A stretch of 64,000 nt of DNA from Deferribacter desulfuricans SSM1 (GTDB taxonomy: Bacteria; Chrysiogenota; Deferribacteres; Deferribacterales; Deferribacteraceae), in the NCBI RefSeq assembly GCF_000010985.1, contig NC_013940.1:186001-250000 (forward strand), read 5' to 3'. Of the stretch, positions 1-64,000 are shown in pieces. The translations under genes were made by a program, and so were the position numbers. How positions within the stretch are numbered: position 1 is the stretch's first letter; every line of letters starts with the position of its first letter. The notes beneath the pieces are model-generated. The model had not been told where the DNA came from, made no database searches, and was given only the letters and a program-made list of their open reading frames with translations.

Positions 1-1073
1 ACCGATACAGTATATTTTCCATAATTTGAAAAACTTGATTTTTCACCCTTAAGATTAACTGAACCTACTGTAATTACATTATCATAATATCTACTGTAAG
101 AAGCAGGGCTATATAATGTTTTATCTATATCAACATTATCATTCCCAGCAGCTACTATAGCCAATATACCATTATCTCTTAAAGCTTTAATATAATCATT
201 TGAAGTTTGCGATAAACCCTGGCCACCAAAAGACATATTTACTGCTATTATATTATAACCACGGTTTTTCATAGCAATAATATAGTCAACACAGGTTAAT
301 ACATCTGATTCTTGTAAATCTCCAAAAACTGATGATTGTTTTTCTACATCACAATTTAATATTTTAGCTTTTGATAATCCTGCCATACCAATTAAATTAT
401 TAATATTTGCAGCAATAATACCATTAATAATAGTTCCATGCCCTGTTTCATCTACTAATGTATTATTATCAACTAATGACAAATTAATTCCATGTATATC
501 ATCTGTATAACCATTGCCATCATCATCTAATCCATTACCTGGTATTTCTTCATTGTTGGACCATAATATCCCCTGTAAATCTTCATGGTTTACATTTACT
601 CCAGAATCAATAACTGCAACAATTACATCATTGTTGTTAACCAGATTTTCACCATAAACATTTTCTAAACCTTGAACAGCCCCAATCATATCAAAATATG
701 CCTTTTGATAAGTATTAAAATAACTATCATTTATGATTAATGAATTAAATTTATAACGAATATCTTTTTCTGCATAAATTACATCAGAGCGATTTCTTAA
801 TAGATTTAGCACTTTATCCACATATTTTTTAGGGGTTAAAATTATTTCAAAATTACCTACATTTTCTATTTTTTTAAAAAGTATGGAATTATATAAGTTT
901 TCAGGTGAAGGCTCCTGACCTACTACAATTTCTGTTGGCAAATTTAAAGTTGCATCGTCTACCAACTTAACAATCAATCTTTCTTTTAATTCTTCTGCAT
1001 AACTATAATTACTAATAAACATAATTAAGAAACAAACTAAAACCATTAAAAAAGTAGTAAAAAATCTCTTCAT
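1..1073 (-). CDS. Subtilisin-like (S8) serine protease, C-terminus beyond window
   Basis: Exported peptidase of the subtilisin family, cut by the window edge. Translation from the ATG at 1073 gives a signal peptide (MKRFFTT start, hydrophobic run, cleavage after SNYSYA), a propeptide-like stretch, then the S8 motifs in order: catalytic Asp in AVIDSGV, catalytic His in ETGHGT and the oxyanion Asn in VAAGND. The catalytic Ser motif (GTS) would lie past base 1. The start is supported by GAGAGGTG eight bases upstream. It probably acts in the periplasm or outside the cell. The next gene leftwards is not visible, so an operon cannot be judged. The family is clear; the substrate is unknown. Confidence 0.93.
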   Translation of the reverse strand, partial: MKRFFTTFLMVLVCFLIMFISNYSYAEELKERLIVKLVDDATLNLPTEIVVGQEPSPENLYNSILFKKIENVGNFEIILTPKKYVDKVLNLLRNRSDVIYAEKDIRYKFNSLIINDSYFNTYQKAYFDMIGAVQGLENVYGENLVNNNDVIVAVIDSGVNVNHEDLQGILWSNNEEIPGNGLDDDGNGYTDDIHGINLSLVDNNTLVDETGHGTIINGIIAANINNLIGMAGLSKAKILNCDVEKQSSVFGDLQESDVLTCVDYIIAMKNRGYNIIAVNMSFGGQGLSQTSNDYIKALRDNGILAIVAAGNDNVDIDKTLYSPASYSRYYDNVITVGSVNLKGEKSSFSNYGKYTVS

Positions 1074-1265
1074 AAAACACCTCTCTTATTATTATAATTT
1101 ACTTGATATTTTTATTGTATTGTATTTTAGGTAGTTTGTCAACTGGTTATTATTAAAATTAAAAATTATTACTGACATATAAACTATATAACTAAAAATT
1201 TATAATTTGATAACTTAATTGAATAAAATAAAATATTACATAATTAATTTGTTTTATATTATTTT

Positions 1266-2540
1266 TTACATATTATAATTGAAATCTGACGTTATTTTAT
1301 TTTTACCTGTAGCTTTTGATTTATACAAATAATTATCCACTCTTTTTAATAATGTTTCTACATTATCTTCCATTTTAGATTCAGTAACTCCCATACTAGC
1401 TGTTACTTTCAAACTATCTTTTTTTAACTTAAATGAAGTCTTATTTAATTCTTTAAGTATCCTTTCACTAATACTTAATGCTTGTGATATTTTTGTTTCT
1501 GGCAATACAATGATAAACTCTTCACCACCATATCTAAAAATTAAGTCAGAGTTTCTAACACTATTTTTTAATATAGCAGCAAAATTACGTAAAACTGAAT
1601 CTCCAACTAAATGTCCATAATTGTCATTTATTTTTTTAAAATCATCTATATCTAACATGATAACTGATACTGACTCATTATGTTTTTTAAATCTATCTAT
1701 TGCTTTAACAATGTATTTGTCAAAAGTATTCCGATTAAATACATTAGTTAGTGTATCTATTTCAGATTCTCTTTTAATTTGTTCTAATTCCTTTTGTAGT
1801 TGCTCTATAGACTGTACATATTTATCAATATTTACTTGTATTTGAGTTTTATTTAAAGTTAGTTTACTAACCTGTTCTTTTTGCTTATTTTTATTATTTT
1901 TTAATTCTGTTTTTATTAAAATTATCTTTTCTAATAATTTTTTCTTCAATGACTTAAGATCACTTTCAATTAAAGTGTCTTGTTTCATAGAGTCTATATA
2001 GTTATCTATCTTATCAATATTTTTAATTTCTTCCATAAATATTTGTTTACTATTATCTATTATCTGAATAAATTGTTCATTTACATTATCCATATGATTA
2101 ATAATGTCTTTTAAAATATCCCATGTTTTTTCAAAAATATTTATAATTTTTATTAAGTATGTAATAAAATAAGAAATAATATCTAGAAACAAATCATTAA
2201 AATCTTCTGCAGATTGTATCTCTTCTATTCTATCTTTAAATTGATTGATTTGATTTTTTGGTAAATAATCAAGTACTTTATTAAATAATACATTTAATTT
2301 ATTTTTATATTCATTCAATCCTATTGGAGTTTGTATTTCTGTATTTGTTCCTGTATTTATAATATTATTAATTACAGAACTCTTCTTTAAATAACTTTTT
2401 ATTAGTACAGGTGTCATACTTTGGTTATTTTTTCTGATTTCTAATAATATCTTAATAATCTCTGTAGTTATATCAGTATAAAGTTTATCTAAATTTGTTT
2501 TTTGGTCAATATTTGTTTTTTGCAGCATATCTAACTCCAT
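1266..2540 (-). CDS. GGDEF diguanylate cyclase with long helical N-terminus
   Basis: Predicted to make cyclic di-GMP from two GTP. The C-terminal domain (about residues 255-420) has DIDDFKKINDNYGH and an active-site GGEEF at 338-342. An RxxD inhibitory site (RNSD) lies five residues before it, so product inhibition is expected. The first 250 residues are helical with a coiled-coil-like stretch around 190-260 and no membrane segment, so a cytoplasmic sensor or dimerisation region is likely; I do not recognise it as a named domain. It is a single gene flanked by non-coding DNA. The signal input is unknown. Confidence 0.93.
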   Translation of the reverse strand: MELDMLQKTNIDQKTNLDKLYTDITTEIIKILLEIRKNNQSMTPVLIKSYLKKSSVINNIINTGTNTEIQTPIGLNEYKNKLNVLFNKVLDYLPKNQINQFKDRIEEIQSAEDFNDLFLDIISYFITYLIKIINIFEKTWDILKDIINHMDNVNEQFIQIIDNSKQIFMEEIKNIDKIDNYIDSMKQDTLIESDLKSLKKKLLEKIILIKTELKNNKNKQKEQVSKLTLNKTQIQVNIDKYVQSIEQLQKELEQIKRESEIDTLTNVFNRNTFDKYIVKAIDRFKKHNESVSVIMLDIDDFKKINDNYGHLVGDSVLRNFAAILKNSVRNSDLIFRYGGEEFIIVLPETKISQALSISERILKELNKTSFKLKKDSLKVTASMGVTESKMEDNVETLLKRVDNYLYKSKATGKNKITSDFNYNM

Positions 2541-2854
2541 AATATCAGTTTATATGTAATTATTGATATTTCACTCAATAATTTTTATTTTTATTCAATA
2601 AGTTATTATTTTATAAATTAATTTAAATATTTTATTTGAGCATCTATAATACTAAAATATATCTAAAAAATATTATTTTTTTAAAATTAATTGTTAATAA
2701 TAGTTATAATACTACTAATTTTATTATTAGTTAATATTTTTGTTGATTTTGATAAAAACATATATTATTATATGTAATAAGTTGCTCTAAACTATAATTA
2801 AAATAAAACATGTAATAAAATACATGTAATAAAATATATAAGGAGGTAAACAAT
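2541..2854. other. Intergenic region with a possible promoter
   Basis: AT-rich, with no gene I can support. A possible sigma-70-type promoter for the rightward gene is TTGATT (2743-2748), 17 bases, TATTAT (2766-2771). A strong ribosome-binding site (AAGGAGG) lies about ten bases before the ATG at 2855. I see nothing else of note. Confidence 0.4.
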
Positions 2855-3409
2855 ATGTACAAAAAACTACTAAACAAACTTACTATTTCTATACTCTGTT
2901 TTGTACTATTAGTTAGTAGTGTATCTTTTGCAGAATCTAACAAACATATTCGAGTAGGATTTGGAATAAAAAACCTCTCACTTGATACAAAGGGTGAAGA
3001 TAGTGCTACACTTTATGGATTTGAATTTTCTTGGGGAATTCCAATTTATGAAAATAAATATGGAAATATAAATTTTGGTATGAATACAGGATACTTTTAT
3101 GGTAAAAATGATATTGGTTATTCTTCAAATATCAGTATTGATGATATTATAGCAGAAATAAGTATAGGTTATTCTAAAACTTTACTTGAACACTTTGTTG
3201 TTAATTTTGATTTATTAAGTGGTTATGAATATACAAGTTTTGATACTGATAACGAACATGGTTTAACTTTTGGTATAGCAGGAGGTTTTGCTTATAAATA
3301 TTTAGATGATGCTGCCATTGGTATTAAAGCAAAATATATGAATTCATCAAATGATTTAATTGATTATTCTACTACTGTTACAGCAAATATAACTTTATTT
3401 TTTAATTAA
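2855..3409 (+). CDS. Exported outer-membrane beta-barrel-like protein
   Basis: The 184-residue product has a clear signal peptide (positively charged start, hydrophobic core, cleavage after VSFA, about residue 27). The mature part alternates short beta-strand-like segments rich in Gly and aromatic residues (GFGIKNLSL, YGFEFSWGI, NFGMNTGYFYG, FGIAGGFAYKY) and ends in an amphipathic strand with two Phe near the C-terminus. This is the pattern of a small OmpA/OmpW-like eight-stranded barrel. It is inferred to sit in the outer membrane. A strong AAGGAGG precedes the start. It stands alone and is followed by a hairpin at 3421-3448. The exact family is not identified. Confidence 0.6.
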   Translation: MYKKLLNKLTISILCFVLLVSSVSFAESNKHIRVGFGIKNLSLDTKGEDSATLYGFEFSWGIPIYENKYGNINFGMNTGYFYGKNDIGYSSNISIDDIIAEISIGYSKTLLEHFVVNFDLLSGYEYTSFDTDNEHGLTFGIAGGFAYKYLDDAAIGIKAKYMNSSNDLIDYSTTVTANITLFFN

Positions 3410-3420
3410 AAACTTATAAG

Positions 3421-3448
3421 AGGGGAATTTACCCCCCTATCTATTTTT
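3421..3448 (+). terminator. Short GC hairpin with T-run
   Basis: AGGGG (3421-3425) can pair with CCCCT (3434-3438), followed after a few bases by TTTTTT (3443-3448). It lies just after the beta-barrel gene and at the end of the convergent gene that finishes at 3441. The stem is only 5 bp, so confidence is moderate. Confidence 0.5.
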
Positions 3449-4280
3449 TCAAAAATAAATCAACTAAAGGAAAAATACATTTTAAATGTTTGCTCTTTTT
3501 AAGTAAATTTAATTTTACTAATAAATTTTGCATAGCATTATAATTTTCAGAACTAATAACTTCATAAATTTTTAAATCTGTAAAACTAGCTGTTATTTTA
3601 TACTTATATTCCCAAGTAAGATCTTGTTGTTTTATTAAATTATGTTCCACTATTATACGATTACGTTGATTGTCTAAACCCATTGAACCAATAATTGATA
3701 AATAGTTTTCTATATATGTTTCTGTTATAAAGTCATTTTCAATTAACTCTACTCGTACAGGTAAAGTTACTTTATTTTCCGGTATATTAAGTAAATTACA
3801 TAAAATTTTTAAAGTTAAAATTCTATTATTACCTTCTTGGATAAAATAATTTTGTTCACCATCTAAAATAATTGAAGTGACATACAATTTATTTGAAGTA
3901 TTTATCTTTTTATAAACTAACTCGTCTATAAATTTTTCTAAACCTTCATTAGCTATCTTATTTAAAAATTTTAATACATGTTTATTATTATGCTTATTAT
4001 TAATTAAAGCAGTTAATAAATCAGCATTTCCATAATTGCCGTGATAGGTACCTATAATTTTATCTAATGATATTTCTTCATTCTTAAACATTCTTTTCTT
4101 TATACATAAATATTTTTCAATATCTTGAAACTGAGCCATTGCATTTTCTTTGAGTGGTTGTAATTCAGGTATAGATTTTAATTGCTCAAAATAAAATTTT
4201 TCTGATTCAGCATAAATATTTAATTTTTCTAGAATGTTATTTAATAAATGTTTTTGGTGATTATCCAATTCAATTAACAT
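3441..4280 (-). CDS. Hypothetical protein with a possible ParB/sulfiredoxin-like motif
   Basis: The 279-residue product has no signal or membrane segment. The centre carries YFIQEGNNRILTLKIL, which resembles the G-x-H/N-R box of the ParB/sulfiredoxin-like nucleotide-binding fold (usually dGnHRl.Al). The region before it (IIGTYHGNYGNADLL) could be the strand leading into that fold. The rest is helical. I cannot name a function. An alternative reading is a DGQHR-like domain protein. It stands alone; the gene on its left is convergent. Confidence 0.4.
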   Translation of the reverse strand: MLIELDNHQKHLLNNILEKLNIYAESEKFYFEQLKSIPELQPLKENAMAQFQDIEKYLCIKKRMFKNEEISLDKIIGTYHGNYGNADLLTALINNKHNNKHVLKFLNKIANEGLEKFIDELVYKKINTSNKLYVTSIILDGEQNYFIQEGNNRILTLKILCNLLNIPENKVTLPVRVELIENDFITETYIENYLSIIGSMGLDNQRNRIIVEHNLIKQQDLTWEYKYKITASFTDLKIYEVISSENYNAMQNLLVKLNLLKKSKHLKCIFPLVDLFLKK

Positions 4281-4381
4281 TGTTTTACACCTCTTTTAAA
4301 TATATTTTGTGTATTTTATAATTTTTCAGCATGAAATTATTAAAAATATTTTTATTCTTAGCTTATATTATGACATAATTT

Positions 4382-4410
4382 TTTAAAAAATTATATTTAT
4401 TTGTTATAAT
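4382..4410 (+). promoter_or_regulatory. Possible promoter for the 4473 gene
   Basis: TTTAAA (4382-4387), 17-base spacer, TATAAT (4405-4410). The -10 is a perfect match and the -35 is weak. It lies about 60 bases before the start codon at 4473. Confidence 0.4.
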
Positions 4411-4472
4411 ACTTAATAAGAAAAATATAAAAATTATGTGTAAAATAAATACTAAATCTTAAGAGGATAAAA

Positions 4473-4826
4473 ATGTTAACAAAAATTACATCTGATTTAG
4501 TAAATAATATCGTTAATACTTTGAAAAACAAAGTAAATGATTATGATACAATACAAGATTTACCTCTAGAAGAACAAATAAAATATTGTTTAAAAACTAC
4601 ACATTTAAACAATGATGAAAAATTAGCTTTAATGATTTCTACTAGTTTTTATTTTATAAACAAAAATAAATATAATGATTTTAATGAACATTGTATTAAC
4701 CAACTAATATATTATTTAATAGATATTTTTGGAACGAACTCTTCAGTACATAATGTTATAAGAATAATAAAAAACACCTTAAAAAATGAAAACTTATTCG
4801 AAAAAGATATTAATGTAATCATTTAA
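4473..4826 (+). CDS. Hypothetical small helical protein
   Basis: The 117-residue, Asn/Lys/Ile-rich, mostly helical product has no signal, membrane segment or motif that I recognise. The start has AAGAGG about ten bases upstream. Only 12 bases separate its stop from the next gene at 4839, so the two are probably co-transcribed. A trivial five-codon reading frame overlaps the start of the next gene. No function is proposed. Confidence 0.5.
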   Translation: MLTKITSDLVNNIVNTLKNKVNDYDTIQDLPLEEQIKYCLKTTHLNNDEKLALMISTSFYFINKNKYNDFNEHCINQLIYYLIDIFGTNSSVHNVIRIIKNTLKNENLFEKDINVII

Positions 4827-4838
4827 TTATGTACGATT

Positions 4839-5810
4839 ATGAGTAAATATAAAAACTTAAACCCAAAAGATTTATACGATATTTCAATATCTAATTTATA
4901 TAACTATATTTATGAAATTATGGAAAATTTTAATTATGCATTTCATCAATCTGTAAAAGAAATACCTGGTAAAACCATTTGTGAAATATGGAAAGCTAAA
5001 CATTCTACTAAAGAAGTTCTTGTGTGGATAGAAGTGGTACAGGATGGACAAGAAGTTGATTCTGATCTTCCAATTACAATCTTAAGAATTATGAATGATT
5101 ATAATTTAAAAAATTTATTCTTCTTTACAAATGGTTATTTAAATAATGAAACAAAACAACTTTTAGATGAAGAAAACTATTTTATATTTACTACCGACGA
5201 AATTATAGAAACTTTATTAGCAATTGATAAGAAAAAAATTACAAAAGTAAAATCCAAACGAAAAAAAACAAAAGTACCATCTGGTTTTATTTTAATAAAA
5301 AATTATTTAAAAAATAGAGAAATACCTAAACATAGAACTATAATAAAATTAGGTTTAATTAATAATATAATAAACAAATATCTTGCTTTACATAAACCAA
5401 TCTACCAACTTATACAGCATATTGAGAATTATGAAAATGTACCTGATGATATAGAAAAAAAATTAAAAATGTTACAATTCAATTTATTACCTTATTTATT
5501 AGTTATTTCAAGCTATAAATTTATTACTCCTTTCTCTTATTTAAAAGTAGACTTGTTTGAATATATAAAATATTTAATTATGTATATTGGAGCTGTTATT
5601 GAATATGAACCATTAGAAGATGTTGAAAGATACAAAAATCAAATAGATGACTATATTAATAAATTTAACAATATCGATAAAGAGATTGAAAAATATAGGA
5701 GTGAATATCTAGAATTAAATAAAAAATTAGCCAAAAATTTATTAATTCAAGCTGTAACTGTTATGCTTGGCTTATTTATCATTGGTCTTTATATTCTTCT
5801 AAAAAAATAA
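4839..5810 (+). CDS. Membrane-anchored protein with restriction-endonuclease-like N-terminus (tentative)
   Basis: The 323-residue product has a first third that reads like the Mrr/REase-like fold: a core with ICEIWKAK, then VLVWIEVV, a helix, NLFFFTNGYL, a helix and ENYFIFTTDEIIETL. That order resembles proteins with a 'ThiF-less' Mrr-cat core (D/E-x-K region, then 'fTng..s..a...a', then 'i.lid...l'). The catalytic Asp/Glu-x-Lys set is not clearly complete, so activity is uncertain. A helical middle and coiled coil (about 255-295) are followed by one C-terminal membrane helix (about 300-320) ending LLKK, which suggests tail anchoring. It is the second gene of a pair with 4473. It has no good ribosome-binding site, so it may be translated by coupling. 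Confidence 0.4.
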   Translation: MSKYKNLNPKDLYDISISNLYNYIYEIMENFNYAFHQSVKEIPGKTICEIWKAKHSTKEVLVWIEVVQDGQEVDSDLPITILRIMNDYNLKNLFFFTNGYLNNETKQLLDEENYFIFTTDEIIETLLAIDKKKITKVKSKRKKTKVPSGFILIKNYLKNREIPKHRTIIKLGLINNIINKYLALHKPIYQLIQHIENYENVPDDIEKKLKMLQFNLLPYLLVISSYKFITPFSYLKVDLFEYIKYLIMYIGAVIEYEPLEDVERYKNQIDDYINKFNNIDKEIEKYRSEYLELNKKLAKNLLIQAVTVMLGLFIIGLYILLKK

Positions 5811-5840
5811 ACAAAAAATAAATATACTTACTAATTATAT

Positions 5841-5868
5841 AAAAGAGGGGTATATTACCCCTCTTTTT
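5841..5868. terminator. Bidirectional terminator hairpin
   Basis: A perfect 12-bp stem, AAAAGAGGGGTA (5841-5852) and TACCCCTCTTTT (5856-5867), has a three-base loop, with T/A runs on both sides. It separates the rightward gene ending at 5810 from the leftward chemoreceptor ending at 5911. Confidence 0.88.
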
Positions 5869-5910
5869 CTCAATTTTAATTTTCAATATTTCATTTTTTA
5901 AACATTTATA

Positions 5911-7542
5911 TTAACATTCAAGTAATTTAAAACTATCTACTACGTTTTGTAATTTAATAGCTAATTCTTTTAACATTTCTGCTTGATTATAGTTTTCTTG
6001 AGCAATTGAAGCATTTTCCTGTGATATTGTAGCTATTTCAGCCATATTACTTGCGATTTCCTGACTTGTAGCTGATTGTTGTTCTACTGCCGTAGCTACT
6101 GCACCAATTTTATCAGCTACAGTTAATACGCCATTAATAATTTTCTCTAAACTTACTCGCAAATTTCTAACAAGTTCAGATCCATCTTGAGCAAGTTTTG
6201 CTCCTTTATCCATTTGAACAACAGAAGATTGAACTTCATTTTGTATTGACCTTATCATTTCATCAATTTCACCTGTTGCTTTAGCTGTTCTTTCAGCGAG
6301 TTTTCTTACCTCATCAGCAACAACAGCAAATCCTCTACCATGCTCCCCTGCCCTAGCTGCTTCAATTGCAGCATTTAAAGCAAGAAGATTAGTTTGATCT
6401 GCAATATCAGAAATTACCTGTAAAATCTCTCCAATTTGTTCTGATGCTTTACCAAGTTCTTTTATCTTATCTGCAGAATTGATAACATTATCAGATAAAT
6501 TTTCAATACCTGATACAGTTTCTTCAATTACTTTACTACCCGTTTCAGCAGACTCTTTAATTAGATTAATTTCCCTATTAACTTCTTCTAAATTTTGACT
6601 GATTTCAGTTATTGTTGCCGTCATTTCTTGAACGGCAACTTCCACTGAAGAAACTCTTTCAGCTTGAGATTCTGCACCAGCAGACATTTGATTACTTGAA
6701 GCTGATAAAGCCTCAGATGAACTCGTAACACTTTTAGTTGAATGACTAACTTCACAAAGTGCTTTATTCATTTGTTTAATCATATTATTAACATGTTCTA
6801 TAATTCTACCTATTTCATTCTTACTTTTCACTTTAAGTGTTTGTGTAAGATCTCCTTGAGCTATTTTAGAGAATAAGCTTTCAAGTTCACTGATAGGTTT
6901 ATTTATATTATAATTAAACACAAATCTTAAAATAATTAATAATATAAAAAAAGTAATTACACTAGTAATTACAAATGTACCTATAGTAGCTTTTATTGTA
7001 GGTCCAATAAATTCATCTTCATAACTACCACCGGCTATTATCCAATCCATTTCGGGATAATAGGTATAAGAAACAATTTTATATTTCCCTTCCCAGGGAT
7101 ATCTAATTACTCCAGTTTTTTTATGTAACATTTCTTGTATAAAATCATATTTTGCTATACTTTTACCTTCTAGTTTAGGGTGTACTATTAACACTCCTTT
7201 TGAATCCATTATATAATAATATCCAGTTTTTCCTATTTTAGTATGTTTAATCACTGATTTAATTTTTTCTATAGTTTCATTTTTTATATAATCTACTACA
7301 TGTTTGCTTTCTTCATCAGTTATAACATCTTCTTCTTTATCTTCAACAATAGATTTTAAAATAGATTTAAAAGAATTTACTTGTGCTGTTAGTTGATTAG
7401 CTATTTCTTTTGATACATTCTTTTTAGTGTATGAAACAACAATATAACCTGATATAGTATAGCCCATTAATAGTATTATAACTAAATAGATAAAAACCTT
7501 TGTTGAAATTTTCATATCACGCCAAGAATCTTTAAATGACAT
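5911..7542 (-). CDS. Methyl-accepting chemotaxis protein, single Cache domain
   Basis: The 543-residue chemoreceptor has a first membrane helix at about 15-37 and a periplasmic Cache domain of the sCache_2 type with [19 protein letters not shown] and [10 protein letters not shown] second membrane helix follows (about 190-212), then a HAMP segment and a long cytoplasmic signalling domain with the conserved hairpin tip [20 protein letters not shown], which contacts CheW and CheA. It lacks a C-terminal CheR/CheB tether pentapeptide. The start is fixed by AAGGAGG eight bases upstream. It is a paralogue of the receptor interrupted at 9475. It probably signals to the CheW, CheV and CheA encoded at 14-19 kb. 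Confidence 0.97.
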
Positions 7543-7587
7543 AATAATTTCCTCCTTTGTATATCATTTTTATTATTGTTTGTTGCT

Positions 7588-7616
7588 TATATAACAAAAA
7601 GGTTTAGTTATTTCAA
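7588..7616 (-). promoter_or_regulatory. Promoter of the 5911-7542 chemoreceptor
   Basis: On the minus strand, TTGAAA (7616-7611), 17 bases, TATATA (7593-7588). This is a sigma-70-like match about 45 bases upstream of the start codon. I saw no sigma-28 (flagellar) consensus here. Confidence 0.55.
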
Positions 7617-7736
7617 AATAATCTTATATTTTTTTTATAAATGTTTCATAATTAATGAATTAATAATCAAAATTAATAATAAATAATCAGAAATAAATTT
7701 GAATATATAAAATTATAATAAAATAGTAAAAATAAA

Positions 7737-7759
7737 AAAGAGGGTAAGTAACCCTCTTT
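7737..7759 (-). terminator. Terminator of the interrupted chemoreceptor
   Basis: AAAGAGGGT (7737-7745) pairs perfectly with ACCCTCTTT (7751-7759) around a five-base loop. In the minus-strand direction it is followed by a U-rich run. It lies ten bases after the stop codon at 7769. Confidence 0.8.
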
Positions 7760-7768
7760 AAATTATTT

Positions 7769-9474
7769 TTAATGATTAAATCTAAATTGTTTCATATAAT
7801 TTTTAACTTGGTTAAAATCAGAAGATTGTTGTGATTCTACTGCATTATCAATATTTTTATTATTAATATTTTTTTGTAATTTGAAATTACTTACAATGTG
7901 TTGAAGCCTAACTGCTAAATTTCTAAGTACTTCTGCTTGATTATGATTTTCCTGAGCAATTGAAGCATTTTCCTGTGATATTGTAGCTATTTCAACCATA
8001 TTACTTGCGATTTCCTGGCTTGTAGCTGATTGTTGATCTACTGCTGTAGCTACTGCATTAATTTTATCAGCTACATCCAATACACCATCTATTATTTTTT
8101 CTAAACCATTTTGTAAATTAACAACTAAATCAGAACCTTCTTGTGCTAGTTCTACCCCTTTATCCATTTCAGCAACAGATATTTCTACTTCTTGTTGAAC
8201 TGTTTTAATCATTTCATTAATTTCATCTGTTGCTTTAGTAGTTTTTTCTGCTAGTTTTCTGACTTCATCTGCCACTACTGCAAAACCTCTACCATGTTCC
8301 CCTGCTCTTGCAGCCTCAATTGCTGCATTTAAAGCAAGAAGATTGGTTTGATCTGCAATATCAGAAATTACTTGTAAAATTTCTCCAATTTGTTCTGATG
8401 ATTTACCTAATTGTCTAATTTTTTCTGCTGAATTAATTACATTATTTGATAATTTATTAATACCTGCTACTGTATTATTTATAACTTCTTTTCCTGTTTC
8501 AGCTGATGATTTAATTGTATTAATTTCTTGATTAATATCGTCTAAATTTTGACTAATTTCTGTGATTGTTGCTGTCATTTCATGTATTGCAGCTTCTACA
8601 GATGAAACTTTATTTGTTTGATGATCAATTCCTTTTTCCATTTGAATACTTGATTTAGTTAATATTTCAGATGTATTTGTTACATCTACTGTAGCATTAT
8701 TTACTTCGGATAGTGCTTTATTCATTTGTATTACCATTGAGTTTACATTTTCTATAATTTGACTTATTTCATCTTTTCTTTCTACTTTAAGTGTTTCGCT
8801 TAGATCACCTTTAGCAACTTTATTAAATAACTTTTCCAACTGCTTAATTGATTTTAATATGTTTTGACGGAATATATAACGTATTACCATCAATATTACT
8901 ATAAATGATATAATACTTATTATACCAAAAGACTTTAATGTAGATGCAATATAAGGATTTACTAACTCATCTTGGTAACTTCCACCAGCTATTATCCAAT
9001 CTCTCTTGGGATAATAAGTGTAAACAACAATTTTATTTCTTCCTTTCCATTTATAATTTATTATACCTTGTTTAGTGTTCATCATTTTTTGAATAAAATC
9101 ATATTTTGATACATTTTTCCCTTCTAATTTAGGTGATGGATGTAAAACTAAATTACCCTTTGAATCCAAAATATAATAATAACCTGTTTTGCCTATTTTT
9201 GTATCTTTAATAGTATGTTCAATATTAGCTAATAATTTCTTTTGAGTCTCAGTTATTTCTTTTATTAATTCCGCTTCTGGAATAGTTAGAACTATTACCC
9301 AATCTAACTCTGGGAAATACCTAAATACCGCCACAACTCTTGGATGATTTGCAACTGTTGCTCTTTTATAAATTATTTCTCCGTCTTGTAATTTCCATAT
9401 TTTCTCTATATGAGGAATTCCTTTTAAACTTTTACCTTGAGCCGTTGGATGTACAACAAGTACCCTATCTTTAT
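7769..9474 (-). pseudogene. Chemoreceptor (tandem Cache), C-terminal fragment, split by IS copy 1
   Basis: This is the downstream part of a methyl-accepting chemotaxis protein. It contains the end of a first Cache module ([25 protein letters not shown]), a second Cache module ([25 protein letters not shown]), a membrane helix, HAMP and the signalling domain with the same [12 protein letters not shown] tip as the neighbour. Joined to 11321-11723 it makes an uninterrupted 702-residue receptor; the junction reads [16 protein letters not shown], a normal Cache strand pair. A GTG inside the IS end is in frame, so a fragment starting MSCGWWRDK could still be made, but it would lack the first membrane helix and most of the first sensor module. 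Confidence 0.93.
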
Positions 9475-9502
9475 CCCTCCACCACCCACAAGACACATTC
9501 TT

Positions 9503-9928
9503 TTAGGTAGGTGATGTAGTGGGTGTCTTCTGGGTTTCAATATATTGTTTGATAACCTCAAGCGGAGCTCCACCACAGGAACCTGCAAAATAGCTTGGAG
9601 ACCATAAAGCGTTTTTCCAGTAATACTGCCTTAATTCAGGATGGATTTGTTTTAGCTTTCTGGAAGAAACACCTTTTAGCGAATTTACCAGTTTTGAGAC
9701 TGCCACCTTTGGCGGATAGTTTACAAGCAAATGGACATGGTCGCTTTCTCCATTTAATTCTATCAGTTCTGCCTCAAAATCTTGACAGACTTTGGCGAAG
9801 ATTTCCTTTAAGGTTTCTAAGTGTTTCTTTTGAAATACGCTCTTTCTGTATTTAGTTACAAAGACCAAATGCACATGCAGAAGAAAAACACAATGCCTAC
9901 CAGTTCTAATTTTACTTGACTTTTCCAT
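9503..9928 (-). CDS. tnpA: TnpA, HUH single-strand transposase (IS200 type)
   Basis: The 141-residue transposase is of the Y1 HUH family. It cuts and joins single-stranded transposon ends through a phosphotyrosine link. The metal-binding HUH motif is DHVHLL (His64, His66), the nucleophile is Tyr129 in EVIKQYIETQ, and the start region HVHLVFVTKYRK is typical. Length is normal for the family. It is divergent from tnpB. Its stop overlaps the left end of the element, and eight bases after the stop a GTG opens the frame that runs into the split chemoreceptor. It appears intact and therefore active. Confidence 0.97.
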   Translation of the reverse strand: MEKSSKIRTGRHCVFLLHVHLVFVTKYRKSVFQKKHLETLKEIFAKVCQDFEAELIELNGESDHVHLLVNYPPKVAVSKLVNSLKGVSSRKLKQIHPELRQYYWKNALWSPSYFAGSCGGAPLEVIKQYIETQKTPTTSPT

Positions 9929-9950
9929 AGACCAATACTATAATATAACA

Positions 9951-11282
9951 ATGATTACATGTCAAGCCTTTAAATTTAAACTCAAGACCAATGAAGAGTT
10001 AGAAAACAAGTTCGCCCAATTTGCCGGCTCTTGTAGGTTTGTATGGAATAAAGCTATTGCTTTAATAAAACAAAAGCTTGATATAAAAAAGGTAGATAAA
10101 ATCATCAATATCCACTTGCCACAATATTACAAAAATACTGCTACTATACCTACCTATAACGAAATGGCGGGAATGCTTAAATTATGGAAACAATCCGAAG
10201 AATACGCTTTCTTAAAAGAAGCACATTCTCAAATTCTACAACAAACCTTAAAGGATTTATACAAAGCCATAGACAGTGCTTTTACCAAAGGCAATGGTAT
10301 ATCTTTTCCAGACTTCAGGAAGAAAGGTAAATCGCCAGACAGCTTTAGATATCCTCAAGGCTTTAAGATAAATAACAATAGAATATTTTTACCTAAAATA
10401 GGATGGGTTAGGTTTTATAAATCAAGAAACATAGTTGGCAAACCAAAGAATGTAACAGTTAAAAGATACGCCGATGGCTGGTATATAAGCGTAGTTACCG
10501 AAAAAGACACATCAATTAAAGAAAATCTATCCAACCCCGTGGGTATAGATGTAGGTGTAAAAAAGATAATCACACTATCCAACGGTTGTTACTTCGAGCC
10601 TCTTGATTTAAGTAAATATGAGAAAAAACTAATCAAACTCCAAAGGCAACTCTCGAGAAAACAACACCCTACCAAAAAAGGAGATAAGACACCGTTTTCT
10701 AATAATTACAAAAAACACCAAAGAAAAATAGCAAAGATGTGGCTTAAGATAGCAAATGTGAGAAACGATTACCTACATAAAATAACAACAGCCATAGCCA
10801 AAAAACACGGCTTTGTGGCTGTAGAGAATTTAAAGGTTAAGAACCTAACCAAATCTGCAAAAGGCACAAAAGACAGCCCCGGACGTAATGTAAAAGCTAA
10901 ATCAGGCTTAAACAGAAGCATTCTTTCTCGAGCGTGGGGTAGGTTCTTTGAACTGCTTGAGTATAAACTCCAGAGAAATGGGGGGAAACTGGTTAGAGTT
11001 GACGCTAAAAACACCTCTATAACCTGTCCTCTATGTGATTACACTAATAAGGAAAACCGCAAAAACCAAGCGGTATTTGTATGCAAAAAGTGTGGTTTTA
11101 CGTCTAATGCTGATTTGGTAGGTGCGATAAATGTTTTAATGAGAGCGATGAGGAAGGAAAACCTTATAACCCTACCGCAGGGCTTGCGGGAAGTCACGCC
11201 TGTGGAGTATGCCAGAGAGTATACGCTGAAGCAGGAACCAGCGGGAAACCGTGAGGGATTACCGCTTCCATCGATAGCGTAG
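9951..11282 (+). CDS. tnpB: TnpB, RNA-guided nuclease of the IS605 group
   Basis: The 443-residue protein has the full TnpB layout: an N-terminal helix-turn-helix/WED-like region, a split RuvC nuclease and a zinc finger. RuvC acidic residues are all present: Asp200 in GIDVGVKK, Glu292 in AVENLKVKNL and Asp388 in SNADLVGA. The zinc finger is C359-x2-C362 and C378-x2-C381. TnpB proteins use an RNA from the right end of the element to cut DNA next to the element's target motif, here TTTAT. The gene is intact in all three copies. It is probably transcribed from a leaderless promoter overlapping the start of tnpA. Confidence 0.97.
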   Translation: MITCQAFKFKLKTNEELENKFAQFAGSCRFVWNKAIALIKQKLDIKKVDKIINIHLPQYYKNTATIPTYNEMAGMLKLWKQSEEYAFLKEAHSQILQQTLKDLYKAIDSAFTKGNGISFPDFRKKGKSPDSFRYPQGFKINNNRIFLPKIGWVRFYKSRNIVGKPKNVTVKRYADGWYISVVTEKDTSIKENLSNPVGIDVGVKKIITLSNGCYFEPLDLSKYEKKLIKLQRQLSRKQHPTKKGDKTPFSNNYKKHQRKIAKMWLKIANVRNDYLHKITTAIAKKHGFVAVENLKVKNLTKSAKGTKDSPGRNVKAKSGLNRSILSRAWGRFFELLEYKLQRNGGKLVRVDAKNTSITCPLCDYTNKENRKNQAVFVCKKCGFTSNADLVGAINVLMRAMRKENLITLPQGLREVTPVEYAREYTLKQEPAGNREGLPLPSIA

Positions 11283-11320
11283 ATGGGAATCCTCTTCCTT
11301 TAGGGAGAGGAGGAAGTCAA

Positions 11321-11723
11321 TGAGAGCATACGCATAACCATTTTCACCAATTGAAGTTTGTAAAATTTCTTGTGCCAATTGAAATTCAATTGCAGGTTTA
11401 GGCATACCCTTTGCTGAATATACTTCATATAATACTGTTAAAGTGTTCAACAAAGTATCCAATTTGTCTGACATATTGTTTATAAAATCCTCTTTTACTT
11501 TTTTACGTAATTCTTCATTTGTTTGATCTGTGGACTGTAAAAATGATTTAATCGTTTTTGTTTCTTCAATTAATTGGTTTGTAACCTGGTTAATGATATT
11601 GCTTTTGATATTATTAACTATATAAAAACCTAAAATAATATAAAATATTATAATAATACTAATTAGATACACAAATATTTTTGTAGACAAGCTCATATTA
11701 TACCACTTTGCTTTTAATGGCAT
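11321..11723 (-). pseudogene. Chemoreceptor, N-terminal fragment (upstream half of the gene split at 9475-11320)
   Basis: Encodes the first 134 residues of the tandem-Cache receptor: MPLKAKWYNMSL, a membrane helix (about 16-38), then the start of the periplasmic domain up to GENGYAYAL. Translation then runs into the IS and stops after about 20 foreign residues. The start is the ATG at 11723, because GAGGTG lies seven bases upstream; a GTG further out is less likely. Together with 7769-9474 it sums to 2109 bases, exactly 703 codons, so the insertion caused no other damage. Confidence 0.9.
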
Positions 11724-11855
11724 AAAACACCTCACCAGTTAATATTTTTTATATTATTTATTATATGTAATTTAATATAACAAATTATATAAAAATATTA
11801 AAAATAGTTATAATAATTATAAATTACTATAATTATATTATATTATTAAAAAATA

Positions 11856-12359
11856 TTATCTAAATATTTTATCTATTCTATCTAATATTTCTCTTTTAAA
11901 AAGTACTTTACTCTTTTTTGCAGAACCTAATTTTATATAATCTCTTCCAGTTTTAAATTTGCCTTGAACCATCCATTTTCTTACAGTAGATACTGTTACA
12001 CGTAAAATATCAGCTAATTCTTCGTAAGTTAAAAAATCTTCTTTTCCCTTTCTAATAATTTGTTCTGCAATATTATTAGGTTTCATACTATACTCCACTC
12101 CCCAAGTATTTTTCATATTATCTATTTTTAATAATATTTCTTTTTTAAATAAAACTTTGCCTTTTTTACTTCTCTTATTACCTTTTTTTCCTAATTTAAC
12201 GTAGTCATCACCTTCTTTGAATTTACCTCTATTCATCCAAGCTATTAATGTATTTTTTGATATTTCACTAACTTCTGCTAACTCATCATAACTTAAGTAA
12301 TATATATTTTCATCCTTTAATATTTTTATATATTTTTTCTTTAATTGATTTACATTCAT
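11856..12359 (-). CDS. DNA-binding protein with two tandem excisionase/MerR-like HTH units
   Basis: The product of about 167 residues contains the same unit twice: YLSYDELAEVSEISKNTLIAWMNRGKFKEGDDYVKLG then LFKKEILLKID, and FLTYEELADILRVTVSTVRKWMVQGKFKTGRDYIKLG-type then LFKREILDRID. Each unit is a winged HTH of the excisionase/HTH_17 type. The start was placed at 12359 because GAGAGG lies eight bases before it; a GTG and another ATG just upstream are too close to that site. Its neighbour at 12423 carries one such unit, so this gene looks like an internal duplication of it. It is probably a local regulator; targets are unknown. Confidence 0.65.
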   Translation of the reverse strand: MNVNQLKKKYIKILKDENIYYLSYDELAEVSEISKNTLIAWMNRGKFKEGDDYVKLGKKGNKRSKKGKVLFKKEILLKIDNMKNTWGVEYSMKPNNIAEQIIRKGKEDFLTYEELADILRVTVSTVRKWMVQGKFKTGRDYIKLGSAKKSKVLFKREILDRIDKIFR

Positions 12360-12371
12360 ATACATCACCTC

Positions 12372-12402
12372 TCATATAAATTTTACTTTCATATAAATTT
12401 TA
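12372..12402. repeat. Direct repeat in the 11856/12423 intergenic gap
   Basis: The 14-mer TCATATAAATTTTA occurs at 12372-12385 and 12389-12402, 17 bases apart, in the gap just upstream of the two-unit HTH gene. It may be an operator or simply an AT-rich duplication. Confidence 0.6.
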
Positions 12403-12422
12403 TATAATCTATCTAATTTATG

Positions 12423-12686
12423 TTATTTTTTATTACTTCTTTTTTTCTCCCAAGATAATATTATTTTATTAACACGTTTAAGAATATCTTTTTTAAATAA
12501 TAAAATGCTTTTTTTGTGAGGTCCTAATTTTATATAATCCCTTCCAGCTTTAAATCTACATTCAGAAACCCAATTTCTTAAAGTATATTTACTTACTTTT
12601 AAAATATTTGCTAACTCATCATAAGTTAAATAATTTTCTTTATTAATTTTTTGATACTCAATTTCTTGCATTACTGTTCTGGCCAT
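12423..12686 (-). CDS. Small excisionase/MerR-like DNA-binding protein
   Basis: The 87-residue product has a single unit: YLTYDELANILKVSKYTLRNWVSE, the wing RFKAGRDYIKLG and LFKKDILKRVNKI. This matches both units of the 11856 protein almost position by position. Such proteins act as excisionases, recombination directionality factors or small repressors. No integrase is near it, so a regulatory role is more likely. It has a good promoter and a potential operator immediately upstream (12705-12764) and is probably the first gene of a pair with 11856. Confidence 0.7.
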   Translation of the reverse strand: MARTVMQEIEYQKINKENYLTYDELANILKVSKYTLRNWVSECRFKAGRDYIKLGPHKKSILLFKKDILKRVNKIILSWEKKRSNKK

Positions 12687-12704
12687 AAAATACTCCTTTT
12701 TATT

Positions 12705-12735
12705 AATTGATACTATTTGCTTCCTTATATCAATT
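12705..12735. promoter_or_regulatory. Inverted-repeat operator candidate
   Basis: AATTGATA (12705-12712) and TATCAATT (12728-12735) form a perfect 8-bp inverted repeat with a 15-base centre. It abuts the -10 box of the promoter at 12736-12764, so it would span the transcription start. A binding protein here, possibly the HTH proteins themselves, could block the promoter. Confidence 0.5.
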
Positions 12736-12764
12736 ATTATACAATAATTTTATATATTTGTAAA
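12736..12764 (-). promoter_or_regulatory. Promoter of the small HTH genes
   Basis: On the minus strand, TTTACA (12764-12759), 17 bases, TATAAT (12741-12736). This is a strong sigma-70-type match with ideal spacing. Confidence 0.7.
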
Positions 12765-12917
12765 GTAATTTTTTATAAAAATATAAAATAACTTTTTTAT
12801 ACTTTAAACTATTAATTTCTTATCAAATCAATAAAAGTGATATAAAAACTAAGAAAACTAACAATAATATAAAAATTAAAATAAGAAAAAGTAATAAATA
12901 AAATTTTATTTATTTTA

Positions 12918-13577
12918 TTAACTTATTAATTTTATTATATTTTTATTAATTTTATTATTATCATTTGTATTAGTAAGTAAAATAGTATTAAAAATAGTAT
13001 TAACAAAATAATTATTACTTAATTTTAAAATGTTATTTACAATATTAATTAATGTATTAATATCCAAATTTAGATAATTAAATTCTTCAAATAACATTAT
13101 ATTGTTTGACATATTTGGTCCATTAGATACATAAAAACTTAAACAATTACCTAACTTAAATTCAAATTTTAAATAATAATTTTTATCTTCTATTGTATTT
13201 ATTATTGTATTAGACATCATTATTTTATTTCTTGAATCAATTAAATAAGTAATAATTGTAGGTTCTATTTTTAACATATCCAAAGCTAACGTATCTATAT
13301 CATTTAATATAATACTTTCTATATAATCCAGTTTCATTAAAGGTATTAAATAGTCTATAATATTAAACCAAGTTAAATATAAATATAGTAATGATGATGA
13401 ACATATATCTTTCTTTGTGGTTTTAATGTAATCAATTAAACGTTCTTGTTTAAATGTTTCAAAAGAAGTATCTATTTTTTTAAAATTATTAATTTTATTA
13501 ATGTTGAATTTTTTTTTATTAACCTTCATTGTTATATATTTATTATTATATATTCTATTATATATACTTAATTCCAC
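12918..13577 (-). CDS. Hypothetical protein near STAS and CheW genes
   Basis: The product of up to 219 residues is very rich in Asn and Ile and lacks a signal or membrane segment. The frame opens with GTG at 13577 and has no good ribosome-binding site; an internal ATG (MKVNKKKF) is also possible. No motif is recognised. It follows the STAS gene by about 30 bases on the same strand and probably belongs to the same transcript. Association with the signalling cluster is positional only. Confidence 0.4.
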   Translation of the reverse strand: MELSIYNRIYNNKYITMKVNKKKFNINKINNFKKIDTSFETFKQERLIDYIKTTKKDICSSSLLYLYLTWFNIIDYLIPLMKLDYIESIILNDIDTLALDMLKIEPTIITYLIDSRNKIMMSNTIINTIEDKNYYLKFEFKLGNCLSFYVSNGPNMSNNIMLFEEFNYLNLDINTLINIVNNILKLSNNYFVNTIFNTILLTNTNDNNKINKNIIKLIS

Positions 13578-13608
13578 ATTTTACATTAATTTGTTTTTAA
13601 AAAATATT

Positions 13609-13941
13609 TTATTTACTACAATCTTCTATAGTATCACATATTTTAAACAACTTATGTAGACCAACAAATACAAATAAATCTTTAAATTCATCAGACACAT
13701 TACTTAAAATTAAAGTAATATTTTTATTCTTTAAACTTTTATGTACTTTAATCAAAAGCTTAATTCCTGAACTGTTTATATATGATAAAGAACTACAATC
13801 AAAAATCAATTTGTTTATGTGCCTAATATTTTCCATTATTTCTTTAATTTTATTCTCATAATTTTGTTGCGTAAATTCCCCTTTTAAATTTATAACATAA
13901 ATATTCTTATCTTTTAATATATTAACTTTTTGTGTATTCAT
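13609..13941 (-). CDS. STAS-domain protein (anti-sigma-factor-antagonist type)
   Basis: The product of about 110 residues is a single STAS domain: a strand with KLIFDCSSLSYINSSGI, a helix KLLIKVHKSL, a strand ITLILSNV and a terminal helix. The SSG after the strand is where partner-switching kinases phosphorylate a serine; Asn replaces the usual Asp before it. The ATG at 13941 was chosen because AAGGAG lies eight bases upstream; the GTG six bases further out is too close to it. No cognate kinase or phosphatase is in the window. It lies among chemotaxis genes, so it may be a phosphorylation-linked switch for that cluster. Confidence 0.8.
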   Translation of the reverse strand: MNTQKVNILKDKNIYVINLKGEFTQQNYENKIKEIMENIRHINKLIFDCSSLSYINSSGIKLLIKVHKSLKNKNITLILSNVSDEFKDLFVFVGLHKLFKICDTIEDCSK

Positions 13942-14004
13942 ATTCACTACTCCTTACTAAATATTTTTATAACTATATGTTTTTATAATACTACATATTT
14001 TTTA

Positions 14005-14292
14005 CTATGCTATATATTTTTTACTATATATTTCTTGATTACATAAATTAAAACATATTTCTTTACCAAGATCATAATTAGTATCACAATTAGGATTATA
14101 TACATAATTTTTTATCAATTCTTGAACTGAAATTCTACTTTTAGTTGTTAACGATAATAAATCTTTATCATACGTTATATACCCTTTTTCAGCTAAAATA
14201 TGTGCAAAAGTTCTATTATCTTTTTTATTGACGATTTGATATAACTCTGCTTTTGTATAATGATTTTCCATAATAAATAATATGTTATGCAT
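14005..14292 (-). CDS. Small protein with one VAH/ankyrin-like repeat
   Basis: The 95-residue product contains RTFAHILAEKGYITYDKDLLSL. This matches the repeat unit of the larger protein at 38227 (TVAHEQAKHGWITNDIEIITL), so the two belong to the same repeat family. The remainder has three Cys near the C-terminus. AGAGGT lies just upstream of the start. It lies between the CheW gene and the STAS gene on the same strand. A protein-binding role is inferred from the repeat alone. Confidence 0.5.
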   Translation of the reverse strand: MHNILFIMENHYTKAELYQIVNKKDNRTFAHILAEKGYITYDKDLLSLTTKSRISVQELIKNYVYNPNCDTNYDLGKEICFNLCNQEIYSKKYIA

Positions 14293-14327
14293 TTGTTACC
14301 TCTTTCTTTTATATATTTTTATTATAT

Positions 14328-15146
14328 TTAATCATCTTTATTTTTCTTTTTCTTAAGCAATTCTTCTGTTTCTTTTTCTCTTTTAGCAAGTTCTATAGCA
14401 ATTAATTCATCTATGCTTAAATCATTAGAGTCGTTATTAAGATTTTCTTTACTATTAGATTCAATATTGTTTATTAGCTTTTTATTGTCTGTATCTCTAT
14501 TATCTTTATTCTCTTTATTATTTTTATTTTTTACATTTTCTTCAGTACCTTTATGAATACCTTCATTTAAATAATCTCCTAAAAACTTTTTATTTTCATT
14601 GTCAAAATCATCAGAATCACTTTTTAAAATTTTTTTTAAATAACTTTCTGATCTATTTTCTTTAAAAATAACATAATCAATATCTAATAATAATATTAAT
14701 CTATCATTATATTTACAAATACCTAATATATATTCATCACCAATACTACTAACCAAAGGTGGTGCAGGCTCTACTATATTTTTATTGATTCGCATCACTT
14801 CTGTAAGTTCATCAACAACAAAACCAATACTTTCTTTCTCAAAATTTGCTATAATTATTCTAGTATTTTTATCAAAATCACTTTTATCTAAATTAAATCT
14901 CAATCGCAAGTCTACAACTGGAATAACCTTACCTCTTAAATTCATAACTCCTAATACAAAATATTCTGTTCTTGGAACTGTTGTAACTTCCGTCATTTTA
15001 ATGATTTCTTGAATTTTCAAAATATCAATTGCGTATTCTTCTTCTCCTAACTTAAAACCTACTATTTGAATTTCTTCTTCACTTGTATCAGTTATTAAAT
15101 GATTATTTGCCTCTACATCATTTGGTAATTTTATATCAGCAATCAT
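14328..15146 (-). CDS. cheW: CheW chemotaxis coupling protein with long acidic/Asn-rich tail
   Basis: Links chemoreceptors to the CheA kinase. Residues about 24-165 form a complete CheW domain: IVGFKLGEEEYAIDILKIQEII, VPRTEYFVLGVMNLRGKVIPVVDLR and SIGFVVDELTEVMRI. After it comes a tail of about 100 residues, charged and rich in Asn, Lys and Glu and probably disordered, which is unusual for CheW (normally 150-170 residues in total). GAGGTG precedes the start. It is transcribed away from the cheV-cheY-cheA group across a 276-base gap. Confidence 0.95.
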   Translation of the reverse strand: MIADIKLPNDVEANNHLITDTSEEEIQIVGFKLGEEEYAIDILKIQEIIKMTEVTTVPRTEYFVLGVMNLRGKVIPVVDLRLRFNLDKSDFDKNTRIIIANFEKESIGFVVDELTEVMRINKNIVEPAPPLVSSIGDEYILGICKYNDRLILLLDIDYVIFKENRSESYLKKILKSDSDDFDNENKKFLGDYLNEGIHKGTEENVKNKNNKENKDNRDTDNKKLINNIESNSKENLNNDSNDLSIDELIAIELAKREKETEELLKKKKNKDD

Positions 15147-15337
15147 AAATACACCTCACTATTTTTATTCTACCCTTACTATGTGTTTTATATTTATATA
15201 TACCTTTATATTTTTTATAATTTTTCATATTGTATTTATTATTGCATTTATTGTATTTCATATTGCTATTTTATAACATAAAAAAATTAATATTTAAATT
15301 TTTTTTGTATTTTTTTAAAAAATTTAATTTACTATGT

Positions 15338-15343
15338 TATATT
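15338..15343 (+). promoter_or_regulatory. Possible extended -10 promoter for the 15423 gene
   Basis: TATGTTATATT contains TGn followed by TATATT (15338-15343). The -35 region is poor. It lies about 80 bases upstream of the start. The rest of the 276-base gap shows nothing else. Confidence 0.35.
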
Positions 15344-15422
15344 AGTAACAACTAACTAATAATAAAATAAAACCAAAAAAAATAAAATAATATAGTATAA
15401 ATAATATAATAAGGAGGTAAAC

Positions 15423-15854
15423 ATGCAAATAAAAAAAATAACTATTTTTATACTACTTCTATTAATGATGATACCAACATTAATTTTTGCTAAAGATAAG
15501 GTTCAAGTAGAACCTTTATTTTCATCTTCTAGTGTAGTAAAAGGAACAATTACTACATATTTCCCAAATATATTTAAAAAACATACTTTACTTACAATAT
15601 CACCAATAGTTGCAAATTATTGGGCAGGTAAAGCTTATTTACAAAAGAAAAATCAAAGTGAAAATGAGTTTATCATGTTAAATGCCAAAAGAATAATAGA
15701 AAAAACAGCAGAAGGTTATTGTTCCGGATTTTTAGGAACTCTTGGTTATAATAAAGGATATTATGCAGTTGACCACTTTGATTTCCATCCCGTAGCTGAT
15801 GAATACCGAGTAAATTTCGATGTTAGTGGAAATATTATGTGTTTTACTAATTAA
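15423..15854 (+). CDS. Small exported protein of unknown function
   Basis: The 143-residue product has a signal peptide (MQIKKITIF, long hydrophobic core, cleavage after LIFA at about 23). The mature part has two Cys (one in EGYCSGFLG and one in IMCFTN), which could form a disulphide in the periplasm. No family is recognised. It has a very strong ribosome-binding site, AAGGAGG, seven bases before the ATG, like the exported protein at 2855. It precedes cheV by 66 bases on the same strand and may be co-transcribed with the chemotaxis genes, so a periplasmic signalling role is possible but only positional. Confidence 0.6.
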   Translation: MQIKKITIFILLLLMMIPTLIFAKDKVQVEPLFSSSSVVKGTITTYFPNIFKKHTLLTISPIVANYWAGKAYLQKKNQSENEFIMLNAKRIIEKTAEGYCSGFLGTLGYNKGYYAVDHFDFHPVADEYRVNFDVSGNIMCFTN

Positions 15855-15920
15855 ATTATAACTATAAAAATTTAGCAAATAATATATATAATATCTAAAT
15901 ATATAAGTAAGGAGTACAGT

Positions 15921-16817
15921 ATGGCATTAAATCATAATATATTGCTTGAAGTAGGTACAAACGAAGTAGAATTAGTAGAATTTGTTATAAACAATAATAA
16001 TAAAGATTTTAATTTTGCTATAAATGTAGCAAAAGTTAGAGAAGTACTAAAAATATCTTATGATGAAATTACACCAATGCCTAACTCTAATATTGAAGGT
16101 ATGATAAAAATCAGAGACATCGTTATACCTGTTATTAACTTAAAAAAAGTATTAGGTCTTTATACTGATGATTATAAAAAAGATGAAAAAATTTACTTAC
16201 TTCATTGTTATTTTAATACTTTACATGTAAGTTTTATTATAGATAAGGTACTTGGAATTCAAAAAGTTACATGGAAAATGATAGAAACCGGTGGTAATTT
16301 GGTAACTGAACAAGGTAATGTAAAATTAGTTGGTGTTGTTAAATTACCAAATAAATTAATTCAATTATTAGATTATGAACAAATTGTTGCTAATGTGGCT
16401 CCAGAACTTTTAGAAAACAAACTATCAAATATAGAAGAAATACAGGATACTGATCTACAGTTGTTACAATCAAAAAAAATATTGTTTGCTGAAGACTCAT
16501 CAGTAATTAGAAATGTATTGAAATCATTATGTAATAAGCATAATTTAAATGCAGTAATAGTTAAAAATGGACAAGAATTAATAAGCACTTTTAAACAATA
16601 CAACCCTGATATAGTTGTAACTGATATTGAAATGCCAATAATTGATGGTCTAACAGCAACTAAGTTAATCAAACAAATGAATACAAAAACTAAAGTAATT
16701 ATTTTCTCATCTATGTATAGTATAGAGAATGAAAAAAAAGCAAAAACTGTAGGTATTGATGCATTTGTTGCAAAACCTGATTTAGTTCAGTTAATAGAAA
16801 CAATGAAAAAATTATAA
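15921..16817 (+). CDS. cheV: CheV, CheW-receiver hybrid coupling protein
   Basis: The 298-residue product has a CheW-like domain at about 15-160 (ISYDEITPMPNSNIEGMIKIRDIVIPVI in outline), followed by a receiver domain at about 184-298. The phospho-acceptor is Asp235 in VVTDIEMP, the acidic pocket is Glu191-Asp192 and the conserved Lys is in FVAKPD. CheV couples receptors to CheA and tunes the response when phosphorylated. AAGGAG lies seven bases before the start. The order cheV-cheY-cheA on one strand indicates an operon. Confidence 0.95.
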   Translation: MALNHNILLEVGTNEVELVEFVINNNNKDFNFAINVAKVREVLKISYDEITPMPNSNIEGMIKIRDIVIPVINLKKVLGLYTDDYKKDEKIYLLHCYFNTLHVSFIIDKVLGIQKVTWKMIETGGNLVTEQGNVKLVGVVKLPNKLIQLLDYEQIVANVAPELLENKLSNIEEIQDTDLQLLQSKKILFAEDSSVIRNVLKSLCNKHNLNAVIVKNGQELISTFKQYNPDIVVTDIEMPIIDGLTATKLIKQMNTKTKVIIFSSMYSIENEKKAKTVGIDAFVAKPDLVQLIETMKKL

Positions 16818-16867
16818 ACAAATTAAATAAGAAAAAATAAAAAACAAAAAGTTAAAGGAGTAGAAAA

Positions 16868-17248
16868 ATGACCTACGAACACACAATACTTACTGTAGAT
16901 GATTCTTCCACAATGAGAAGGATTATTAAAAATATACTTAATAAGTTAGGTTTTACTAACATATTAGAAGCTTCTAATGGAGCAGAAGCATTAAATATAT
17001 TAAAAGAAAAACAACTTGATTTAATTATAACTGATTGGAATATGCCTGAAATGGATGGTTTATCATTTGTACAAGCTGTTCGCAGTAATAAAAAATATAA
17101 TGTTATACCTATATTAATGGTTACAACAGAAGCAGCAAAAGAAGATATATTAATAGCTTTAAAAAATGGAGTAAATAATTATATAGTAAAACCCTTTACA
17201 CCAGAAACATTAAAAGAAAAAGTTTTTAAATTATTAGGATTAACATAA
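16868..17248 (+). CDS. cheY: CheY-type single-domain response regulator
   Basis: The 126-residue product is a stand-alone receiver very close to classical CheY: TVDDSSTMRRIIKNIL, phospho-acceptor Asp56 in IITDWNMPEMDG, a Thr in MVTTEA and the Lys in NYIVKPF. It accepts phosphate from CheA. In flagellated cells it would bind the motor switch, but no motor genes are in the window. AAAGGAG lies eight bases before the ATG. It lies 50 bases after cheV. Confidence 0.96.
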   Translation: MTYEHTILTVDDSSTMRRIIKNILNKLGFTNILEASNGAEALNILKEKQLDLIITDWNMPEMDGLSFVQAVRSNKKYNVIPILMVTTEAAKEDILIALKNGVNNYIVKPFTPETLKEKVFKLLGLT

Positions 17249-17309
17249 AAGATTAACATAATAAAAAGCAACACAAATAATAAAAAATATAATTGAAAGG
17301 AGAATAATT

Positions 17310-17381
17310 ATGTTTAAAAAAAATGGATGTTATATGAAAAGCAGAATAGTTTGTAATTATTGCAATATAGTAGTAAAATAA
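17310..17381 (+). CDS. Possible 23-residue Cys-containing microprotein
   Basis: ATG at 17310 with AAAGGAG eight to nine bases upstream opens a 23-codon frame. The product is basic and has three Cys in the pattern C-x8-C-x2-C (CYMKSRIVCNYC), which could bind a metal. It lies in the 198-base gap between cheY and cheA. The ribosome-binding site is as good as those of the neighbouring real genes. It could also be a leader frame or chance. Confidence 0.4.
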   Translation: MFKKNGCYMKSRIVCNYCNIVVK

Positions 17382-17446
17382 AGTAATAATATACATCTAA
17401 TTAGAAAATATAATTGACTAAAATTAATAAATAAATGAGGTGTAAA

Positions 17447-19561
17447 ATGTCAAACGAACAATCTGAATTAATACAGGATTTTTTAATAGAAACAGATGAA
17501 CTTATTGAACAATTAGATCAGGATTTAATAGAATTAGAACAAAGAAAAAATGATTTTGACTTATTAAATAAGATCTTTAGAGCTGTTCATACTGTTAAAG
17601 GTTCATCCTCATTCCTTGGTTTAGATAAAGTAGTAGATTTAACTCATATTGCAGAAGAAATCTTAAATAAACTACGTAAGGGTGAAATAACTATTACCTC
17701 CGATATTATGGATGCTCTTCTAGAAAGTATTGATTATTTAAAAAAATTAATAAACGATATAAAACAAGGAACTGATACAACTAACATTACTGATATAGTA
17801 AAAAAACTAAATTTAATAAATGAAGGTAAAATTATTAACAATGATAAAAATATATCACAATCTACATATGAACAATCTATGCAAAAAAATATTAATAAAA
17901 ATGAGCCCAAACAAATAGCAAAAGTTACTAAAGCAATAGAGCAAACCATAAGAGTTGATGTTAACAGATTAGATGCATTAATGAACTTAATTGGTGAACT
18001 CGTATTAAGTAGAAACAGAATAACTCAAATATCAACAGAGTTTGAAAAAAAATATGAAGGAGATTTTTTAATTGAACAATTACTAGAAACTACATCTCAT
18101 CTAGGATTAATTACCACAGAACTACAACTTGCTATAATGAAAACCAGAATGGTTCCTATAGGTAAAGTATTTAATAAATTTCCACGTATGGTTAGAGATT
18201 TATGTAAAGAATTAAATAAAGATATTGATTTAATTATAAATGGAGAAGATACTGAATTAGATAAATCTGTAGTTGAAGAAATTGGTGATCCTTTAATTCA
18301 TATGATACGTAATGCTGTAGATCATGGTATTGAAACACCCGAAGAAAGAATTAAAAAAGGCAAACCTAAAAAAGGTACTGTTACCTTAAATGCCTACCAC
18401 GAAGGTAATCATATTGTTATAGAAATTAAAGATGATGGAAGAGGATTAGACCCAGAAAAAATTAAAAAGAAAGCTATTGAAAAAGGAATTATTACACCAG
18501 AAGAAATAAAAACTTTAAGTAAAGAAGAAATATTTGGTTTAATATTTAAACCCGGGTTTTCAACTGCTGAAAAAGTAACCGATGTTTCTGGACGTGGTGT
18601 TGGTATGGATGTAGTTAAAACTAATATAGAAAAATTAAACGGTATTATTCAAATAGATTCAGAAATCGATATAGGAACTACTTTTAAATTAAAACTTCCA
18701 CTAACACTTGCTATTATACAGTCTTTACTTGTTGAAGTATCAGGTGAAATATTTGCTATTCCTATAATCTCAATTATTGAAACTGTAAAAATTGAAGAAA
18801 ACCAAATACACAGTTTTGAAGGTAGAGAAGTTTTAAAATTGAGAGATTCTGTATTATCATTAATTAGATTAAATGAAATATTTGAATTAGAACCTACTTA
18901 CAGTAATGAAATGTATGTAGTTGTTGTAGCTTTAGCAGAAAAGAAAATAGGTTTAATAGTTGATAGGTTAATAGGACAAGAAGAAATAGTTATTAAATCC
19001 CTTGGTGAATATCTTGGTGGTACACCTGGTATATCAGGTGCTACTATCATGGGTGATGGAACAGTAAAACTTATTTTAGATATTGCTGGTACAATAGATA
19101 TTGCGTCCAAAATGCCTAAAATTAATCATAAAAAAAATAAGTATACTAATAAAATAACTACTAATTATTTTCAAAATTTAAACCAGTCTCAAAATTTAAA
19201 TATTATGATAATAGATGATTCAGCTACAGATAGAAAAATTATGAAACGATTATTAAATAATATAGGTTCATTTAATATAATTGAGATTACTAATGGTAAA
19301 GATGCATTAGCAGCTGCTAAACAATTTCAGTTTGATTTAATTATAACTGATATTTATATGCCAGACATGGATGGTTTTGAAATAGCAAAAAAATTGAGAG
19401 AATTAGGTTATAATAATTCAATTGTTGCAACTTCTGTACGAGATGAAGCTAAAAACAATAAAAACTATTCTTTGTATGGTATTGATGCGTTCATTTCTAA
19501 ACCAATTAATACATCAGAATTATTGAATATAATTGAAAATCTAAAAAAAGTAGCAGTGTAA
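17447..19561 (+). CDS. cheA: CheA histidine kinase with C-terminal receiver domain
   Basis: The 704-residue hybrid kinase phosphorylates CheY and CheV. Domains in order: Hpt/P1 with phospho-His48 in AVHTVKGSSSFLG; a short variable linker (no clear P2); a dimerisation helix pair (about 165-240); a GHKL ATPase with N-box HMIRNAVDHGIE, G1 DDGRGLD and G2 GRGVGMDVV; a CheW-like P5; and a receiver at about 585-704 with phospho-acceptor in IITDIYMPDMDG. The start at 17447 was chosen because GAGGTG lies a few bases upstream; the ATG at 17435 overlaps that site. The added receiver may act as an internal phosphate sink, as in other CheA-REC hybrids. Confidence 0.96.
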   Translation: MSNEQSELIQDFLIETDELIEQLDQDLIELEQRKNDFDLLNKIFRAVHTVKGSSSFLGLDKVVDLTHIAEEILNKLRKGEITITSDIMDALLESIDYLKKLINDIKQGTDTTNITDIVKKLNLINEGKIINNDKNISQSTYEQSMQKNINKNEPKQIAKVTKAIEQTIRVDVNRLDALMNLIGELVLSRNRITQISTEFEKKYEGDFLIEQLLETTSHLGLITTELQLAIMKTRMVPIGKVFNKFPRMVRDLCKELNKDIDLIINGEDTELDKSVVEEIGDPLIHMIRNAVDHGIETPEERIKKGKPKKGTVTLNAYHEGNHIVIEIKDDGRGLDPEKIKKKAIEKGIITPEEIKTLSKEEIFGLIFKPGFSTAEKVTDVSGRGVGMDVVKTNIEKLNGIIQIDSEIDIGTTFKLKLPLTLAIIQSLLVEVSGEIFAIPIISIIETVKIEENQIHSFEGREVLKLRDSVLSLIRLNEIFELEPTYSNEMYVVVVALAEKKIGLIVDRLIGQEEIVIKSLGEYLGGTPGISGATIMGDGTVKLILDIAGTIDIASKMPKINHKKNKYTNKITTNYFQNLNQSQNLNIMIIDDSATDRKIMKRLLNNIGSFNIIEITNGKDALAAAKQFQFDLIITDIYMPDMDGFEIAKKLRELGYNNSIVATSVRDEAKNNKNYSLYGIDAFISKPINTSELLNIIENLKKVAV

Positions 19562-19570
19562 TATAATAAT

Positions 19571-19604
19571 AAAACCATCGTTACTTACAGTAACGATGGT
19601 TTTT
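19571..19604 (+). terminator. Strong terminator after cheA
   Basis: A perfect 15-bp stem (19571-19585 with 19589-19603), three-base loop, A-run on the left and T-run on the right. It ends the chemotaxis operon and can also work for the convergent minus-strand gene ending at 19645. Confidence 0.93.
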
Positions 19605-19644
19605 ATGTTGTTTTAAAAAAACATTAAGTTTTATTTTAGAAAAA

Positions 19645-19959
19645 TTATTCTGAATTTTTCGGCCTTTCCCTTATTTCTCTTATGTGTTTTTTTGCATATT
19701 GTTTCATTTGTCTAGATTTCTCTTTAAATTTTCTTCTACATTCCTTAATTTCAGCTGGTGATTGTGCTTTATTTACGCATCTTTTAAATTCATTTAGCAT
19801 AGATATCCTGTGATCAATTCCTTCATTAATTTTCTTTTTTATTTTAATTAAATCTACATGTCTGTTATGTTTAGGTGATTTGTCAAAATTCTGTGAAGCT
19901 ACAGCACTAATACTGAATAACAACAAAAGTGAACAAATTATGCTTATTCTCTTTTTAAT
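19645..19959 (-). CDS. Small basic exported helical protein, probable ATT start
   Basis: The mature part is helical and very basic, with a C-x13-C pair in FKRCVNKAQSPAEIKECRRKF. The ordinary-codon start would be TTG at 19926, which cuts the signal peptide in half and has no ribosome-binding site. Reading further upstream in the same frame reaches ATT at 19959, which has AGAAGAGG eight bases before it and gives a complete signal peptide (KKRISIICSLLLLFSISAVAS). I therefore prefer the rare ATT start. It follows the DUF1232 gene by about 30 bases. The function is unknown; proteins of this look are common in the periplasm of delta-proteobacteria-like groups. Confidence 0.55.
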   Translation of the reverse strand: MKKRISIICSLLLLFSISAVASQNFDKSPKHNRHVDLIKIKKKINEGIDHRISMLNEFKRCVNKAQSPAEIKECRRKFKEKSRQMKQYAKKHIREIRERPKNSE

Positions 19960-19989
19960 ATTTTCAACCTCTTCTATTATTTATTTTTA

Positions 19990-20397
19990 TTATTTATTCT
20001 TCCAACGTCTATATTGTTCAATATCTTTGGAAGCATGTTTTAAAGCTAGAGTTACTATAAAAATATCATCTAAATAACCGATTTCAGGGATAAAATCAGG
20101 TATAACATCAAAAGGATTAAGAATATAAATTAATGCTGCTGCAACTGCTGCTATTGAACTCCAGGGTATATCTTTATAGTTACCGAAATAATAGTCTTTA
20201 ACCATTTCATACATTAATTTAACTGCTTCTGTTAAACCATTAAATTTTTTAGTACTTATTATCTTGTCATATATTTCATCAAATTTATTTATTAATCTTC
20301 TTAAATCATCTTTAGTTATTTTTTCTTGATCTTTTTGAAATCTCTTTTTAAACTTTTCTTCTTGTTCTTTTGATACTTTAGCATCTAAATTTCCCAT
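19990..20397 (-). CDS. YkvA-like DUF1232 membrane protein
   Basis: The 135-residue product has the signature of the DUF1232/YkvA family in the second half: AAALIYILNPFDVIPDFIPEIGYLDDIFIVTLAL, a hydrophobic hairpin with conserved Asn-Pro-Phe-Asp and Asp-Asp. The N-terminal half is charged and helical. Family members are small membrane proteins of unknown function. AGAGGAGG lies just before the start. It is the first gene of a pair with 19645. Confidence 0.88.
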   Translation of the reverse strand: MGNLDAKVSKEQEEKFKKRFQKDQEKITKDDLRRLINKFDEIYDKIISTKKFNGLTEAVKLMYEMVKDYYFGNYKDIPWSSIAAVAAALIYILNPFDVIPDFIPEIGYLDDIFIVTLALKHASKDIEQYRRWKNK

Positions 20398-20547
20398 ATA
20401 ACCTCCTCTACTTTTTTAGATTTTTAATATTTTTTATTACGATATTTTATTACTTGATTTATATTTTCTTTTTTAAAGAAAGAAATTAAACCATATACAT
20501 AAAATAAAAGCACAAATAAAAAAAATAAATTTTGGTTCATTTTATAA

Positions 20548-20799
20548 TTAACCAACTTTTAATTTATAATTTATATTATTATTATTATTATTTATATCAT
20601 TATAAATATCTGACTTAATATCATCATCTTTCTGTTTCTTTACCATATCGTAAAAACTGTCTTTTATATAAATTAAAGTTTTACCACATGAAGAACATTC
20701 ATAGATAAAACAATCATAATATTCATCAATAACGTTCATTACCGTATTATCTAAACTACAATAAATATTATTTTCTACGTCATTATTTATTGTTTTCAT
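20548..20799 (-). CDS. Small Cys-rich protein, possible zinc ribbon
   Basis: The 83-residue product has Cys14, Cys30, Cys35 and Cys38; the last pair is C-x2-C in YECSSCGKTL, followed by a hydrophobic strand, as in zinc ribbons. The C-terminal third is low-complexity, rich in Asp and Asn. AGAGG precedes the start. No partner gene is adjacent. Function unknown. Confidence 0.5.
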   Translation of the reverse strand: MKTINNDVENNIYCSLDNTVMNVIDEYYDCFIYECSSCGKTLIYIKDSFYDMVKKQKDDDIKSDIYNDINNNNNNINYKLKVG

Positions 20800-20909
20800 A
20801 AAATCCTCTCTAATATTTGTATTTATATTATATTACGTTTTATATAACTTGTCAAGAAAAATATAATAATTAATAAAATAAAAAACTATGTATAAAATTA
20901 ATGTTAATT

Positions 20910-22094
20910 TTAGTTATATTTGTAAATATTCTTACCTTCCTTTTTGGCTTTATATAAATTTTTATCTACTAAACTTAAAAAATCAGATTTAGAATATTTT
21001 ACATCATGATATTCTGCTATTCCAATACTAACTTTAACTGGTATTTTAATATCTTTAATTTTGAAAGGTTTTTCATTAAAATAACTATATAATCGCTCTA
21101 CTATAACAATTGTATCATCTAAAGATGTATTTGGAAATATAATTGCAAATTCATCTCCCCCTACTCTAACCGGAATATCTATAATACGAATATTATTTTT
21201 AATAGTTTTTGCAATATACTTTAAGTATTCATCTCCTATTATATGTCCATATGTATCATTAATAGATTTGAAGTCATCTAAATCAAGATAAACTAAACTA
21301 AAAGGTTTTTTAACTCTTTTATATAATTCTATATATTTATCTAAAAATTCATCTAATAATTTCCGATTATAAAGTCCTGTTAAAGAATCTATTACAACTT
21401 GTTTTTCTATAGTTTTAATATATGTACTAAGATCATTTATAGTAATATAATTATTAATTATAAAATTTAATATAAATTCCGATAAAAACTCAAAATACTT
21501 ATTTTGATAAATATTATTATCAACAATCATACCTATAATACTGTTAAAAATAGTCCTTTTAAAATAAATTTTATATTTATTTAAATTATCAAAATCTATA
21601 TTTGTATTATTAACCACAAAATAATTTGATGTTAAAAAATTATTTACTGTAATTGAATCATGACAATATTTTTTATAATAAAAATTAATAATAGAATCTA
21701 AATTATATAAATAAATTATTTCATTTTGTTCTTTATTTTGAGAATTATGGATATTATAAATATTATAATTATTTAAGAATATTTTTATTTGATTTTTTAT
21801 TTTATTTTCCACAGATAAATTTAAACACTTACTGCTAAATACATTAATTTCAATATTATTTTTACTATTTTTAGCTAACTCAATAATAAAAAATAATTGA
21901 AAAGGAAAACTCAAATACACATGACTTAATAAAATTTTTAAATATTCAATTTTATCTGTAATAGTACTTTTTGTTATAATTACAGATTGAAATATCATAT
22001 TCATACTTTTTATAAAATTCAATAATTCCTGTTCGTAATCTTCAGTATTACATCTATATTTTTGTAAGTCATTCTGTAATGATACTTCCTTCAT
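20910..22094 (-). CDS. GGDEF diguanylate cyclase with unrecognised N-terminal domain
   Basis: Predicted cyclic di-GMP synthase. The GGDEF domain (about 235-394) has YLDLDDFKSINDTYGH and the active site GGDEF at 312-316, with an RxxD inhibitory site (RIID) five residues upstream. The N-terminal 230 residues mix strands and helices like a GAF-type sensor, but I cannot assign it. No membrane segment is present. It is one of two cyclases in the window and is matched by the EAL phosphodiesterase at 45186. Confidence 0.93.
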   Translation of the reverse strand: MKEVSLQNDLQKYRCNTEDYEQELLNFIKSMNMIFQSVIITKSTITDKIEYLKILLSHVYLSFPFQLFFIIELAKNSKNNIEINVFSSKCLNLSVENKIKNQIKIFLNNYNIYNIHNSQNKEQNEIIYLYNLDSIINFYYKKYCHDSITVNNFLTSNYFVVNNTNIDFDNLNKYKIYFKRTIFNSIIGMIVDNNIYQNKYFEFLSEFILNFIINNYITINDLSTYIKTIEKQVVIDSLTGLYNRKLLDEFLDKYIELYKRVKKPFSLVYLDLDDFKSINDTYGHIIGDEYLKYIAKTIKNNIRIIDIPVRVGGDEFAIIFPNTSLDDTIVIVERLYSYFNEKPFKIKDIKIPVKVSIGIAEYHDVKYSKSDFLSLVDKNLYKAKKEGKNIYKYN

Positions 22095-22198
22095 AATCTA
22101 ATTCCTTGTTTTAAAATAAATTATATAATAAATTACATAATTATATAATATATATAACATATTTTATAATAAATTTAAAAAATATAAAAAATATTTAC

Positions 22199-22227
22199 TT
22201 GACACTATATAAGAAAAATAATAAAAT
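22199..22227 (+). promoter_or_regulatory. Promoter of the gene split by IS copy 2
   Basis: TTGACA (22199-22204), 17 bases, TAAAAT (22222-22227). Transcription would start at about 22234, which excludes the ATG there as a start codon and supports translation from 22294. Confidence 0.7.
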
Positions 22228-22293
22228 AATAATATGAAAGTAATTAATTACACAATTTATAAATCTAATAAATTATTTAAAGGAGTTATAAAT

Positions 22294-22706
22294 ATGAATA
22301 ATAACAACATTTATTTTTGCGAAATAACCGGCTACACAAAGCAATTATCAAATGGGCATAATATTATACTAAATATAGATCAAACTTTAACAAAACATAT
22401 AGAAAATTTTACAATTTACGAACCAGATGTTAAGTTTGATGAGTTTTATTTTTTTGGAAATTTAATAGAAGTTAAAAATAATCAAAAAAATTATTTAAAC
22501 CAGAACGTACTACTTTTTAGATTAGGAATTTTTAAAGATAAATTAATGTATATGATCCCCAACATAGAATTAACACAATTAATGGACTTATTAACATTTA
22601 ATTACGCTAATATTTATTTTTTTGAAAATAACAAAACTCAAATACCTGATTTTTTTACTAAACCTTTAAAACAAGAATTTATGTATAACTATTTAAAATT
22701 ATTTAT
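22294..22706 (+). pseudogene. Hypothetical gene, N-terminal fragment, split by IS copy 2
   Basis: This is the first 137 codons of an unknown protein (MNNNNIYFCEITGYTKQL start; later NYANIYFFENNKTQIPDFF). The start at 22294 is supported by AAAGGAG and by the promoter position. The element enters after ATTTAT at 22706. Joining to 24553 gives 780 bases, 259 residues, with the junction reading YLKLFIVSDSILDSF and no stop. No motif is recognised in either half. In the present sequence translation runs about 13 residues into the element. Confidence 0.8.
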
Positions 22707-22734
22707 CCCTCCACCACCCACAAGACACATTCTT

Positions 22735-23160
22735 TTAGGTAGGTGATGTAGTGGGTGTCTTCTGGGTTTCAATATATTGTTTGATAACCTCAAGCGGAGC
22801 TCCACCACAGGAACCTGCAAAATAGCTTGGAGACCATAAAGCGTTTTTCCAGTAATACTGCCTTAATTCAGGATGGATTTGTTTTAGCTTTCTGGAAGAA
22901 ACACCTTTTAGCGAATTTACCAGTTTTGAGACTGCCACCTTTGGCGGATAGTTTACAAGCAAATGGACATGGTCGCTTTCTCCATTTAATTCTATCAGTT
23001 CTGCCTCAAAATCTTGACAGACTTTGGCGAAGATTTCCTTTAAGGTTTCTAAGTGTTTCTTTTGAAATACGCTCTTTCTGTATTTAGTTACAAAGACCAA
23101 ATGCACATGCAGAAGAAAAACACAATGCCTACCAGTTCTAATTTTACTTGACTTTTCCAT
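22735..23160 (-). CDS. tnpA: TnpA HUH transposase, copy 2
   Basis: Identical protein to the 9503-9928 TnpA, with His64, His66 and Tyr129 intact. It is divergent from the TnpB gene of the same element. Confidence 0.97.
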   Translation of the reverse strand: MEKSSKIRTGRHCVFLLHVHLVFVTKYRKSVFQKKHLETLKEIFAKVCQDFEAELIELNGESDHVHLLVNYPPKVAVSKLVNSLKGVSSRKLKQIHPELRQYYWKNALWSPSYFAGSCGGAPLEVIKQYIETQKTPTTSPT

Positions 23161-23182
23161 AGACCAATACTATAATATAACA

Positions 23183-24514
23183 ATGATTACATGTCAAGCC
23201 TTTAAATTTAAACTCAAGACCAATGAAGAGTTAGAAAACAAGTTCGCCCAATTTGCCGGCTCTTGTAGGTTTGTATGGAATAAAGCTATTGCTTTAATAA
23301 AACAAAAGCTTGATATAAAAAAGGTAGATAAAATCATCAATATCCACTTGCCACAATATTACAAAAATACTGCTACTATACCTACCTATAACGAAATGGC
23401 GGGAATGCTTAAATTATGGAAACAATCCGAAGAATACGCTTTCTTAAAAGAAGCACATTCTCAAATTCTACAACAAACCTTAAAGGATTTATACAAAGCC
23501 ATAGACAGTGCTTTTACCAAAGGCAATGGTATATCTTTTCCAGACTTCAGGAAGAAAGGTAAATCGCCAGACAGCTTTAGATATCCTCAAGGCTTTAAGA
23601 TAAATAACAATAGAATATTTTTACCTAAAATAGGATGGGTTAGGTTTTATAAATCAAGAAACATAGTTGGCAAACCAAAGAATGTAACAGTTAAAAGATA
23701 CGCCGATGGCTGGTATATAAGCGTAGTTACCGAAAAAGACACATCAATTAAAGAAAATCTATCCAACCCCGTGGGTATAGATGTAGGTGTAAAAAAGATA
23801 ATCACACTATCCAACGGTTGTTACTTCGAGCCTCTTGATTTAAGTAAATATGAGAAAAAACTAATCAAACTCCAAAGGCAACTCTCGAGAAAACAACACC
23901 CTACCAAAAAAGGAGATAAGACACCGTTTTCTAATAATTACAAAAAACACCAAAGAAAAATAGCAAAGATGTGGCTTAAGATAGCAAATGTGAGAAACGA
24001 TTACCTACATAAAATAACAACAGCCATAGCCAAAAAACACGGCTTTGTGGCTGTAGAGAATTTAAAGGTTAAGAACCTAACCAAATCTGCAAAAGGCACA
24101 AAAGACAGCCCCGGACGTAATGTAAAAGCTAAATCAGGCTTAAACAGAAGCATTCTTTCTCGAGCGTGGGGTAGGTTCTTTGAACTGCTTGAGTATAAAC
24201 TCCAGAGAAATGGGGGGAAACTGGTTAGAGTTGACGCTAAAAACACCTCTATAACCTGTCCTCTATGTGATTACACTAATAAGGAAAACCGCAAAAACCA
24301 AGCGGTATTTGTATGCAAAAAGTGTGGTTTTACGTCTAATGCTGATTTGGTAGGTGCGATAAATGTTTTAATGAGAGCGATGAGGAAGGAAAACCTTATA
24401 ACCCTACCGCAGGGCTTGCGGGAAGTCACGCCTGTGGAGTATGCCAGAGAGTATACGCTGAAGCAGGAACCAGCGGGAAACCGTGAGGGATTACCGCTTC
24501 CATCGATAGCGTAG
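23183..24514 (+). CDS. tnpB: TnpB RNA-guided nuclease, copy 2
   Basis: Identical protein to the 9951-11282 TnpB, with the RuvC triad and zinc finger complete. The DNA just beyond its element's right end starts AGTTTCTGATAGTATA and would supply the guide part of its RNA. Confidence 0.97.
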   Translation: MITCQAFKFKLKTNEELENKFAQFAGSCRFVWNKAIALIKQKLDIKKVDKIINIHLPQYYKNTATIPTYNEMAGMLKLWKQSEEYAFLKEAHSQILQQTLKDLYKAIDSAFTKGNGISFPDFRKKGKSPDSFRYPQGFKINNNRIFLPKIGWVRFYKSRNIVGKPKNVTVKRYADGWYISVVTEKDTSIKENLSNPVGIDVGVKKIITLSNGCYFEPLDLSKYEKKLIKLQRQLSRKQHPTKKGDKTPFSNNYKKHQRKIAKMWLKIANVRNDYLHKITTAIAKKHGFVAVENLKVKNLTKSAKGTKDSPGRNVKAKSGLNRSILSRAWGRFFELLEYKLQRNGGKLVRVDAKNTSITCPLCDYTNKENRKNQAVFVCKKCGFTSNADLVGAINVLMRAMRKENLITLPQGLREVTPVEYAREYTLKQEPAGNREGLPLPSIA

Positions 24515-24552
24515 ATGGGAATCCTCTTCCTTTAGGGAGAGGAGGAAGTCAA

Positions 24553-24919
24553 AGTTTCTGATAGTATATTAGATAGTTTTATGACTTATATTAATCAACA
24601 ACAACAGATATTAGGTAACAATATAATGTTATTTCAAATCACTAATTATATAGAACAATTAAAAAACGAAAACCATCTTAACCAAGACATTATGGAAAAA
24701 TTAATTTTATTAAATGAAACACTTACAGATACTTTAAATTCCTTAGTTAATTTAACATATCCTTTTTTAAAAGAACATGGCAAGAATATAACAATTAAAG
24801 GAATTAAAAAAGAATACATTTTTCCTTTATTTACCTATTTACATAATATTTTTAATACCGAAATGATATTTCATGAAGATTTTATTGACCCTGATTCAAG
24901 TATTACACTTTTTATATAG
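24553..24919 (+). pseudogene. Hypothetical gene, C-terminal fragment after IS copy 2
   Basis: Continuation of 22294-22706, helical, ending in DPDSSITLFI. The first ATG inside it (24581) has no ribosome-binding site, so it is unlikely to be translated separately at a normal level. Frame continuity across the element (413 + 367 bases = 260 codons) is the evidence that both parts are one gene. Confidence 0.8.
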
Positions 24920-24972
24920 TTTCAACTAGTAAAAAACAATATACTTTAGCTACTGGTAGTTCATATTGTAAT

Positions 24973-25962
24973 TTACATTAACATTTCAAAATCATTATCA
25001 AGTTTAGCTGCTGCAACATTAATATTCTTGTTTAGATTTTCTCTACTATTTTCTATATCGTTATAAAACGAGTTTATACTATTTAAAATTGTTTGCTCCA
25101 TTAAATCAACAGTATGTTTAAGTTTCCAATCAGTTAAACCTAGCTGATCAGCGTATGTTATATTTCTAATATACCTGGATATCATTTTACAATAATTTAC
25201 TACATAATGATATTCTTTACTATTATTGAATAATAATTTTAGATTGTTTAATTTTTCTTTTATTTCAGGGCTATAATTTTGTAAACCATAATACTCAACT
25301 ACTAAATGTAAATATTTATGCATTTCTTTTAATGCATCTTTATTTAAATAATTTTTATAAGGATTATTGTAATTAAAAAATTGATATTCAAATAATGCAT
25401 ATGTTAAATTATATAAAGCATATTTTTTAGTAAGATTTAATTTGTTTAATATTTTATCTTTTATAGAAGATTGTATTTTTAAATTAAATCGAATATTTTC
25501 TTCAGCTTTTCTTATAGCCCTTGTAAATTCCAAAAACTTTTGAAATTCATCAGAAATATAATTATGTAACTTTTTAAAATTAGTTAAAACTTCATTTTCT
25601 TTTAAAGCTTCTCCAGAATTAAGTCTTATGTTATTTGTTTTTACTACTCTATCATATAATAATTTTAACTCAGAAAACTTAGTCTCAATATCTTTAGTTG
25701 ATTCTATTAATTTAATTAATTCATTATAATGAGATTGAGGTAATCGATAATTAATTATAGAATATACATGTAATCCATTTACTAGAAATTTTACATTATT
25801 TAAATGTAATTGTATTTTCTCTTTCACAGAGTGTTCTTTTTTAGGTAATTCTTTTAATCTAGTGTAAGCAACATAATTTTCATTAATTTTTGTAATAATT
25901 TGATTTAATATATCAGTTCCTAATAATTTATTTTTTGATCTGTTAAATACTTTAAAATTCAT
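24973..25962 (-). CDS. Hypothetical helical protein
   Basis: The 329-residue product appears almost entirely helical, Lys/Asn/Leu-rich, without Cys-rich, membrane or signal features. A long helical middle (about 85-180) suggests a coiled-coil or bundle. GGGAG precedes the start by seven bases. It is convergent with the split gene before it and divergent from the topoisomerase B gene. No function is proposed. Confidence 0.5.
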   Translation of the reverse strand: MNFKVFNRSKNKLLGTDILNQIITKINENYVAYTRLKELPKKEHSVKEKIQLHLNNVKFLVNGLHVYSIINYRLPQSHYNELIKLIESTKDIETKFSELKLLYDRVVKTNNIRLNSGEALKENEVLTNFKKLHNYISDEFQKFLEFTRAIRKAEENIRFNLKIQSSIKDKILNKLNLTKKYALYNLTYALFEYQFFNYNNPYKNYLNKDALKEMHKYLHLVVEYYGLQNYSPEIKEKLNNLKLLFNNSKEYHYVVNYCKMISRYIRNITYADQLGLTDWKLKHTVDLMEQTILNSINSFYNDIENSRENLNKNINVAAAKLDNDFEMLM

Positions 25963-26269
25963 AGTATTGATTCTCCCCTATTCTTCTTTTATCTATAATT
26001 ACTACTTATAATTTCTACTCATAATTACAATATAACTCAAATATAATATATCAAATAATGAATAAATAATAAATCAAAAAACCTTTTTTATTTTAAAGAA
26101 AAAAGTAATTTTTTGATATATAAAAATTAAAGCTATTATAAGTACATAAGAGTTTCTTGACTTTATGTATTTATTATATTATAATATATTAGTATTGTTC
26201 ACTAAAATAAATAAAAATAATTAATAAAATAATATAATTATTAGAAAAAACAATATGGAGGCATCATAA
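25963..26269. other. Intergenic region upstream of topoisomerase B subunit
   Basis: Holds a near-consensus promoter (listed separately) and an inverted repeat ATCAAAAAA (26073-26081) / TTTTTTGAT (26109-26117) around an A/T-rich centre. The repeat could be a weak hairpin or operator. Nothing else is seen. Confidence 0.45.
26157..26185 (+). promoter_or_regulatory. Promoter of the topoisomerase B gene
   Basis: TTGACT (26157-26162), 17 bases, TATAAT (26180-26185). Near-perfect sigma-70 consensus with ideal spacing, about 75 bases before the transcript's first gene. Confidence 0.8.
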
Positions 26270-28201
26270 ATGTCACAAAAAACATATACTGAAAAAGATA
26301 TTATAGTATTAAAAGGGTTAGAACCTGTAAGAAAACGTCCTGGTATGTATATAGGCAGCACTGATAATAAAGGATTACATCATTTACTCTGGGAAGTAGT
26401 GGATAATTCGATAGATGAAGCTACAGCTGGTTACTGTTCAGAGATAGAAATCACATTACATAAAGATTATTCTGTAACAGTCAAAGATAATGGTCGAGGT
26501 ATACCTGTAGGTCCACATCCAGAACTAAAGATTTCCACATTAGAAGTAGTTTTAACAACATTACATGCAGGTGGTAAATTTGAAAATAAAATTTATAAAG
26601 CTTCTGGTGGATTACATGGTGTTGGTATTTCTGTAGTAAATGCATTAAGTGAATATTTGGAAGTATATGTCAAGCGAAATGGTAATTTATACTATCAAAC
26701 ATACTCAAAAGGACAAAAACAACAGGAATTACAAATTCTAAAAACCGGGTTAAATCCTAACGATACTGGAACCACTATTCATTTTTTACCTGATAAAACA
26801 ATCTTTAAAACAACTAAATTCCAACCTACAATAATTGAACAAAGATTACAGGAATTATCATATTTAAATAAAGGATTAAAAATAATTTTTATTAATGAAT
26901 TGGAAGAAAAACCAAAAACTATTGTTTTTTTAAGCGAAAAAGGATTAGAAGAAATGTTCTCAGTTAAAACAAAGAATTTTACTTATTTATTTAATCCAAT
27001 TTATATAGAAGATAAAAATAAGGAACACGATTTACAAATCACATGTATTTTTGGATTTTTACAAAATTATTATGATCAAACCATTTACAGCTACGTAAAT
27101 AATATCCCTACTCATGAACATGGAACACATGTCGATGGTTTTAAAAACGCATTATCTAAAATTTTTAATAAATATAAAAATACATTAAAATTAAATGGAA
27201 AATATAAAATAACCAGTGAGGATATTAGAGAAGGACTTTATTCAATTATTTCAGTTAAAGTTATTAATCCTGAATTTGAAGGACAAACAAAAAACAAGTT
27301 AGGAAATAAAGAGGTAAAAGAAATTGTAAGTAATATAATTGTAGAACATTTAGAAAAATACTTTGATATAAATCAACAAGCATTTAAATTATGGTATCAA
27401 AAAACTTTAAATACAGTACAAGCCAGGGAAGCTGCAAGAAAAGCTAAAGAAACCGTTAGACGTAAAAATGTATTTGAAACGTCCACACTGCCAGGTAAAT
27501 TAGCTGATTGTAGTAGCAAAAACGTAGAAAAAACAGAATTATTTATAGTTGAAGGTGATTCTGCTGGTGGATCGGCTAAACAAAGCCGTAATAAAGAGTT
27601 TCAGGCAGTATTACCATTAAAGGGTAAAATTATAAATGTGGAAAAAGCATATTTAGTAAAACTATTAGAAAATGAAGAAGTAAAAAACTTAATAACTGCT
27701 ATAGGTGTCAATGTAGATAAAAAAGGTAAATTTTATGTAGATAATTTACGTTATGGTAAAATTATTATTATGACAGATGCAGATGTCGATGGAGCTCATA
27801 TTACAACGCTTTTATTAACATTTTTTTATAAATATCTTCCGGAAATAATTACACAAGGTAAATTGTTTATAGCACAACCACCTTTGTATAAAATTAGATA
27901 CAAAAATAAAGATTACTATATTAAAGATGATTATGAGTTAGAACAATTCAAAAAGATTAATAAAATAAACTCTTTAGAACAGGAAAACGTACAAATACAA
28001 AGGTTTAAAGGTCTTGGAGAAATGAATCCAGAACAATTATGGGAAACTACAATGAACCCAAACACAAGAAACTTGATTCAAGTCGAAATTTCCGATTTTG
28101 AAGCTGCTAATAATATTTTTAGTATTCTAATGGGTAAAAATATAAAAGAAAGGAAAGAGTTTATTGAAAATTATGCTACATATGCAAATATAGATATGTG
28201 A
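26270..28201 (+). CDS. Type IIA DNA topoisomerase subunit B (GyrB/ParE type)
   Basis: ATP-driven subunit of gyrase or topoisomerase IV. A GHKL ATPase at about 1-220 has Glu42 and Asn46 (WEVVDNSIDEA), Asp73 (DNGRGIP) and GGLHGVG (113-119). A transducer is followed by TOPRIM with VEGDSAGG (about 425) and the metal Asps of DADVDGAH (503-507). It ends with the conserved QRFKGLGEMNP region. At 643 residues it lacks the large insert of many Gram-negative GyrB proteins, so GyrB and ParE cannot be separated by length. GGAGG precedes the start. Its partner is encoded at 34577. Presumably this is a second enzyme beside the chromosomal one. Confidence 0.96.
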   Translation: MSQKTYTEKDIIVLKGLEPVRKRPGMYIGSTDNKGLHHLLWEVVDNSIDEATAGYCSEIEITLHKDYSVTVKDNGRGIPVGPHPELKISTLEVVLTTLHAGGKFENKIYKASGGLHGVGISVVNALSEYLEVYVKRNGNLYYQTYSKGQKQQELQILKTGLNPNDTGTTIHFLPDKTIFKTTKFQPTIIEQRLQELSYLNKGLKIIFINELEEKPKTIVFLSEKGLEEMFSVKTKNFTYLFNPIYIEDKNKEHDLQITCIFGFLQNYYDQTIYSYVNNIPTHEHGTHVDGFKNALSKIFNKYKNTLKLNGKYKITSEDIREGLYSIISVKVINPEFEGQTKNKLGNKEVKEIVSNIIVEHLEKYFDINQQAFKLWYQKTLNTVQAREAARKAKETVRRKNVFETSTLPGKLADCSSKNVEKTELFIVEGDSAGGSAKQSRNKEFQAVLPLKGKIINVEKAYLVKLLENEEVKNLITAIGVNVDKKGKFYVDNLRYGKIIIMTDADVDGAHITTLLLTFFYKYLPEIITQGKLFIAQPPLYKIRYKNKDYYIKDDYELEQFKKINKINSLEQENVQIQRFKGLGEMNPEQLWETTMNPNTRNLIQVEISDFEAANNIFSILMGKNIKERKEFIENYATYANIDM

Positions 28202-28310
28202 TATATCCTCTTATTATTTTTTAAAAAAATATGTTTAAAGTATTTGTTATATTAATTATATAATACTATACATTAAAGAAGTATGTTGTTAATAAGGAGA
28301 GTATATTGTA

Positions 28311-29762
28311 ATGATTTCTTTAAATTTCGTTGATTTAGGAAAAAATAATGAAAGTATAATTAAATATTTAAAAACAATTTATCCTCCACATATGATATAT
28401 CATCCTATAGCTATTAACGAAATTCAATTTAAAATAAAGGATTTCCAGAAAAAAATACATTATATTTACAATAACTCGATAGATTTCTTGAATAAATATT
28501 TTCCTGAATTTGAATCTTCGCTTAAACAAATAAAGTTGAATTATTCATTTGATGACGTGGCTAATTTATTGCAAACTATGAAAGATAAAATTAAACAATA
28601 TTCTGATTATTCTAATGATAAAGAACAGATTCAGAATAATAATATTTTCAGTATACCTAAAGCTTATGTAAAATTAGGAACAAAATTATATAATTATTTA
28701 GACTTATTAAATACAAAACTTACGAATAATATAATAAAATATTTTAATTTAAACAATCTAAATAATACAGAAAATATGGATAAGAACTTTATACACAAGA
28801 TAATTAATGAATTAAATGTAATTGTTATGACTTTAAATCAAAATTACTACAATAGAATATATGGTGTTTCAAATGATATAAGTATTTACATTACAGATTT
28901 ATTTTTTAAATCAAATTTATCTAATAAACAAAAAATGATATTTCTAGCACATGAATTATTTCATATTAAACATAACATTTTTGGTTATACAATAGAACAT
29001 TTAATAGATAAAATAAAAAATATGCTTATCAATAATAACAAAATAGTAGAATACCTAATTTATAGCATTTATTTAAATACTTATTTAAATATTATAGCGG
29101 ATTTCTTTGCTAATAAAGATATTTACTATAATTTGAAAAACAATAATTATAATGATGATTATAAGCATCTATTTTCAGAATTTTTAGTGGATAAACAGTT
29201 TATGATAAAGTTTGTAATAAACGGTCCTGAGTTATACGAAGATGAGAATTTAAATTTTCCAAAATTTTTAGAAAAGTTTTATGAATACATAACTGAATCT
29301 AAAATTACTTCTTTTAAAAACTTAGATTCTTATGAAACAGATCTTTCAAAATTTTATAATATGTATATTAATAACAAACAAAATAAGATTTTATTTGATA
29401 AATTTAATTTTATTTCGAATTCTTGTTTTTACAACACAAATAATGTTATTTCATTAGTTAATGATTTAATTTATAAAATTTACTTTATTTATATTACATT
29501 AATAAAACTAAATAAAGAAAAATTTCAGGATAAAAATTTAGATTACAATATTAATAAGAGTAAAAATCATTTACTATATCATATCAATTATATAATGAAT
29601 AAATATAAATATTACGTATATAAAGAATACAGTAAATATTTTAATGAATATACTCAGTTTATTAATTCTGATTTAAATGAAGTGAAAACTGAAACTACTG
29701 TAGATAAAGAAATACCCAATATAAACATTGAAAACATAGATTCTTTTTTCAATATAGATTAA
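28311..29762 (+). CDS. HExxH protein, possible zinc metallopeptidase
   Basis: The 483-residue product is Asn/Lys-rich. It has one clear motif: FLAHELFHIKHN, an HExxH zinc-binding site with His214, Glu215 and His218 in a hydrophobic helix, as in zincins. A third ligand cannot be assigned with certainty; acidic residues occur about 50-60 residues later (IIADFFANKD). No signal peptide is present, so it should be cytoplasmic. It lies between the topoisomerase B gene and a SWIM-finger gene. AAGGAG lies upstream. It could regulate a plasmid protein by cleavage or be an inactive relative. Confidence 0.5.
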   Translation: MISLNFVDLGKNNESIIKYLKTIYPPHMIYHPIAINEIQFKIKDFQKKIHYIYNNSIDFLNKYFPEFESSLKQIKLNYSFDDVANLLQTMKDKIKQYSDYSNDKEQIQNNNIFSIPKAYVKLGTKLYNYLDLLNTKLTNNIIKYFNLNNLNNTENMDKNFIHKIINELNVIVMTLNQNYYNRIYGVSNDISIYITDLFFKSNLSNKQKMIFLAHELFHIKHNIFGYTIEHLIDKIKNMLINNNKIVEYLIYSIYLNTYLNIIADFFANKDIYYNLKNNNYNDDYKHLFSEFLVDKQFMIKFVINGPELYEDENLNFPKFLEKFYEYITESKITSFKNLDSYETDLSKFYNMYINNKQNKILFDKFNFISNSCFYNTNNVISLVNDLIYKIYFIYITLIKLNKEKFQDKNLDYNINKSKNHLLYHINYIMNKYKYYVYKEYSKYFNEYTQFINSDLNEVKTETTVDKEIPNINIENIDSFFNID

Positions 29763-29779
29763 TTTATACTTTAATAAAC

Positions 29780-29808
29780 TTGACAAACTATTCCTATTTT
29801 ATTATAAT
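29780..29808 (+). promoter_or_regulatory. Consensus promoter of the SWIM-finger gene
   Basis: TTGACA (29780-29785), 17 bases, TATAAT (29803-29808). This is a perfect sigma-70 consensus, so strong constitutive expression is expected. Confidence 0.85.
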
Positions 29809-29856
29809 ATTATAAACAGCAAATCTTTTAAATTAAAGATAAAGAGAGTTTAACCT

Positions 29857-30804
29857 ATGATTATTGAACAAAACTCTGGCAAGTTAACTTTTCCTCAGTT
29901 ACTTTTTACAGAAGGAATACAAGAAGAATTAGAATATACAGGTACAGTTGATGTTTTACTGGATGGTAATACAGTTATAACTATTTCTATAGGAATATAT
30001 AATGCAGAAATTAATCAAATAACAACAATTATTAATAAAAATAGTGACTTTAATTTTATAGTTACATTAAAGGATTCCTATTCTAATAAAATATTTAATT
30101 ATTTAATAAACACACCTAAAAATTCAATTAATTACAATACAATCAAACAAATACTTGATATAAAGAAATTTAATCTCTTATCTCATTTGAAATTAAATGT
30201 GTTATATGTTTTACCAAAAGCTATTATAGAAACTAAAGAATCTTTAAAATATTTAACTAATATATATAATAATAATTTCATACATTTACCTATACAACAA
30301 TTTATTAAAATTAATAACAGTACTACTTTGTTACTACAAAACATTTTAAATAAAATTCAGAATATAAATTCTGGAGTTAAAACAACAAATTCAATTGAAT
30401 TAGTTGACTGTGATATAATTAATTTAACTTTTATGACTATATATGATTGTACTTTCATTGAGAACAATAAACAAATAAAATATAAAATAACTAAAACACA
30501 TATTAATACTGATATACAATCTTATAACCAAAATTCACAAAAAACACCATCTTTGCATTGTAGTTGTTATAAAAAAGATTGCGAGCACATAAAAGCTTTA
30601 AAAAATTATTTACGTTATTACAACAGTTTATATCAAACAAATACTACAGATATAATTACTTTAAATAATTTCGTTAATAAATTAAAATCATTTGTAAAAG
30701 GGTATCGAAAAGAGCTCAATAATAAACCTCTAGTTTCTGATAAACCAGAAATATTAAATAGAAATATAGAGCAGCAATACCAGGATTTTATTAATACATA
30801 TTGA
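29857..30804 (+). CDS. SWIM zinc-finger protein
   Basis: The 315-residue product has a C-terminal SWIM motif, C235-x-C237-x4-C242-x-H244 (LHCSCYKKDCEHIKAL), preceded by a strand region, as in SWIM domains that bind DNA or proteins. The N-terminal 200 residues are of mixed structure with no known domain. Bacterial SWIM proteins are often linked to helicases or recombination factors; here the neighbours are a topoisomerase, a primase and an HExxH protein. A perfect promoter lies upstream and AAAGAGAG precedes the start. Confidence 0.7.
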   Translation: MIIEQNSGKLTFPQLLFTEGIQEELEYTGTVDVLLDGNTVITISIGIYNAEINQITTIINKNSDFNFIVTLKDSYSNKIFNYLINTPKNSINYNTIKQILDIKKFNLLSHLKLNVLYVLPKAIIETKESLKYLTNIYNNNFIHLPIQQFIKINNSTTLLLQNILNKIQNINSGVKTTNSIELVDCDIINLTFMTIYDCTFIENNKQIKYKITKTHINTDIQSYNQNSQKTPSLHCSCYKKDCEHIKALKNYLRYYNSLYQTNTTDIITLNNFVNKLKSFVKGYRKELNNKPLVSDKPEILNRNIEQQYQDFINTY

Positions 30805-30862
30805 TTTAAAAAGCTAGCAGTAAAAATTATACTATATTATCATACCATTTCGTATTATATTT

Positions 30863-32206
30863 TTAAATTGGTTGTATCAACAATTCTTGTTTTTTTTTAA
30901 AAGTATTATTTTTTGTATTTTTTTGTTTATTATTTTGATTTTTATTTAAGAATTGAAGTAAATCATTAAAATCTTTAATTTTAATTGTATCCGAATTTCT
31001 ATATTTATGATAATACTCTTCTAAAGTTATTTTTAATGTATAATGATCAGCTATTACAAAATAATTTTTTTCAAAATTGGATATATATTGCTTCATAACT
31101 TCAAAAAATTTCTTACCCGCATCATCCATATCAAAACCATTATATAAATATATTTTAGAATATTTGTTTTTAAAGTTACTATATAGGTAATGTAGAAATC
31201 TTAATAAACCTTGTTTATTTGATACAGATAAAAATGAAATATACATAACATCTTTTGTTAAAAAATCTCTTTTTCGAAGCTCTTTGTTTTGTTTATATAA
31301 AGTACATATAGATAAAGTATCAATTATGCCTTCCGTGCAAAAAACAGACAATTGATTATTATTTAAATAACCTGAATTTTTTCTTGCAGTTGTTGTAAAA
31401 CCAAACCATTTACCTTTTACAGACCCCCTATTCCTAAAACGTTCTTCTTTTGCACAAGGAACAATTGCTCTTAAATTTAAATAATTATCATGAAAAAAAC
31501 CTGCATATTCAATATTTTTTGTTGATTTATAATAAACAACTTTTTTGTTTTCAATCAGATAATCAACTAAGGATTTATCAATATATCTCTGATTAATATA
31601 ATAGTCTTTAACTTTAGCTAGAATTTCTTTATCACTCTTACTATCACTTAACTCATGTAGAAATTTAAGCTTTTTAATTGTATTTATATATATTTTATCT
31701 TGTAAACTTTGTTCAGTGTTTTTTTCAACTTCTTCTGTTAATTCATTATATATCCTTAAACTTTCTTTAGGATCTTTTATTATTTTTTTCTCTTTTTTAA
31801 CTAATCTAACTGGCTTACCATAAGAGGTATTTTGATAATCTGTGTTATACGTTTCAGAATCTAATAAATATGGTGGTATTCTATTTCCTAATTTTTCAAC
31901 TAAAAAATTTATAGATTCTGATAATGAATAATTATGATACTTTTGTATAAAGTCAATTATTGTTCCACCTTCATGGGTAATTCCATTTACTGAGAAATCA
32001 TACCATACCCAAACACCATCAGATTTTTTACTTATGGCAAAAGATGGTGTTTTTTCATTACCAAAAGGAGTACGGCACATATAAGATTCGGAATTTAAAT
32101 AACTGTTTCTGATATCTTGAGGTGATATATAACCAAATTCTATTAAAAAATCTTTAAAGTTAATTTCTGTTTTTAAATAATCTAGTAATTTTTTATTATA
32201 TTTCAT
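30863..32206 (-). CDS. DnaG-like primase with zinc-less CHC2 region and TOPRIM
   Basis: The 447-residue product likely makes RNA primers for this replicon. The N-terminus follows the CHC2 fold (TPFGNEKTPSFAI, then WYDFSVNGITHEGGTIIDFIQKY, then SLSESINFL), but the zinc ligands of the usual C-P-F-H ... C-x2-C are replaced (Thr/Gly and Asp/Val). TOPRIM follows, with Glu292 in FCTEGIIDTLS and Asp359/Asp361/Asp362 in GFDMDDAGKKF, then IKDFNDLLQ. No helicase domain is fused, fitting the separate DnaB at 55951. It is convergent with the SWIM gene. Plasmid or phage origin is likely. Confidence 0.8.
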   Translation of the reverse strand: MKYNKKLLDYLKTEINFKDFLIEFGYISPQDIRNSYLNSESYMCRTPFGNEKTPSFAISKKSDGVWVWYDFSVNGITHEGGTIIDFIQKYHNYSLSESINFLVEKLGNRIPPYLLDSETYNTDYQNTSYGKPVRLVKKEKKIIKDPKESLRIYNELTEEVEKNTEQSLQDKIYINTIKKLKFLHELSDSKSDKEILAKVKDYYINQRYIDKSLVDYLIENKKVVYYKSTKNIEYAGFFHDNYLNLRAIVPCAKEERFRNRGSVKGKWFGFTTTARKNSGYLNNNQLSVFCTEGIIDTLSICTLYKQNKELRKRDFLTKDVMYISFLSVSNKQGLLRFLHYLYSNFKNKYSKIYLYNGFDMDDAGKKFFEVMKQYISNFEKNYFVIADHYTLKITLEEYYHKYRNSDTIKIKDFNDLLQFLNKNQNNKQKNTKNNTFKKKQELLIQPI

Positions 32207-32516
32207 GTCTAAGCCTTTTCCATATATGATAATGTTTTTATTATATTTTATATTATATCTAATTTTTTAATTTAATTCTTCTGTAAGAACCATTATAACC
32301 TACAAATATAAACTATAAAATTATAGTCATAATATAATATATCAAAGGATTCTAATCTTTTACAATAAAAATAAATTATTACACAATTTATTTATATTAT
32401 ATTATTTTTTCTATTACAATAAAACTTGACTATTTGCATATAATATTATATAATATATATAAAATGTAATTAAAAAAAAGAAAATTTATAAAAGATATAA
32501 CCAAGGAGATTAAAGG
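32207..32516. other. Divergent intergenic region
   Basis: AT-rich spacer between the primase gene and the 32517 gene. It contains the promoter TTGACT (32426-32431), 17 bases, TATAAT (32449-32454) for the rightward gene. A single TTGCAT lies inside that promoter spacer, which could be chance in this DNA. Nothing else is evident. Confidence 0.6.
32426..32454 (+). promoter_or_regulatory. Promoter of the 32517 gene
   Basis: TTGACT, 17 bases, TATAAT; a second TATAAT lies ten bases further upstream (32439-32444). Good match and about 60 bases before the start. Confidence 0.75.
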
Positions 32517-34481
32517 ATGAAAGATAAATTAAATCTATTAGTAAATTTTATTTCTCAAAAAATTGAACATGTTTTACTCTTAAATAAAAATATAAAAAAA
32601 TATAATATTATAATTAAGCGTTACAAATTAACCGATAATTATAAATTTAAAAGAAACGAAAATTTATTATTTTATTATAACTATTGGGAACAATTTAACG
32701 AATTAAATAGACTTGTACCAATGCAACTAATAGGTGATCAATACAACTTAACAAGATCTGGTGTACAAGCTTTAATTGCTAAAACTAATGCTAAACTTGT
32801 AGATTCTATTGTTTCCTCAGAAGAATTTAACAATTTAAGAGATGAATATAAAACTTTATATAATTATATTACATTTGATCATAAATTTATTACTTTATCT
32901 GTATTTGATATTTATAATATTTTAACTCAATCTACACATAAATACCAATTCAATAAATATAGATTAGCTTATTATATATTTAAAGATATCTTACCTTTAA
33001 TTTTAATAAAACTATTTCAAATAAATATTTTTATTAACTATATACCTAAACATAATATTTGTGTTATAACTAATTTTCCAACAGACAAAGAAAAACCTGT
33101 ACCAGAAGATTTGATTACTCAAATTAGAGATTTCGTAAATGAATTTTTTGAAATAAATATACCTTACTGTATGCTAACAAGAAATATTCACAAACTTTAT
33201 AAATATATAACAAATAAAACTTTAATTATTGATAGTAAATTACCAATTCCTAACGAATTAAAATGTGGCCAACTACTTAAATTTTATTCTATGGATACAT
33301 TCTTATTGTTTCTCTGTAGTATAAATAGTACTGTATTAGAAAATAATATCATTCATAATTATAAATATTTTAATGTTTCAATAGGACATAAAGTAGCTAC
33401 TGCAATTATTTTATTTTACCAAGATGGTTTTATATTTAACAAAGATATAAAAGAACTTATAAATATTGTTTTAAATAATTATGTAATTACAAACGATACA
33501 CAGATTAAACAATTACATAACATTAAAGCACCTTTTAAACTATACAACCAATTAATTAAACATAATATTATTCCAGAAACCTGGGGGGTATATAAATATA
33601 AAAAATATTTAGATTTAAATTTAACAGAAGATTTCTTAATCTATTTAAACGATTTATTGAAAAAGGAATTTTATAGCAATAAAACTGATACTATTTACCT
33701 TAAACCATTTTTTGAGAAATATGAAAAAGTATTTAATAAATATAAAATAAAGACTCCAGAAATATTAAGTTATATTATAAATAATTTTTTAACTAAAGAT
33801 TATTCTGTATATCGTATTTTTTATGTAACAAAAAAAGATTCTAAAAAGAAAACTATAAAACAAAATAATATACCATTAAATTTAAGAAATGAAGCTTTTA
33901 AAATTACTATGAATTACCTTATAGAACAAAATCGACCCGTAAGTATTAATGATGAAATTTTACCTATTTTAGAAAAGTACAACTTGAGTAAGAAAAAATT
34001 TATTGAATTTGTTAATTATAATAATAATATTATTTATAGAACAGGAAAAGATACTGTTATTTATTATAAATATTTTCAAAAAGATAAAACTATTGAATCT
34101 TATTTATTAAATACAATACCTTATTATGTTTACACATATTGTTTTTATTATCTATCTTTAATAGCTAAAGATATAAAAAATAAAAAAGATTTTAATACTT
34201 TATCTGAAACTGATTTAATATATTTAATTGAAGTATATTTAAATCATTTTATACCTAAACAACTGCCACAAGACATTACTTACAAAATAAATCATCATGT
34301 TTTATGGAATATGAAATTTATTGAATTAGCTGAAAAATATATAAAGAATAATAATTTAAAATTAAGAGTTACAACAAAAAATTTGATACACTTGTATAAC
34401 ACAATCGTTAATCCAAATGTAAAAGAATATCAATATAGATATTATGGACCGTGTGATTTAATAAAAAATAAACTGAAATAA
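32517..34481 (+). CDS. Large hypothetical protein with a possible sigma-region-4-like HTH
   Basis: The 654-residue product is Lys/Asn/Ile/Tyr-rich. Near the N-terminus, LNRLVPMQLIGDQYNLTRSGVQALIAKTNAKLV (about 62-95) resembles the HTH of sigma-70 region 4, where 'iG..ygvTr.rvrQi...a..kL' is typical. The rest has no domain that I recognise. AAGGAGA lies just before the start, and a good promoter lies upstream. It lies directly before the topoisomerase A gene, so it might be a replicon regulator. A sigma-like role is only a suggestion from one motif. Confidence 0.4.
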   Translation: MKDKLNLLVNFISQKIEHVLLLNKNIKKYNIIIKRYKLTDNYKFKRNENLLFYYNYWEQFNELNRLVPMQLIGDQYNLTRSGVQALIAKTNAKLVDSIVSSEEFNNLRDEYKTLYNYITFDHKFITLSVFDIYNILTQSTHKYQFNKYRLAYYIFKDILPLILIKLFQINIFINYIPKHNICVITNFPTDKEKPVPEDLITQIRDFVNEFFEINIPYCMLTRNIHKLYKYITNKTLIIDSKLPIPNELKCGQLLKFYSMDTFLLFLCSINSTVLENNIIHNYKYFNVSIGHKVATAIILFYQDGFIFNKDIKELINIVLNNYVITNDTQIKQLHNIKAPFKLYNQLIKHNIIPETWGVYKYKKYLDLNLTEDFLIYLNDLLKKEFYSNKTDTIYLKPFFEKYEKVFNKYKIKTPEILSYIINNFLTKDYSVYRIFYVTKKDSKKKTIKQNNIPLNLRNEAFKITMNYLIEQNRPVSINDEILPILEKYNLSKKKFIEFVNYNNNIIYRTGKDTVIYYKYFQKDKTIESYLLNTIPYYVYTYCFYYLSLIAKDIKNKKDFNTLSETDLIYLIEVYLNHFIPKQLPQDITYKINHHVLWNMKFIELAEKYIKNNNLKLRVTTKNLIHLYNTIVNPNVKEYQYRYYGPCDLIKNKLK

Positions 34482-34576
34482 AGTTATTTAGTTAAAATTA
34501 ATAAATATTTTAGTTATAAAATAATTAAATAAACAACTTGCTAATATCATTTTAACTAAAGGAGGTATTTTTTATT

Positions 34577-37078
34577 ATGATAGAAAGAAAATCAAAAACT
34601 ATAAAAAATGATATAGTAGATATAATGAAACATAATTACATAGATTATGCTATGAGTGTAATTATAGGAAGATCACTACCAGATATTCGAGATGGATTAA
34701 AACCAGTCCAAAGAAGAATTTTATACGATATGTATCACGATTTACACAATACACATGAAAAACCGTATAAAAAATCTGCTAGAATTGTCGGTGATGTAAT
34801 AGGTAAATATCATCCCCATGGAGATGCAGCCGTTTATGATACAATAGTAAGAATGGCTCAAGATTTTGTGTTTAGGTATCCTCTAATCGATGGACAAGGT
34901 AATTTTGGCTCTATTGATGGAGATTCACCTGCAGCAATGCGTTATACTGAAATTCGTATGACTAAAATAGCAGAAGAAATGTTGAAAGACATAGACAAAG
35001 ATACTGTCGATTTTATACCTAACTATGATGGCTCCTTAAAAGAACCTACTGTATTACCTACCAAATTACCAAATTTACTAATTAATGGAACAAATGGTAT
35101 TGCAGTAGGTATGGCTACTAATATACCACCTCATAATTTAAAAGAAGTTATTAAAGCTTGTTTATATTTATTAAAAAATGAAAGAAGTAAATCTTATTTG
35201 AAAGAATTTTATGAAACAAACTCTGTAAAAGTTTCTGATGATATAATTAACCAAATACATAATAAAATAATGACTATTTTAAAAGCTCCTGATTTTCCAA
35301 CAGGGGGCATCATTATAAATAGCAAAGATATTCCTAAAATATATAGGAATGGAACAGGTAGTATAAAAATAAAAGCTAAAATAGAAGTAAATAAAGATCA
35401 AATAATTATTACTGAATTACCTTATATGGTTAATAAATCAGATTTGATTATTAAAATAGCAGATTTAAGTAAATCTAATAAAATCCAAGGAATTGCAGAT
35501 ATTAAGGATGAATCTACAAAAGATATAAGAATAGTAATAAAGCTTAGAAAAAAAACAGATCCTAATATTGTTTTGAATCAATTATATAAATATACACAAT
35601 TAACAACTACGTTTTCATGTAATTTTGTAGGTATATACAAAAACAAACCATACCAATTAAATATACTAGATTTATTATTTAATTTCTTATCATTTAGATT
35701 AGATATTATAAATAGAAGAACTCAGTTTTTATTAAGGAAAAATCAAAACAAACTACATAAACTGAAAGGTTTAAAAATTGCTGTAGAAAATATAGATAAT
35801 TTTGTAAAAATAATTAAAACAGCAAAAAATACTACAGATGCAACACAAAAATTAATGAAAAAATACAAATTGGATGACATACAGGTTAATGAAATACTTA
35901 ATATGAGATTACAAAGACTCACATCTTTAGAAATAGAGAAATTACTAAACGAATATCAAGAAACAAAAGAAAATATTCAAACTTACAAAGAAATCCTTAA
36001 TTCTTATGATAAACAAATTGAACTTATAATAAATGAATTACATGACTTACAAAAGAATTATTGTAAAAACGATAAACGTTTAACTAAACTGGAAGACGAA
36101 GATATAAGTTTCGATATAAAAAACCTTATACCAGATAATCCTGTTATTATTATTTATACAGATGATGGTTTTATCAAAAAAGAAAATATAAGCAAAGTAA
36201 CTAAAACAGGTAAAACAACTAATTTGCAGAAAAACGATAGTGCTAAATTCATTATTAACACAACAAATCATAAAAAACTTCTTCTGTTTACTGATACAGG
36301 GAAATTATATTATCTAAATGTTTATGATATTCCAGAAACTGGATCAGGAAATTCCAAAGGTACACATATAAGTAATTTAATAAAATTGAATACTAATGAC
36401 AAAATTGTACTAATTAGAACACAAATACATGAAAATGAGTATTCTAATTATGATATGGTATGTATTACAGAAAAAGGATTAGTTAAAAGAACTTCTTTAG
36501 AAGAATATAAAAATTCTAAAAATGGTTCCTTGGTATTAAAATTAAATTCAGACGATAAATTATTAAAAGTCTTTTTCATTAATAAACAAGAAGAAAATTA
36601 CTTACTAATGCTCTCTAAACAAAGCAAATATATTATTTTTAATATCAACCAAGTAAGAACTGTTGCTAGATTAGCAAAAGGTGTTGTTGGAATGCTCTTA
36701 AATAACGAAAATGACAAAATAGTTGATTGTGCTATTATTACAAAACCAATGTTAGAAAACCCAAATGAATATTTATTGTGTACTATTACTAATAAAGGTT
36801 TTATTAAATTAACACCTTTAGAAGAATATTCAGTTCAAAACAGAAAAACAAAAGGTTCTTATGTAATGAAAGTAACAAATAAAACTGGAGAACCTATTTT
36901 AGTACAAATTCTAGCTAAAAATTCAAAAACTAATAATTGTATTTTAATTACTAATACAGGACAATTAATTAAAATAGACATTAATAATATTAGCGTTACA
37001 AATAGAGTATCGACAGGACAACCAATAGAATATAAACTCGAACATAATAATTATATTGTCTCAGCAACATTTTTATAA
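34577..37078 (+). CDS. Type IIA DNA topoisomerase subunit A (GyrA/ParC type)
   Basis: The 833-residue DNA-cleaving partner of the 26270 protein. The catalytic Tyr123 is in AAMRYTE; the winged-helix region [11 protein letters not shown] and [13 protein letters not shown] are standard. A coiled-coil arm with [14 protein letters not shown] at its base is followed by six beta-pinwheel blades (for example [15 protein letters not shown]). The GyrA box (QRRGGKG) expected after the first blade strand is absent: the position reads [12 protein letters not shown]. Supercoiling may therefore be lost and topoisomerase-IV-like activity is favoured. Quinolone-pocket position 84 (E. coli Ser83) is Ala; Asp88 is kept. 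AAAGGAGG precedes the start. Confidence 0.95.
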
Positions 37079-37091
37079 GAAAAAGAAACTA

Positions 37092-37120
37092 AGAAAAGGG
37101 AATATTCAGTTCCCTTTTCT
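37092..37120. terminator. Terminator after topoisomerase A gene
   Basis: AGAAAAGGGAA (37092-37102) pairs perfectly with TTCCCTTTTCT (37110-37120) around a seven-base loop. T-rich DNA follows. It can serve both the rightward gene and the convergent gene ending at 37170. Confidence 0.85.
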
Positions 37121-37169
37121 TTAATTAACATATGCATATGCATAATGCTAATTTTCTTTAATACTAATT

Positions 37170-38132
37170 TTATATATTAGGTTCGTCTAATTTATTTTGT
37201 TCGGAGTTAATATCAAACAGATCATTAACTAAATCTTTTATTAATGATAAATTATCAGGATATAAAAATTTTAATTCTGGTAGTTGTATGTTATGTTTAC
37301 TTAAGTTTACTATAAAAGACTCGTATTTACTTATAATATTATCGTTATTTGTAAGCTGTAATAATTTATTTTTTGTAATATTATCATACGAATCATTCGC
37401 AAAATCTCTTTTCTTCAATCTTTTCATTTTTTTAAGCGAATCTACTATTTTTGTTTCAAGTTTATCTATTACATTATTATTTCCTACATAATTAAATACA
37501 TCTTTAAGTATATATAAAACAGATGCAAAAGCAGTCTGAGAAATTGTCTCATGATTATCATAAATGAATAAATCTAACTGTTGCTCTGAAACATTCAAAT
37601 GTTCTTTTAATAAATGTACTAATTGAAATTTACATAATTTTGTAAAATATATAAACATTGCAGCTAATGTTATATATTCATTTTTATTCCAATCTTGTTG
37701 TTCTGTAAATATTCTAGCAAAATGAATAGCATCAGGTAAACTAACAACTATATTTTCTAATTCAGAAAAATTCATTAATTTGTAAAAAAGTAACTCATTA
37801 TACTGATTTTTAGTCTTAAAATAACTTACTGTTTTATCCATTTCAATATCATCAAAAAATTCTATTACATTTGCTTTAGTATTTTTATTAATATTATTCA
37901 TAACATGTGTAACTAACTCAAATGTAAATTCATCATCATCCATGACTTCTTCAAAAGAATCACCAGAGCCAAATGTATCAGAAGAAATAAAAAACAAGTT
38001 TTTATCTAAATAATCTTTAATCTTATTATACATGTCTACATAACTGTTATCCCTTATGTTCATTTGAATTGGTTCAGTTGTTTTTATTTCAATTTTCGAA
38101 CTTAATGTTGTTATGTTATTTAAATCTTTCAT
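37170..38132 (-). CDS. Hypothetical protein
   Basis: The 320-residue, acidic, largely helical product has an Asp/Glu-rich stretch near residue 65 (SFEEVMDDDEFTFE). No signal, membrane or catalytic motif is seen. AGAGAGGTG lies seven bases before the start. It is the last of a minus-strand run that includes the VAH-repeat protein and the lytic transglycosylase. Function not assignable. Confidence 0.5.
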   Translation of the reverse strand: MKDLNNITTLSSKIEIKTTEPIQMNIRDNSYVDMYNKIKDYLDKNLFFISSDTFGSGDSFEEVMDDDEFTFELVTHVMNNINKNTKANVIEFFDDIEMDKTVSYFKTKNQYNELLFYKLMNFSELENIVVSLPDAIHFARIFTEQQDWNKNEYITLAAMFIYFTKLCKFQLVHLLKEHLNVSEQQLDLFIYDNHETISQTAFASVLYILKDVFNYVGNNNVIDKLETKIVDSLKKMKRLKKRDFANDSYDNITKNKLLQLTNNDNIISKYESFIVNLSKHNIQLPELKFLYPDNLSLIKDLVNDLFDINSEQNKLDEPNI

Positions 38133-38226
38133 ATTGCACCTCTCTTTAAAGTTTTTGTATTACTTTATATAAAATAGTATAGCTAATATAAGTTGCAATT
38201 TTTAGGGTAAAATAAAAATCTTAGAA

Positions 38227-39099
38227 TTAACAGAGTTTGGTTGTTAAAATATTATTTTTAATTTCTAAATCTAATTTTTTATAAAATTTAACCATGTTAA
38301 TATAATTTTTATTTAATGCATAATTATCATATTCTATTTTCATATTATTATTAAATTCTTCTATAAGCTTTAAATATTTTTCATTACTTAAATATTTATT
38401 CATAATTTTAACATCTGTAACTTTATCAGACTGTTGACCGATTAATCTTTCAAACTTTAATAGACCTACATACACATCAAATTCTTTAGCAGTATTTTTA
38501 TCATAACTTGTTTTTTCTTTATAGCTTAAAGTTAATATTTTTTTATACTTAAATATATATTCAGAATGATTCGCAATTAAATGAGCTAAAGTATAATCCT
38601 TTTTAAAAAGTTTAAGTTCTAAAAATTCTTTTTTACAAGGAATTATTTTATTATTTAATACTAAAGAATGAGCTACTGTCCAATTATCCTTATTTTTCAT
38701 TTTCAAAATTTTTTTATCAGTTGGAATCCACCCTCTTTCCGCTTGTTCATGAGCTACTGAGTCACCATATTTAGTTTTAAGTTTCAGTATTTTTATATCA
38801 TCTGTTCTCCAACCATATCGTGCTTGCAAATGCGCTACTGTCCACCCCTCTTTTTTATCTTTTAATGTTATTATTTCTATATCATTTGTTATCCAACCAT
38901 GTTTTGCTTGTTCATGGGCTACGGTCCAACCATTATCATCTGCTAACAACAGAATTTCTTTATCATTGGTAGTCCACCCTTTGTTTGCTTGTATGTGAGC
39001 TATAGTAAGATTTAAATAATTACCCTTTAATTTCAAAATATTTTTATCTTCAAAAAAATGCCTTTGCTTTATTTTTTCTAATGCTTCTTCAAATGTCAT
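38227..39099 (-). CDS. Ankyrin-like VAH-repeat protein
   Basis: The 290-residue product has about six tandem units of 31-34 residues. The consensus unit is G-W-T-V-A-H-x-Q-A-x2-G-W-x-T-x-D-x2-I-L-x-L-K, seen for example in WTVAHEQAKHGWITNDIEI and DSVAHEQAERGWIPTDKKI. It is ankyrin-like in length and in the T-x-A-H opening, but with Trp where ankyrins have His/Asn, so it is either a divergent ankyrin or a separate solenoid. The last unit (YTLAHLIANHSEYI) is degenerate and a helical tail follows. It is inferred to bind a protein partner. The small protein at 14005 has one unit of the same family. GGGG precedes the start. Confidence 0.7.
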   Translation of the reverse strand: MTFEEALEKIKQRHFFEDKNILKLKGNYLNLTIAHIQANKGWTTNDKEILLLADDNGWTVAHEQAKHGWITNDIEIITLKDKKEGWTVAHLQARYGWRTDDIKILKLKTKYGDSVAHEQAERGWIPTDKKILKMKNKDNWTVAHSLVLNNKIIPCKKEFLELKLFKKDYTLAHLIANHSEYIFKYKKILTLSYKEKTSYDKNTAKEFDVYVGLLKFERLIGQQSDKVTDVKIMNKYLSNEKYLKLIEEFNNNMKIEYDNYALNKNYINMVKFYKKLDLEIKNNILTTKLC

Positions 39100-39136
39100 A
39101 ATATACCCCTAAAAAACTTATACTAAAAACTATTTG

Positions 39137-40177
39137 TTACAATAAAGAAATCTCATTATTATTAATTAAAGCTGTATTTTGATGAGTTCTATCTATTTTT
39201 TTATAAGCTAAAACTGTAGTCTTTATGTAATTATATAAGTCTTTTATTGCTAAAACTCGTTTTACGTATTTACTGTTAATCTTATGATTTCTATGGTGAT
39301 AATAACCTACTGCTTTTTTTATATTATAATCAGTAGCTTCTAAATGTTTATGAAATATATCAAAAGCAACATCAAAAGCTTTTTGTTTATATAATAAATC
39401 ATAAACTGTATAATGATATTTATTTAAATAACGTTTATTATATAAATAATTAATTTGAAACATACCTATATCGATATTTTTTGTAAATTTAATTAGTTTA
39501 CTTAAAAAACTTTTAGCATATTGTTTATTATCAAAATTAAAAGCAATAGGATAATTTGTTTTTACAAATATTTTAGTACCACTAGAGATCTTAGAAAAAT
39601 AATGTATTAAACTATCAATTTTTTTTAAACTTTGTTTTTTTGAATGAGTACTTGTAAAATCTAATACAATTCTTTTATGTAATACTTTACCATTATTAAA
39701 ATGTACAGAATATTTAATGAGAAACTTTGAAATATAAGTTTGACCATGTTCTATACCTATTTTTAAACCTTTTAAATACGAAACAAAATTTTTATTAGAA
39801 GTTTTTCTTAACTTTATTCTATTAATATTAATTAAATTTTCATTTAAGTTAGATTCATGAAAACTTATGGAAGTTAATATAGATGCCACTTTATTAATAA
39901 AGGTATGATCGTAATTTTCATGAAATTTTTCTGATATTGCTTTATATATTAAGTAATTTAAATTATCAAACTTATTATATTTTCTTAATAGTGTCATATA
40001 TAATTCTTTATTATATTTTTCTTTAATTTCTATTTTATTCTCAGAGGACTTATGATGTTTTAATTTATCTATACTCTTTTTAGAAGTAAAAGCATGAGTA
40101 TTTGATACAGAAGGAAATAATAACATAATAGAAATAAAAGAAATTTTTGTCGTATCAAGAAATTTCTTTAATTCCAT
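39137..40177 (-). CDS. SLT-type lytic transglycosylase with inserted domain
   Basis: The 346-residue, probably exported product (hydrophobic segment at about 10-27, then THAF) is a peptidoglycan-cutting enzyme. The catalytic Glu is 108 in SISFHESNLNEN. The second SLT motif, IDIGMFQINY (about 236-244), lies about 125 residues later instead of the usual 20-30. The third motif is AVGYYHHRN. The insert contains a segment also present in the 62318 protein, so the two are paralogues sharing the insertion. Such enzymes open the wall for conjugation or secretion machines. The start has no good ribosome-binding site. Confidence 0.75.
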   Translation of the reverse strand: MELKKFLDTTKISFISIMLLFPSVSNTHAFTSKKSIDKLKHHKSSENKIEIKEKYNKELYMTLLRKYNKFDNLNYLIYKAISEKFHENYDHTFINKVASILTSISFHESNLNENLININRIKLRKTSNKNFVSYLKGLKIGIEHGQTYISKFLIKYSVHFNNGKVLHKRIVLDFTSTHSKKQSLKKIDSLIHYFSKISSGTKIFVKTNYPIAFNFDNKQYAKSFLSKLIKFTKNIDIGMFQINYLYNKRYLNKYHYTVYDLLYKQKAFDVAFDIFHKHLEATDYNIKKAVGYYHHRNHKINSKYVKRVLAIKDLYNYIKTTVLAYKKIDRTHQNTALINNNEISLL

Positions 40178-40225
40178 ATGATTTAAACTTCTATCTGTTT
40201 TATTATATTTCTATTAACAAAAATA

Positions 40226-40248
40226 GAGAGCAGAAAAACTCTGCTCCC
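40226..40248 (-). terminator. Terminator of the SSB-like gene
   Basis: GAGCAGA (40228-40234) pairs with TCTGCTC (40240-40246). In the minus direction it is followed by a U-rich tract. It lies about 45 bases after the stop at 40293. Confidence 0.75.
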
Positions 40249-40292
40249 TACCCTATTCTATTTAATATTAAATAGTAAACTTTAAAGTAGTT

Positions 40293-41092
40293 TTAAAATG
40301 GTAATGGTTGAAAATCATCATCAATAGAATCGTCAATATCACTTTGAATTTGAATTTCTTCGCCTAAATCTTCATCTACAGAATCTTCAACTAATTCATC
40401 TGTTTCATCAGCTGGTTGATCAAGAACCTGTGATTGTTGCTGATCAAGTTCTTTCTCAAATTTTTTCTCTGGAATAACACTTGTTACAGTTACATCACCA
40501 ACTGTTTGAACCAATGCAAAAATATCATCTTTAGGCATAGTATAAACATTATTATCACCTTCAATCAAAGGAATATATTTACCTTCTTTATTTTGTAATA
40601 TAGCTACATTTGTTAAAACATAAGATTTAGCTTGTTCTGAATAAACCCTAATTTTACCTATATAAAGAGGTATTCTTACCTGTATACCTTGTTTAGTATT
40701 AATATTAATTGCATTTTCTTTATTAGATGTATCCACTTTTGTTAAAATAGTAAAATCCGGATTTAAACGAATTTTGCCTTTAGTGTACGTCGCAAGAGCT
40801 AACAATCTTGGTTTAGATTCATCAATATGAACAAAACCTTTCATATTATACATCCATGTAACCATCTTTTCGCCATTGTTATAAGCTATACGGGCTTTAT
40901 TATCAAACTTCATATATTTTTTACCTGATTCGTTTGTTACCCATTCAGCAGTCCCAGTTTTTAAAAATTTCCAATCATAACCACCTGTTTCTTTATTATA
41001 AAGAGGAACTTTGGTATACACTAAATAATTATCAGGATTATTTCTGTCTGGATATAGTCTTATTAAAACATTATAACTTTTAACAGTTTTAT
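40293..41092 (-). pseudogene. SSB-like acidic-tail protein, C-terminal fragment, split by IS copy 3
   Basis: Encodes about 266 residues of a soluble, beta-rich protein (SYNVLIRLYPDR, YLVYTKVPLY, VRIPLYIGKIRVY, YVLTNVAIL), followed by a Gln/Glu/Asp-rich tail that ends in SIDDDFQPLPF. Acidic tails ending in (I/L)PF are the protein-docking hallmark of single-stranded-DNA-binding proteins, so an SSB-like role is inferred; the OB-fold itself is not proven. Joined with 42939-43089 the frame gives 316 residues, with the junction reading YVNLSFKNKTVKSYN. A GTG in the IS end could give a fragment starting MSCGWWRDK that lacks the first 52 residues. Confidence 0.6.
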
Positions 41093-41120
41093 CCCTCCAC
41101 CACCCACAAGACACATTCTT

Positions 41121-41546
41121 TTAGGTAGGTGATGTAGTGGGTGTCTTCTGGGTTTCAATATATTGTTTGATAACCTCAAGCGGAGCTCCACCACAGGAAC
41201 CTGCAAAATAGCTTGGAGACCATAAAGCGTTTTTCCAGTAATACTGCCTTAATTCAGGATGGATTTGTTTTAGCTTTCTGGAAGAAACACCTTTTAGCGA
41301 ATTTACCAGTTTTGAGACTGCCACCTTTGGCGGATAGTTTACAAGCAAATGGACATGGTCGCTTTCTCCATTTAATTCTATCAGTTCTGCCTCAAAATCT
41401 TGACAGACTTTGGCGAAGATTTCCTTTAAGGTTTCTAAGTGTTTCTTTTGAAATACGCTCTTTCTGTATTTAGTTACAAAGACCAAATGCACATGCAGAA
41501 GAAAAACACAATGCCTACCAGTTCTAATTTTACTTGACTTTTCCAT
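41121..41546 (-). CDS. tnpA: TnpA HUH transposase, copy 3
   Basis: Identical protein to the 9503-9928 TnpA, catalytic residues intact. Confidence 0.97.
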   Translation of the reverse strand: MEKSSKIRTGRHCVFLLHVHLVFVTKYRKSVFQKKHLETLKEIFAKVCQDFEAELIELNGESDHVHLLVNYPPKVAVSKLVNSLKGVSSRKLKQIHPELRQYYWKNALWSPSYFAGSCGGAPLEVIKQYIETQKTPTTSPT

Positions 41547-41568
41547 AGACCAATACTATAATATAACA

Positions 41569-42900
41569 ATGATTACATGTCAAGCCTTTAAATTTAAACT
41601 CAAGACCAATGAAGAGTTAGAAAACAAGTTCGCCCAATTTGCCGGCTCTTGTAGGTTTGTATGGAATAAAGCTATTGCTTTAATAAAACAAAAGCTTGAT
41701 ATAAAAAAGGTAGATAAAATCATCAATATCCACTTGCCACAATATTACAAAAATACTGCTACTATACCTACCTATAACGAAATGGCGGGAATGCTTAAAT
41801 TATGGAAACAATCCGAAGAATACGCTTTCTTAAAAGAAGCACATTCTCAAATTCTACAACAAACCTTAAAGGATTTATACAAAGCCATAGACAGTGCTTT
41901 TACCAAAGGCAATGGTATATCTTTTCCAGACTTCAGGAAGAAAGGTAAATCGCCAGACAGCTTTAGATATCCTCAAGGCTTTAAGATAAATAACAATAGA
42001 ATATTTTTACCTAAAATAGGATGGGTTAGGTTTTATAAATCAAGAAACATAGTTGGCAAACCAAAGAATGTAACAGTTAAAAGATACGCCGATGGCTGGT
42101 ATATAAGCGTAGTTACCGAAAAAGACACATCAATTAAAGAAAATCTATCCAACCCCGTGGGTATAGATGTAGGTGTAAAAAAGATAATCACACTATCCAA
42201 CGGTTGTTACTTCGAGCCTCTTGATTTAAGTAAATATGAGAAAAAACTAATCAAACTCCAAAGGCAACTCTCGAGAAAACAACACCCTACCAAAAAAGGA
42301 GATAAGACACCGTTTTCTAATAATTACAAAAAACACCAAAGAAAAATAGCAAAGATGTGGCTTAAGATAGCAAATGTGAGAAACGATTACCTACATAAAA
42401 TAACAACAGCCATAGCCAAAAAACACGGCTTTGTGGCTGTAGAGAATTTAAAGGTTAAGAACCTAACCAAATCTGCAAAAGGCACAAAAGACAGCCCCGG
42501 ACGTAATGTAAAAGCTAAATCAGGCTTAAACAGAAGCATTCTTTCTCGAGCGTGGGGTAGGTTCTTTGAACTGCTTGAGTATAAACTCCAGAGAAATGGG
42601 GGGAAACTGGTTAGAGTTGACGCTAAAAACACCTCTATAACCTGTCCTCTATGTGATTACACTAATAAGGAAAACCGCAAAAACCAAGCGGTATTTGTAT
42701 GCAAAAAGTGTGGTTTTACGTCTAATGCTGATTTGGTAGGTGCGATAAATGTTTTAATGAGAGCGATGAGGAAGGAAAACCTTATAACCCTACCGCAGGG
42801 CTTGCGGGAAGTCACGCCTGTGGAGTATGCCAGAGAGTATACGCTGAAGCAGGAACCAGCGGGAAACCGTGAGGGATTACCGCTTCCATCGATAGCGTAG
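41569..42900 (+). CDS. tnpB: TnpB RNA-guided nuclease, copy 3
   Basis: Identical protein to the 9951-11282 TnpB, complete RuvC triad and zinc finger. The flank after its right end starts TTTTAAAAGATAGATT and would provide its guide. Confidence 0.97.
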   Translation: MITCQAFKFKLKTNEELENKFAQFAGSCRFVWNKAIALIKQKLDIKKVDKIINIHLPQYYKNTATIPTYNEMAGMLKLWKQSEEYAFLKEAHSQILQQTLKDLYKAIDSAFTKGNGISFPDFRKKGKSPDSFRYPQGFKINNNRIFLPKIGWVRFYKSRNIVGKPKNVTVKRYADGWYISVVTEKDTSIKENLSNPVGIDVGVKKIITLSNGCYFEPLDLSKYEKKLIKLQRQLSRKQHPTKKGDKTPFSNNYKKHQRKIAKMWLKIANVRNDYLHKITTAIAKKHGFVAVENLKVKNLTKSAKGTKDSPGRNVKAKSGLNRSILSRAWGRFFELLEYKLQRNGGKLVRVDAKNTSITCPLCDYTNKENRKNQAVFVCKKCGFTSNADLVGAINVLMRAMRKENLITLPQGLREVTPVEYAREYTLKQEPAGNREGLPLPSIA

Positions 42901-42938
42901 ATGGGAATCCTCTTCCTTTAGGGAGAGGAGGAAGTCAA

Positions 42939-43089
42939 TTTTAAAAGATAGATTTACGTATCCTTTACCAATATACTTATAAGGATGTTCAACTTCATTA
43001 TTATCAATTTCTTTGATAATATGAAACATACCTACAGGATCACTATTTTTTGACTCTGGTTTTTTTGGTTCAAATGTCTTCTGTTCCAT
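42939..43089 (-). pseudogene. SSB-like protein, N-terminal fragment (upstream of IS copy 3)
   Basis: Encodes the first 50 residues (MEQKTFEPKKPESK, then MFHIIKEIDNNEVEHPYKYIG). The start at 43089 is supported by GGAGGTG eight bases upstream; an ATG at 43104 overlaps that site. It ends at the element and continues as 40293-41092 after conceptual removal (151 + 800 bases, 317 codons). Confidence 0.75.
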
Positions 43090-43275
43090 AGTTAACACCT
43101 CCATTAAGTTATTAATTTACATTGTTAAACTATTTAAATAGCTTAATTTAATAATATAAGGTTCAATTTAATTATTATATTATTAACCTTATATTATGTC
43201 TTAATAATAATAATATATCAAATTAATACAAATAAAATAAGTAAAAATTTTAATTAAAATATTATTAAAAAAAGA

Positions 43276-43304
43276 TTGACAATCTATATAATTTTAAATA
43301 TAAT
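43276..43304 (+). promoter_or_regulatory. Consensus promoter of the YdjM-like gene
   Basis: TTGACA (43276-43281), 17 bases, TATAAT (43299-43304): perfect sigma-70 consensus about 30 bases before the start codon. Confidence 0.85.
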
Positions 43305-43334
43305 AAATAAAAAATAAATTAATAGAGGTGGTTT

Positions 43335-44183
43335 ATGGAAAAAAGAACACATACATTTGTTAATTTTGGTGTAACATATTTATTAAGTGGAAGTATTTTT
43401 CCTGCACTTATATCTACTACAGCTTCTAGAATATTAGATGATTTAGATGTAAAAGTTTCTAATGGTTTAAGTGATAATACAAAATCTTATTTCAGTATTC
43501 ACAGATTTTCTCACGTATTTTTTTGGTATTTTGTATTTTTGATATTTTTCATATACCCAAAAAGCTTTTTTAACTTTTTTCCTTTTTTATTAAATTCATT
43601 TGACTTTATAGGTAACTTAATAAAAAGTTTAGATAACTTCTTTACTCATTTACCTATTATAAATAAATTATATTGGAAATTATATTATTTAGATAAACGT
43701 TGGTTTGTTACTAATTTTTTTATTAAAGACATTCATATTAATTATTCAGCAGCTGGATTTTTATCAATTTTAATGTTTTTATACGCAATAAAAGGATTTT
43801 CCTTAAAAACAACAATAAAATGGACAATAAGAAAAACATTATTTGTACTTTCAAGTGGTTTTATTAGTATTGCTTTGTTTTTTAAACTGTTTTCTGTAAC
43901 TATTGATTCTTTAGGGCATCATTTGGTCTACAATATTTACACCAATAGTAATTTAGTTAGAAATTTTTTCAACACTTATACTATTCTTTTCTTCTTTATA
44001 TTCGGAATAATATTACATATAACTTTAGATATGTTAACTCCATTAGGTATCCCTTGCTTAATAAAACGTAGAAATATTAGTTTTGTACATAATTCTGTAT
44101 TATCTAAAAAAATCGAGTTAGGATTAATAATTGTTGGGTTGTTAACAACAGGTATTAGTCTATATATAATTTTTAAAACCTGA
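43335..44183 (+). CDS. YdjM-like membrane-bound metal-dependent hydrolase
   Basis: The 282-residue integral membrane protein has about five or six hydrophobic helices. It has the His/Asp pattern of the YdjM/DUF457 family: KRTHTFVNFG at the start, a region LDDLDVK then HRFSHVFFWYF, and the diagnostic LHITLDMLTPLGI near the end. Family members are thought to be membrane hydrolases. AGAGGTGG precedes the start. It lies 50 bases before the unknown gene 44234, which may share its transcript. The physiological substrate is unknown. Confidence 0.75.
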   Translation: MEKRTHTFVNFGVTYLLSGSIFPALISTTASRILDDLDVKVSNGLSDNTKSYFSIHRFSHVFFWYFVFLIFFIYPKSFFNFFPFLLNSFDFIGNLIKSLDNFFTHLPIINKLYWKLYYLDKRWFVTNFFIKDIHINYSAAGFLSILMFLYAIKGFSLKTTIKWTIRKTLFVLSSGFISIALFFKLFSVTIDSLGHHLVYNIYTNSNLVRNFFNTYTILFFFIFGIILHITLDMLTPLGIPCLIKRRNISFVHNSVLSKKIELGLIIVGLLTTGISLYIIFKT

Positions 44184-44233
44184 TAATTAATTTGTTATAT
44201 TAAAATAAAAGAAATAATATTATAGTTTAAAAG

Positions 44234-45193
44234 ATGAATACAAACATAATAAATTTATATGAAAAGCTAAACCGATTATTGTTAAATATTGATCAATTAC
44301 TTACTATAAAAGAATATAAATCTGATATTTATTTAAACTTTATAAAAAATAATACTTCTAAAATTTGGAAAGTTTTTTTTGAAAATATTACTACTAAGAA
44401 CTCTTATGAAACATATTTAGAATTCCTGGAAAATAATGAAAATTTCCATAATATTTTACATAATAATTTACAGTATAGATTTAATGTTATTTCTGGTAAA
44501 CAAACTTATTTTATAGATATAACAAATACATTCTTACTACTTTACTTTTACAACAATTATTCTTTAAATGATTTAATAGAAAGACCAATACTGATAGAAA
44601 AAAATCTAAATTACATGTTGGAAAATATTCCTTACTATGTTTATAGTTATAGTATGGAACACTTTTTTCCAAATTTTTTTAGTCCAGTAATAATAACAAT
44701 TAAACATAAAAACGCTTTCTTTGAACTGCCTTTTATAGATAAACAAACCAAAGATTTTTTAAGTAAAATATATTCAGATATATTTCAAAAAGTTTTATTG
44801 AATAATCAATTAGTTGAACAACTAAAAAGTACATTAGATTTTATTAATGAATCTTATAATTTACAAGTTCTTTTACCTAATTTAAACAATATAAATTATT
44901 TTGATTTTAAAGATAATAAAATAATTTACTATATAAATGACCAAGAAGCATTTTTAATTTCAGATAATAAAATAACAATATCAGAAACTTTTGCAAAAAT
45001 CAGACCTACTCTAACATATTTGGATTTTTTAAATGCCAGTCTAGCATTACAAAACAACAAACAAATTATTTATTTTTGTACGAATATACTTATATATGAA
45101 AAACTAAAATATATCTTTGAAAAAGAAACTATTTCCTTGGAACAAATATCACATAATTATTTCATATCAATTTTAGATAAAATTTTTATTTAA
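44234..45193 (+). CDS. Hypothetical protein
   Basis: The 319-residue product is rich in Asn, Ile, Leu and Tyr, with no signal or membrane segment. A segment ENIPYYVYSYS is weakly similar to NTIPYYVYTYC in the 32517 protein; I do not put weight on this. Its 3' end overlaps the convergent EAL gene by eight bases. Function unknown. Confidence 0.5.
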   Translation: MNTNIINLYEKLNRLLLNIDQLLTIKEYKSDIYLNFIKNNTSKIWKVFFENITTKNSYETYLEFLENNENFHNILHNNLQYRFNVISGKQTYFIDITNTFLLLYFYNNYSLNDLIERPILIEKNLNYMLENIPYYVYSYSMEHFFPNFFSPVIITIKHKNAFFELPFIDKQTKDFLSKIYSDIFQKVLLNNQLVEQLKSTLDFINESYNLQVLLPNLNNINYFDFKDNKIIYYINDQEAFLISDNKITISETFAKIRPTLTYLDFLNASLALQNNKQIIYFCTNILIYEKLKYIFEKETISLEQISHNYFISILDKIFI

Positions 45194-46361
45194 TATATTT
45201 TTGAAATATTTTTTCTGGATAATGGTAATAATATCCTTGAAAATAAGTATCAATATTATAGTTTTTATTAATCAAAAGTAAATTATCCATCATTTCTTGA
45301 TTTTCTATACCTTCAAAAATTAATTTGGCTTTAGTAGACTGTGCTAATTGACAAAAATGATTAAAAAGACTTTTTAAATATAAATTATTATGATCTAAAG
45401 TTAAAGATTGAACTAAATGCTTATCTATTTTAATTATATCAGGTTTAAGATCATTTATAATATTATAATTAAAAAAACCATTTCCAAAATCATCTAAAGC
45501 AATTAAGAAATCCAAATCTTTTCTTAGATTTGACACTTCTTTAATTATTTGATTATTAATTGTTTCGTATTCAACAAATTCTAAAACCAATTTTAAATTA
45601 GATTTTTTCCGTTCTATAAAATCTATAACATAAGCTAACAAATTAGAAATAATGTTTATATTTTTTGCTAAAAAATTTCTAGGAAATATATTAATATGCA
45701 AATACTTAAGACCAGGACATTGATTAATCAAGTTATCTAAATTCTCAAAAAGATAGCTCGCAACTAACTTAGTTACTTTTCTATCAAAATCAAATAGAAT
45801 TGAGTTACCTATTTCACGTATATCTTTGAAAAATTGACCTTTGTAATTATTAGGAATATCTAAAGATGATAAAAATTCTATACCTATTACATCTAAGTTT
45901 TTTAACAACATATCTTCTGAAAAATTTAATTTATAAATATATTGTTTGTTTAAAATCATATCTTTTGTCATATACAACGAACGTATTAAATTATATTGTA
46001 ATATACTTCTAATGTAATGCCAATTATTAGATGCTTGTACATTATTAAGTAAATTTAAATAATAGTCAGTATTATTTATAACTACTGGAGTTAAAAATAT
46101 ACTATAATTTTTTGTTTCTAATAAAACTTTATCAAATATTTCGTTAAAATGAACAAAATAATCATAATTGTTTTGATATTTTAAAACACATAAACTGTTA
46201 TAGTTCGTAGCAGTATTCTTAATAGGATAAATTTCATAAACAAAATTTTTAAATAAATTATAATTTTCTATTAAATAGAAATAAGGAATATCAGAAATAA
46301 AATTAAAATATATATGATCTAAATCAGTAATAGGTTTATCCACAGTTGTATTTATAACCAT
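45186..46361 (-). CDS. EAL-domain cyclic di-GMP phosphodiesterase
   Basis: The 391-residue product has an EAL domain over about residues 170-391 with most catalytic positions visible: Glu in GIEFLSS (EAL position), Asn in INIFPRNF, Glu in LEFVEYE, Asp-Asp in ALDDFGNG, Lys in IIKIDK, Glu in FEGIEN and Gln in YFQGYY. It should degrade cyclic di-GMP and oppose the two GGDEF proteins. The N-terminal half is unrecognised and has no membrane helix. AGAGG lies just before the start. A perfect DnaA-box sequence (46336-46344) occurs inside its first codons. Confidence 0.88.
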   Translation of the reverse strand: MVINTTVDKPITDLDHIYFNFISDIPYFYLIENYNLFKNFVYEIYPIKNTATNYNSLCVLKYQNNYDYFVHFNEIFDKVLLETKNYSIFLTPVVINNTDYYLNLLNNVQASNNWHYIRSILQYNLIRSLYMTKDMILNKQYIYKLNFSEDMLLKNLDVIGIEFLSSLDIPNNYKGQFFKDIREIGNSILFDFDRKVTKLVASYLFENLDNLINQCPGLKYLHINIFPRNFLAKNINIISNLLAYVIDFIERKKSNLKLVLEFVEYETINNQIIKEVSNLRKDLDFLIALDDFGNGFFNYNIINDLKPDIIKIDKHLVQSLTLDHNNLYLKSLFNHFCQLAQSTKAKLIFEGIENQEMMDNLLLINKNYNIDTYFQGYYYHYPEKIFQKYIK

Positions 46362-46682
46362 ATAACCTCTTTAAAAATTATATTTTTGTTATACACTAAC
46401 CTATAATATTATATAACTAATCGTATCAAAAAATGATAATTTTTTTTATAATTTTTATAAAAATAATCTTTATTTATTGATTGATAATTTAATTGTTATT
46501 ATTATAACTTTATTTAGTTTGTGATTAATAATTAACATTCTAAAAATAATAACATATAGGTTTATATAGAAATACAAAATCTCTCACTTAATTTATATTT
46601 ATAATAATTTAACCTACAAAATATAACACTGTTTCACGTGAAACAAAATTTCTAACAACAGCAATAAATTATAATTTATCAA
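46362..46682. other. Intergenic region with parS
   Basis: AT-rich 321-base spacer between two minus-strand genes. It holds the parS site (listed separately). Apart from that I see nothing distinctive. Confidence 0.7.
46630..46645. promoter_or_regulatory. parS: parS partition site
   Basis: TGTTTCACGTGAAACA, a perfect 16-bp palindrome identical to the classical chromosomal-type parS bound by ParB. Only one copy was found. It lies about 4.5 kb left of parB (51123) and 40 bases beyond the stop of the Rep gene, on the other side of the origin region. ParB loaded here would spread across the origin. Confidence 0.93.
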
Positions 46683-47351
46683 TTATTTTTTAGATTTATA
46701 TAAAATAATATATTCCACTTTTCTATATTTATTACGCTCATATTTATAATTAATTTTATGACTTAATAAATCAGTTTGATTAATTTCATTGATACTTTTT
46801 TCTATAATAAATCTACAGAAATTCCTGTTGTTTAAAAAAACCGAATTATCTAATGTTAAAAGCTTTCTTAAAGTAGATAATTTGTACTTTATAACTGCCC
46901 TATTCTTAAATATAACTTTTGTCAGTAAATAGAATCTAAAGCTATAAAAGCTTTTAAATGAATTAAGAACTAAAACAGGTATTTCGATATTATAATTATA
47001 TTTAGTTACAATCTCATGGATCTTTTTGTTAACATAATAAAGAATATAATCCTTTCTTATAAAAATACCGTAAAAAATCTTTTTACTATTGTCTTTATAA
47101 TCTAATCTAATGTGTTCTAATGGCCTTTGATAGTTTTTTAGATAACGTAAAGATTCCTTTTTAAATTTATATCTATTCAATAATGTGGTTTTAGGCAATT
47201 TATCACTATTATCAATACTATTGAAATAATTATCAATCAAACATAACAGTAATTTATAAGCATTAATCGACTTAACAAAAACTTCCCTATTATCACCAGA
47301 TTTAAACCCTAGATTGTAAATAAATAAAGTTGAAACTTTCAATCTATCCAT
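46683..47351 (-). CDS. Plasmid replication initiator of the Rep_3 (RepB) type
   Basis: The 222-residue product has a C-terminal half that fits the second winged-helix domain of Rep_3 initiators: SFYSFRFYLLTKVIF, KYKLSTLRKLLTL, FLNNRNFCRFIIEKSINEIN, then KYERNKYRKVEYIILY. The family pattern is 's.ya.rLYe.l', 'l.elr..l', 'f...vl..ai.EIN', 'k.gRkv..i.f'. The first half could be the WH1 domain. Rep_3 proteins bind repeated sites in the origin. The gene is divergent from the DnaA-like gene across the repeat region. Its own promoter is so close that the mRNA may start at or next to the ATG. Confidence 0.65.
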   Translation of the reverse strand: MDRLKVSTLFIYNLGFKSGDNREVFVKSINAYKLLLCLIDNYFNSIDNSDKLPKTTLLNRYKFKKESLRYLKNYQRPLEHIRLDYKDNSKKIFYGIFIRKDYILYYVNKKIHEIVTKYNYNIEIPVLVLNSFKSFYSFRFYLLTKVIFKNRAVIKYKLSTLRKLLTLDNSVFLNNRNFCRFIIEKSINEINQTDLLSHKINYKYERNKYRKVEYIILYKSKK

Positions 47352-47356
47352 ATCTA

Positions 47357-47385
47357 ATTATTAATAAGACTTCATTAAATGTCAA
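47357..47385 (-). promoter_or_regulatory. Promoter of the rep gene (possibly leaderless transcript)
   Basis: On the minus strand, TTGACA (47385-47380), 17 bases, AATAAT (47362-47357). The start ATG (47351) lies six bases after the -10, so transcription would begin about at the start codon. No ribosome-binding site is visible before the ATG. Confidence 0.55.
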
Positions 47386-47540
47386 TAATTAATCAATTAT
47401 TAATTATCTACTTATAAATATTAATTAATTACAATTATAATATTATTAATGAAATAACAACTAAGCTAAAAGATTGGCTTTAGTTATTTTTTAAAATAAT
47501 TTTAAAACAAAAACCTAAAATTACACTCTTATTTTTTTAT

Positions 47541-47566
47541 TTATTCACATATTTACGTGTGAATAA
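47541..47566. promoter_or_regulatory. Inverted pair of DnaA-box-like sites
   Basis: TTATTCACA (47541-47549) and TGTGAATAA (47558-47566) form an inverted pair eight bases apart. Each differs by one base from the TTATCCACA DnaA consensus. Confidence 0.6.
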
Positions 47567-47693
47567 GAAAATTTGATTACTAAATAAGTCAAGTTATTTT
47601 TATTTATAAATATAATTAATAAGCTATAACATACCTAAGAATGCATAAGAAGTATCTATTCATAGATGAATAAACATATATATTCACGGATAA

Positions 47694-47702
47694 TTTTCCA
47701 CA
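47694..47702. promoter_or_regulatory. DnaA-box-like site
   Basis: TTTTCCACA, one mismatch from the DnaA consensus, just left of the first TTGCAT box. Confidence 0.5.
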
Positions 47703-47719
47703 AACAAGGAAAAATTATA

Positions 47720-47878
47720 TTGCATAACTATTATATTATTTGCATATAGTAAATAAAACATTGCATATATTATGTACAAAACTACATAAAAGAATTTCAT
47801 ACTTATTGCATTTAATACTTTTTATTTCCATATGCAATAAACGCAAAAATATATGCAATATAAAAAATATATATGCAA
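47720..47878. repeat. Facing arrays of 20-21-bp-spaced iterons
   Basis: Three direct TTGCAT boxes at 47720, 47740 and 47761 (spacing 20 and 21) face three direct ATGCAA boxes at 47832, 47853 and 47873 (spacing 21 and 20). One further TTGCAT at 47806 lies 26 bases before the reverse set. Two-helical-turn spacing is typical of plasmid iterons. Confidence 0.85.
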
Positions 47879-47928
47879 TAGATCTAAAAAGGAAATAATT
47901 ACTTAATAAAAAAGAAAAACAAGCAAAC

Positions 47929-47937
47929 TTATCCACA
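47929..47937. promoter_or_regulatory. Consensus DnaA box
   Basis: TTATCCACA, exact consensus, between the two clusters of TTGCAT boxes. The same 9-mer also occurs at 46336 and 814 inside genes, so a single hit alone proves little. Confidence 0.55.
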
Positions 47938-48030
47938 TATACACAGCAATATAATATTATTGTGTTTAAAAAACAAAATACAATAAAACAAAAACAATTA
48001 AACAACATTCAAAACAGTGCAAAAATAATA

Positions 48031-48571
48031 TTGCATTTGCTTTAAAAATATTATTAATGCAAATAAAAACATTGTATTTGACAATATATGTATAACATAG
48101 ACACTATATATACAAACTTAATTACATAAAATTTTATAATAAATCTCTTAAGTAATTAAAATGCAAATAGATACAAAACAAAAAATATTTGCATATACTT
48201 ATAGAAAAATCTAAATGCAAAAAAATAAATTGCATATAGATATAAATGCAAGATTATTTATTGCATATACAGTATAATCAATATCAACTGCAAACAAAAA
48301 ATAATCTATGCAATAAAAATATATGAAGTTAACTATTGCATTTATTCGATAATATCTTTAAATGCAATAAATTATATTGCATTTGCTTATAATTTAACTA
48401 CTCTGAATTTAATAAAAATTAACAAATACAATTTAAAAATTTAAATAATTATTTCACACCTTTTGCATATATACTGCATATTTTAGTTAATGCAATAAAA
48501 TATATTGCATTATTATATTAATCAACCTTATGCAATTGCATACAAACTATATGCAAAATTATATATTGCAT
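48031..48571. repeat. Cluster of paired inverted TTGCAT/ATGCAA boxes
   Basis: Nineteen boxes. Five pairs read ATGCAA-N9-TTGCAT (starts 48215, 48246, 48362, 48490, 48551). Three read TTGCAT-N20-ATGCAA (starts 48031, 48189, 48336; a fourth is at 47806). Two read ATGCAA-N22-TTGCAT (48161, 48308). One is a contiguous palindrome, ATGCAATTGCAT (48530). The last pair abuts the promoter of the dnaA-like gene. Confidence 0.85.
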
Positions 48572-48578
48572 AAAAAAC

Positions 48579-48606
48579 TTGTTTTTTAGAATTTTTATGC
48601 TATACT
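48579..48606 (+). promoter_or_regulatory. Promoter of the dnaA-like gene
   Basis: TTGTTT (48579-48584), 16 bases, TATACT (48601-48606) preceded by TGC, an extended -10. The last TTGCAT box (48566-48571) lies just upstream of the -35, so the initiator bound there could regulate its own gene. Confidence 0.6.
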
Positions 48607-48636
48607 TTACTAAAATAACATATAACAGGTATAGCT

Positions 48637-50244
48637 ATGAATGAAAATATAGAAAATACACCTGAAATACCTGAAATTATCAAAATAAAATGCGAAGGAA
48701 TAGAAGCTTTATTTCAAAAATATATAACAAAACTCGCAGATCCTCTAAATGATGAAAGAAATAAAAATAATTTCAGTATTATGGATATTTCTGCTTTAGC
48801 TAACATTAAAATTGATTGCATATATAAACAAGAAAACAATGAAGAAATCTATAATCTTATACTACATATAAATCCAACAATATATAAAAAACTAAATAAT
48901 GACACTGAAAAGAAAAAAAGAATTATCGATATAATAGAATTTATCTTAAATAGAATTAAACAAGCATTTAATATTGAAAAAATAAACTTTCAAATTGAAC
49001 AACAAATTTCCTATGAACAAATATTAGAGCCTAAAAATACTTTAATCATAAATGGTATAAAGGGAACCCCTCAATATACATTTGATAATTTTATCGTAGA
49101 TACTAGTAATGAATTAGCATATCACTATATTAAAAATATTGCCGAAAACAAACTACGAGATGGACTAACAGTTTTATTATATGGTCCTACTGGTTTAGGT
49201 AAATCTCATTTATTACATGCAATGATAAATGAAATGAAACAACATTATGAAGGAGTAGTAAATTTTTATACAGGAGAAATCTTTTTTAGCGAAGTAATGG
49301 ATGCATTTCGTAAAAAAGAAACATACATATTTAGAGAACAACAAATTGAAGCTGATATGCTAATTATAGACGACTTACATTTTGCTTTAAAAAAAGCAAA
49401 TGAAGGATTTATTAGTTTTTATAACAATATATTAAATGAACGAATTAACAGACAGAAATGGACACTACTTACAACTGATAGACACCCTGAAGATTATATT
49501 TTTGATATAGTTAATGATACTGTAAAAGAATACTATGAAACACTTATTCAAAATAATACTGATATTCAAACCTTAAACTTATATATTCCAGTAAGAGATG
49601 GAACTACAATAAAATACAAACTCCATGCAAGTTTTGTATCAAGACTTTTAAGTGGAATGGTATTAGAAATTGTAAAACCAACCTTTATGGCAAAAAAAAG
49701 ATTTTTCTGGAGTAGATTATCAAGTAAATATTTAAATAAAGACTATAGATTAACAGAAGAAGAAAATAGACTAATAGATATTTTTATATCTGAAGTTTCT
49801 AGTGATTTTAGATATCTAAATGGTATAGTTAATAAAGTTGGTTTTCGTATTTTAAATGAAAAAATAAGTCTTAAAGAAGCTTTAATTCAATCAATAAAAG
49901 ATTACTCTAACTTTGAAATTGATGATATTATAGTTAACAGACATGTTGAAGAAAAAAGTCTAAAATTAATTATAGAAAAATTATTAAATGGCTTACCTTA
50001 TACTTATGAAAGATTATTTTCAACAAAGCGAATTAATCCAGAACTAAAGAAAATAAGAGATCTAATTTTTTATATACTAATGGAAAAATATTTTTATAAA
50101 CAGAAACAGTTAGCTCAAGTTTTCAATACAGATATAACCACAATCTGGAGAGCCAGAAAAAATATTGAAAAAATAATAGAAAAACAACAAGACGAAGAAA
50201 CTATCAAACTTTATAATAAATTAATAAATAATGTATATAATTAA
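48637..50244 (+). CDS. DnaA-like AAA+ replication initiator with divergent DNA-recognition loop
   Basis: The 535-residue product has a central part that follows DnaA domain III closely: YTFDNFIVDTSNELAYHY, Walker A GPTGLGKS (183-190), Walker B MLIIDDLHFA (Asp245-Asp246), LLTTDRHPEDY and the Arg-bearing SRLLSGMVLEI. The C-terminus is a domain-IV-like HTH, QLAQVFNTDITTIWRARKNI. The signature D-H-T-T-V-x-H-A of ordinary DnaA is changed to D499-I-T-T-I-W-R-A, so another box than TTATCCACA is likely recognised. About 60 extra residues lie between the sensor regions. It should open the adjacent origin. It is followed by parAB on the same strand. Confidence 0.88.
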   Translation: MNENIENTPEIPEIIKIKCEGIEALFQKYITKLADPLNDERNKNNFSIMDISALANIKIDCIYKQENNEEIYNLILHINPTIYKKLNNDTEKKKRIIDIIEFILNRIKQAFNIEKINFQIEQQISYEQILEPKNTLIINGIKGTPQYTFDNFIVDTSNELAYHYIKNIAENKLRDGLTVLLYGPTGLGKSHLLHAMINEMKQHYEGVVNFYTGEIFFSEVMDAFRKKETYIFREQQIEADMLIIDDLHFALKKANEGFISFYNNILNERINRQKWTLLTTDRHPEDYIFDIVNDTVKEYYETLIQNNTDIQTLNLYIPVRDGTTIKYKLHASFVSRLLSGMVLEIVKPTFMAKKRFFWSRLSSKYLNKDYRLTEEENRLIDIFISEVSSDFRYLNGIVNKVGFRILNEKISLKEALIQSIKDYSNFEIDDIIVNRHVEEKSLKLIIEKLLNGLPYTYERLFSTKRINPELKKIRDLIFYILMEKYFYKQKQLAQVFNTDITTIWRARKNIEKIIEKQQDEETIKLYNKLINNVYN

Positions 50245-50263
50245 ATAAAAAGAGAGGATCAGG

Positions 50264-51121
50264 ATGGAAAAATTTGTACTTTCAGTAGCGTCACATAAGG
50301 GTGGGGTAGGGAAGACAACTTTATGTTTTGAATTACCATTTTTATTATTAGAGAGAGGTTATAAAAATATACTAATAATAGATCTTGATCCTCAAGCTAA
50401 TTTATCTGAAAAGTTTATTGATGACGAAGAAGTGAAAAGTAAACTATCAGTATCTGAATTTTTAAATTATGTAAATGAACATGAATTTACAAAAGATATG
50501 ATGATAACAGCTTTACAATTATTGGATGAAATAATTATAAAATACCCTTTTAAAAAAGACATTATTAGTGTTATCGGTTCTAACTTAACTTTAAGCAAAG
50601 TAAAATTAAAAATGCAAAATAACACAAATATTATTTTCAGAATTAAAGAAATTACGTCTATATTTTTTAAGGATTATGATGCTGTAATTATTGATTTACC
50701 ACCTAGTGTTGAATTTTTAACTATACTGGCTTTATCCATATCCACTCATTTTATTATTCCAACTACCTTAGATAGAGATTCTATCCAGGGTATTGATGAC
50801 ATATTATCCTTATATAATGAAATTCATAGATTTTATAATAAAAATCTTTCATTTGTAGGAATTATACCAACACTCGTAGATAATAGAACTTTAATAGATA
50901 AACATTTAAAAACAGCATTAAGAGAAGGCTATGCTAATAAAGTATTTCAATCCCAAATTAGTAGATCAACCAAAATAAGAGAATCGCTATCTTTTAAAAA
51001 ATATATTGGTGAAATGTATTCTCAAAACGAAAAAATAATCCAGGAATTAAATCTTTTTACTGATGAATTATTAACTAAAATAAAAAATAGTAATAAAAAT
51101 AGAGTAGGGCAGGTCAGTTAA
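50264..51121 (+). CDS. parA: ParA partition ATPase
   Basis: The 285-residue product is a deviant-Walker ParA/MinD-type ATPase that moves replicon copies apart. The P-loop is SHKGGVGKTTL with signature Lys12 and Lys17; Walker A' is IIDLDPQANLS; Walker B is AVIIDLPPSV. There is no N-terminal HTH, so it is unlikely to repress its own operon directly (the type Ib/chromosomal pattern). GAGAGGA precedes the ATG. It lies 19 bases after the dnaA-like gene and one base before parB, so one transcript from the origin promoter is likely. Confidence 0.95.
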   Translation: MEKFVLSVASHKGGVGKTTLCFELPFLLLERGYKNILIIDLDPQANLSEKFIDDEEVKSKLSVSEFLNYVNEHEFTKDMMITALQLLDEIIIKYPFKKDIISVIGSNLTLSKVKLKMQNNTNIIFRIKEITSIFFKDYDAVIIDLPPSVEFLTILALSISTHFIIPTTLDRDSIQGIDDILSLYNEIHRFYNKNLSFVGIIPTLVDNRTLIDKHLKTALREGYANKVFQSQISRSTKIRESLSFKKYIGEMYSQNEKIIQELNLFTDELLTKIKNSNKNRVGQVS

Positions 51122-51122
51122 A

Positions 51123-52109
51123 ATGAGTAAGAAGAAAAAATATGAAGATTTGCTGAAAGATAAATCTTTATTTAAAAAAAATACAGCTTCTGGTTTGTTA
51201 TCAAAAGATGCTAATTATAGAATTACCTTTGAAGATAAAAAATATTTTCAAGATGATATACCTATAGCTAAGATAAATATAAAACCACAAGTAAGACAAA
51301 AAATAGATACAGACTCTGAAAGCTATAGAGAGCTTGTAGAGAGTATTAGAAGAAGAGGGGTATTACAACCTATAATTGTAGTAAAAAGCGTTGAGAATGG
51401 AGAATACGAACTTGTAAGTGGAGAAAGAAGAGTAACCGCAGCTAAAGAATGTAGATATGAATTTATACCAGCTGTAATTTTTGAAGATTTAACGGAATCT
51501 GACATATTAGAAATTCAATTAATAGAAAATTTACAAAGAGAAGATTTAACCACATTTGAAAAAGCATTAGGATTAAAAACTTTAGCTGAAAAAATGTTTA
51601 AAGTGGACACTATTGATGAGCTAATTAAATTGTTATCAAATAAATTATTTTCCAAAAATAATAACTCTACTTCCACAGTGGAAGTGGACACAAATTATTC
51701 AATAAATTTACGTCAAATATATCGTTATGTGTTATTATTTGCTTTTCCTGAAGATTGTATTGAATTAGTTAAAAATAGTTCTAAATTTCCTGTAAGAGTT
51801 TTTGATATACTTTATAAATATAAAAATCATCCTGAAATAACTAATATTTTTAAATTAATAGCTGAAGGTAAATTAAACTCGACAAATTTAAATACATTTT
51901 TAAATAAATTAGATTCAAATATAAATAAAGAAGAACCAGCTAAAAAGAAAAGAATTAGAATTTATAACAAACTTAAAAAAATTGATACTAACTTTGATGA
52001 ACTATTAAAAGATGATTTAATTGTTAAAGATAAAAATAAAGCTGAAGAAATTATTAAACAAATAGAATATAAATTAAATCGTTTAAAAGAGAAATTATTC
52101 TCAAAATAA
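51123..52109 (+). CDS. parB: ParB partition protein with an insert in its HTH
   Basis: The 328-residue product is a CTP-dependent parS-binding clamp. The N-terminal domain has VRQKID, ESIRRRGVLQPIIV, SGERRVTAA (Glu101-Arg-Arg103) and IQLIENLQREDLTTFEKALG, all standard. The HTH region is split: between the first helix (IDELIKLLSNK) and the recognition helix (INLRQIYRYVLLFAFP) lies a low-complexity insert of about 18 residues (174-192, FSKNNNSTSTVEVDTNY). This insert is encoded by a perfect DNA palindrome that recurs after the gene. The C-terminal part is the dimerisation domain. ParA stop and ParB start are one base apart. Confidence 0.93.
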   Translation: MSKKKKYEDLLKDKSLFKKNTASGLLSKDANYRITFEDKKYFQDDIPIAKINIKPQVRQKIDTDSESYRELVESIRRRGVLQPIIVVKSVENGEYELVSGERRVTAAKECRYEFIPAVIFEDLTESDILEIQLIENLQREDLTTFEKALGLKTLAEKMFKVDTIDELIKLLSNKLFSKNNNSTSTVEVDTNYSINLRQIYRYVLLFAFPEDCIELVKNSSKFPVRVFDILYKYKNHPEITNIFKLIAEGKLNSTNLNTFLNKLDSNINKEEPAKKKRIRIYNKLKKIDTNFDELLKDDLIVKDKNKAEEIIKQIEYKLNRLKEKLFSK

Positions 52110-52246
52110 AATTCTCTTAAATTATCTTAAAATATAGTTACTAAAATATGATTATTAAGTGGACACTTTAAAAAATCGTATAATTTTTTATTAATAAAAG
52201 AAATTTTAACTATCATATTGGTTACTTCCACAGTGGAAGTGGACAC
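51601..52246. repeat. AAGTGGACAC repeats and a repeated 17-bp palindrome in and after parB
   Basis: AAGTGGACAC occurs at 51601, 51682, 52157 and 52237, all in the same orientation. The perfect palindrome ACTTCCACAGTGGAAGT occurs at 51669-51685 (inside parB) and 52224-52240 (downstream); both copies run directly into an AAGTGGACAC repeat. These are much richer in G+C than the surrounding DNA. They could be a second binding site for ParB or another replicon protein, or remnants of a small mobile sequence. Confidence 0.85.
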
Positions 52247-52475
52247 TTTTTCTAATTAAATTAAAATAAGTAAAAATATATTAATTTATATTATAAAGTT
52301 GTATTAAAAAATATTAAATATATCAATATATTATAAGTGTTTTTACTTAAAAATACAGTATATTATATGAAAAATAAGAAAATAAAAACAAAAATAAAAA
52401 TATATGAATAATAATAAAATTAAAAAACAGATATTTAAAATTTGTATAGAGTAAAATAAAGTAAGGAGGTGCAGT

Positions 52476-52517
52476 ATGAATAAAACAATTAATACAATAA
52501 GAATATTTTCCCAGTGA
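52476..52517 (+). CDS. Possible 13-residue leader peptide frame
   Basis: AAGGAGG five to eleven bases before an ATG opens 13 codons (MNKTINTIRIFSQ). Directly after its TGA another ATG (52518) opens 43 codons up to 52649. The ribosome-binding site is as strong as any in the window, but neither product is recognisable. It may be a leader peptide, a small protein or the remnant of a gene. Confidence 0.3.
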   Translation: MNKTINTIRIFSQ

Positions 52518-52567
52518 ATGATTTTAATTTGTATAAAGAAGATTTTAAAAATAATCAGTAGAACTCT

Positions 52568-52603
52568 CTCAGAAGCTATAGTTTCGATTCTGAGCGATTT
52601 TTT
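52568..52603 (+). terminator. Stem-loop with T-run after the short frame
   Basis: CTCAGAA (52568-52574) pairs perfectly with TTCTGAG (52588-52594), 13-base loop, then CGATTTTTT. It looks like an intrinsic terminator and would end transcripts coming from parB or a small RNA that includes the 13-codon frame. Confidence 0.65.
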
Positions 52604-52676
52604 ATGCTACCCTATTTTTCCTATTAGACAAATTAAAAAAATGCGTTAGAAAGCAAATGAGGGCTTTATAATAAAA

Positions 52677-52699
52677 AGCCTACCTGACAAAGGTAGGCT
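52677..52699 (-). terminator. Terminator of the ribonucleotide reductase gene
   Basis: AGCCTACCT (52677-52685) pairs perfectly with AGGTAGGCT (52691-52699), five-base loop. In the minus direction it is followed by UUUUU. It lies about 70 bases after the stop at 52766. Confidence 0.9.
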
Positions 52700-52765
52700 A
52701 TCATCAGGGGGTTAGAAAAAATCAATCATTAAAGAAACAATTTGCAAACTTTGTTTTTATATGAT

Positions 52766-55372
52766 TTAGCTACATTTGCTATACCCACAATCTTTACAGG
52801 TATAGCAACCTCTGATCCCAGATTTTTCAATATTAGTACTACCACAATTATCGCATTCTTCTAAAATATCTGATTCATATTCATTAAACTTATAATTTTC
52901 ATTATTTTCTGGACCGTTTGTTCCATTGCCATTTGTAAACTGAATAATTTTTTCTGGTTGATTAAATTTAATATCAACTATTGGTTTTGCATATTCATAT
53001 ACATGTTTAAAGAAATCCTTGTATCTTTTATGTAAACTTAATACATATCCAATTGCATCTGGTAATGATTTAATCATTTTAGATTGATCATCTTCTAATA
53101 TGTAATTATAGGTTGGTGTCTGACCAGAAATTCCAGATAAAGAATCTATAATTGATTCTGGACTTAATCCTACTCGTAACCACTGAGATATTAACCTTCC
53201 TAAAGCTTCTGCTTGTGCTGATGTATTACTACCTGATTTACCTGTAGTAATTATACATTCAAAAGGATTACCTTTATTATCATAATTAATAGTAATTAAT
53301 ACTTTAGAAGGACCAATTTTAATTTCTCTTGTTAATCCAAATAGTATTTGTGGACGTTCTTTTTTTATTAAAACGTTTGGTATTTGAACTTCAGTATTTG
53401 TATTTTCTTGACTAATTTCCGAAGATGTATGTTTTTTTGGTTGTTCAATAACTGTTGTTTTATTCTTTTGGGATTTATAATATTCTAAATAAGCCTTCTC
53501 ATCATAATTAAATTTCTTTGTAAATAAATCTATATCTATAGTGTTTAATACTTGTACACCTTTACTTTTATCACGATAAACAGTAATTCCTTTACAGTTT
53601 AGTTCCATGGCTTTTAAATAGATATTTGCAATATCCTCTTCTGTAGCAGTTTCAGGTAAATTAATAGTCTTACTTACAGCTGATTCAACATATTCTTGCC
53701 ATTTGCTTTGAATTTTAAGATGCCAATCAGGTGAAATATCCATAGCTGTTTTAACATATTCTGGTATATTATTTTTATCAACAAAATGCTTTACAGAATC
53801 ATTCCATACAATTCTTGTTCCAAACGAATCCTCTCTTATATAACCTAAAGAGAATAGGGGCTCTATACCTGAAGAACATCCAGCTATTAAAGAAATTGTT
53901 CCTGTTGGAGCTATACATGTAAGTGAAGCATTTCTTCTTTTTATATATTTATCTTTAATATATGTATATTCTTTTCTGCTTATTTTATTTTCTTTGTATA
54001 ATTTTTTTACTTTTTCTAATAATTTATCTGCTAAAGGAAATACACCGTATTGTTCGCCATATTTTATGCTTGCTTCTTCTGTTTTTTCTTTTAATACAGA
54101 ACCAACTGAATCTATCATTGTAAGTGCTTCATTACTATCATATGATATACCCATTTTAATAAGAGCATCAGCAAAACCCATTACACCTAAACCTATCTTC
54201 CTTGTTTCTTCTACAGCTTCAGTAATTTGAGGTAGAGGATAGTTATTAATATCAATTACATCATCCAAAAAATGAGTGCAATCTTCCACTACTTTAGCAA
54301 AAGCATCTATATCAAAATAAGCATTATTATGAGCATCAGATTTAACAAATTTAGCTAAGTTAATAGATCCTAAGTTGCAAGCTTCATTAGGAAAAAGTGG
54401 TTGTTCGCCACATGGATTAGTTGCTGTTATATTGCCTTTAATATATTTTAAATAATTGTATTTATTTATAGTATCAATATTCAATAATCCTGGGTCTCCA
54501 CATATCCATGCTGATTTAACTATTTCATCAAATAATTGTTTAGCCCTAACTTTTTTAATAACTTTACCAGTATTAGGTTCTTTTAGTTCCCATTCTTCAT
54601 CGTTCTTAATAGCTTCTAAAAATTTATTTGTAATACCTACAGAAATATTGAAATTAGTTAAGGTTTTATTGTCTCTTTTAATTTTAATAAATTCTTCAAT
54701 ATCAGGATGATCTACATTTAAGATACCCATGTTAGCACCACGTCTAACTCCACCTTGTTTTACATGCTCTGTTGCACTATTGTAAATTTGCATGAAAGAC
54801 AATGCACCACTTGATTCACCTTTTGTACTTGAAACCAGAGCACCTTTTTGACGTAATTTTGAAAAGTTAAATCCAGTACCACCACCTGATTTATGTATTA
54901 AAGCAGTATTTTTTAGCGTTTCAAAAATACTTTCCATGCTGTCATCTATATCAAGTACAAAACACGCAGAATAACACATATTATTACTATCAGCATTTAC
55001 TAATAACGGAGAATTAGGCATAAAAATACCCTGAGCCATTAAGTTGAAGTAAGTTACATATTTTTTTATAAAATTAATATCCGTTACATAATTATTTAAA
55101 TTATGATATTTAACAAATTTTGCTGATGCTACTTTGAAAGCTACTGTGTGAAAAACGTCTAAAAAAGATTTATAATAATCTTTTTTATTTCTTTTTTGAA
55201 ATATACCTTCAAATAAAGAATCTGTAGTACTGCCAAGATCTAATTTCTTATGTAATAACGAATAATACTCATTTACATGCTTATTAATATATTCCCAAAA
55301 TGCAACTCTGTTTAGTAAATATTCATCTGGAGACAAAACATCTTTTTTTGAGTCAATAACATTGCTTCTCAT
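52766..55372 (-). CDS. nrdJ: Class II (adenosylcobalamin-dependent) ribonucleotide reductase
   Basis: The 868-residue enzyme reduces ribonucleotides to deoxyribonucleotides without oxygen-dependent radicals. It has the large-subunit barrel motifs: [16 protein letters not shown] with the redox Cys, [26 protein letters not shown], the active-site loop [21 protein letters not shown], and [23 protein letters not shown]. The C-terminus has the Cys-rich ribbon typical of NrdJ (CDNCG then [13 protein letters not shown]), which recycles the active site. Length is normal and no intein is present. It lies 37 bases after the 55410 gene. On a replicon it would supply dNTPs for its own copying. Confidence 0.95.
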
Positions 55373-55409
55373 ATTATTACCCCCTGTAATTTTTTGGATT
55401 TTGTAAATA

Positions 55410-55856
55410 CTATAGAGTTATTACCATTCCATCATTTTTTTGGAAATATTCATTTGATGGATGGCTGATTGTATATGACACGTCTTGTGTTTCATACTGC
55501 TGTATTGTAGTATCTATAATATTTAATATATTTTTTACTACTTCTGAGCACTCAACGTAATAACTTGATTTTGTTTCTAAATTCATAGTTATTTCTATTT
55601 CAATTAAACTACCAATAATAGATACATCTATATCGCAAAGACTTGTAAAATTATCGTCAATATAATTTTCTATGTTAGTATATAAAAGTTGCTTTAACTC
55701 TTTGTTTTTCACTAACTGCTTGTTTGTAATTTGAATCCTGCCAATAGCATATTGACATAGTGTATCATTATTTATTTCAACATCACTCAATGTTATATCA
55801 TTAACCTCAAATGCTTCATATATTAATTCTTCATAGTAATAACCAGATTTATACAT
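55410..55856 (-). CDS. Hypothetical protein upstream of nrdJ
   Basis: The 148-residue product is acidic, of alternating strands and helices, with no Cys cluster or membrane segment. AAGGAGG lies eight bases before the start. It lies 37 bases before the reductase gene and probably shares its transcript, so a regulatory or accessory role is possible, but nothing in the sequence shows it. Confidence 0.5.
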   Translation of the reverse strand: MYKSGYYYEELIYEAFEVNDITLSDVEINNDTLCQYAIGRIQITNKQLVKNKELKQLLYTNIENYIDDNFTSLCDIDVSIIGSLIEIEITMNLETKSSYYVECSEVVKNILNIIDTTIQQYETQDVSYTISHPSNEYFQKNDGMVITL

Positions 55857-55950
55857 TTTATAAACCTCCTTAACTTAGTGATAGTAATTATGTTCTGTAT
55901 AATATTTATAACAAATATATTTTTATTATTTATGTAAAAACATCTAACTA

Positions 55951-57828
55951 TTAAAAAGAGTCAAATATATCAGTTATTTCAACTTCATCTATACCATCGC
56001 TATTAGCTTTATTATTATCTTGTTCTACTACCTTAATCTTAAACATATCATCATTATTATCATTATCATTATTACTAATTTCTAATTCTTCGTTACTATT
56101 TATATTTGACTCTTCTTCATTATTTTTAATCATATTAATATTCGTATTTTCGGTTATATTATTTAAATTTGAGTTATTATCTTGTATGTTTATTTCAGAT
56201 TCTGGTAATAAATTTATTGTAGTATATAAATCATGAGGAACTTCTGTTTCAACTTTATTTTTCTTTGGTCTACCACGCCTTTTTTTAGTAACATTATTTT
56301 TTATTTGTTCTTCTTTTATTTTAATTTCTTCTTCCGAAAGATTTTGATCTAATTCTTGAGTTTCTTGAGTTTGTTTTAAGCTGTACTCTTCTACTGTTTT
56401 GTCTTCAATAGTAAGCTCTTCCTTAAATTCAATTGTTTTAGTGTAATAATCTATATAAGCAATACACTCCTTATTCTTCTTACCATGTCTAACTTTACCT
56501 GATTTATATCTCATTAAATTCTGTTCATAATCTTCAGGAGACTGTGATAACAATAAAACAAAATCACTACGCATAATTATAATTGAACTATCAGCTACTG
56601 AATCTAACTCAGTTTTACCTGTTTTCCATACACCTTTGTTAGTCTGGTGAGCTGTTATTACAGGTGTTCTGAAATATTTAGCCATCCTTTTCAAACCTCT
56701 AGCTATATCACCTACATTACTGTAAATATTAGAACCACCAGATAACTCTGCTAACGCACCTATATAATCGATGATAATAAACTCAATAGGGTGTTCTTCA
56801 TGGATATTATTATATTCTTCGATAAATTCCATAATATCTTCAACTGTAAATTGAGATTTTCTCGCACCTTTATTAATAGCTTCATGAATTATTAAGTCAT
56901 TTCCGTATTTTATCTGTATTTCTTTTAATTTTTTTAAATAACCTTGAGGGTTTTCTCTTATTTCATATTCTGTTTTTTGATTAATAATTTGGGTAATATA
57001 TAACAAAATATCATTATATTCTTCTTCTAATGTAAAAAAAACTACTGTTTTACCACTAGCGAAAGCTTTAGCTGCAATATTTGATAGGGTAGTAGTTTTA
57101 CCTGTACCAGTTGGAGCTACAATGGTTGTTAATGAACTCCTGGTTACTCCACCACCAAATAACCTATCAGCTACTTCAAAATTTGTAGGGATCCTTGTTT
57201 TACTATCAAATAGATCATTAGAAAAAACCAAATCCTTTTCATTAATTTTACTTAATTCGAAAGAATTAATATTAATTTTAAATACTTGTTTATGTAATAA
57301 ACTTACTTCATTTAAAAGCTTTCGTATTTTTTCTTGATCTGGTACAGGTTTGACAATTTCATTATTAATTTGTTCTAAAGCTTTTTTTATTTGTTCCTGT
57401 TCTAAATATTCTTCTATAACTTTAATAAATTCATCAATATCTATTTCTTTATTGATAATTAATTTGTATTCTTCTTCTATTTGTTTAATATAAATATCAA
57501 AATAAGGAATAACACTTTCTAAAAATTCATTTATATCTGTTATATTATGTATTTGTCTAAAATAATTAAAATATTTACTTTTTAATAATATATCAGGATT
57601 AGATTTTAAATAATTTATAAGATCCATCATAGTTATTTTGAACTTTTCAATTTCTATTTTTTCAGAAACATTCTTATATAAAAGTGATAATGCATAAATA
57701 AAAAATTGATATGATGGATGCACTTTTAAATTTAGGAAAGGTAAACCATATTTTTTTAATATATTTTTACTGTTTTTATATATTATAATCGCAACTAATC
57801 TATTAAGATTCAAAGAAAGATAATTCAT
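55951..57828 (-). CDS. DnaB-type replicative helicase with AT-hook and acidic tail
   Basis: The 625-residue hexameric helicase moves on single-stranded DNA at the fork. The RecA-like core has Walker A APTGTGKTT (238-246), FFTLEEE, Walker B FIIIDYIGAL (Asp354) and VITAHQTNKG, as in DnaB. The N-terminal domain is divergent and the linker helix lies at about 165-185. After about residue 475 comes an unusual tail: Glu/Gln-rich helices, an AT-hook RRGRPKKNK (517-525), then about 90 acidic, Asn-rich residues. The hook would prefer AT-rich DNA such as this replicon. GGGGG precedes the start. A DnaG-like primase is encoded at 30863. Confidence 0.88.
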   Translation of the reverse strand: MNYLSLNLNRLVAIIIYKNSKNILKKYGLPFLNLKVHPSYQFFIYALSLLYKNVSEKIEIEKFKITMMDLINYLKSNPDILLKSKYFNYFRQIHNITDINEFLESVIPYFDIYIKQIEEEYKLIINKEIDIDEFIKVIEEYLEQEQIKKALEQINNEIVKPVPDQEKIRKLLNEVSLLHKQVFKININSFELSKINEKDLVFSNDLFDSKTRIPTNFEVADRLFGGGVTRSSLTTIVAPTGTGKTTTLSNIAAKAFASGKTVVFFTLEEEYNDILLYITQIINQKTEYEIRENPQGYLKKLKEIQIKYGNDLIIHEAINKGARKSQFTVEDIMEFIEEYNNIHEEHPIEFIIIDYIGALAELSGGSNIYSNVGDIARGLKRMAKYFRTPVITAHQTNKGVWKTGKTELDSVADSSIIIMRSDFVLLLSQSPEDYEQNLMRYKSGKVRHGKKNKECIAYIDYYTKTIEFKEELTIEDKTVEEYSLKQTQETQELDQNLSEEEIKIKEEQIKNNVTKKRRGRPKKNKVETEVPHDLYTTINLLPESEINIQDNNSNLNNITENTNINMIKNNEEESNINSNEELEISNNDNDNNDDMFKIKVVEQDNNKANSDGIDEVEITDIFDSF

Positions 57829-57930
57829 TAAATCCCCCTAAAATCTTATTTTCTGTAATTATTATACAAATATTCTTATTAAATGTCAACTAAAATTTAT
57901 AGTTAAATAAAGTGTTTAAAATTTAGATGC

Positions 57931-58473
57931 TTAAAAAAAACTATTAAACCGTTCTAATTTGTTTAAATTTTTAAAATACTGGCTCCATATTTGCTCTAAT
58001 AATTTAAAAAACAACAAACTAAAACCTTTAGGTGTATTCTGTTTTTTAATATTTATTTGATATTCTTTATATGCATACACCAAAAAATTAAACACATAAT
58101 AATATTTTTCTTCATGCTTATTATCTTGTGTTAGGATTATAATGTCCTTTTCTACATTTTTTTTATAAAAAATATAAATAAAAAATAAGTAGAGTTCTTC
58201 AAAATATTCAGTATAAACTGAATTACCAATATATTTCTTCATTTCAGCCATTAACTGTATAAATTTTTTGATATCCTTTGCATACTCTATGAATTCTTTT
58301 TTATAATTATCATCAAGTACATTTTCTAATATTTGTTTAGTTAAATTATTATTAATATTTAACATATATTTCTTTTTATAAGCAAATTTTTTTAAACTAT
58401 AAATAACTATTGGTACCACAATTAATACAATCATAAACAAAGTTACATAATACGATAGTCCGTTTATAGTCAT
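57931..58473 (-). CDS. Hypothetical single-pass membrane protein
   Basis: The 180-residue product has one N-terminal membrane helix (about 8-27, FMIVLIVVPIVIYSL) followed by a basic segment, so the helical remainder (about 30-180) should face the cytoplasm. No family is recognised. It follows the 58491 gene by 17 bases in the same direction. It is part of a minus-strand block of membrane and helical proteins. Confidence 0.5.
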   Translation of the reverse strand: MTINGLSYYVTLFMIVLIVVPIVIYSLKKFAYKKKYMLNINNNLTKQILENVLDDNYKKEFIEYAKDIKKFIQLMAEMKKYIGNSVYTEYFEELYLFFIYIFYKKNVEKDIIILTQDNKHEEKYYYVFNFLVYAYKEYQINIKKQNTPKGFSLLFFKLLEQIWSQYFKNLNKLERFNSFF

Positions 58474-58490
58474 AACTAACTCTTTTTGTT

Positions 58491-59411
58491 TTAATTGTTT
58501 TTATTCATATTTCTAATAGGTATTAGCACTTTAGATTTTCCTTGTATTTGTAACATTTCTGATTCGCCAAACATTTGAAATTCGTTAAAATAACCAATAT
58601 GAGTAGCTAACATTTGCAATAATTGAAATGGATTAGTAACTTCAATACCAAATTTATCTTTTAAATAAGATGCATAAACATCATAAAAAACTTTAAAAAA
58701 CTCTTCGAAATCTACAAATTTATCACTTCTGGAACCATCATTGATTTCTATTAGATAATCATCAAATTTACCTTTTAATTTATCCCAAATTGTAGACAAG
58801 TCATGAGATTTGATAAACTCATATAAAGCTATTTTCCTGAGACGTTCTGATTTCCACATTTCTATGAATTCTTCATGTGAAACTACGTGTTTTACATACT
58901 CTGGACAATAAGCTAATAAAAATATGATTCCATCAATTTTAGACTGCCTTCTGCTTTCAGCTGCATTGCCCTCCGGATAAGTCCAATCATAATTAAATCT
59001 TGTTCTTATATCTGCTAATTTACTAAATTCATAAATAATATCCTCGTCTGAAATACGTTCAGCATCTTCAGGAAATAAATTTTCTACGATATCATTTCCT
59101 TCTTTATCTTTCTTATATAGTTTTTTAATCCCAAATTTATGTAAAATAGTAATTGCTTTTTGCTTTGCTTTTATATAATCAGATTCACCTTCCTTTGAAA
59201 TTTCAACTATTTTATCAAAGTCTAAATCATTTACATCTACCGATGATGGATCTGACTTTTTCTCACTGTCATCTGAATCAGTAGTAAGAAATAAAGGTAA
59301 AATAAAAAATATACCTGATACTATATATAATAAAGTTCCATTTAAATGGAAAAATTTCTGTCCTATTATATAAGCTATTCCACTAAATATTATAGATATT
59401 ACTAGCTTCAC
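58491..59411 (-). CDS. Hypothetical membrane protein with large soluble domain
   Basis: The 306-residue product has two adjacent membrane helices at about 3-19 and 27-42, then an acidic linker (DSDDSEKKSDPSS), then a soluble helical domain of about 240 residues (IIYEFSKLADIRTRF, RRQSKIDGIIFLLAYCPEYV). The start is GTG at 59411, with GGGGG five bases upstream. The architecture (two helices plus cytoplasmic domain) is like some secretion or conjugation scaffold proteins, but I cannot match a family. Confidence 0.5.
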   Translation of the reverse strand: MKLVISIIFSGIAYIIGQKFFHLNGTLLYIVSGIFFILPLFLTTDSDDSEKKSDPSSVDVNDLDFDKIVEISKEGESDYIKAKQKAITILHKFGIKKLYKKDKEGNDIVENLFPEDAERISDEDIIYEFSKLADIRTRFNYDWTYPEGNAAESRRQSKIDGIIFLLAYCPEYVKHVVSHEEFIEMWKSERLRKIALYEFIKSHDLSTIWDKLKGKFDDYLIEINDGSRSDKFVDFEEFFKVFYDVYASYLKDKFGIEVTNPFQLLQMLATHIGYFNEFQMFGESEMLQIQGKSKVLIPIRNMNKNN

Positions 59412-59482
59412 ATTTACCCCCTGTTTTTACTTTATATCTACTTTTATCCTTTGTATTCATCGTTATCTTTATATTCACTAAC

Positions 59483-60097
59483 TTATAAACTTATATCCTG
59501 GTTATTTAAATTAATCCCATAATTATTAGTTAATTGATTTCGTGCATTCATATTCTGTATGTTTTCTAATTGTGTATAAATCTCTTCAAAGACTGGCAAT
59601 AAAATATCAATAGACAATTTCCCCATATTTTCAAAAATGTTATAAACTTTTACATTTTGTATATTATATTGTGTTTGTAATATACTTGCTAAGTCATTTA
59701 TACTAGTATTTATCTTTTGTAAAATTTTCGAAAACTTGTAACCACCTTTACCAGTAGTATTAACAGTTTGTTTTCTTAGACTTATTAAATAATTTAATAA
59801 TTGTTCATCTGATAAGTGATATTTCCTTTTTAACACTATATATTCGTGAAAAAGATTAGTTTTGTAACGTATTAAACTCATTTTTAAATAATCATTAAAC
59901 TGATCTATAGGTATAAACTTATTTATTAAGTTTCCATGGTTATGATTATTTTTATACTCCTCTTTAAGATTTGATAATATTTTTTCATGATGCTGAATAA
60001 AATAATTCATTTTATTAGTTAATTCAGAAATCTTTTCAATAAACTCTATGTTTTCCATCATATAATCGCCAAAAGTTCTCGTTAAATAATTTAACAT
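59483..60097 (-). CDS. Hypothetical helical protein
   Basis: The 204-residue product is helical throughout, with a coiled-coil-like start (FIEKISELTNKMNYFIQHHEKILSNLKEEY). There is no membrane segment. AGAGGT lies seven bases before the ATG. Third in the minus-strand block with 60142 upstream (45 bases away) and 58491 downstream. Function unknown. Confidence 0.5.
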   Translation of the reverse strand: MLNYLTRTFGDYMMENIEFIEKISELTNKMNYFIQHHEKILSNLKEEYKNNHNHGNLINKFIPIDQFNDYLKMSLIRYKTNLFHEYIVLKRKYHLSDEQLLNYLISLRKQTVNTTGKGGYKFSKILQKINTSINDLASILQTQYNIQNVKVYNIFENMGKLSIDILLPVFEEIYTQLENIQNMNARNQLTNNYGINLNNQDISL

Positions 60098-60141
60098 AAG
60101 TATACCTCTTAAACTCTATTTTAAATTCTATTTATTAAAAT

Positions 60142-61866
60142 TTATTCTGCCATGGTAAATACATTAAATAATTCTTTAAATCGGTTATCAAACAAACCCA
60201 ATAACTCTAAAATACATAAAAAGAATTCATCTATTAAACAATCTTTATTTCTTTGTTTGTTTATATACCTATAATATTTCTGACATATAAAACGTACATG
60301 TTTAGTATATAAGGGTAGGGTACCATCTAATACATCAACATTTAGTTCAATAGATATATTTTCTGTTTTTATTATATTTGATGTAATAGAATGAATATGT
60401 TTAAATAGATTTAAAAAAGTATTACTACCATGATTTTTCCAATAATCATACCAATCTGCTTCCACTGATTTACTTATAAGCTCTATTAAATGTTGTTTTA
60501 TGTCATCTTTATATTCCCAATTATTTAAATTCAGAAGTTTATGACTAAATATCAAAAGATTTAATCTCTTTGAATTTAGACTCTTTATAAGATTTAAAAT
60601 ATCATGGTTATTAGTAAAAATAGCTGAAAATAAATTATACTTTTCTGAATTTAAATACCTAGTAAATTCTTTAAATTTATTAGCATCAATTAGTGAGTCC
60701 AAAAGATTTGTATATAAGTTTGTATAATATTTATTAAGATAATTAAAAATATTAATATATTGTGCATTAATTATTATTTCATTTAAAATATAATAAAGTA
60801 AAAATATTAACTCAACACCATTTACAAATTTGAAAAAATCACTACCTATATATTGCTTTAATCCAATATTTTTTAATTGATATAATAAAGCTATTTTTAA
60901 ATAATTACCTAAAGATTCTCCAGTTAGATAAACAAATATTTCCTGTTGTAAGTTATTAGACGGAATAGTTTTTATTAATTTAAAATAGTTTTCTAACGCA
61001 CTACCTATAAATGAAATATAATTATTAATAAATACAAAATGATGGTGAATAAAAAGAATTAAATTAAATAAGTAATTAAATACAATATAAAGAAAAAAAG
61101 TTATGATAAAAAAATGACAAGCTGCTAAAATATCTTTTTTAATTGTAATTTCTTTACTAGCATTTTCATCAATAAGGTTATCCAAAGATACTATGTCTTC
61201 CAATTCAGAATCTAGTCTTTTAGAATATTCTCTCATTAAGTCTAATAAATTAGTAACTAAAATAAATAACTTGCTATTAGAGTTTTTTAAACCAAGAGCA
61301 GTTAACCAATCAATTAAATCTCTTAAATATATTATTAAATTATCTACTGGGATTTCGTCTCGTAATGTAAAAACCAAATCATCAAAAACCCTATCAAAAT
61401 TTACTTCTTGTTCTTGCTTTTCTTTTAAATGATAAACAACATGTTTGTATATATGATTTACTATTAAATGATTAATAGTATAAAATGTATCATGAAACGT
61501 AAATAAAGATATATAAACACGCAAATAATCTTTAGCCTCTTTTGAGAAAACTGTGTCTATGTAGACAGGGAAATACATATTTACGCAGCTATCTATAAAT
61601 TTAAACTTACTTTTTTCATTTTTGCTTATATTCAATTGCTCAGAATCTATAGATCTTAAAGCACTATCTAAATTAATGTAATTTTCATTTTGATTACTAA
61701 TTATAGTATTATACAAAGACAAAAATTTTTGTATTAGAGAATCATCTGTTATGTATTCAGGAACATCATCTAATATTTTAGCAAAAGCTTTTTTATATTC
61801 TCTGCATACAATATCAGCCAGATTAATTGAATTATTACAGTTTAATTTTGAATCTGTATTTCTCAA
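60142..61866 (-). CDS. Hypothetical membrane protein
   Basis: The 574-residue product is Leu/Asn/Tyr-rich and helical. Two hydrophobic segments near residues 255-290 (HFFIITFFLYIVFNYLFNLILFI) probably cross the membrane, with large domains on both sides. The start is TTG at 61866, supported by AAGGAG eight bases upstream. It lies 36 bases after the 61902 gene. No family is recognised. The block context (with an exported transglycosylase) hints at a cell-envelope machine. Confidence 0.5.
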   Translation of the reverse strand: MRNTDSKLNCNNSINLADIVCREYKKAFAKILDDVPEYITDDSLIQKFLSLYNTIISNQNENYINLDSALRSIDSEQLNISKNEKSKFKFIDSCVNMYFPVYIDTVFSKEAKDYLRVYISLFTFHDTFYTINHLIVNHIYKHVVYHLKEKQEQEVNFDRVFDDLVFTLRDEIPVDNLIIYLRDLIDWLTALGLKNSNSKLFILVTNLLDLMREYSKRLDSELEDIVSLDNLIDENASKEITIKKDILAACHFFIITFFLYIVFNYLFNLILFIHHHFVFINNYISFIGSALENYFKLIKTIPSNNLQQEIFVYLTGESLGNYLKIALLYQLKNIGLKQYIGSDFFKFVNGVELIFLLYYILNEIIINAQYINIFNYLNKYYTNLYTNLLDSLIDANKFKEFTRYLNSEKYNLFSAIFTNNHDILNLIKSLNSKRLNLLIFSHKLLNLNNWEYKDDIKQHLIELISKSVEADWYDYWKNHGSNTFLNLFKHIHSITSNIIKTENISIELNVDVLDGTLPLYTKHVRFICQKYYRYINKQRNKDCLIDEFFLCILELLGLFDNRFKELFNVFTMAE

Positions 61867-61901
61867 ATTTATGCTCCTTTTATTTTTTTATTTTAATGAT
61901 A

Positions 61902-62231
61902 TTAATGTTTACCATCTTTTTTAGAAAAATCATTTACAGTGTTTACTAACGTATTTACATAACTATCTAGTGCTTTATCTACTGAACCTTGTGGTATACT
62001 TTTATTTAAGGTCTCAATATCTTTTTCTATGTTTTTTTGTAAAATAATTTTATTTCGTTTAATATCCTCTTTGTGAGATTTAAAAAAGTTGATTACCGCC
62101 TTAGAAACAAATACTACTGCATTTCTAACAAATGTATAAGCTGTATTTAAATACTGTTCTTGTTTAGAAATGGGTAAGCTAAAAAAAAGAAATAATATTA
62201 AAATAACCATTAATAATCTTTTTACAAACAT
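61902..62231 (-). CDS. Small exported or membrane-anchored helical protein
   Basis: The 109-residue product has a signal peptide or anchor at the start (MFVKRLLMVILILFLFFSLPIS), followed by an amphipathic helical, Lys-rich remainder. AGGAG lies seven bases before the ATG. It lies between the lytic transglycosylase and the 60142 membrane protein. Function unknown; periplasmic location inferred. Confidence 0.5.
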   Translation of the reverse strand: MFVKRLLMVILILFLFFSLPISKQEQYLNTAYTFVRNAVVFVSKAVINFFKSHKEDIKRNKIILQKNIEKDIETLNKSIPQGSVDKALDSYVNTLVNTVNDFSKKDGKH

Positions 62232-62317
62232 ATTATTACTCCTGTTTGTATACTATATTTAATTAATAATATTAACTTATTATGTAATATAACAAAAAAT
62301 AAATATTTTTTTAATTT

Positions 62318-63208
62318 TTATTTTAAAGCTAATTCGTTTCTATAATAAGAAATTATTTTTTTATATAAGAATTGCATATTTTCTACTACATTATAAGCAT
62401 ATTGAATACCTAATTTTGAATTATGATGATAACGCTTTATCATTTCAAAATTTCCTATTTTACGATTAGATTTTTTAATTTGATTTAGTATTTGTCCTGT
62501 AAAATCAAATGCATATTCAGGTATAAAAACCAATAAAGGATTAATCTTTGAAGGTTTAATCCAATATTTATAATTAATTTGTGTTATCCCTAAGTCAATA
62601 TTATTAGTATAATTTAAAAAATAAGTTAATAGTTTAATTATACTGTTTTTATTTGATGCAATTATACCTAAAGGTGTTTTAAGTTGAATTAAAAAACTAA
62701 TATTATGATTTTTCTGCTTTAAATTTAAAAATTTCTTTTCAATCAAAGAATAAAAGTTTACTATTTTATGTAGTATTTTTACTTTAGAATTATACGTCTT
62801 TAATATCAAGTTATAATGATATTGTTTTTTTATAGTATTATCATATAAAATAATTCTTATTTTACAGTTATTGTTGATCAACCTGTAATAATTAGTATTA
62901 TCTTTAATACTACTAAAAATATAATAAAAAATACCTAAAAATTTATTAACATCTGTTATAACACTAACTTTTTTATTAAATTTGTTTATATTTATAGTAT
63001 ATGGCTGTAAATGAGACTCCTGATAAGCAATACCTAATAAAATAAAAGGATTAATATTATATTTATTACCTATTACATAAGCTATATTATAAAAATGTAT
63101 AAGTTTATTTTTTTCTATAGTATTATTTTTAGCATAACTACTAGATACAATAGTAAAAAATACTAGAGAAATAGATAGTATTGTTCTTGTTAATACTTTT
63201 CTAAACAT
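62318..63208 (-). CDS. SLT-type lytic transglycosylase, paralogue of the 39137 protein
   Basis: The product of about 296 residues has a signal peptide ending at SSSYA (about 26). The catalytic Glu is 64 in GIAYQESHLQPY. The second motif, NIDLGITQINY (about 203-213), is displaced by an insert of about 140 residues, and a third motif (KRYHHNSK) follows. The insert and the second motif align with the 39137 protein (KTPLGIIASNK... versus KTNYPIAFNFDNK...). The ATG at 63208 is preferred over a TTG at 63223 because it gives a compact signal peptide; neither has a good ribosome-binding site. It acts on peptidoglycan, probably for an envelope-crossing machine encoded nearby. Confidence 0.72.
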   Translation of the reverse strand: MFRKVLTRTILSISLVFFTIVSSSYAKNNTIEKNKLIHFYNIAYVIGNKYNINPFILLGIAYQESHLQPYTININKFNKKVSVITDVNKFLGIFYYIFSSIKDNTNYYRLINNNCKIRIILYDNTIKKQYHYNLILKTYNSKVKILHKIVNFYSLIEKKFLNLKQKNHNISFLIQLKTPLGIIASNKNSIIKLLTYFLNYTNNIDLGITQINYKYWIKPSKINPLLVFIPEYAFDFTGQILNQIKKSNRKIGNFEMIKRYHHNSKLGIQYAYNVVENMQFLYKKIISYYRNELALK

Positions 63209-63257
63209 AATATTTAAACACAAATAATTGTTTTATTTAATAACTATTTCTAAAAAA

Positions 63258-64000
63258 TTATTTAAAAACTATAAGCATATCTAAATTTTGTATTTCTTCC
63301 ATTAAATTATTTAATTTATCTGATATATTTAAATCTTGAATTACATAATTTGGTTTTTCAAATATTTGGTCTATAATTATATAACCTTCTAAAGTTGCCG
63401 TTCCATTATTTCGTAAATCATATGCATATTTAAAAGTATCTAATTGAGGGTAATATGTAAAAGCTATTTCTTTATTTAAAATTTTATTGATGTCATCATA
63501 ATAATTAAACAAATTAGCTTTGATTTTAAAGTTTTCAAAACGTACTGTATAATGATTGTTTGACTTACCAATTGACTGTATATCTACAACTTTTCCTTTA
63601 GCACCAAAGCTTGGTTTTGTAAAACCATTACCAAAAGGTTCTATTTCATGTAAACTTAAAATATTTTTTACATCTAAAAAATAATCTGGAGATAATAAAA
63701 CATCAGTTTCATAGGTTTTTTTAGTACTTATTTCTACAGGAATTTTAGAAGTTATATTTGTAAAATCTGCAACAAATTCTTTGAGATTTTCATATTTTAT
63801 TGTTAGACCAGCTGCTTGTTCATGACCGCCAAATTTTTCTAAATGAAAACTGCATCTTTTAATAGCCTCATATAAGTCAAAACCTTCAATACTACGACAA
63901 GATGCTGTACATGTTCCATCATTATCTTTTGATAGAATTATTGTAGGTACATTAAAATTGTTAGCTAACTTGCCAGCTACAATACCAATTACACCTTTAT
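63258..64000 (-). CDS. recJ: RecJ single-strand exonuclease, C-terminal part, N-terminus beyond window
   Basis: The frame is open from the window edge to the stop at 63258 (about 247 codons). It encodes the end of the DHH family core (KGVIGIVAGKLANNFNVPTI), then DHHA1 with the signature KFGGHEQAAGLTI, then the OB-fold (LHEIEPFGNGFTKPSF, then GKVVDIQSIGKSNNHYTVRF). RecJ degrades single-stranded DNA 5' to 3' in repair and recombination. The N-terminal catalytic Asp motifs lie beyond the window. A short frame starting at TTG 63512 is only the tail of this gene. Confidence 0.93.
   Translation of the reverse strand, partial: KGVIGIVAGKLANNFNVPTIILSKDNDGTCTASCRSIEGFDLYEAIKRCSFHLEKFGGHEQAAGLTIKYENLKEFVADFTNITSKIPVEISTKKTYETDVLLSPDYFLDVKNILSLHEIEPFGNGFTKPSFGAKGKVVDIQSIGKSNNHYTVRFENFKIKANLFNYYDDINKILNKEIAFTYYPQLDTFKYAYDLRNNGTATLEGYIIIDQIFEKPNYVIQDLNISDKLNNLMEEIQNLDMLIVFK

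Follow-up and report, generated by a model that had tools for sequence, protein, structure and literature searches.

The locus that we analyzed carries two opposed initiator-type genes, a Rep_3-like gene on the minus strand and a DnaA-like gene on the plus strand, which flank a region densely occupied by short DNA boxes (Table 1). Both open reading frames (ORFs) lie where the original prediction placed them, and the opposed arrangement that it described was borne out, although the Rep_3-like family call is weak. The DnaA-like gene heads a presumed operon and is followed by parA and parB, all on the plus strand. The locus occupies 46.6 to 52.3 kb of the window, by which we mean the whole 64,000-nt stretch of DNA that was analyzed, and corresponds to approximately 234 kb on the plasmid. 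Deferribacter desulfuricans SSM1 is a deep-sea bacterium, and its plasmid is a megaplasmid of 308,544 bp. Genes for a gyrase and for primase-like and DnaB-like proteins are also present on the plasmid, as are IS200/IS605 copies with identical protein sequences. Considering a jumbo-phage origin of the plasmid, we searched nine selected plasmid proteins against PHROGs, which returned DNA polymerase and primase matches and no structural phage protein. No tRNA or Rfam matches were detected in the window, and a promoter scan reported 29 promoter-like sites compared to 44.1 in shuffles, which is fewer than expected by chance, and was set aside.

Table 1. Genes and DNA features of the locus (positions in the window)
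Feature	Position	Strand	Basis or remark
Canonical parS, GTTTCACGTGAAAC	46631..46644		Exact match
Rep_3-like initiator gene (222 aa), weakly assigned	46683..47351	-	Rep3_C match
Candidate unwinding element, least stable 60 bp of 46360-48640	47398..47457		Nearest-neighbor energy
Two exact host-type DnaA boxes in inverted orientation, TTATTCACA, separated by 8 bp	47541..47566		Exact match
Array of 26 TTGCAT/ATGCAA boxes in a common helical phase	47720..48571		Hexamer count, spacing, phase test
Exact host-type DnaA box, TTATCCACA, within the TTGCAT array	47929..47937	+	Exact match
DnaA-like AAA+ initiator, 535 aa	48637..50244	+	Bac_DnaA profile match
Recognition-loop codons, DITTIWRA, residues 499-506	50131..50154	+	Translation, alignment
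ParA, next in presumed operon (19-bp gap)	50264..51121	+	ORF, Pfam
ParB, diverged HTH	51123..52109	+	ORF, Pfam, HTH comparison
Repeat module 1, within parB, AAGTGGACACT - spacer - TACTTCCACAGTGGAAGTGGACAC	51601..51691		Candidate ParB centromere
Repeat module 2, 47 bp past parB stop	52157..52249		Module-1 motifs, near-equal spacing, unrelated spacer

The DnaA-like ORF scored 98.8 bits against Bac_DnaA (cutoff 23). A profile of 18 chromosomal DnaA proteins, taken from the 18 of 29 loci that passed a filter for a DnaA-type loop, with the other 11 dropped by that filter, matched the protein with an E value of 1.2e-27 over residues 139 to 521, which correspond to domains III and IV. Walker A and B, the arginine finger, and sensor II are all present; the claim that the Walker motifs and domain-III landmarks are kept stands, with R281 as the exception. 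Equivalents of K178, D235, R285, and R334 (E. coli numbering) are retained, serine replaces R281, and the R399 equivalent is ambiguous, being retained in one alignment and one residue off in another. The Pfam domain-IV profile PF08299 alone did not match the C terminus, although this region can be aligned to DnaA proteins, and the TIGR00362 equivalog score of 135.1 bits is below the cutoff of 343.9. The AlphaFold model had a mean pLDDT of 42.6 and was unusable; a Foldseek search with this poor model returned nothing at E ≤ 0.001.

The domain-IV recognition loop is rewritten, as had been proposed: DITTIWRA occupies the alignment positions of DHSTVLHS in the host chromosomal DnaA, without any shift. 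Positions 399, 423, 432 to 435, and 438 to 439 are described as the base-contacting positions of DnaA (PMC5043019). The DNA-reading changes in the DnaA-like protein are R432T, H434I, L438W, and H439R. Residue counts used the full set of 29 chromosomal DnaA loci with no requirement on the loop (22 were parsed and 7 read by eye). All 29 had R432 and H434, 26 had L438 (K in 3), and 24 had H439 (Y in 3, N in 2), and none of the 29 loci had T, I, W, or R at positions 432, 434, 438, and 439, respectively.

The array lies directly upstream of the DnaA-like gene. Between 47352 and 48636, we observed 26 TTGCAT/ATGCAA hexamers compared to 0.69 expected from the rate in the rest of the plasmid, and this is the top-scoring hexamer cluster on the whole replicon. 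Close neighbors are 20 to 21 bp apart when direct and 15 to 16 or 25 to 28 bp apart when inverted, with gaps of 6, 45, 47, 86, 104, and 158 bp falling outside these main spacing classes. Box orientations are mixed, and two triplets have the 20- to 21-bp spacing. The phase score of the boxes was 33.4 compared to a null of 3.4 ± 4.0, a value reached by none of 5,000 jittered arrays. The fixed part of the box is a 6-bp core; flanking positions carry at most approximately 0.5 bit, except for a C contributed by the partner box. The resemblance of reversed TTGCAT to a singly altered DnaA box (WWATGCAAT compared to TTATNCACA) was dropped, as by our own estimate it is too likely to arise by chance.

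Ordinary DnaA boxes occur in the left part of the region, in agreement with the original prediction, with exact copies of TTATNCACA at 47541, 47558, and 47929, or 3 of the 16 on the plasmid. When one mismatch was allowed, DnaA-box-like sites reached 7 per 500 bp here, the plasmid maximum (mean 0.86, runner-up elsewhere 6). The instability of the candidate unwinding element exceeds the plasmid's 99.5th percentile. That the host box is TTATNCACA is an assumption, because searches of the chromosome gave no clear DnaA-box cluster. There was no cluster of exact boxes in the 40 kb searched for the host chromosomal oriC, and at one mismatch, the 25 kb around the junction peaked at 4 sites per 500 bp (near C1 1.2 to 1.4 kb; mean 0.8).

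The Rep_3-like gene is present as predicted, and its family assignment is weak because the Rep3_C match is near the cutoff, plasmid records yielded a single match, and PF01051 was blank. The ORF matched Rep3_C alone, at 24.0 bits (cutoff 21.1), and among 72,556 plasmid records, its one match was a "replication initiation protein" (37% over 70 aa, E value 2e-3). PF01051 (Rep3_N) had no match anywhere in the D. desulfuricans genome, including the window Rep. Of the two winged-helix domains, Rep3_C is thus barely above the cutoff and Rep3_N is unmatched, and the AlphaFold model (mean pLDDT 31.2) was too poor to use. Iterons are approximately 20 bp long and lie next to Rep_3 genes. Beside rep, between 47340 and 47730, there is one two-copy direct repeat (82% alike), and the TTGCAT triplets with 20- to 21-bp spacing lie just beyond it.

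Downstream, the plasmid ParB has a ParB_N domain and lacks the GKSRSAVANT-type HTH motif of chromosomal-type (Spo0J) ParBs. Because its HTH has diverged, it may not read canonical parS; the parS in Table 1 is the sole exact copy on the plasmid, and two further copies in the genome are both chromosomal. The two repeat modules hold GTGGACAC (4 of its 5 plasmid copies), and a genome-wide search tolerating one mismatch found their near-palindrome in no other place. The operon, the parS, and these modules are additions to the original prediction, as is the skew evidence for an origin elsewhere on the plasmid.

The one clear homologue that we found is on a second Deferribacterota plasmid, pCALNI01 of Calditerrivibrio, where DnaA-like, ParA, and ParB genes follow one another as in the window and an array of boxes immediately precedes them. 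The DnaA-like protein of pCALNI01 (WP_013447284.1, annotated DnaA/Hda family) has 29% identity to the window protein, and the two are reciprocal best matches within 50 genomes. Directly upstream of the gene, we detected 8 copies of AACTAAC compared to 0.03 expected; the boxes, AAACTAAC, form two opposed head-to-tail sets at a 9- to 12-bp pitch, resembling the opposed DnaA-box sets described for E. coli oriC (PMC10316083). The loop of this homologue reads ISKVSAHS, and the ParB HTH also differs between the plasmids. We found no other initiator when we went through the annotated pCALNI01 genes and checked three unannotated ORFs. The detrended total skew of pCALNI01 reaches its lowest value at 30,835, close to the array; we did not retain an origin placement from skew, as gene-strand-corrected GC3 gives it no support.

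The pCALNI01 locus refutes the expectation that homologues always lie beside TTGCAT boxes. The proposed switch to TTGCAT-type boxes is not supported as first stated, homologues beside different boxes being a refuting case that the original prediction itself named, while the companion claim of a dedicated initiator that has boxes dedicated to it is strengthened, since pCALNI01 has an array of its own. Because the pCALNI01 loop differs as well, the claim shifts to an own loop and an own box for each plasmid copy. Two loop/box pairs are available, DITTIWRA with TTGCAT and ISKVSAHS with AAACTAAC; with just two members known, covariation of loop and box is inseparable from plain divergence. Searches of viral and genome contigs confirmed no further homologues, a result that is not decisive, as they missed pCALNI01 although it carries a query peptide. 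Among phage records, 35 of 50,697 matched the DnaA-like protein, the widest being an unannotated 6.8-kb record (61% coverage). Plasmid records gave 79 matches among 72,556 at E ≤ 0.01; among the 60 listed, Calditerrivibrio was the widest (60% coverage), and the rest did not exceed 53%, with many annotated as DnaA or IstB.

Several known systems share parts of this arrangement. As in chromosomal DnaA/oriC (TIGR00362, PF00308 plus PF08299), domains III and IV align throughout and a box cluster adjoins the gene; the locus differs in its domain-IV reading positions, TTGCAT boxes, plasmid location, and downstream parAB. Plasmid-borne DnaA-like and ParA-type genes also occur together in Rickettsiales modules, for which Rickettsia was compared by published description; there, a parA-dnaA-like region is reported to permit replication of shuttle vectors (PMC3244465). 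Unlike the window protein, the DnaA-like protein of a Candidatus Bandiella plasmid has a canonical domain IV (PF08299 79.4 bits, RDHSTILYY), and no comparable box cluster was found upstream of its gene. Thermotoga maritima DnaA offers a precedent in combining an altered loop (RSHPVVVDS in our alignment) with a box described as non-canonical, ACCTACCAC (PMC10316083), but it is chromosomal. In Deinococcus radiodurans, the cisII/cisMP repeats upstream of parAB are described as binding DnaA and ParB and serving as ori and parS; the likeness is in the position of the repeats, whereas there the host DnaA binds, and no plasmid-borne initiator is known (PMC7671480).

On balance, we think it somewhat more likely than not that the locus is an oriC-like cassette, in which a DnaA-derived plasmid initiator would use self-specific adjacent boxes with parA-parB downstream; as an origin of the plasmid, the cassette may be secondary or have been adopted recently. 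Judging from the sequence, the specificity of the DnaA-like protein has probably shifted to the TTGCAT array. ATP-bound protomers would use domain IV to bind the boxes, assemble on one face of the DNA, and, like chromosomal DnaA at oriC, melt a nearby AT-rich stretch and load helicase. The host-type DnaA boxes and Rep_3-like protein would then be an assisting module or the remnant of an older replicon fused here.

The D. radiodurans repeats (PMC7671480) make it conceivable that the array is instead a centromere, or an origin plus centromere, read by the plasmid ParB, with a lesser role for the DnaA-like protein. We consider this unlikely. The arrays lie upstream of dnaA-like-parA-parB in both plasmids, and the diverged ParB may need a site other than canonical parS, but the modules in and after parB appear to be the better centromere candidate, and with such a separate module, a centromere role for the array is less needed. 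This argument is weakened by pCALNI01, whose parAB stretch yielded no parB-side module like that of the window, although its opposed head-to-tail sets resemble the arrangement in E. coli oriC (PMC10316083). Reading the boxes as iterons of the Rep_3-like protein, with the DnaA-like gene as a helper, would fit the iteron-like spacing of the two triplets and the Rep_3-like gene facing the array. This seems very improbable to us: the 6-bp core alone is fixed, compared to iterons of approximately 20 bp, and the box orientations are mixed. In addition, pCALNI01 has no annotated Rep_3 gene and its genome no PF01051 match, although PF01051 also misses the window Rep.

A different doubt concerns whether the locus is a working origin at all. 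Whole-plasmid GC skew, strand-corrected third-codon skew, and intergenic skew concur on a long-term origin near 306 to 308 kb/0, with a terminus at approximately 153 to 156 kb, nearly antipodal to 308 kb/0, and an origin at 232 to 236 kb was hardly better than the null model in skew fits. The true origin could therefore lie near 308 kb/0, and the cassette could be a replicon that was captured or has been retired, or else a region for autoregulation and copy control; IS200/IS605 copies could have moved segments. However, around the 0 point, we found no initiator gene, with no replication family in Pfam among the five flanking ORFs, and no DnaA-box cluster or box array, although an unknown initiator is possible there because two large flanking ORFs match no family. 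In contrast, initiator genes with open reading frames, boxes, parS, and parAB (also open) are all present at the 234-kb locus, and we regard a non-origin role as unlikely.

Under the oriC-like cassette reading, the plasmid may initiate replication without depending on the host and would be able to time its own initiation, because TTGCAT boxes are not those of the host DnaA. More broadly, we judge the chances about even that a DnaA lineage has left the chromosome, settled before plasmid parAB, and rewritten loop and box jointly in each plasmid, giving pairs expected to show no cross-reaction with host DnaA. Few protein-DNA pairs in bacteria are as conserved as DnaA and its box. How this pair can change is difficult to investigate, since neither partner is dispensable and the box serves at many sites. 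Nature has run such a re-specification experiment where a plasmid DnaA comes with a box array of its own, making the residues that set DnaA-box specificity directly testable. If true, this reading would account for a large replicon timing its replication separately from the host, and synthetic replicons would gain an initiator and origin that form an orthogonal pair.

We found 26 TTGCAT boxes in the intergenic region upstream of the DnaA-like gene, compared to 0.69 expected, and TTGCAT shows the strongest clustering of any hexamer on the entire 308 kb of the plasmid; the box array is real. Outside the six core bases no position is fixed, and the core itself is fixed by how the boxes were chosen. 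Among the 25 gaps between neighboring boxes, those in direct orientation are 20, 21, 21, and 20 bp, in addition to 45, 86, and 104 bp, and those in inverted orientation are 15 to 16 bp (n = 7) and 25 to 28 bp (n = 8), in addition to 6, 47, and 158 bp. Given a period of 10.5 bp, the tendency is for direct pairs to share a phase (mean vector 0.68) and for inverted pairs to lie half a turn off (mean vectors 0.65 and 0.78). The phase score of the array is 33.4, which none of 5,000 null arrays with every gap jittered by ≤5 bp reached (mean 3.4, sd 4.0). The left part of the region carries the host-type DnaA boxes of the original prediction, as an inverted pair and a third exact box. The plasmid's densest stretch of DnaA-box-like sites (≤1 mismatch) is at 47.5 to 48.0 kb, with 7 per 500 bp compared to a mean of 0.86; the runner-up elsewhere on the plasmid has 6. 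The genome analyzed here (two contigs, 2,542,933 bases) has exactly the plasmid and chromosome sizes reported for SSM1, 308,544 and 2,234,389 (PMC6896113), and the window spans positions 186001-250000 of the plasmid.

Features of the DnaA-like locus and of the regions compared with it (window positions unless a locus is named)
Feature	Position	Strand	Remark
EAL-domain gene			leftmost, before parS
Canonical parS	46631-46644		beside rep
Rep_3-like ORF, 222 aa	46683-47351	minus	
AT-rich intergenic region, 1.29 kb			between Rep_3-like and DnaA-like ORFs
60 bp of lowest stability	47398-47457		in intergenic region
Exact DnaA boxes	47541/47558		inverted pair
Exact DnaA box, third	47929		
TTGCAT boxes, n = 26	47720 to 48571		
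DnaA-like ORF, 535 aa	48637-50244	plus	
ParA then ParB		plus	3' of DnaA-like ORF
Repeat module 1	51601-51691		inside parB coding sequence
Repeat module 2	52157-52249		just 3' of parB
gyrB	26270-28201		
gyrA	34577-37078		
DnaG-type zinc-finger gene	30863-32206		
DnaB-type helicase gene	55951-57828		
Ribonucleotide reductase gene	52766-55372		
IS200/IS605 TnpA/TnpB pairs, n = 4	9503-11282, 22735-24514, 41121-42900, L004:549-2328		
GC-skew origin point	L016:18155-18544 + L004:1-548		plasmid 308.2 kb/0
pCALNI01 box set	L019: 19573, 19585, 19596, 19607	minus	
pCALNI01 box set	L019: 19645, 19654, 19664, 19676, 19687, 19699	plus	outlier 19763
Candidatus Bandiella numerosa DnaA-like gene	L068:5821-7281		on a plasmid

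A profile of the window protein and its homologue from Calditerrivibrio was compared with 18 chromosomal DnaAs from the phylum; residues 139 to 521 of the DnaA-like protein align with domains III and IV (E 1.2e-27). The protein retains Walker A K178, Walker B D235, arginine finger R285, and sensor II R334, and R281 is replaced by S. DnaA contacts bases at positions 399, 423, 432 to 435, and 438 to 439 (PMC5043019; E. coli numbering). Here, R432 (T), H434 (I), L438 (W), and H439 (R) are replaced, loop residues D433, T435, and T436 are retained, and R399 is kept in one alignment and shifted by one in another; in the homologue, 432 to 435, 438, and 439 are all altered. The 18 chromosomal DnaAs had been preselected by a filter requiring a DnaA-type loop, and all 29 chromosomal loci were therefore re-read with no such filter, 22 of them parsed and 7 by eye. 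R432 and H434 are present in 29 of 29, L438 in 26 (K in 3), and H439 in 24 (Y in 3, N in 2). None of the 29 has the window protein's residue at 432, 434, 438, or 439, which bears out the altered domain-IV recognition loop that had been proposed. The Pfam domain-IV model does not match the C-terminus of the window protein and scores 21.9 bits on the homologue, below the cutoff of 31.5.

Used as a query, the window protein found a match in all 50 genomes of the phylum. Among the matches listed, only those on the window plasmid and Calditerrivibrio plasmid pCALNI01, the latter identified by position and full identity, begin ahead of domain III and extend into domain IV, and those in other genomes cover at most about residues 111 to 290. 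The two proteins are reciprocal best matches, and both plasmids have the gene order DnaA-like, ParA, ParB. The expectation that TTGCAT always lies beside homologues failed: the pCALNI01 homologue, with another loop, adjoins an AACTAAC array instead. The 427 bp upstream of its gene contain 8 AACTAAC, compared to 0.03 expected, or 11 boxes with near-copies picked by eye, at a pitch of 9 to 12 bp inside each of the two sets. Both box and loop therefore differ between the plasmids. A third plasmid, from Candidatus Bandiella numerosa, carries a DnaA-like gene near ParB and MipZ. Unlike the window protein, its product has a canonical domain IV, and no comparable box cluster was found upstream; because Bandiella has neither, plasmid location alone yields neither a changed domain IV nor a box cluster.

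We favor the DnaA-like protein as the candidate reader of the array because the array lies immediately 5' of its gene in both plasmids, because no Rep_3 was found on pCALNI01, and because the two opposed head-to-tail sets of the pCALNI01 array resemble E. coli oriC, where box sets are likewise opposed (PMC10316083). The PLSDB gene table of pCALNI01, stated to be incomplete, contains no second initiator, and three unannotated ORFs checked on that plasmid are AAA-ATPase-like or PDDEXK. The main rival is that the plasmid ParB reads the array. DnaA and ParB of D. radiodurans both bind repeats preceding parAB (PMC7671480), and an HTH motif that nine aligned chromosomal-type ParBs have in common is missing from the plasmid ParB; however, the plasmid has another candidate centromere, the two repeat modules in and just past parB.

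Both modules contain the perfect 24-bp repeat TACTTCCACAGTGGAAGTGGACAC, with unrelated spacer DNA, and two copies of GTGGACAC, 81 and 80 bp apart in the respective modules, the second upstream of the 24-bp repeat. Four of the five GTGGACAC copies on the plasmid are in these modules, and CTTCCACAGTGGAAG is confined to them genome-wide, even at one mismatch. The first part and spacer of module 1 lie within an insertion relative to chromosomal-type ParBs, and its 24-bp repeat extends to the start of the ParB HTH. The modules are a candidate for a centromere written within its own gene; no such module was found in the parAB stretch of pCALNI01. The plasmid also carries a canonical chromosomal-type parS, although its ParB lacks the corresponding HTH motif; an exact-match search found this one copy and two more on the chromosome. 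Possibly, the ParB of the host works on this plasmid.

Modules with a DnaA-like gene are already known from plasmids, since Rickettsia plasmid vectors that carry parA and dnaA-like genes are able to replicate (PMC3244465). Re-specification is already known for chromosomes, since the T. maritima DnaA combines an altered loop, seen from alignment, with an altered box (PMC10316083). Our search of titles and abstract starts in a limited collection returned no paper on the initiator of this plasmid or pCALNI01. The combination of a plasmid DnaA, its own phased boxes, parAB behind it, and a different pair per plasmid was not found in the literature searched.

The window also contains other replication-type genes (gyrB, gyrA, DnaG-type zinc-finger, DnaB-type helicase, ribonucleotide reductase), of which gyrA is a second copy in addition to that on the chromosome. 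Other parts of the plasmid encode a phage-like DNA polymerase of 1576 aa and contain an ORF that was named topoisomerase I-like by eye. The four IS200/IS605 pairs have identical protein sequences (by eye), and the ORFs that follow the 9.5-kb and 41.1-kb copies both begin MSCGWWRDK, which suggests insertion into reading frames.

The strongest argument against the cassette of box array, DnaA-like gene, parA, and parB comes from GC skew, which gives a clean, nearly antipodal signal for an origin 74 kb away from it. Total skew is lowest at 306 kb and highest at 153 kb; intergenic skew has these extremes at 308,231 and 154,184, respectively. A regression with gene strand and replichore as predictors of third-position GC skew gave 0/156 kb as the best axis, which leaves a residual of 442 to 448, compared to 680 for the null and 661 to 668 with an origin at 232 to 236 kb. 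Third-position TA skew agrees with this axis. The skew origin point is a 0.9-kb intergenic region with divergent flanks and an IS200/IS605 copy; we recognized no initiator gene there. Neither a DnaA-box cluster nor any other box cluster was found around 308 kb/0. Five flanking ORFs match no replication family in Pfam, and two of them (542 and 955 aa) match no family at all; an initiator of an unfamiliar kind is therefore possible there. Because the skew signal stays unexplained, our confidence in the cassette reading is modest. The plasmid's main initiation may bypass the cassette; otherwise, the cassette is an origin that is newer or secondary.

Follow-up and report, generated by a model that had tools for sequence, protein, structure and literature searches.

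Deferribacter desulfuricans SSM1 has a 2,234,389-bp chromosome and a 308,544-bp plasmid (PMC6896113), giving a total of 2,542,933 bp. The window analysed here is a 64,000-bp stretch of this megaplasmid (NC_013940.1, positions 186,001 to 250,000), and coordinates are those of the window unless stated otherwise. From left to right, the locus described below is composed of a parS site, a Rep3_C-like gene, an inverted pair of canonical DnaA boxes, an array of TTGCAT/ATGCAA boxes that encloses a third DnaA box, and the dnaA2, parA and parB genes. The dnaA2 gene (48637–50244, plus strand) predicts a divergent DnaA paralogue of 535 aa with an AAA+ domain and a domain IV fold, and its start codon is 66 bp from the last box of the array. 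parA (50264–51121) and parB (51123–52109), both also on the plus strand, follow dnaA2 in what is presumed to be a single operon. The host chromosome has its own DnaA. The Rep3_C-like gene (46683–47351, minus strand) is divergently oriented, starts 370 bp from the array and encodes a protein of 222 aa that matches Pfam PF21205 with 24.0 bits (cut-off 21.1). The Rep3_N domain was not detected in this protein, whose Rep3_C match passed the cut-off, and the product is a possible second initiator.

The inverted DnaA-box pair, TTATTCACA at 47541 and TGTGAATAA at 47558 (47541–47566), could alternatively be a Rep operator. The third box, TTATCCACA (47929–47937, plus strand), lies in a gap of the array. 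Canonical TTATNCACA boxes are thus clustered, as in an oriC-type origin, with three in 400 bp (p = 0.003 for random placement on the megaplasmid). A perfect parS, TGTTTCACGTGAAACA (46630–46645), is the sole perfect copy on the megaplasmid and is 1.1 kb from the array. The chromosome carries two copies of the identical parS, at 9.2 and 11.5 kb, which places them close to the chromosomal dnaA when the ends of the record are joined. The lone megaplasmid site has the chromosomal sequence although the megaplasmid encodes its own ParB, and host ParB might act on it. A 17-bp palindrome, ACTTCCACAGTGGAAGT, is found inside parB (51669–51685) and again after parB (52224–52240), where it is also terminator-like. 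These are the only two copies in the genome, and the palindrome is a candidate site of the plasmid ParB. Together, dnaA2-parAB, the Rep3_C-like gene, the three TTATNCACA boxes and the lone parS support assignment of the locus as a replication-control region.

Further right, a gene for a B12-dependent ribonucleotide reductase (52766–55372, minus strand) adjoins the replication and partition locus. Elsewhere in the window, a TnpB-like IS605 gene of 443 aa is repeated at 9951–11282, 23183–24514 and 41569–42900, each copy beside a 141-aa ORF. The protein of the copy at 41569 is identical to that of a copy at 997–2328 of the megaplasmid.

Composition and geometry of the box array

The array includes 26 copies of the hexamer between 47720 (233.7 kb on the megaplasmid) and 48571, directly upstream of dnaA2-parA-parB. 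Base composition predicts 0.38 copies. All of the hexamers reported in the initial annotation, which had also expected well under one copy, are present, but the local G+C content is 18.7% rather than the approximately 15% that it had assumed. The annotation had proposed a count across the full replicon as a check. The whole megaplasmid carries 190 copies, and the densest other 850-bp stretch contains 4. All five occurrences of the pair ATGCAA-N9-TTGCAT in the genome (2.54 Mb) are within the array, and a genome scan with the reversed control of this pattern gave 0 matches.

The boxes fall into three sets. In the left group (47720–47878), TTGCAT boxes at 47720, 47740, 47761 and 47806 face ATGCAA boxes at 47832, 47853 and 47873. 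The middle set is a single TTGCAT-N20-ATGCAA pair (48031–48062), and the right group (48161–48571) is made up of 17 boxes. The N9, N20 and N22 pairs, the direct triplets at 20/21 bp and the two facing arrays are all arranged as first described. The spacing of a four-box module at 48161 is reproduced exactly at 48308, and the likeness of the spacers (41%) is near that expected by chance (36%), indicating that the spacing is what is kept. Adjacent boxes coincide in orientation and spacing class 19 times compared with 1.8 expected, and 0 of 20,000 random arrays reach 19. When gap lengths are kept and their order is reshuffled, the spacing classes remain significant (p = 0.00045). Inversion is the predominant arrangement (18 of the 25 adjacent pairs), and only the 6-bp core is conserved, with weak extra conservation 3′ of the hexamer. 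The array region is AT-rich, which would fit chance or low-complexity enrichment, but 26 copies against 0.38, together with spacing and phasing at p < 0.001, leave this explanation a negligible probability, and the counts refute it.

Boxes in the same orientation keep phase at 10.5 bp, whereas inverted boxes are displaced by half a turn, in agreement with the initial reading. If the centre of the footprint is placed ∼2.5 bp 3′ of the centre of the hexamer, all boxes lie on one face of the helix. With this offset, R for 10.5-bp phasing is 0.785 among pairs no more than 70 bp apart. Random arrays average 0.08, and the observed value is reached by none of 1000 random arrays and none of 1000 orientation shuffles. 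The effective steps between adjacent boxes become 20–21 bp in most cases and ∼10–11 bp in three. A single offset parameter therefore accounts for both the in-phase direct boxes and the half-turn displacement of the inverted boxes. The initial annotation had proposed an initiator complex that wraps DNA with a defined geometry; the support does not extend to wrapping, and the geometry is strongly supported but is simpler than the inverted-pair grammar suggested there, which reduces to one rule of one footprint offset, one face, and steps of one or two turns. An offset in the opposite direction (−2.6 bp) fits the phase equally and was rejected on steric grounds, as the proteins at 48530 and 48536 would then be separated by 0.8 bp. 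The 3′ direction matches the side on which the box shows slight additional conservation, and would agree with a DnaA-like footprint composed of a major-groove core and an AT-rich minor-groove tail.

DnaA2 and the related locus on pCALNI01

DnaA2 matches the Bac_DnaA AAA+ domain (PF00308) with 98.8 bits (E 4.8e-28), far above the cut-off. A Pfam search with the C-terminus as a single sequence missed domain IV. In hhalign comparisons with the chromosomal domain IV, however, the probability was 91% when both known DnaA2 proteins were used and 34% with the megaplasmid protein alone, compared with <1% for shuffled controls. The full-length single-sequence model was of insufficient quality (pLDDT 42.6). 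The predicted structure of residues 367–535 (pLDDT 75) has 3pvp and 1j1v as its best Foldseek matches in the PDB (probability 1.00, rmsd 1.9–2.1 Å), both of them DnaA domain IV–DNA complexes. No Pfam match to DnaA_N (domain I) was found in DnaA2, and a low-confidence model shows an alpha-beta N-terminal domain.

On our reading of an alignment with E. coli DnaA, Walker A, Walker B, the arginine finger (R336) and sensor II (R392) are kept. The equivalent of E. coli Arg399, which enters the minor groove (PMC5742627), is also kept in this alignment, as R474. The GGRDHTTV signature is lost, with FNTDITTIW in its place, and E. coli His434 reads Ile. Recognition-helix changes in domain IV have been proposed to underlie changed box cores in Epsilonproteobacteria (PMC5043019). 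Assignment as an orthologue of the chromosomal DnaA was rejected, as DnaA2 lacks a GGRDHTTV-type signature and scores 135.1 bits against the NCBIfam equivalog TIGR00362, below the required 343.9. DnaA2 is therefore, as judged from alignment and modelling, a divergent DnaA paralogue with an AAA+ domain and a predicted domain IV fold at the C-terminus.

Only one other dnaA2-parA-parB module was found, on plasmid pCALNI01 (NC_014749) of Calditerrivibrio nitroreducens, where the gene order is the same and the proteins are homologous (25–29% identity). A different array occupies the same place. Directly upstream of dnaA2 are 10 GTTAG boxes (7572–7770 on pCALNI01), made up of a set of four that faces an oppositely oriented set of five, and one outlier. 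The two loci share this arrangement of facing groups but differ in the box, which is YGTTAGTTTT on pCALNI01, and in its steps, mostly of 11–12 bp. No TTGCAT cluster and no match to parS were found on pCALNI01. No Rep3-family gene was found in the Calditerrivibrio genome in a search with PF01051, and none is annotated on pCALNI01. Wider searches found no further relatives of dnaA2 in viral contigs, one match in genome contigs, to the AAA+ region only, in an alphaproteobacterium, and AAA-region or partial matches only, most of them unannotated, in a phage collection. A match on a Sphingomonas plasmid was discarded as an ordinary dnaA among housekeeping genes. The box pattern occurs in at least 120 stretches of viral contigs, nearly all with a single chance-like match.

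As dnaA2 is the shared neighbour of both arrays, the comparison makes DnaA2 the favoured candidate for the protein that reads the boxes. The boxes might instead be sites of the divergent Rep3-like initiator in an unusual iteron origin, with the 20–21-bp steps as iterons and dnaA2 as an accessory gene. Rep3-type iteron plasmids have direct iterons spaced two turns apart, and the array resembles them in the spacing of its direct boxes and in having a Rep3_C-like gene starting 370 bp away. It differs in having only a 6-bp core and mostly inverted order in place of direct iterons of about 17–22 bp, and in that Rep3_N was not detected in the neighbouring protein. An array also lies upstream of dnaA2 on pCALNI01, yet no Rep3-family gene was found there, and an iteron origin of this kind is unlikely. 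The array could also be the centromere of the plasmid ParB, perhaps with origin function, as at cisII/cisMP of Deinococcus (PMC7671480). It lies just upstream of an operon containing parA and parB, and this holds for both Deferribacterota plasmids, but the gene adjoining it is dnaA2 and not parA, a perfect parS is only 1.1 kb away, and a separate twin palindrome is present in and after parB. There is accordingly only a slight chance that the array is a centromere.

On balance, the array is somewhat more probably than otherwise the initiator-binding and operator region of the replication and partition locus, to which the megaplasmid's DnaA2 is expected to bind. An ordered array bound by the megaplasmid's own DnaA paralogue and serving both initiation and control of the operon is the most likely arrangement. 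Domain IV of DnaA2 would contact TTGCAT through the major groove and, through the minor groove, the AT-rich tail on its 3′ side, and ATP-DnaA2 molecules would line up on one helical face, approximately every two turns and sometimes every turn, in either orientation. The multimer would open AT-rich DNA nearby and load the helicase, and would also repress or time expression of dnaA2-parAB, while the three canonical DnaA boxes would let host DnaA help. Against this reading, the Rep3_C-like gene is equally close to the array, and the duplex here does not rank with the least stable on the megaplasmid. The covariation of box and protein rests on two points, as only two dnaA2 plasmids are known.

A broader and more tentative proposal, which falls a little short of even confidence, is that plasmid DnaA paralogues of Deferribacterota, each with AAA+ and domain IV, form a family whose members have each evolved a private box code orthogonal to the host TTATNCACA (TTGCAT here and YGTTAGTTTT on pCALNI01) and assemble along a single face of the helix, in steps of one or two turns, with boxes in either orientation. 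Chromosomal origins, unlike this, have close head-to-tail box arrays. If the proposal is true, each of the two plasmids is a natural experiment on how a DnaA alters the sequence that it recognises: host and plasmid DnaA coexist in the same cell, and three box codes are available for comparison. The one-face rule describes, in testable form, an orisome that is indifferent to the orientation of its boxes, and such orthogonal initiator-origin pairs may be of use for building replicons.

GC skew and the position of the origin

Over the first 154 kb of the megaplasmid the GC skew is positive, and over the remainder, to 308 kb, it is negative. The sign changes, near 307 and 154 kb, are diametrically opposite, are also seen in third codon positions and non-coding DNA, and do not coincide with the dnaA2/parAB locus at 234 kb. 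When GC skew at third codon positions was split into transcription and replication components, the replication component was −0.19 and −0.20 on either side of 234 kb. This absence of change indicates that long-term fork direction was set elsewhere, and it weighs against initiation by DnaA2 at the array. Bidirectional replication that had long started at 234 kb would be expected to have left a flip in skew, and the array does not show the switch expected of an oriC-type origin. If the polarity of the chromosome's skew is applied, the skew origin of the megaplasmid is placed near 307 kb.

The array may thus be an operator or titration site for DnaA2 or another regulator, with the working origin at the switch near 307 kb, as the diametrically opposite flips would suggest. 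However, no cluster of canonical DnaA boxes was found at 307–308 kb, none of ten proteins tested on both sides of the switch matched an initiator family, and no convincing dif-like site was found at the skew maximum. The recognised initiator, partition and parS features are all at 232–238 kb. The megaplasmid carries 34 IS elements (PMC6896113), and the skew pattern may be older than a rearrangement of this IS-rich replicon. The combination of a control array here and a working origin near 307 kb is improbable. Either the replication module has moved recently, or the working origin is elsewhere and the array is a control array. The initial annotation had named the array an origin; the gene context fits a replication-control region but the skew flips at ∼307/154 kb and not at 234 kb, and the identification as the origin is likely but unproven.

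Comparison with known replication systems

Like E. coli oriC, the array contains numerous short, asymmetric boxes and precedes a dnaA-type gene, and the face-to-face grouping of its direct boxes is reminiscent of the pair of arrays in opposite orientation at oriC (Rozgaja 2011, as cited in PMC5742627). It differs in the box, which is TTGCAT and not TTATNCACA, in steps that are mostly of two turns, and in being carried by a megaplasmid that encodes a second, divergent DnaA, at a place away from the skew minimum. The Rhodobacterales DnaA-like replicons, such as pPGA1_262 of Phaeobacter inhibens, likewise have an initiator named after DnaA near parAB. The pPGA1_262 protein is 227 aa with DnaA_N and winged-helix-type matches and without an AAA+ ATPase domain, whereas in DnaA2 the AAA+ domain is present and DnaA_N gave no match, and DnaA2 was therefore not assigned to this type. 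The cisII/cisMP regions of Deinococcus radiodurans are also repeat arrays with putative DnaA boxes that precede the partition operon of a secondary replicon, but are composed of 18-bp direct iterons (PMC7671480). Those replicons have no known initiator, and host DnaA and the cognate ParB bind the arrays (PMC7671480). The megaplasmid array, which would work like a DnaA-box origin, is of a known kind but shows features that are new.
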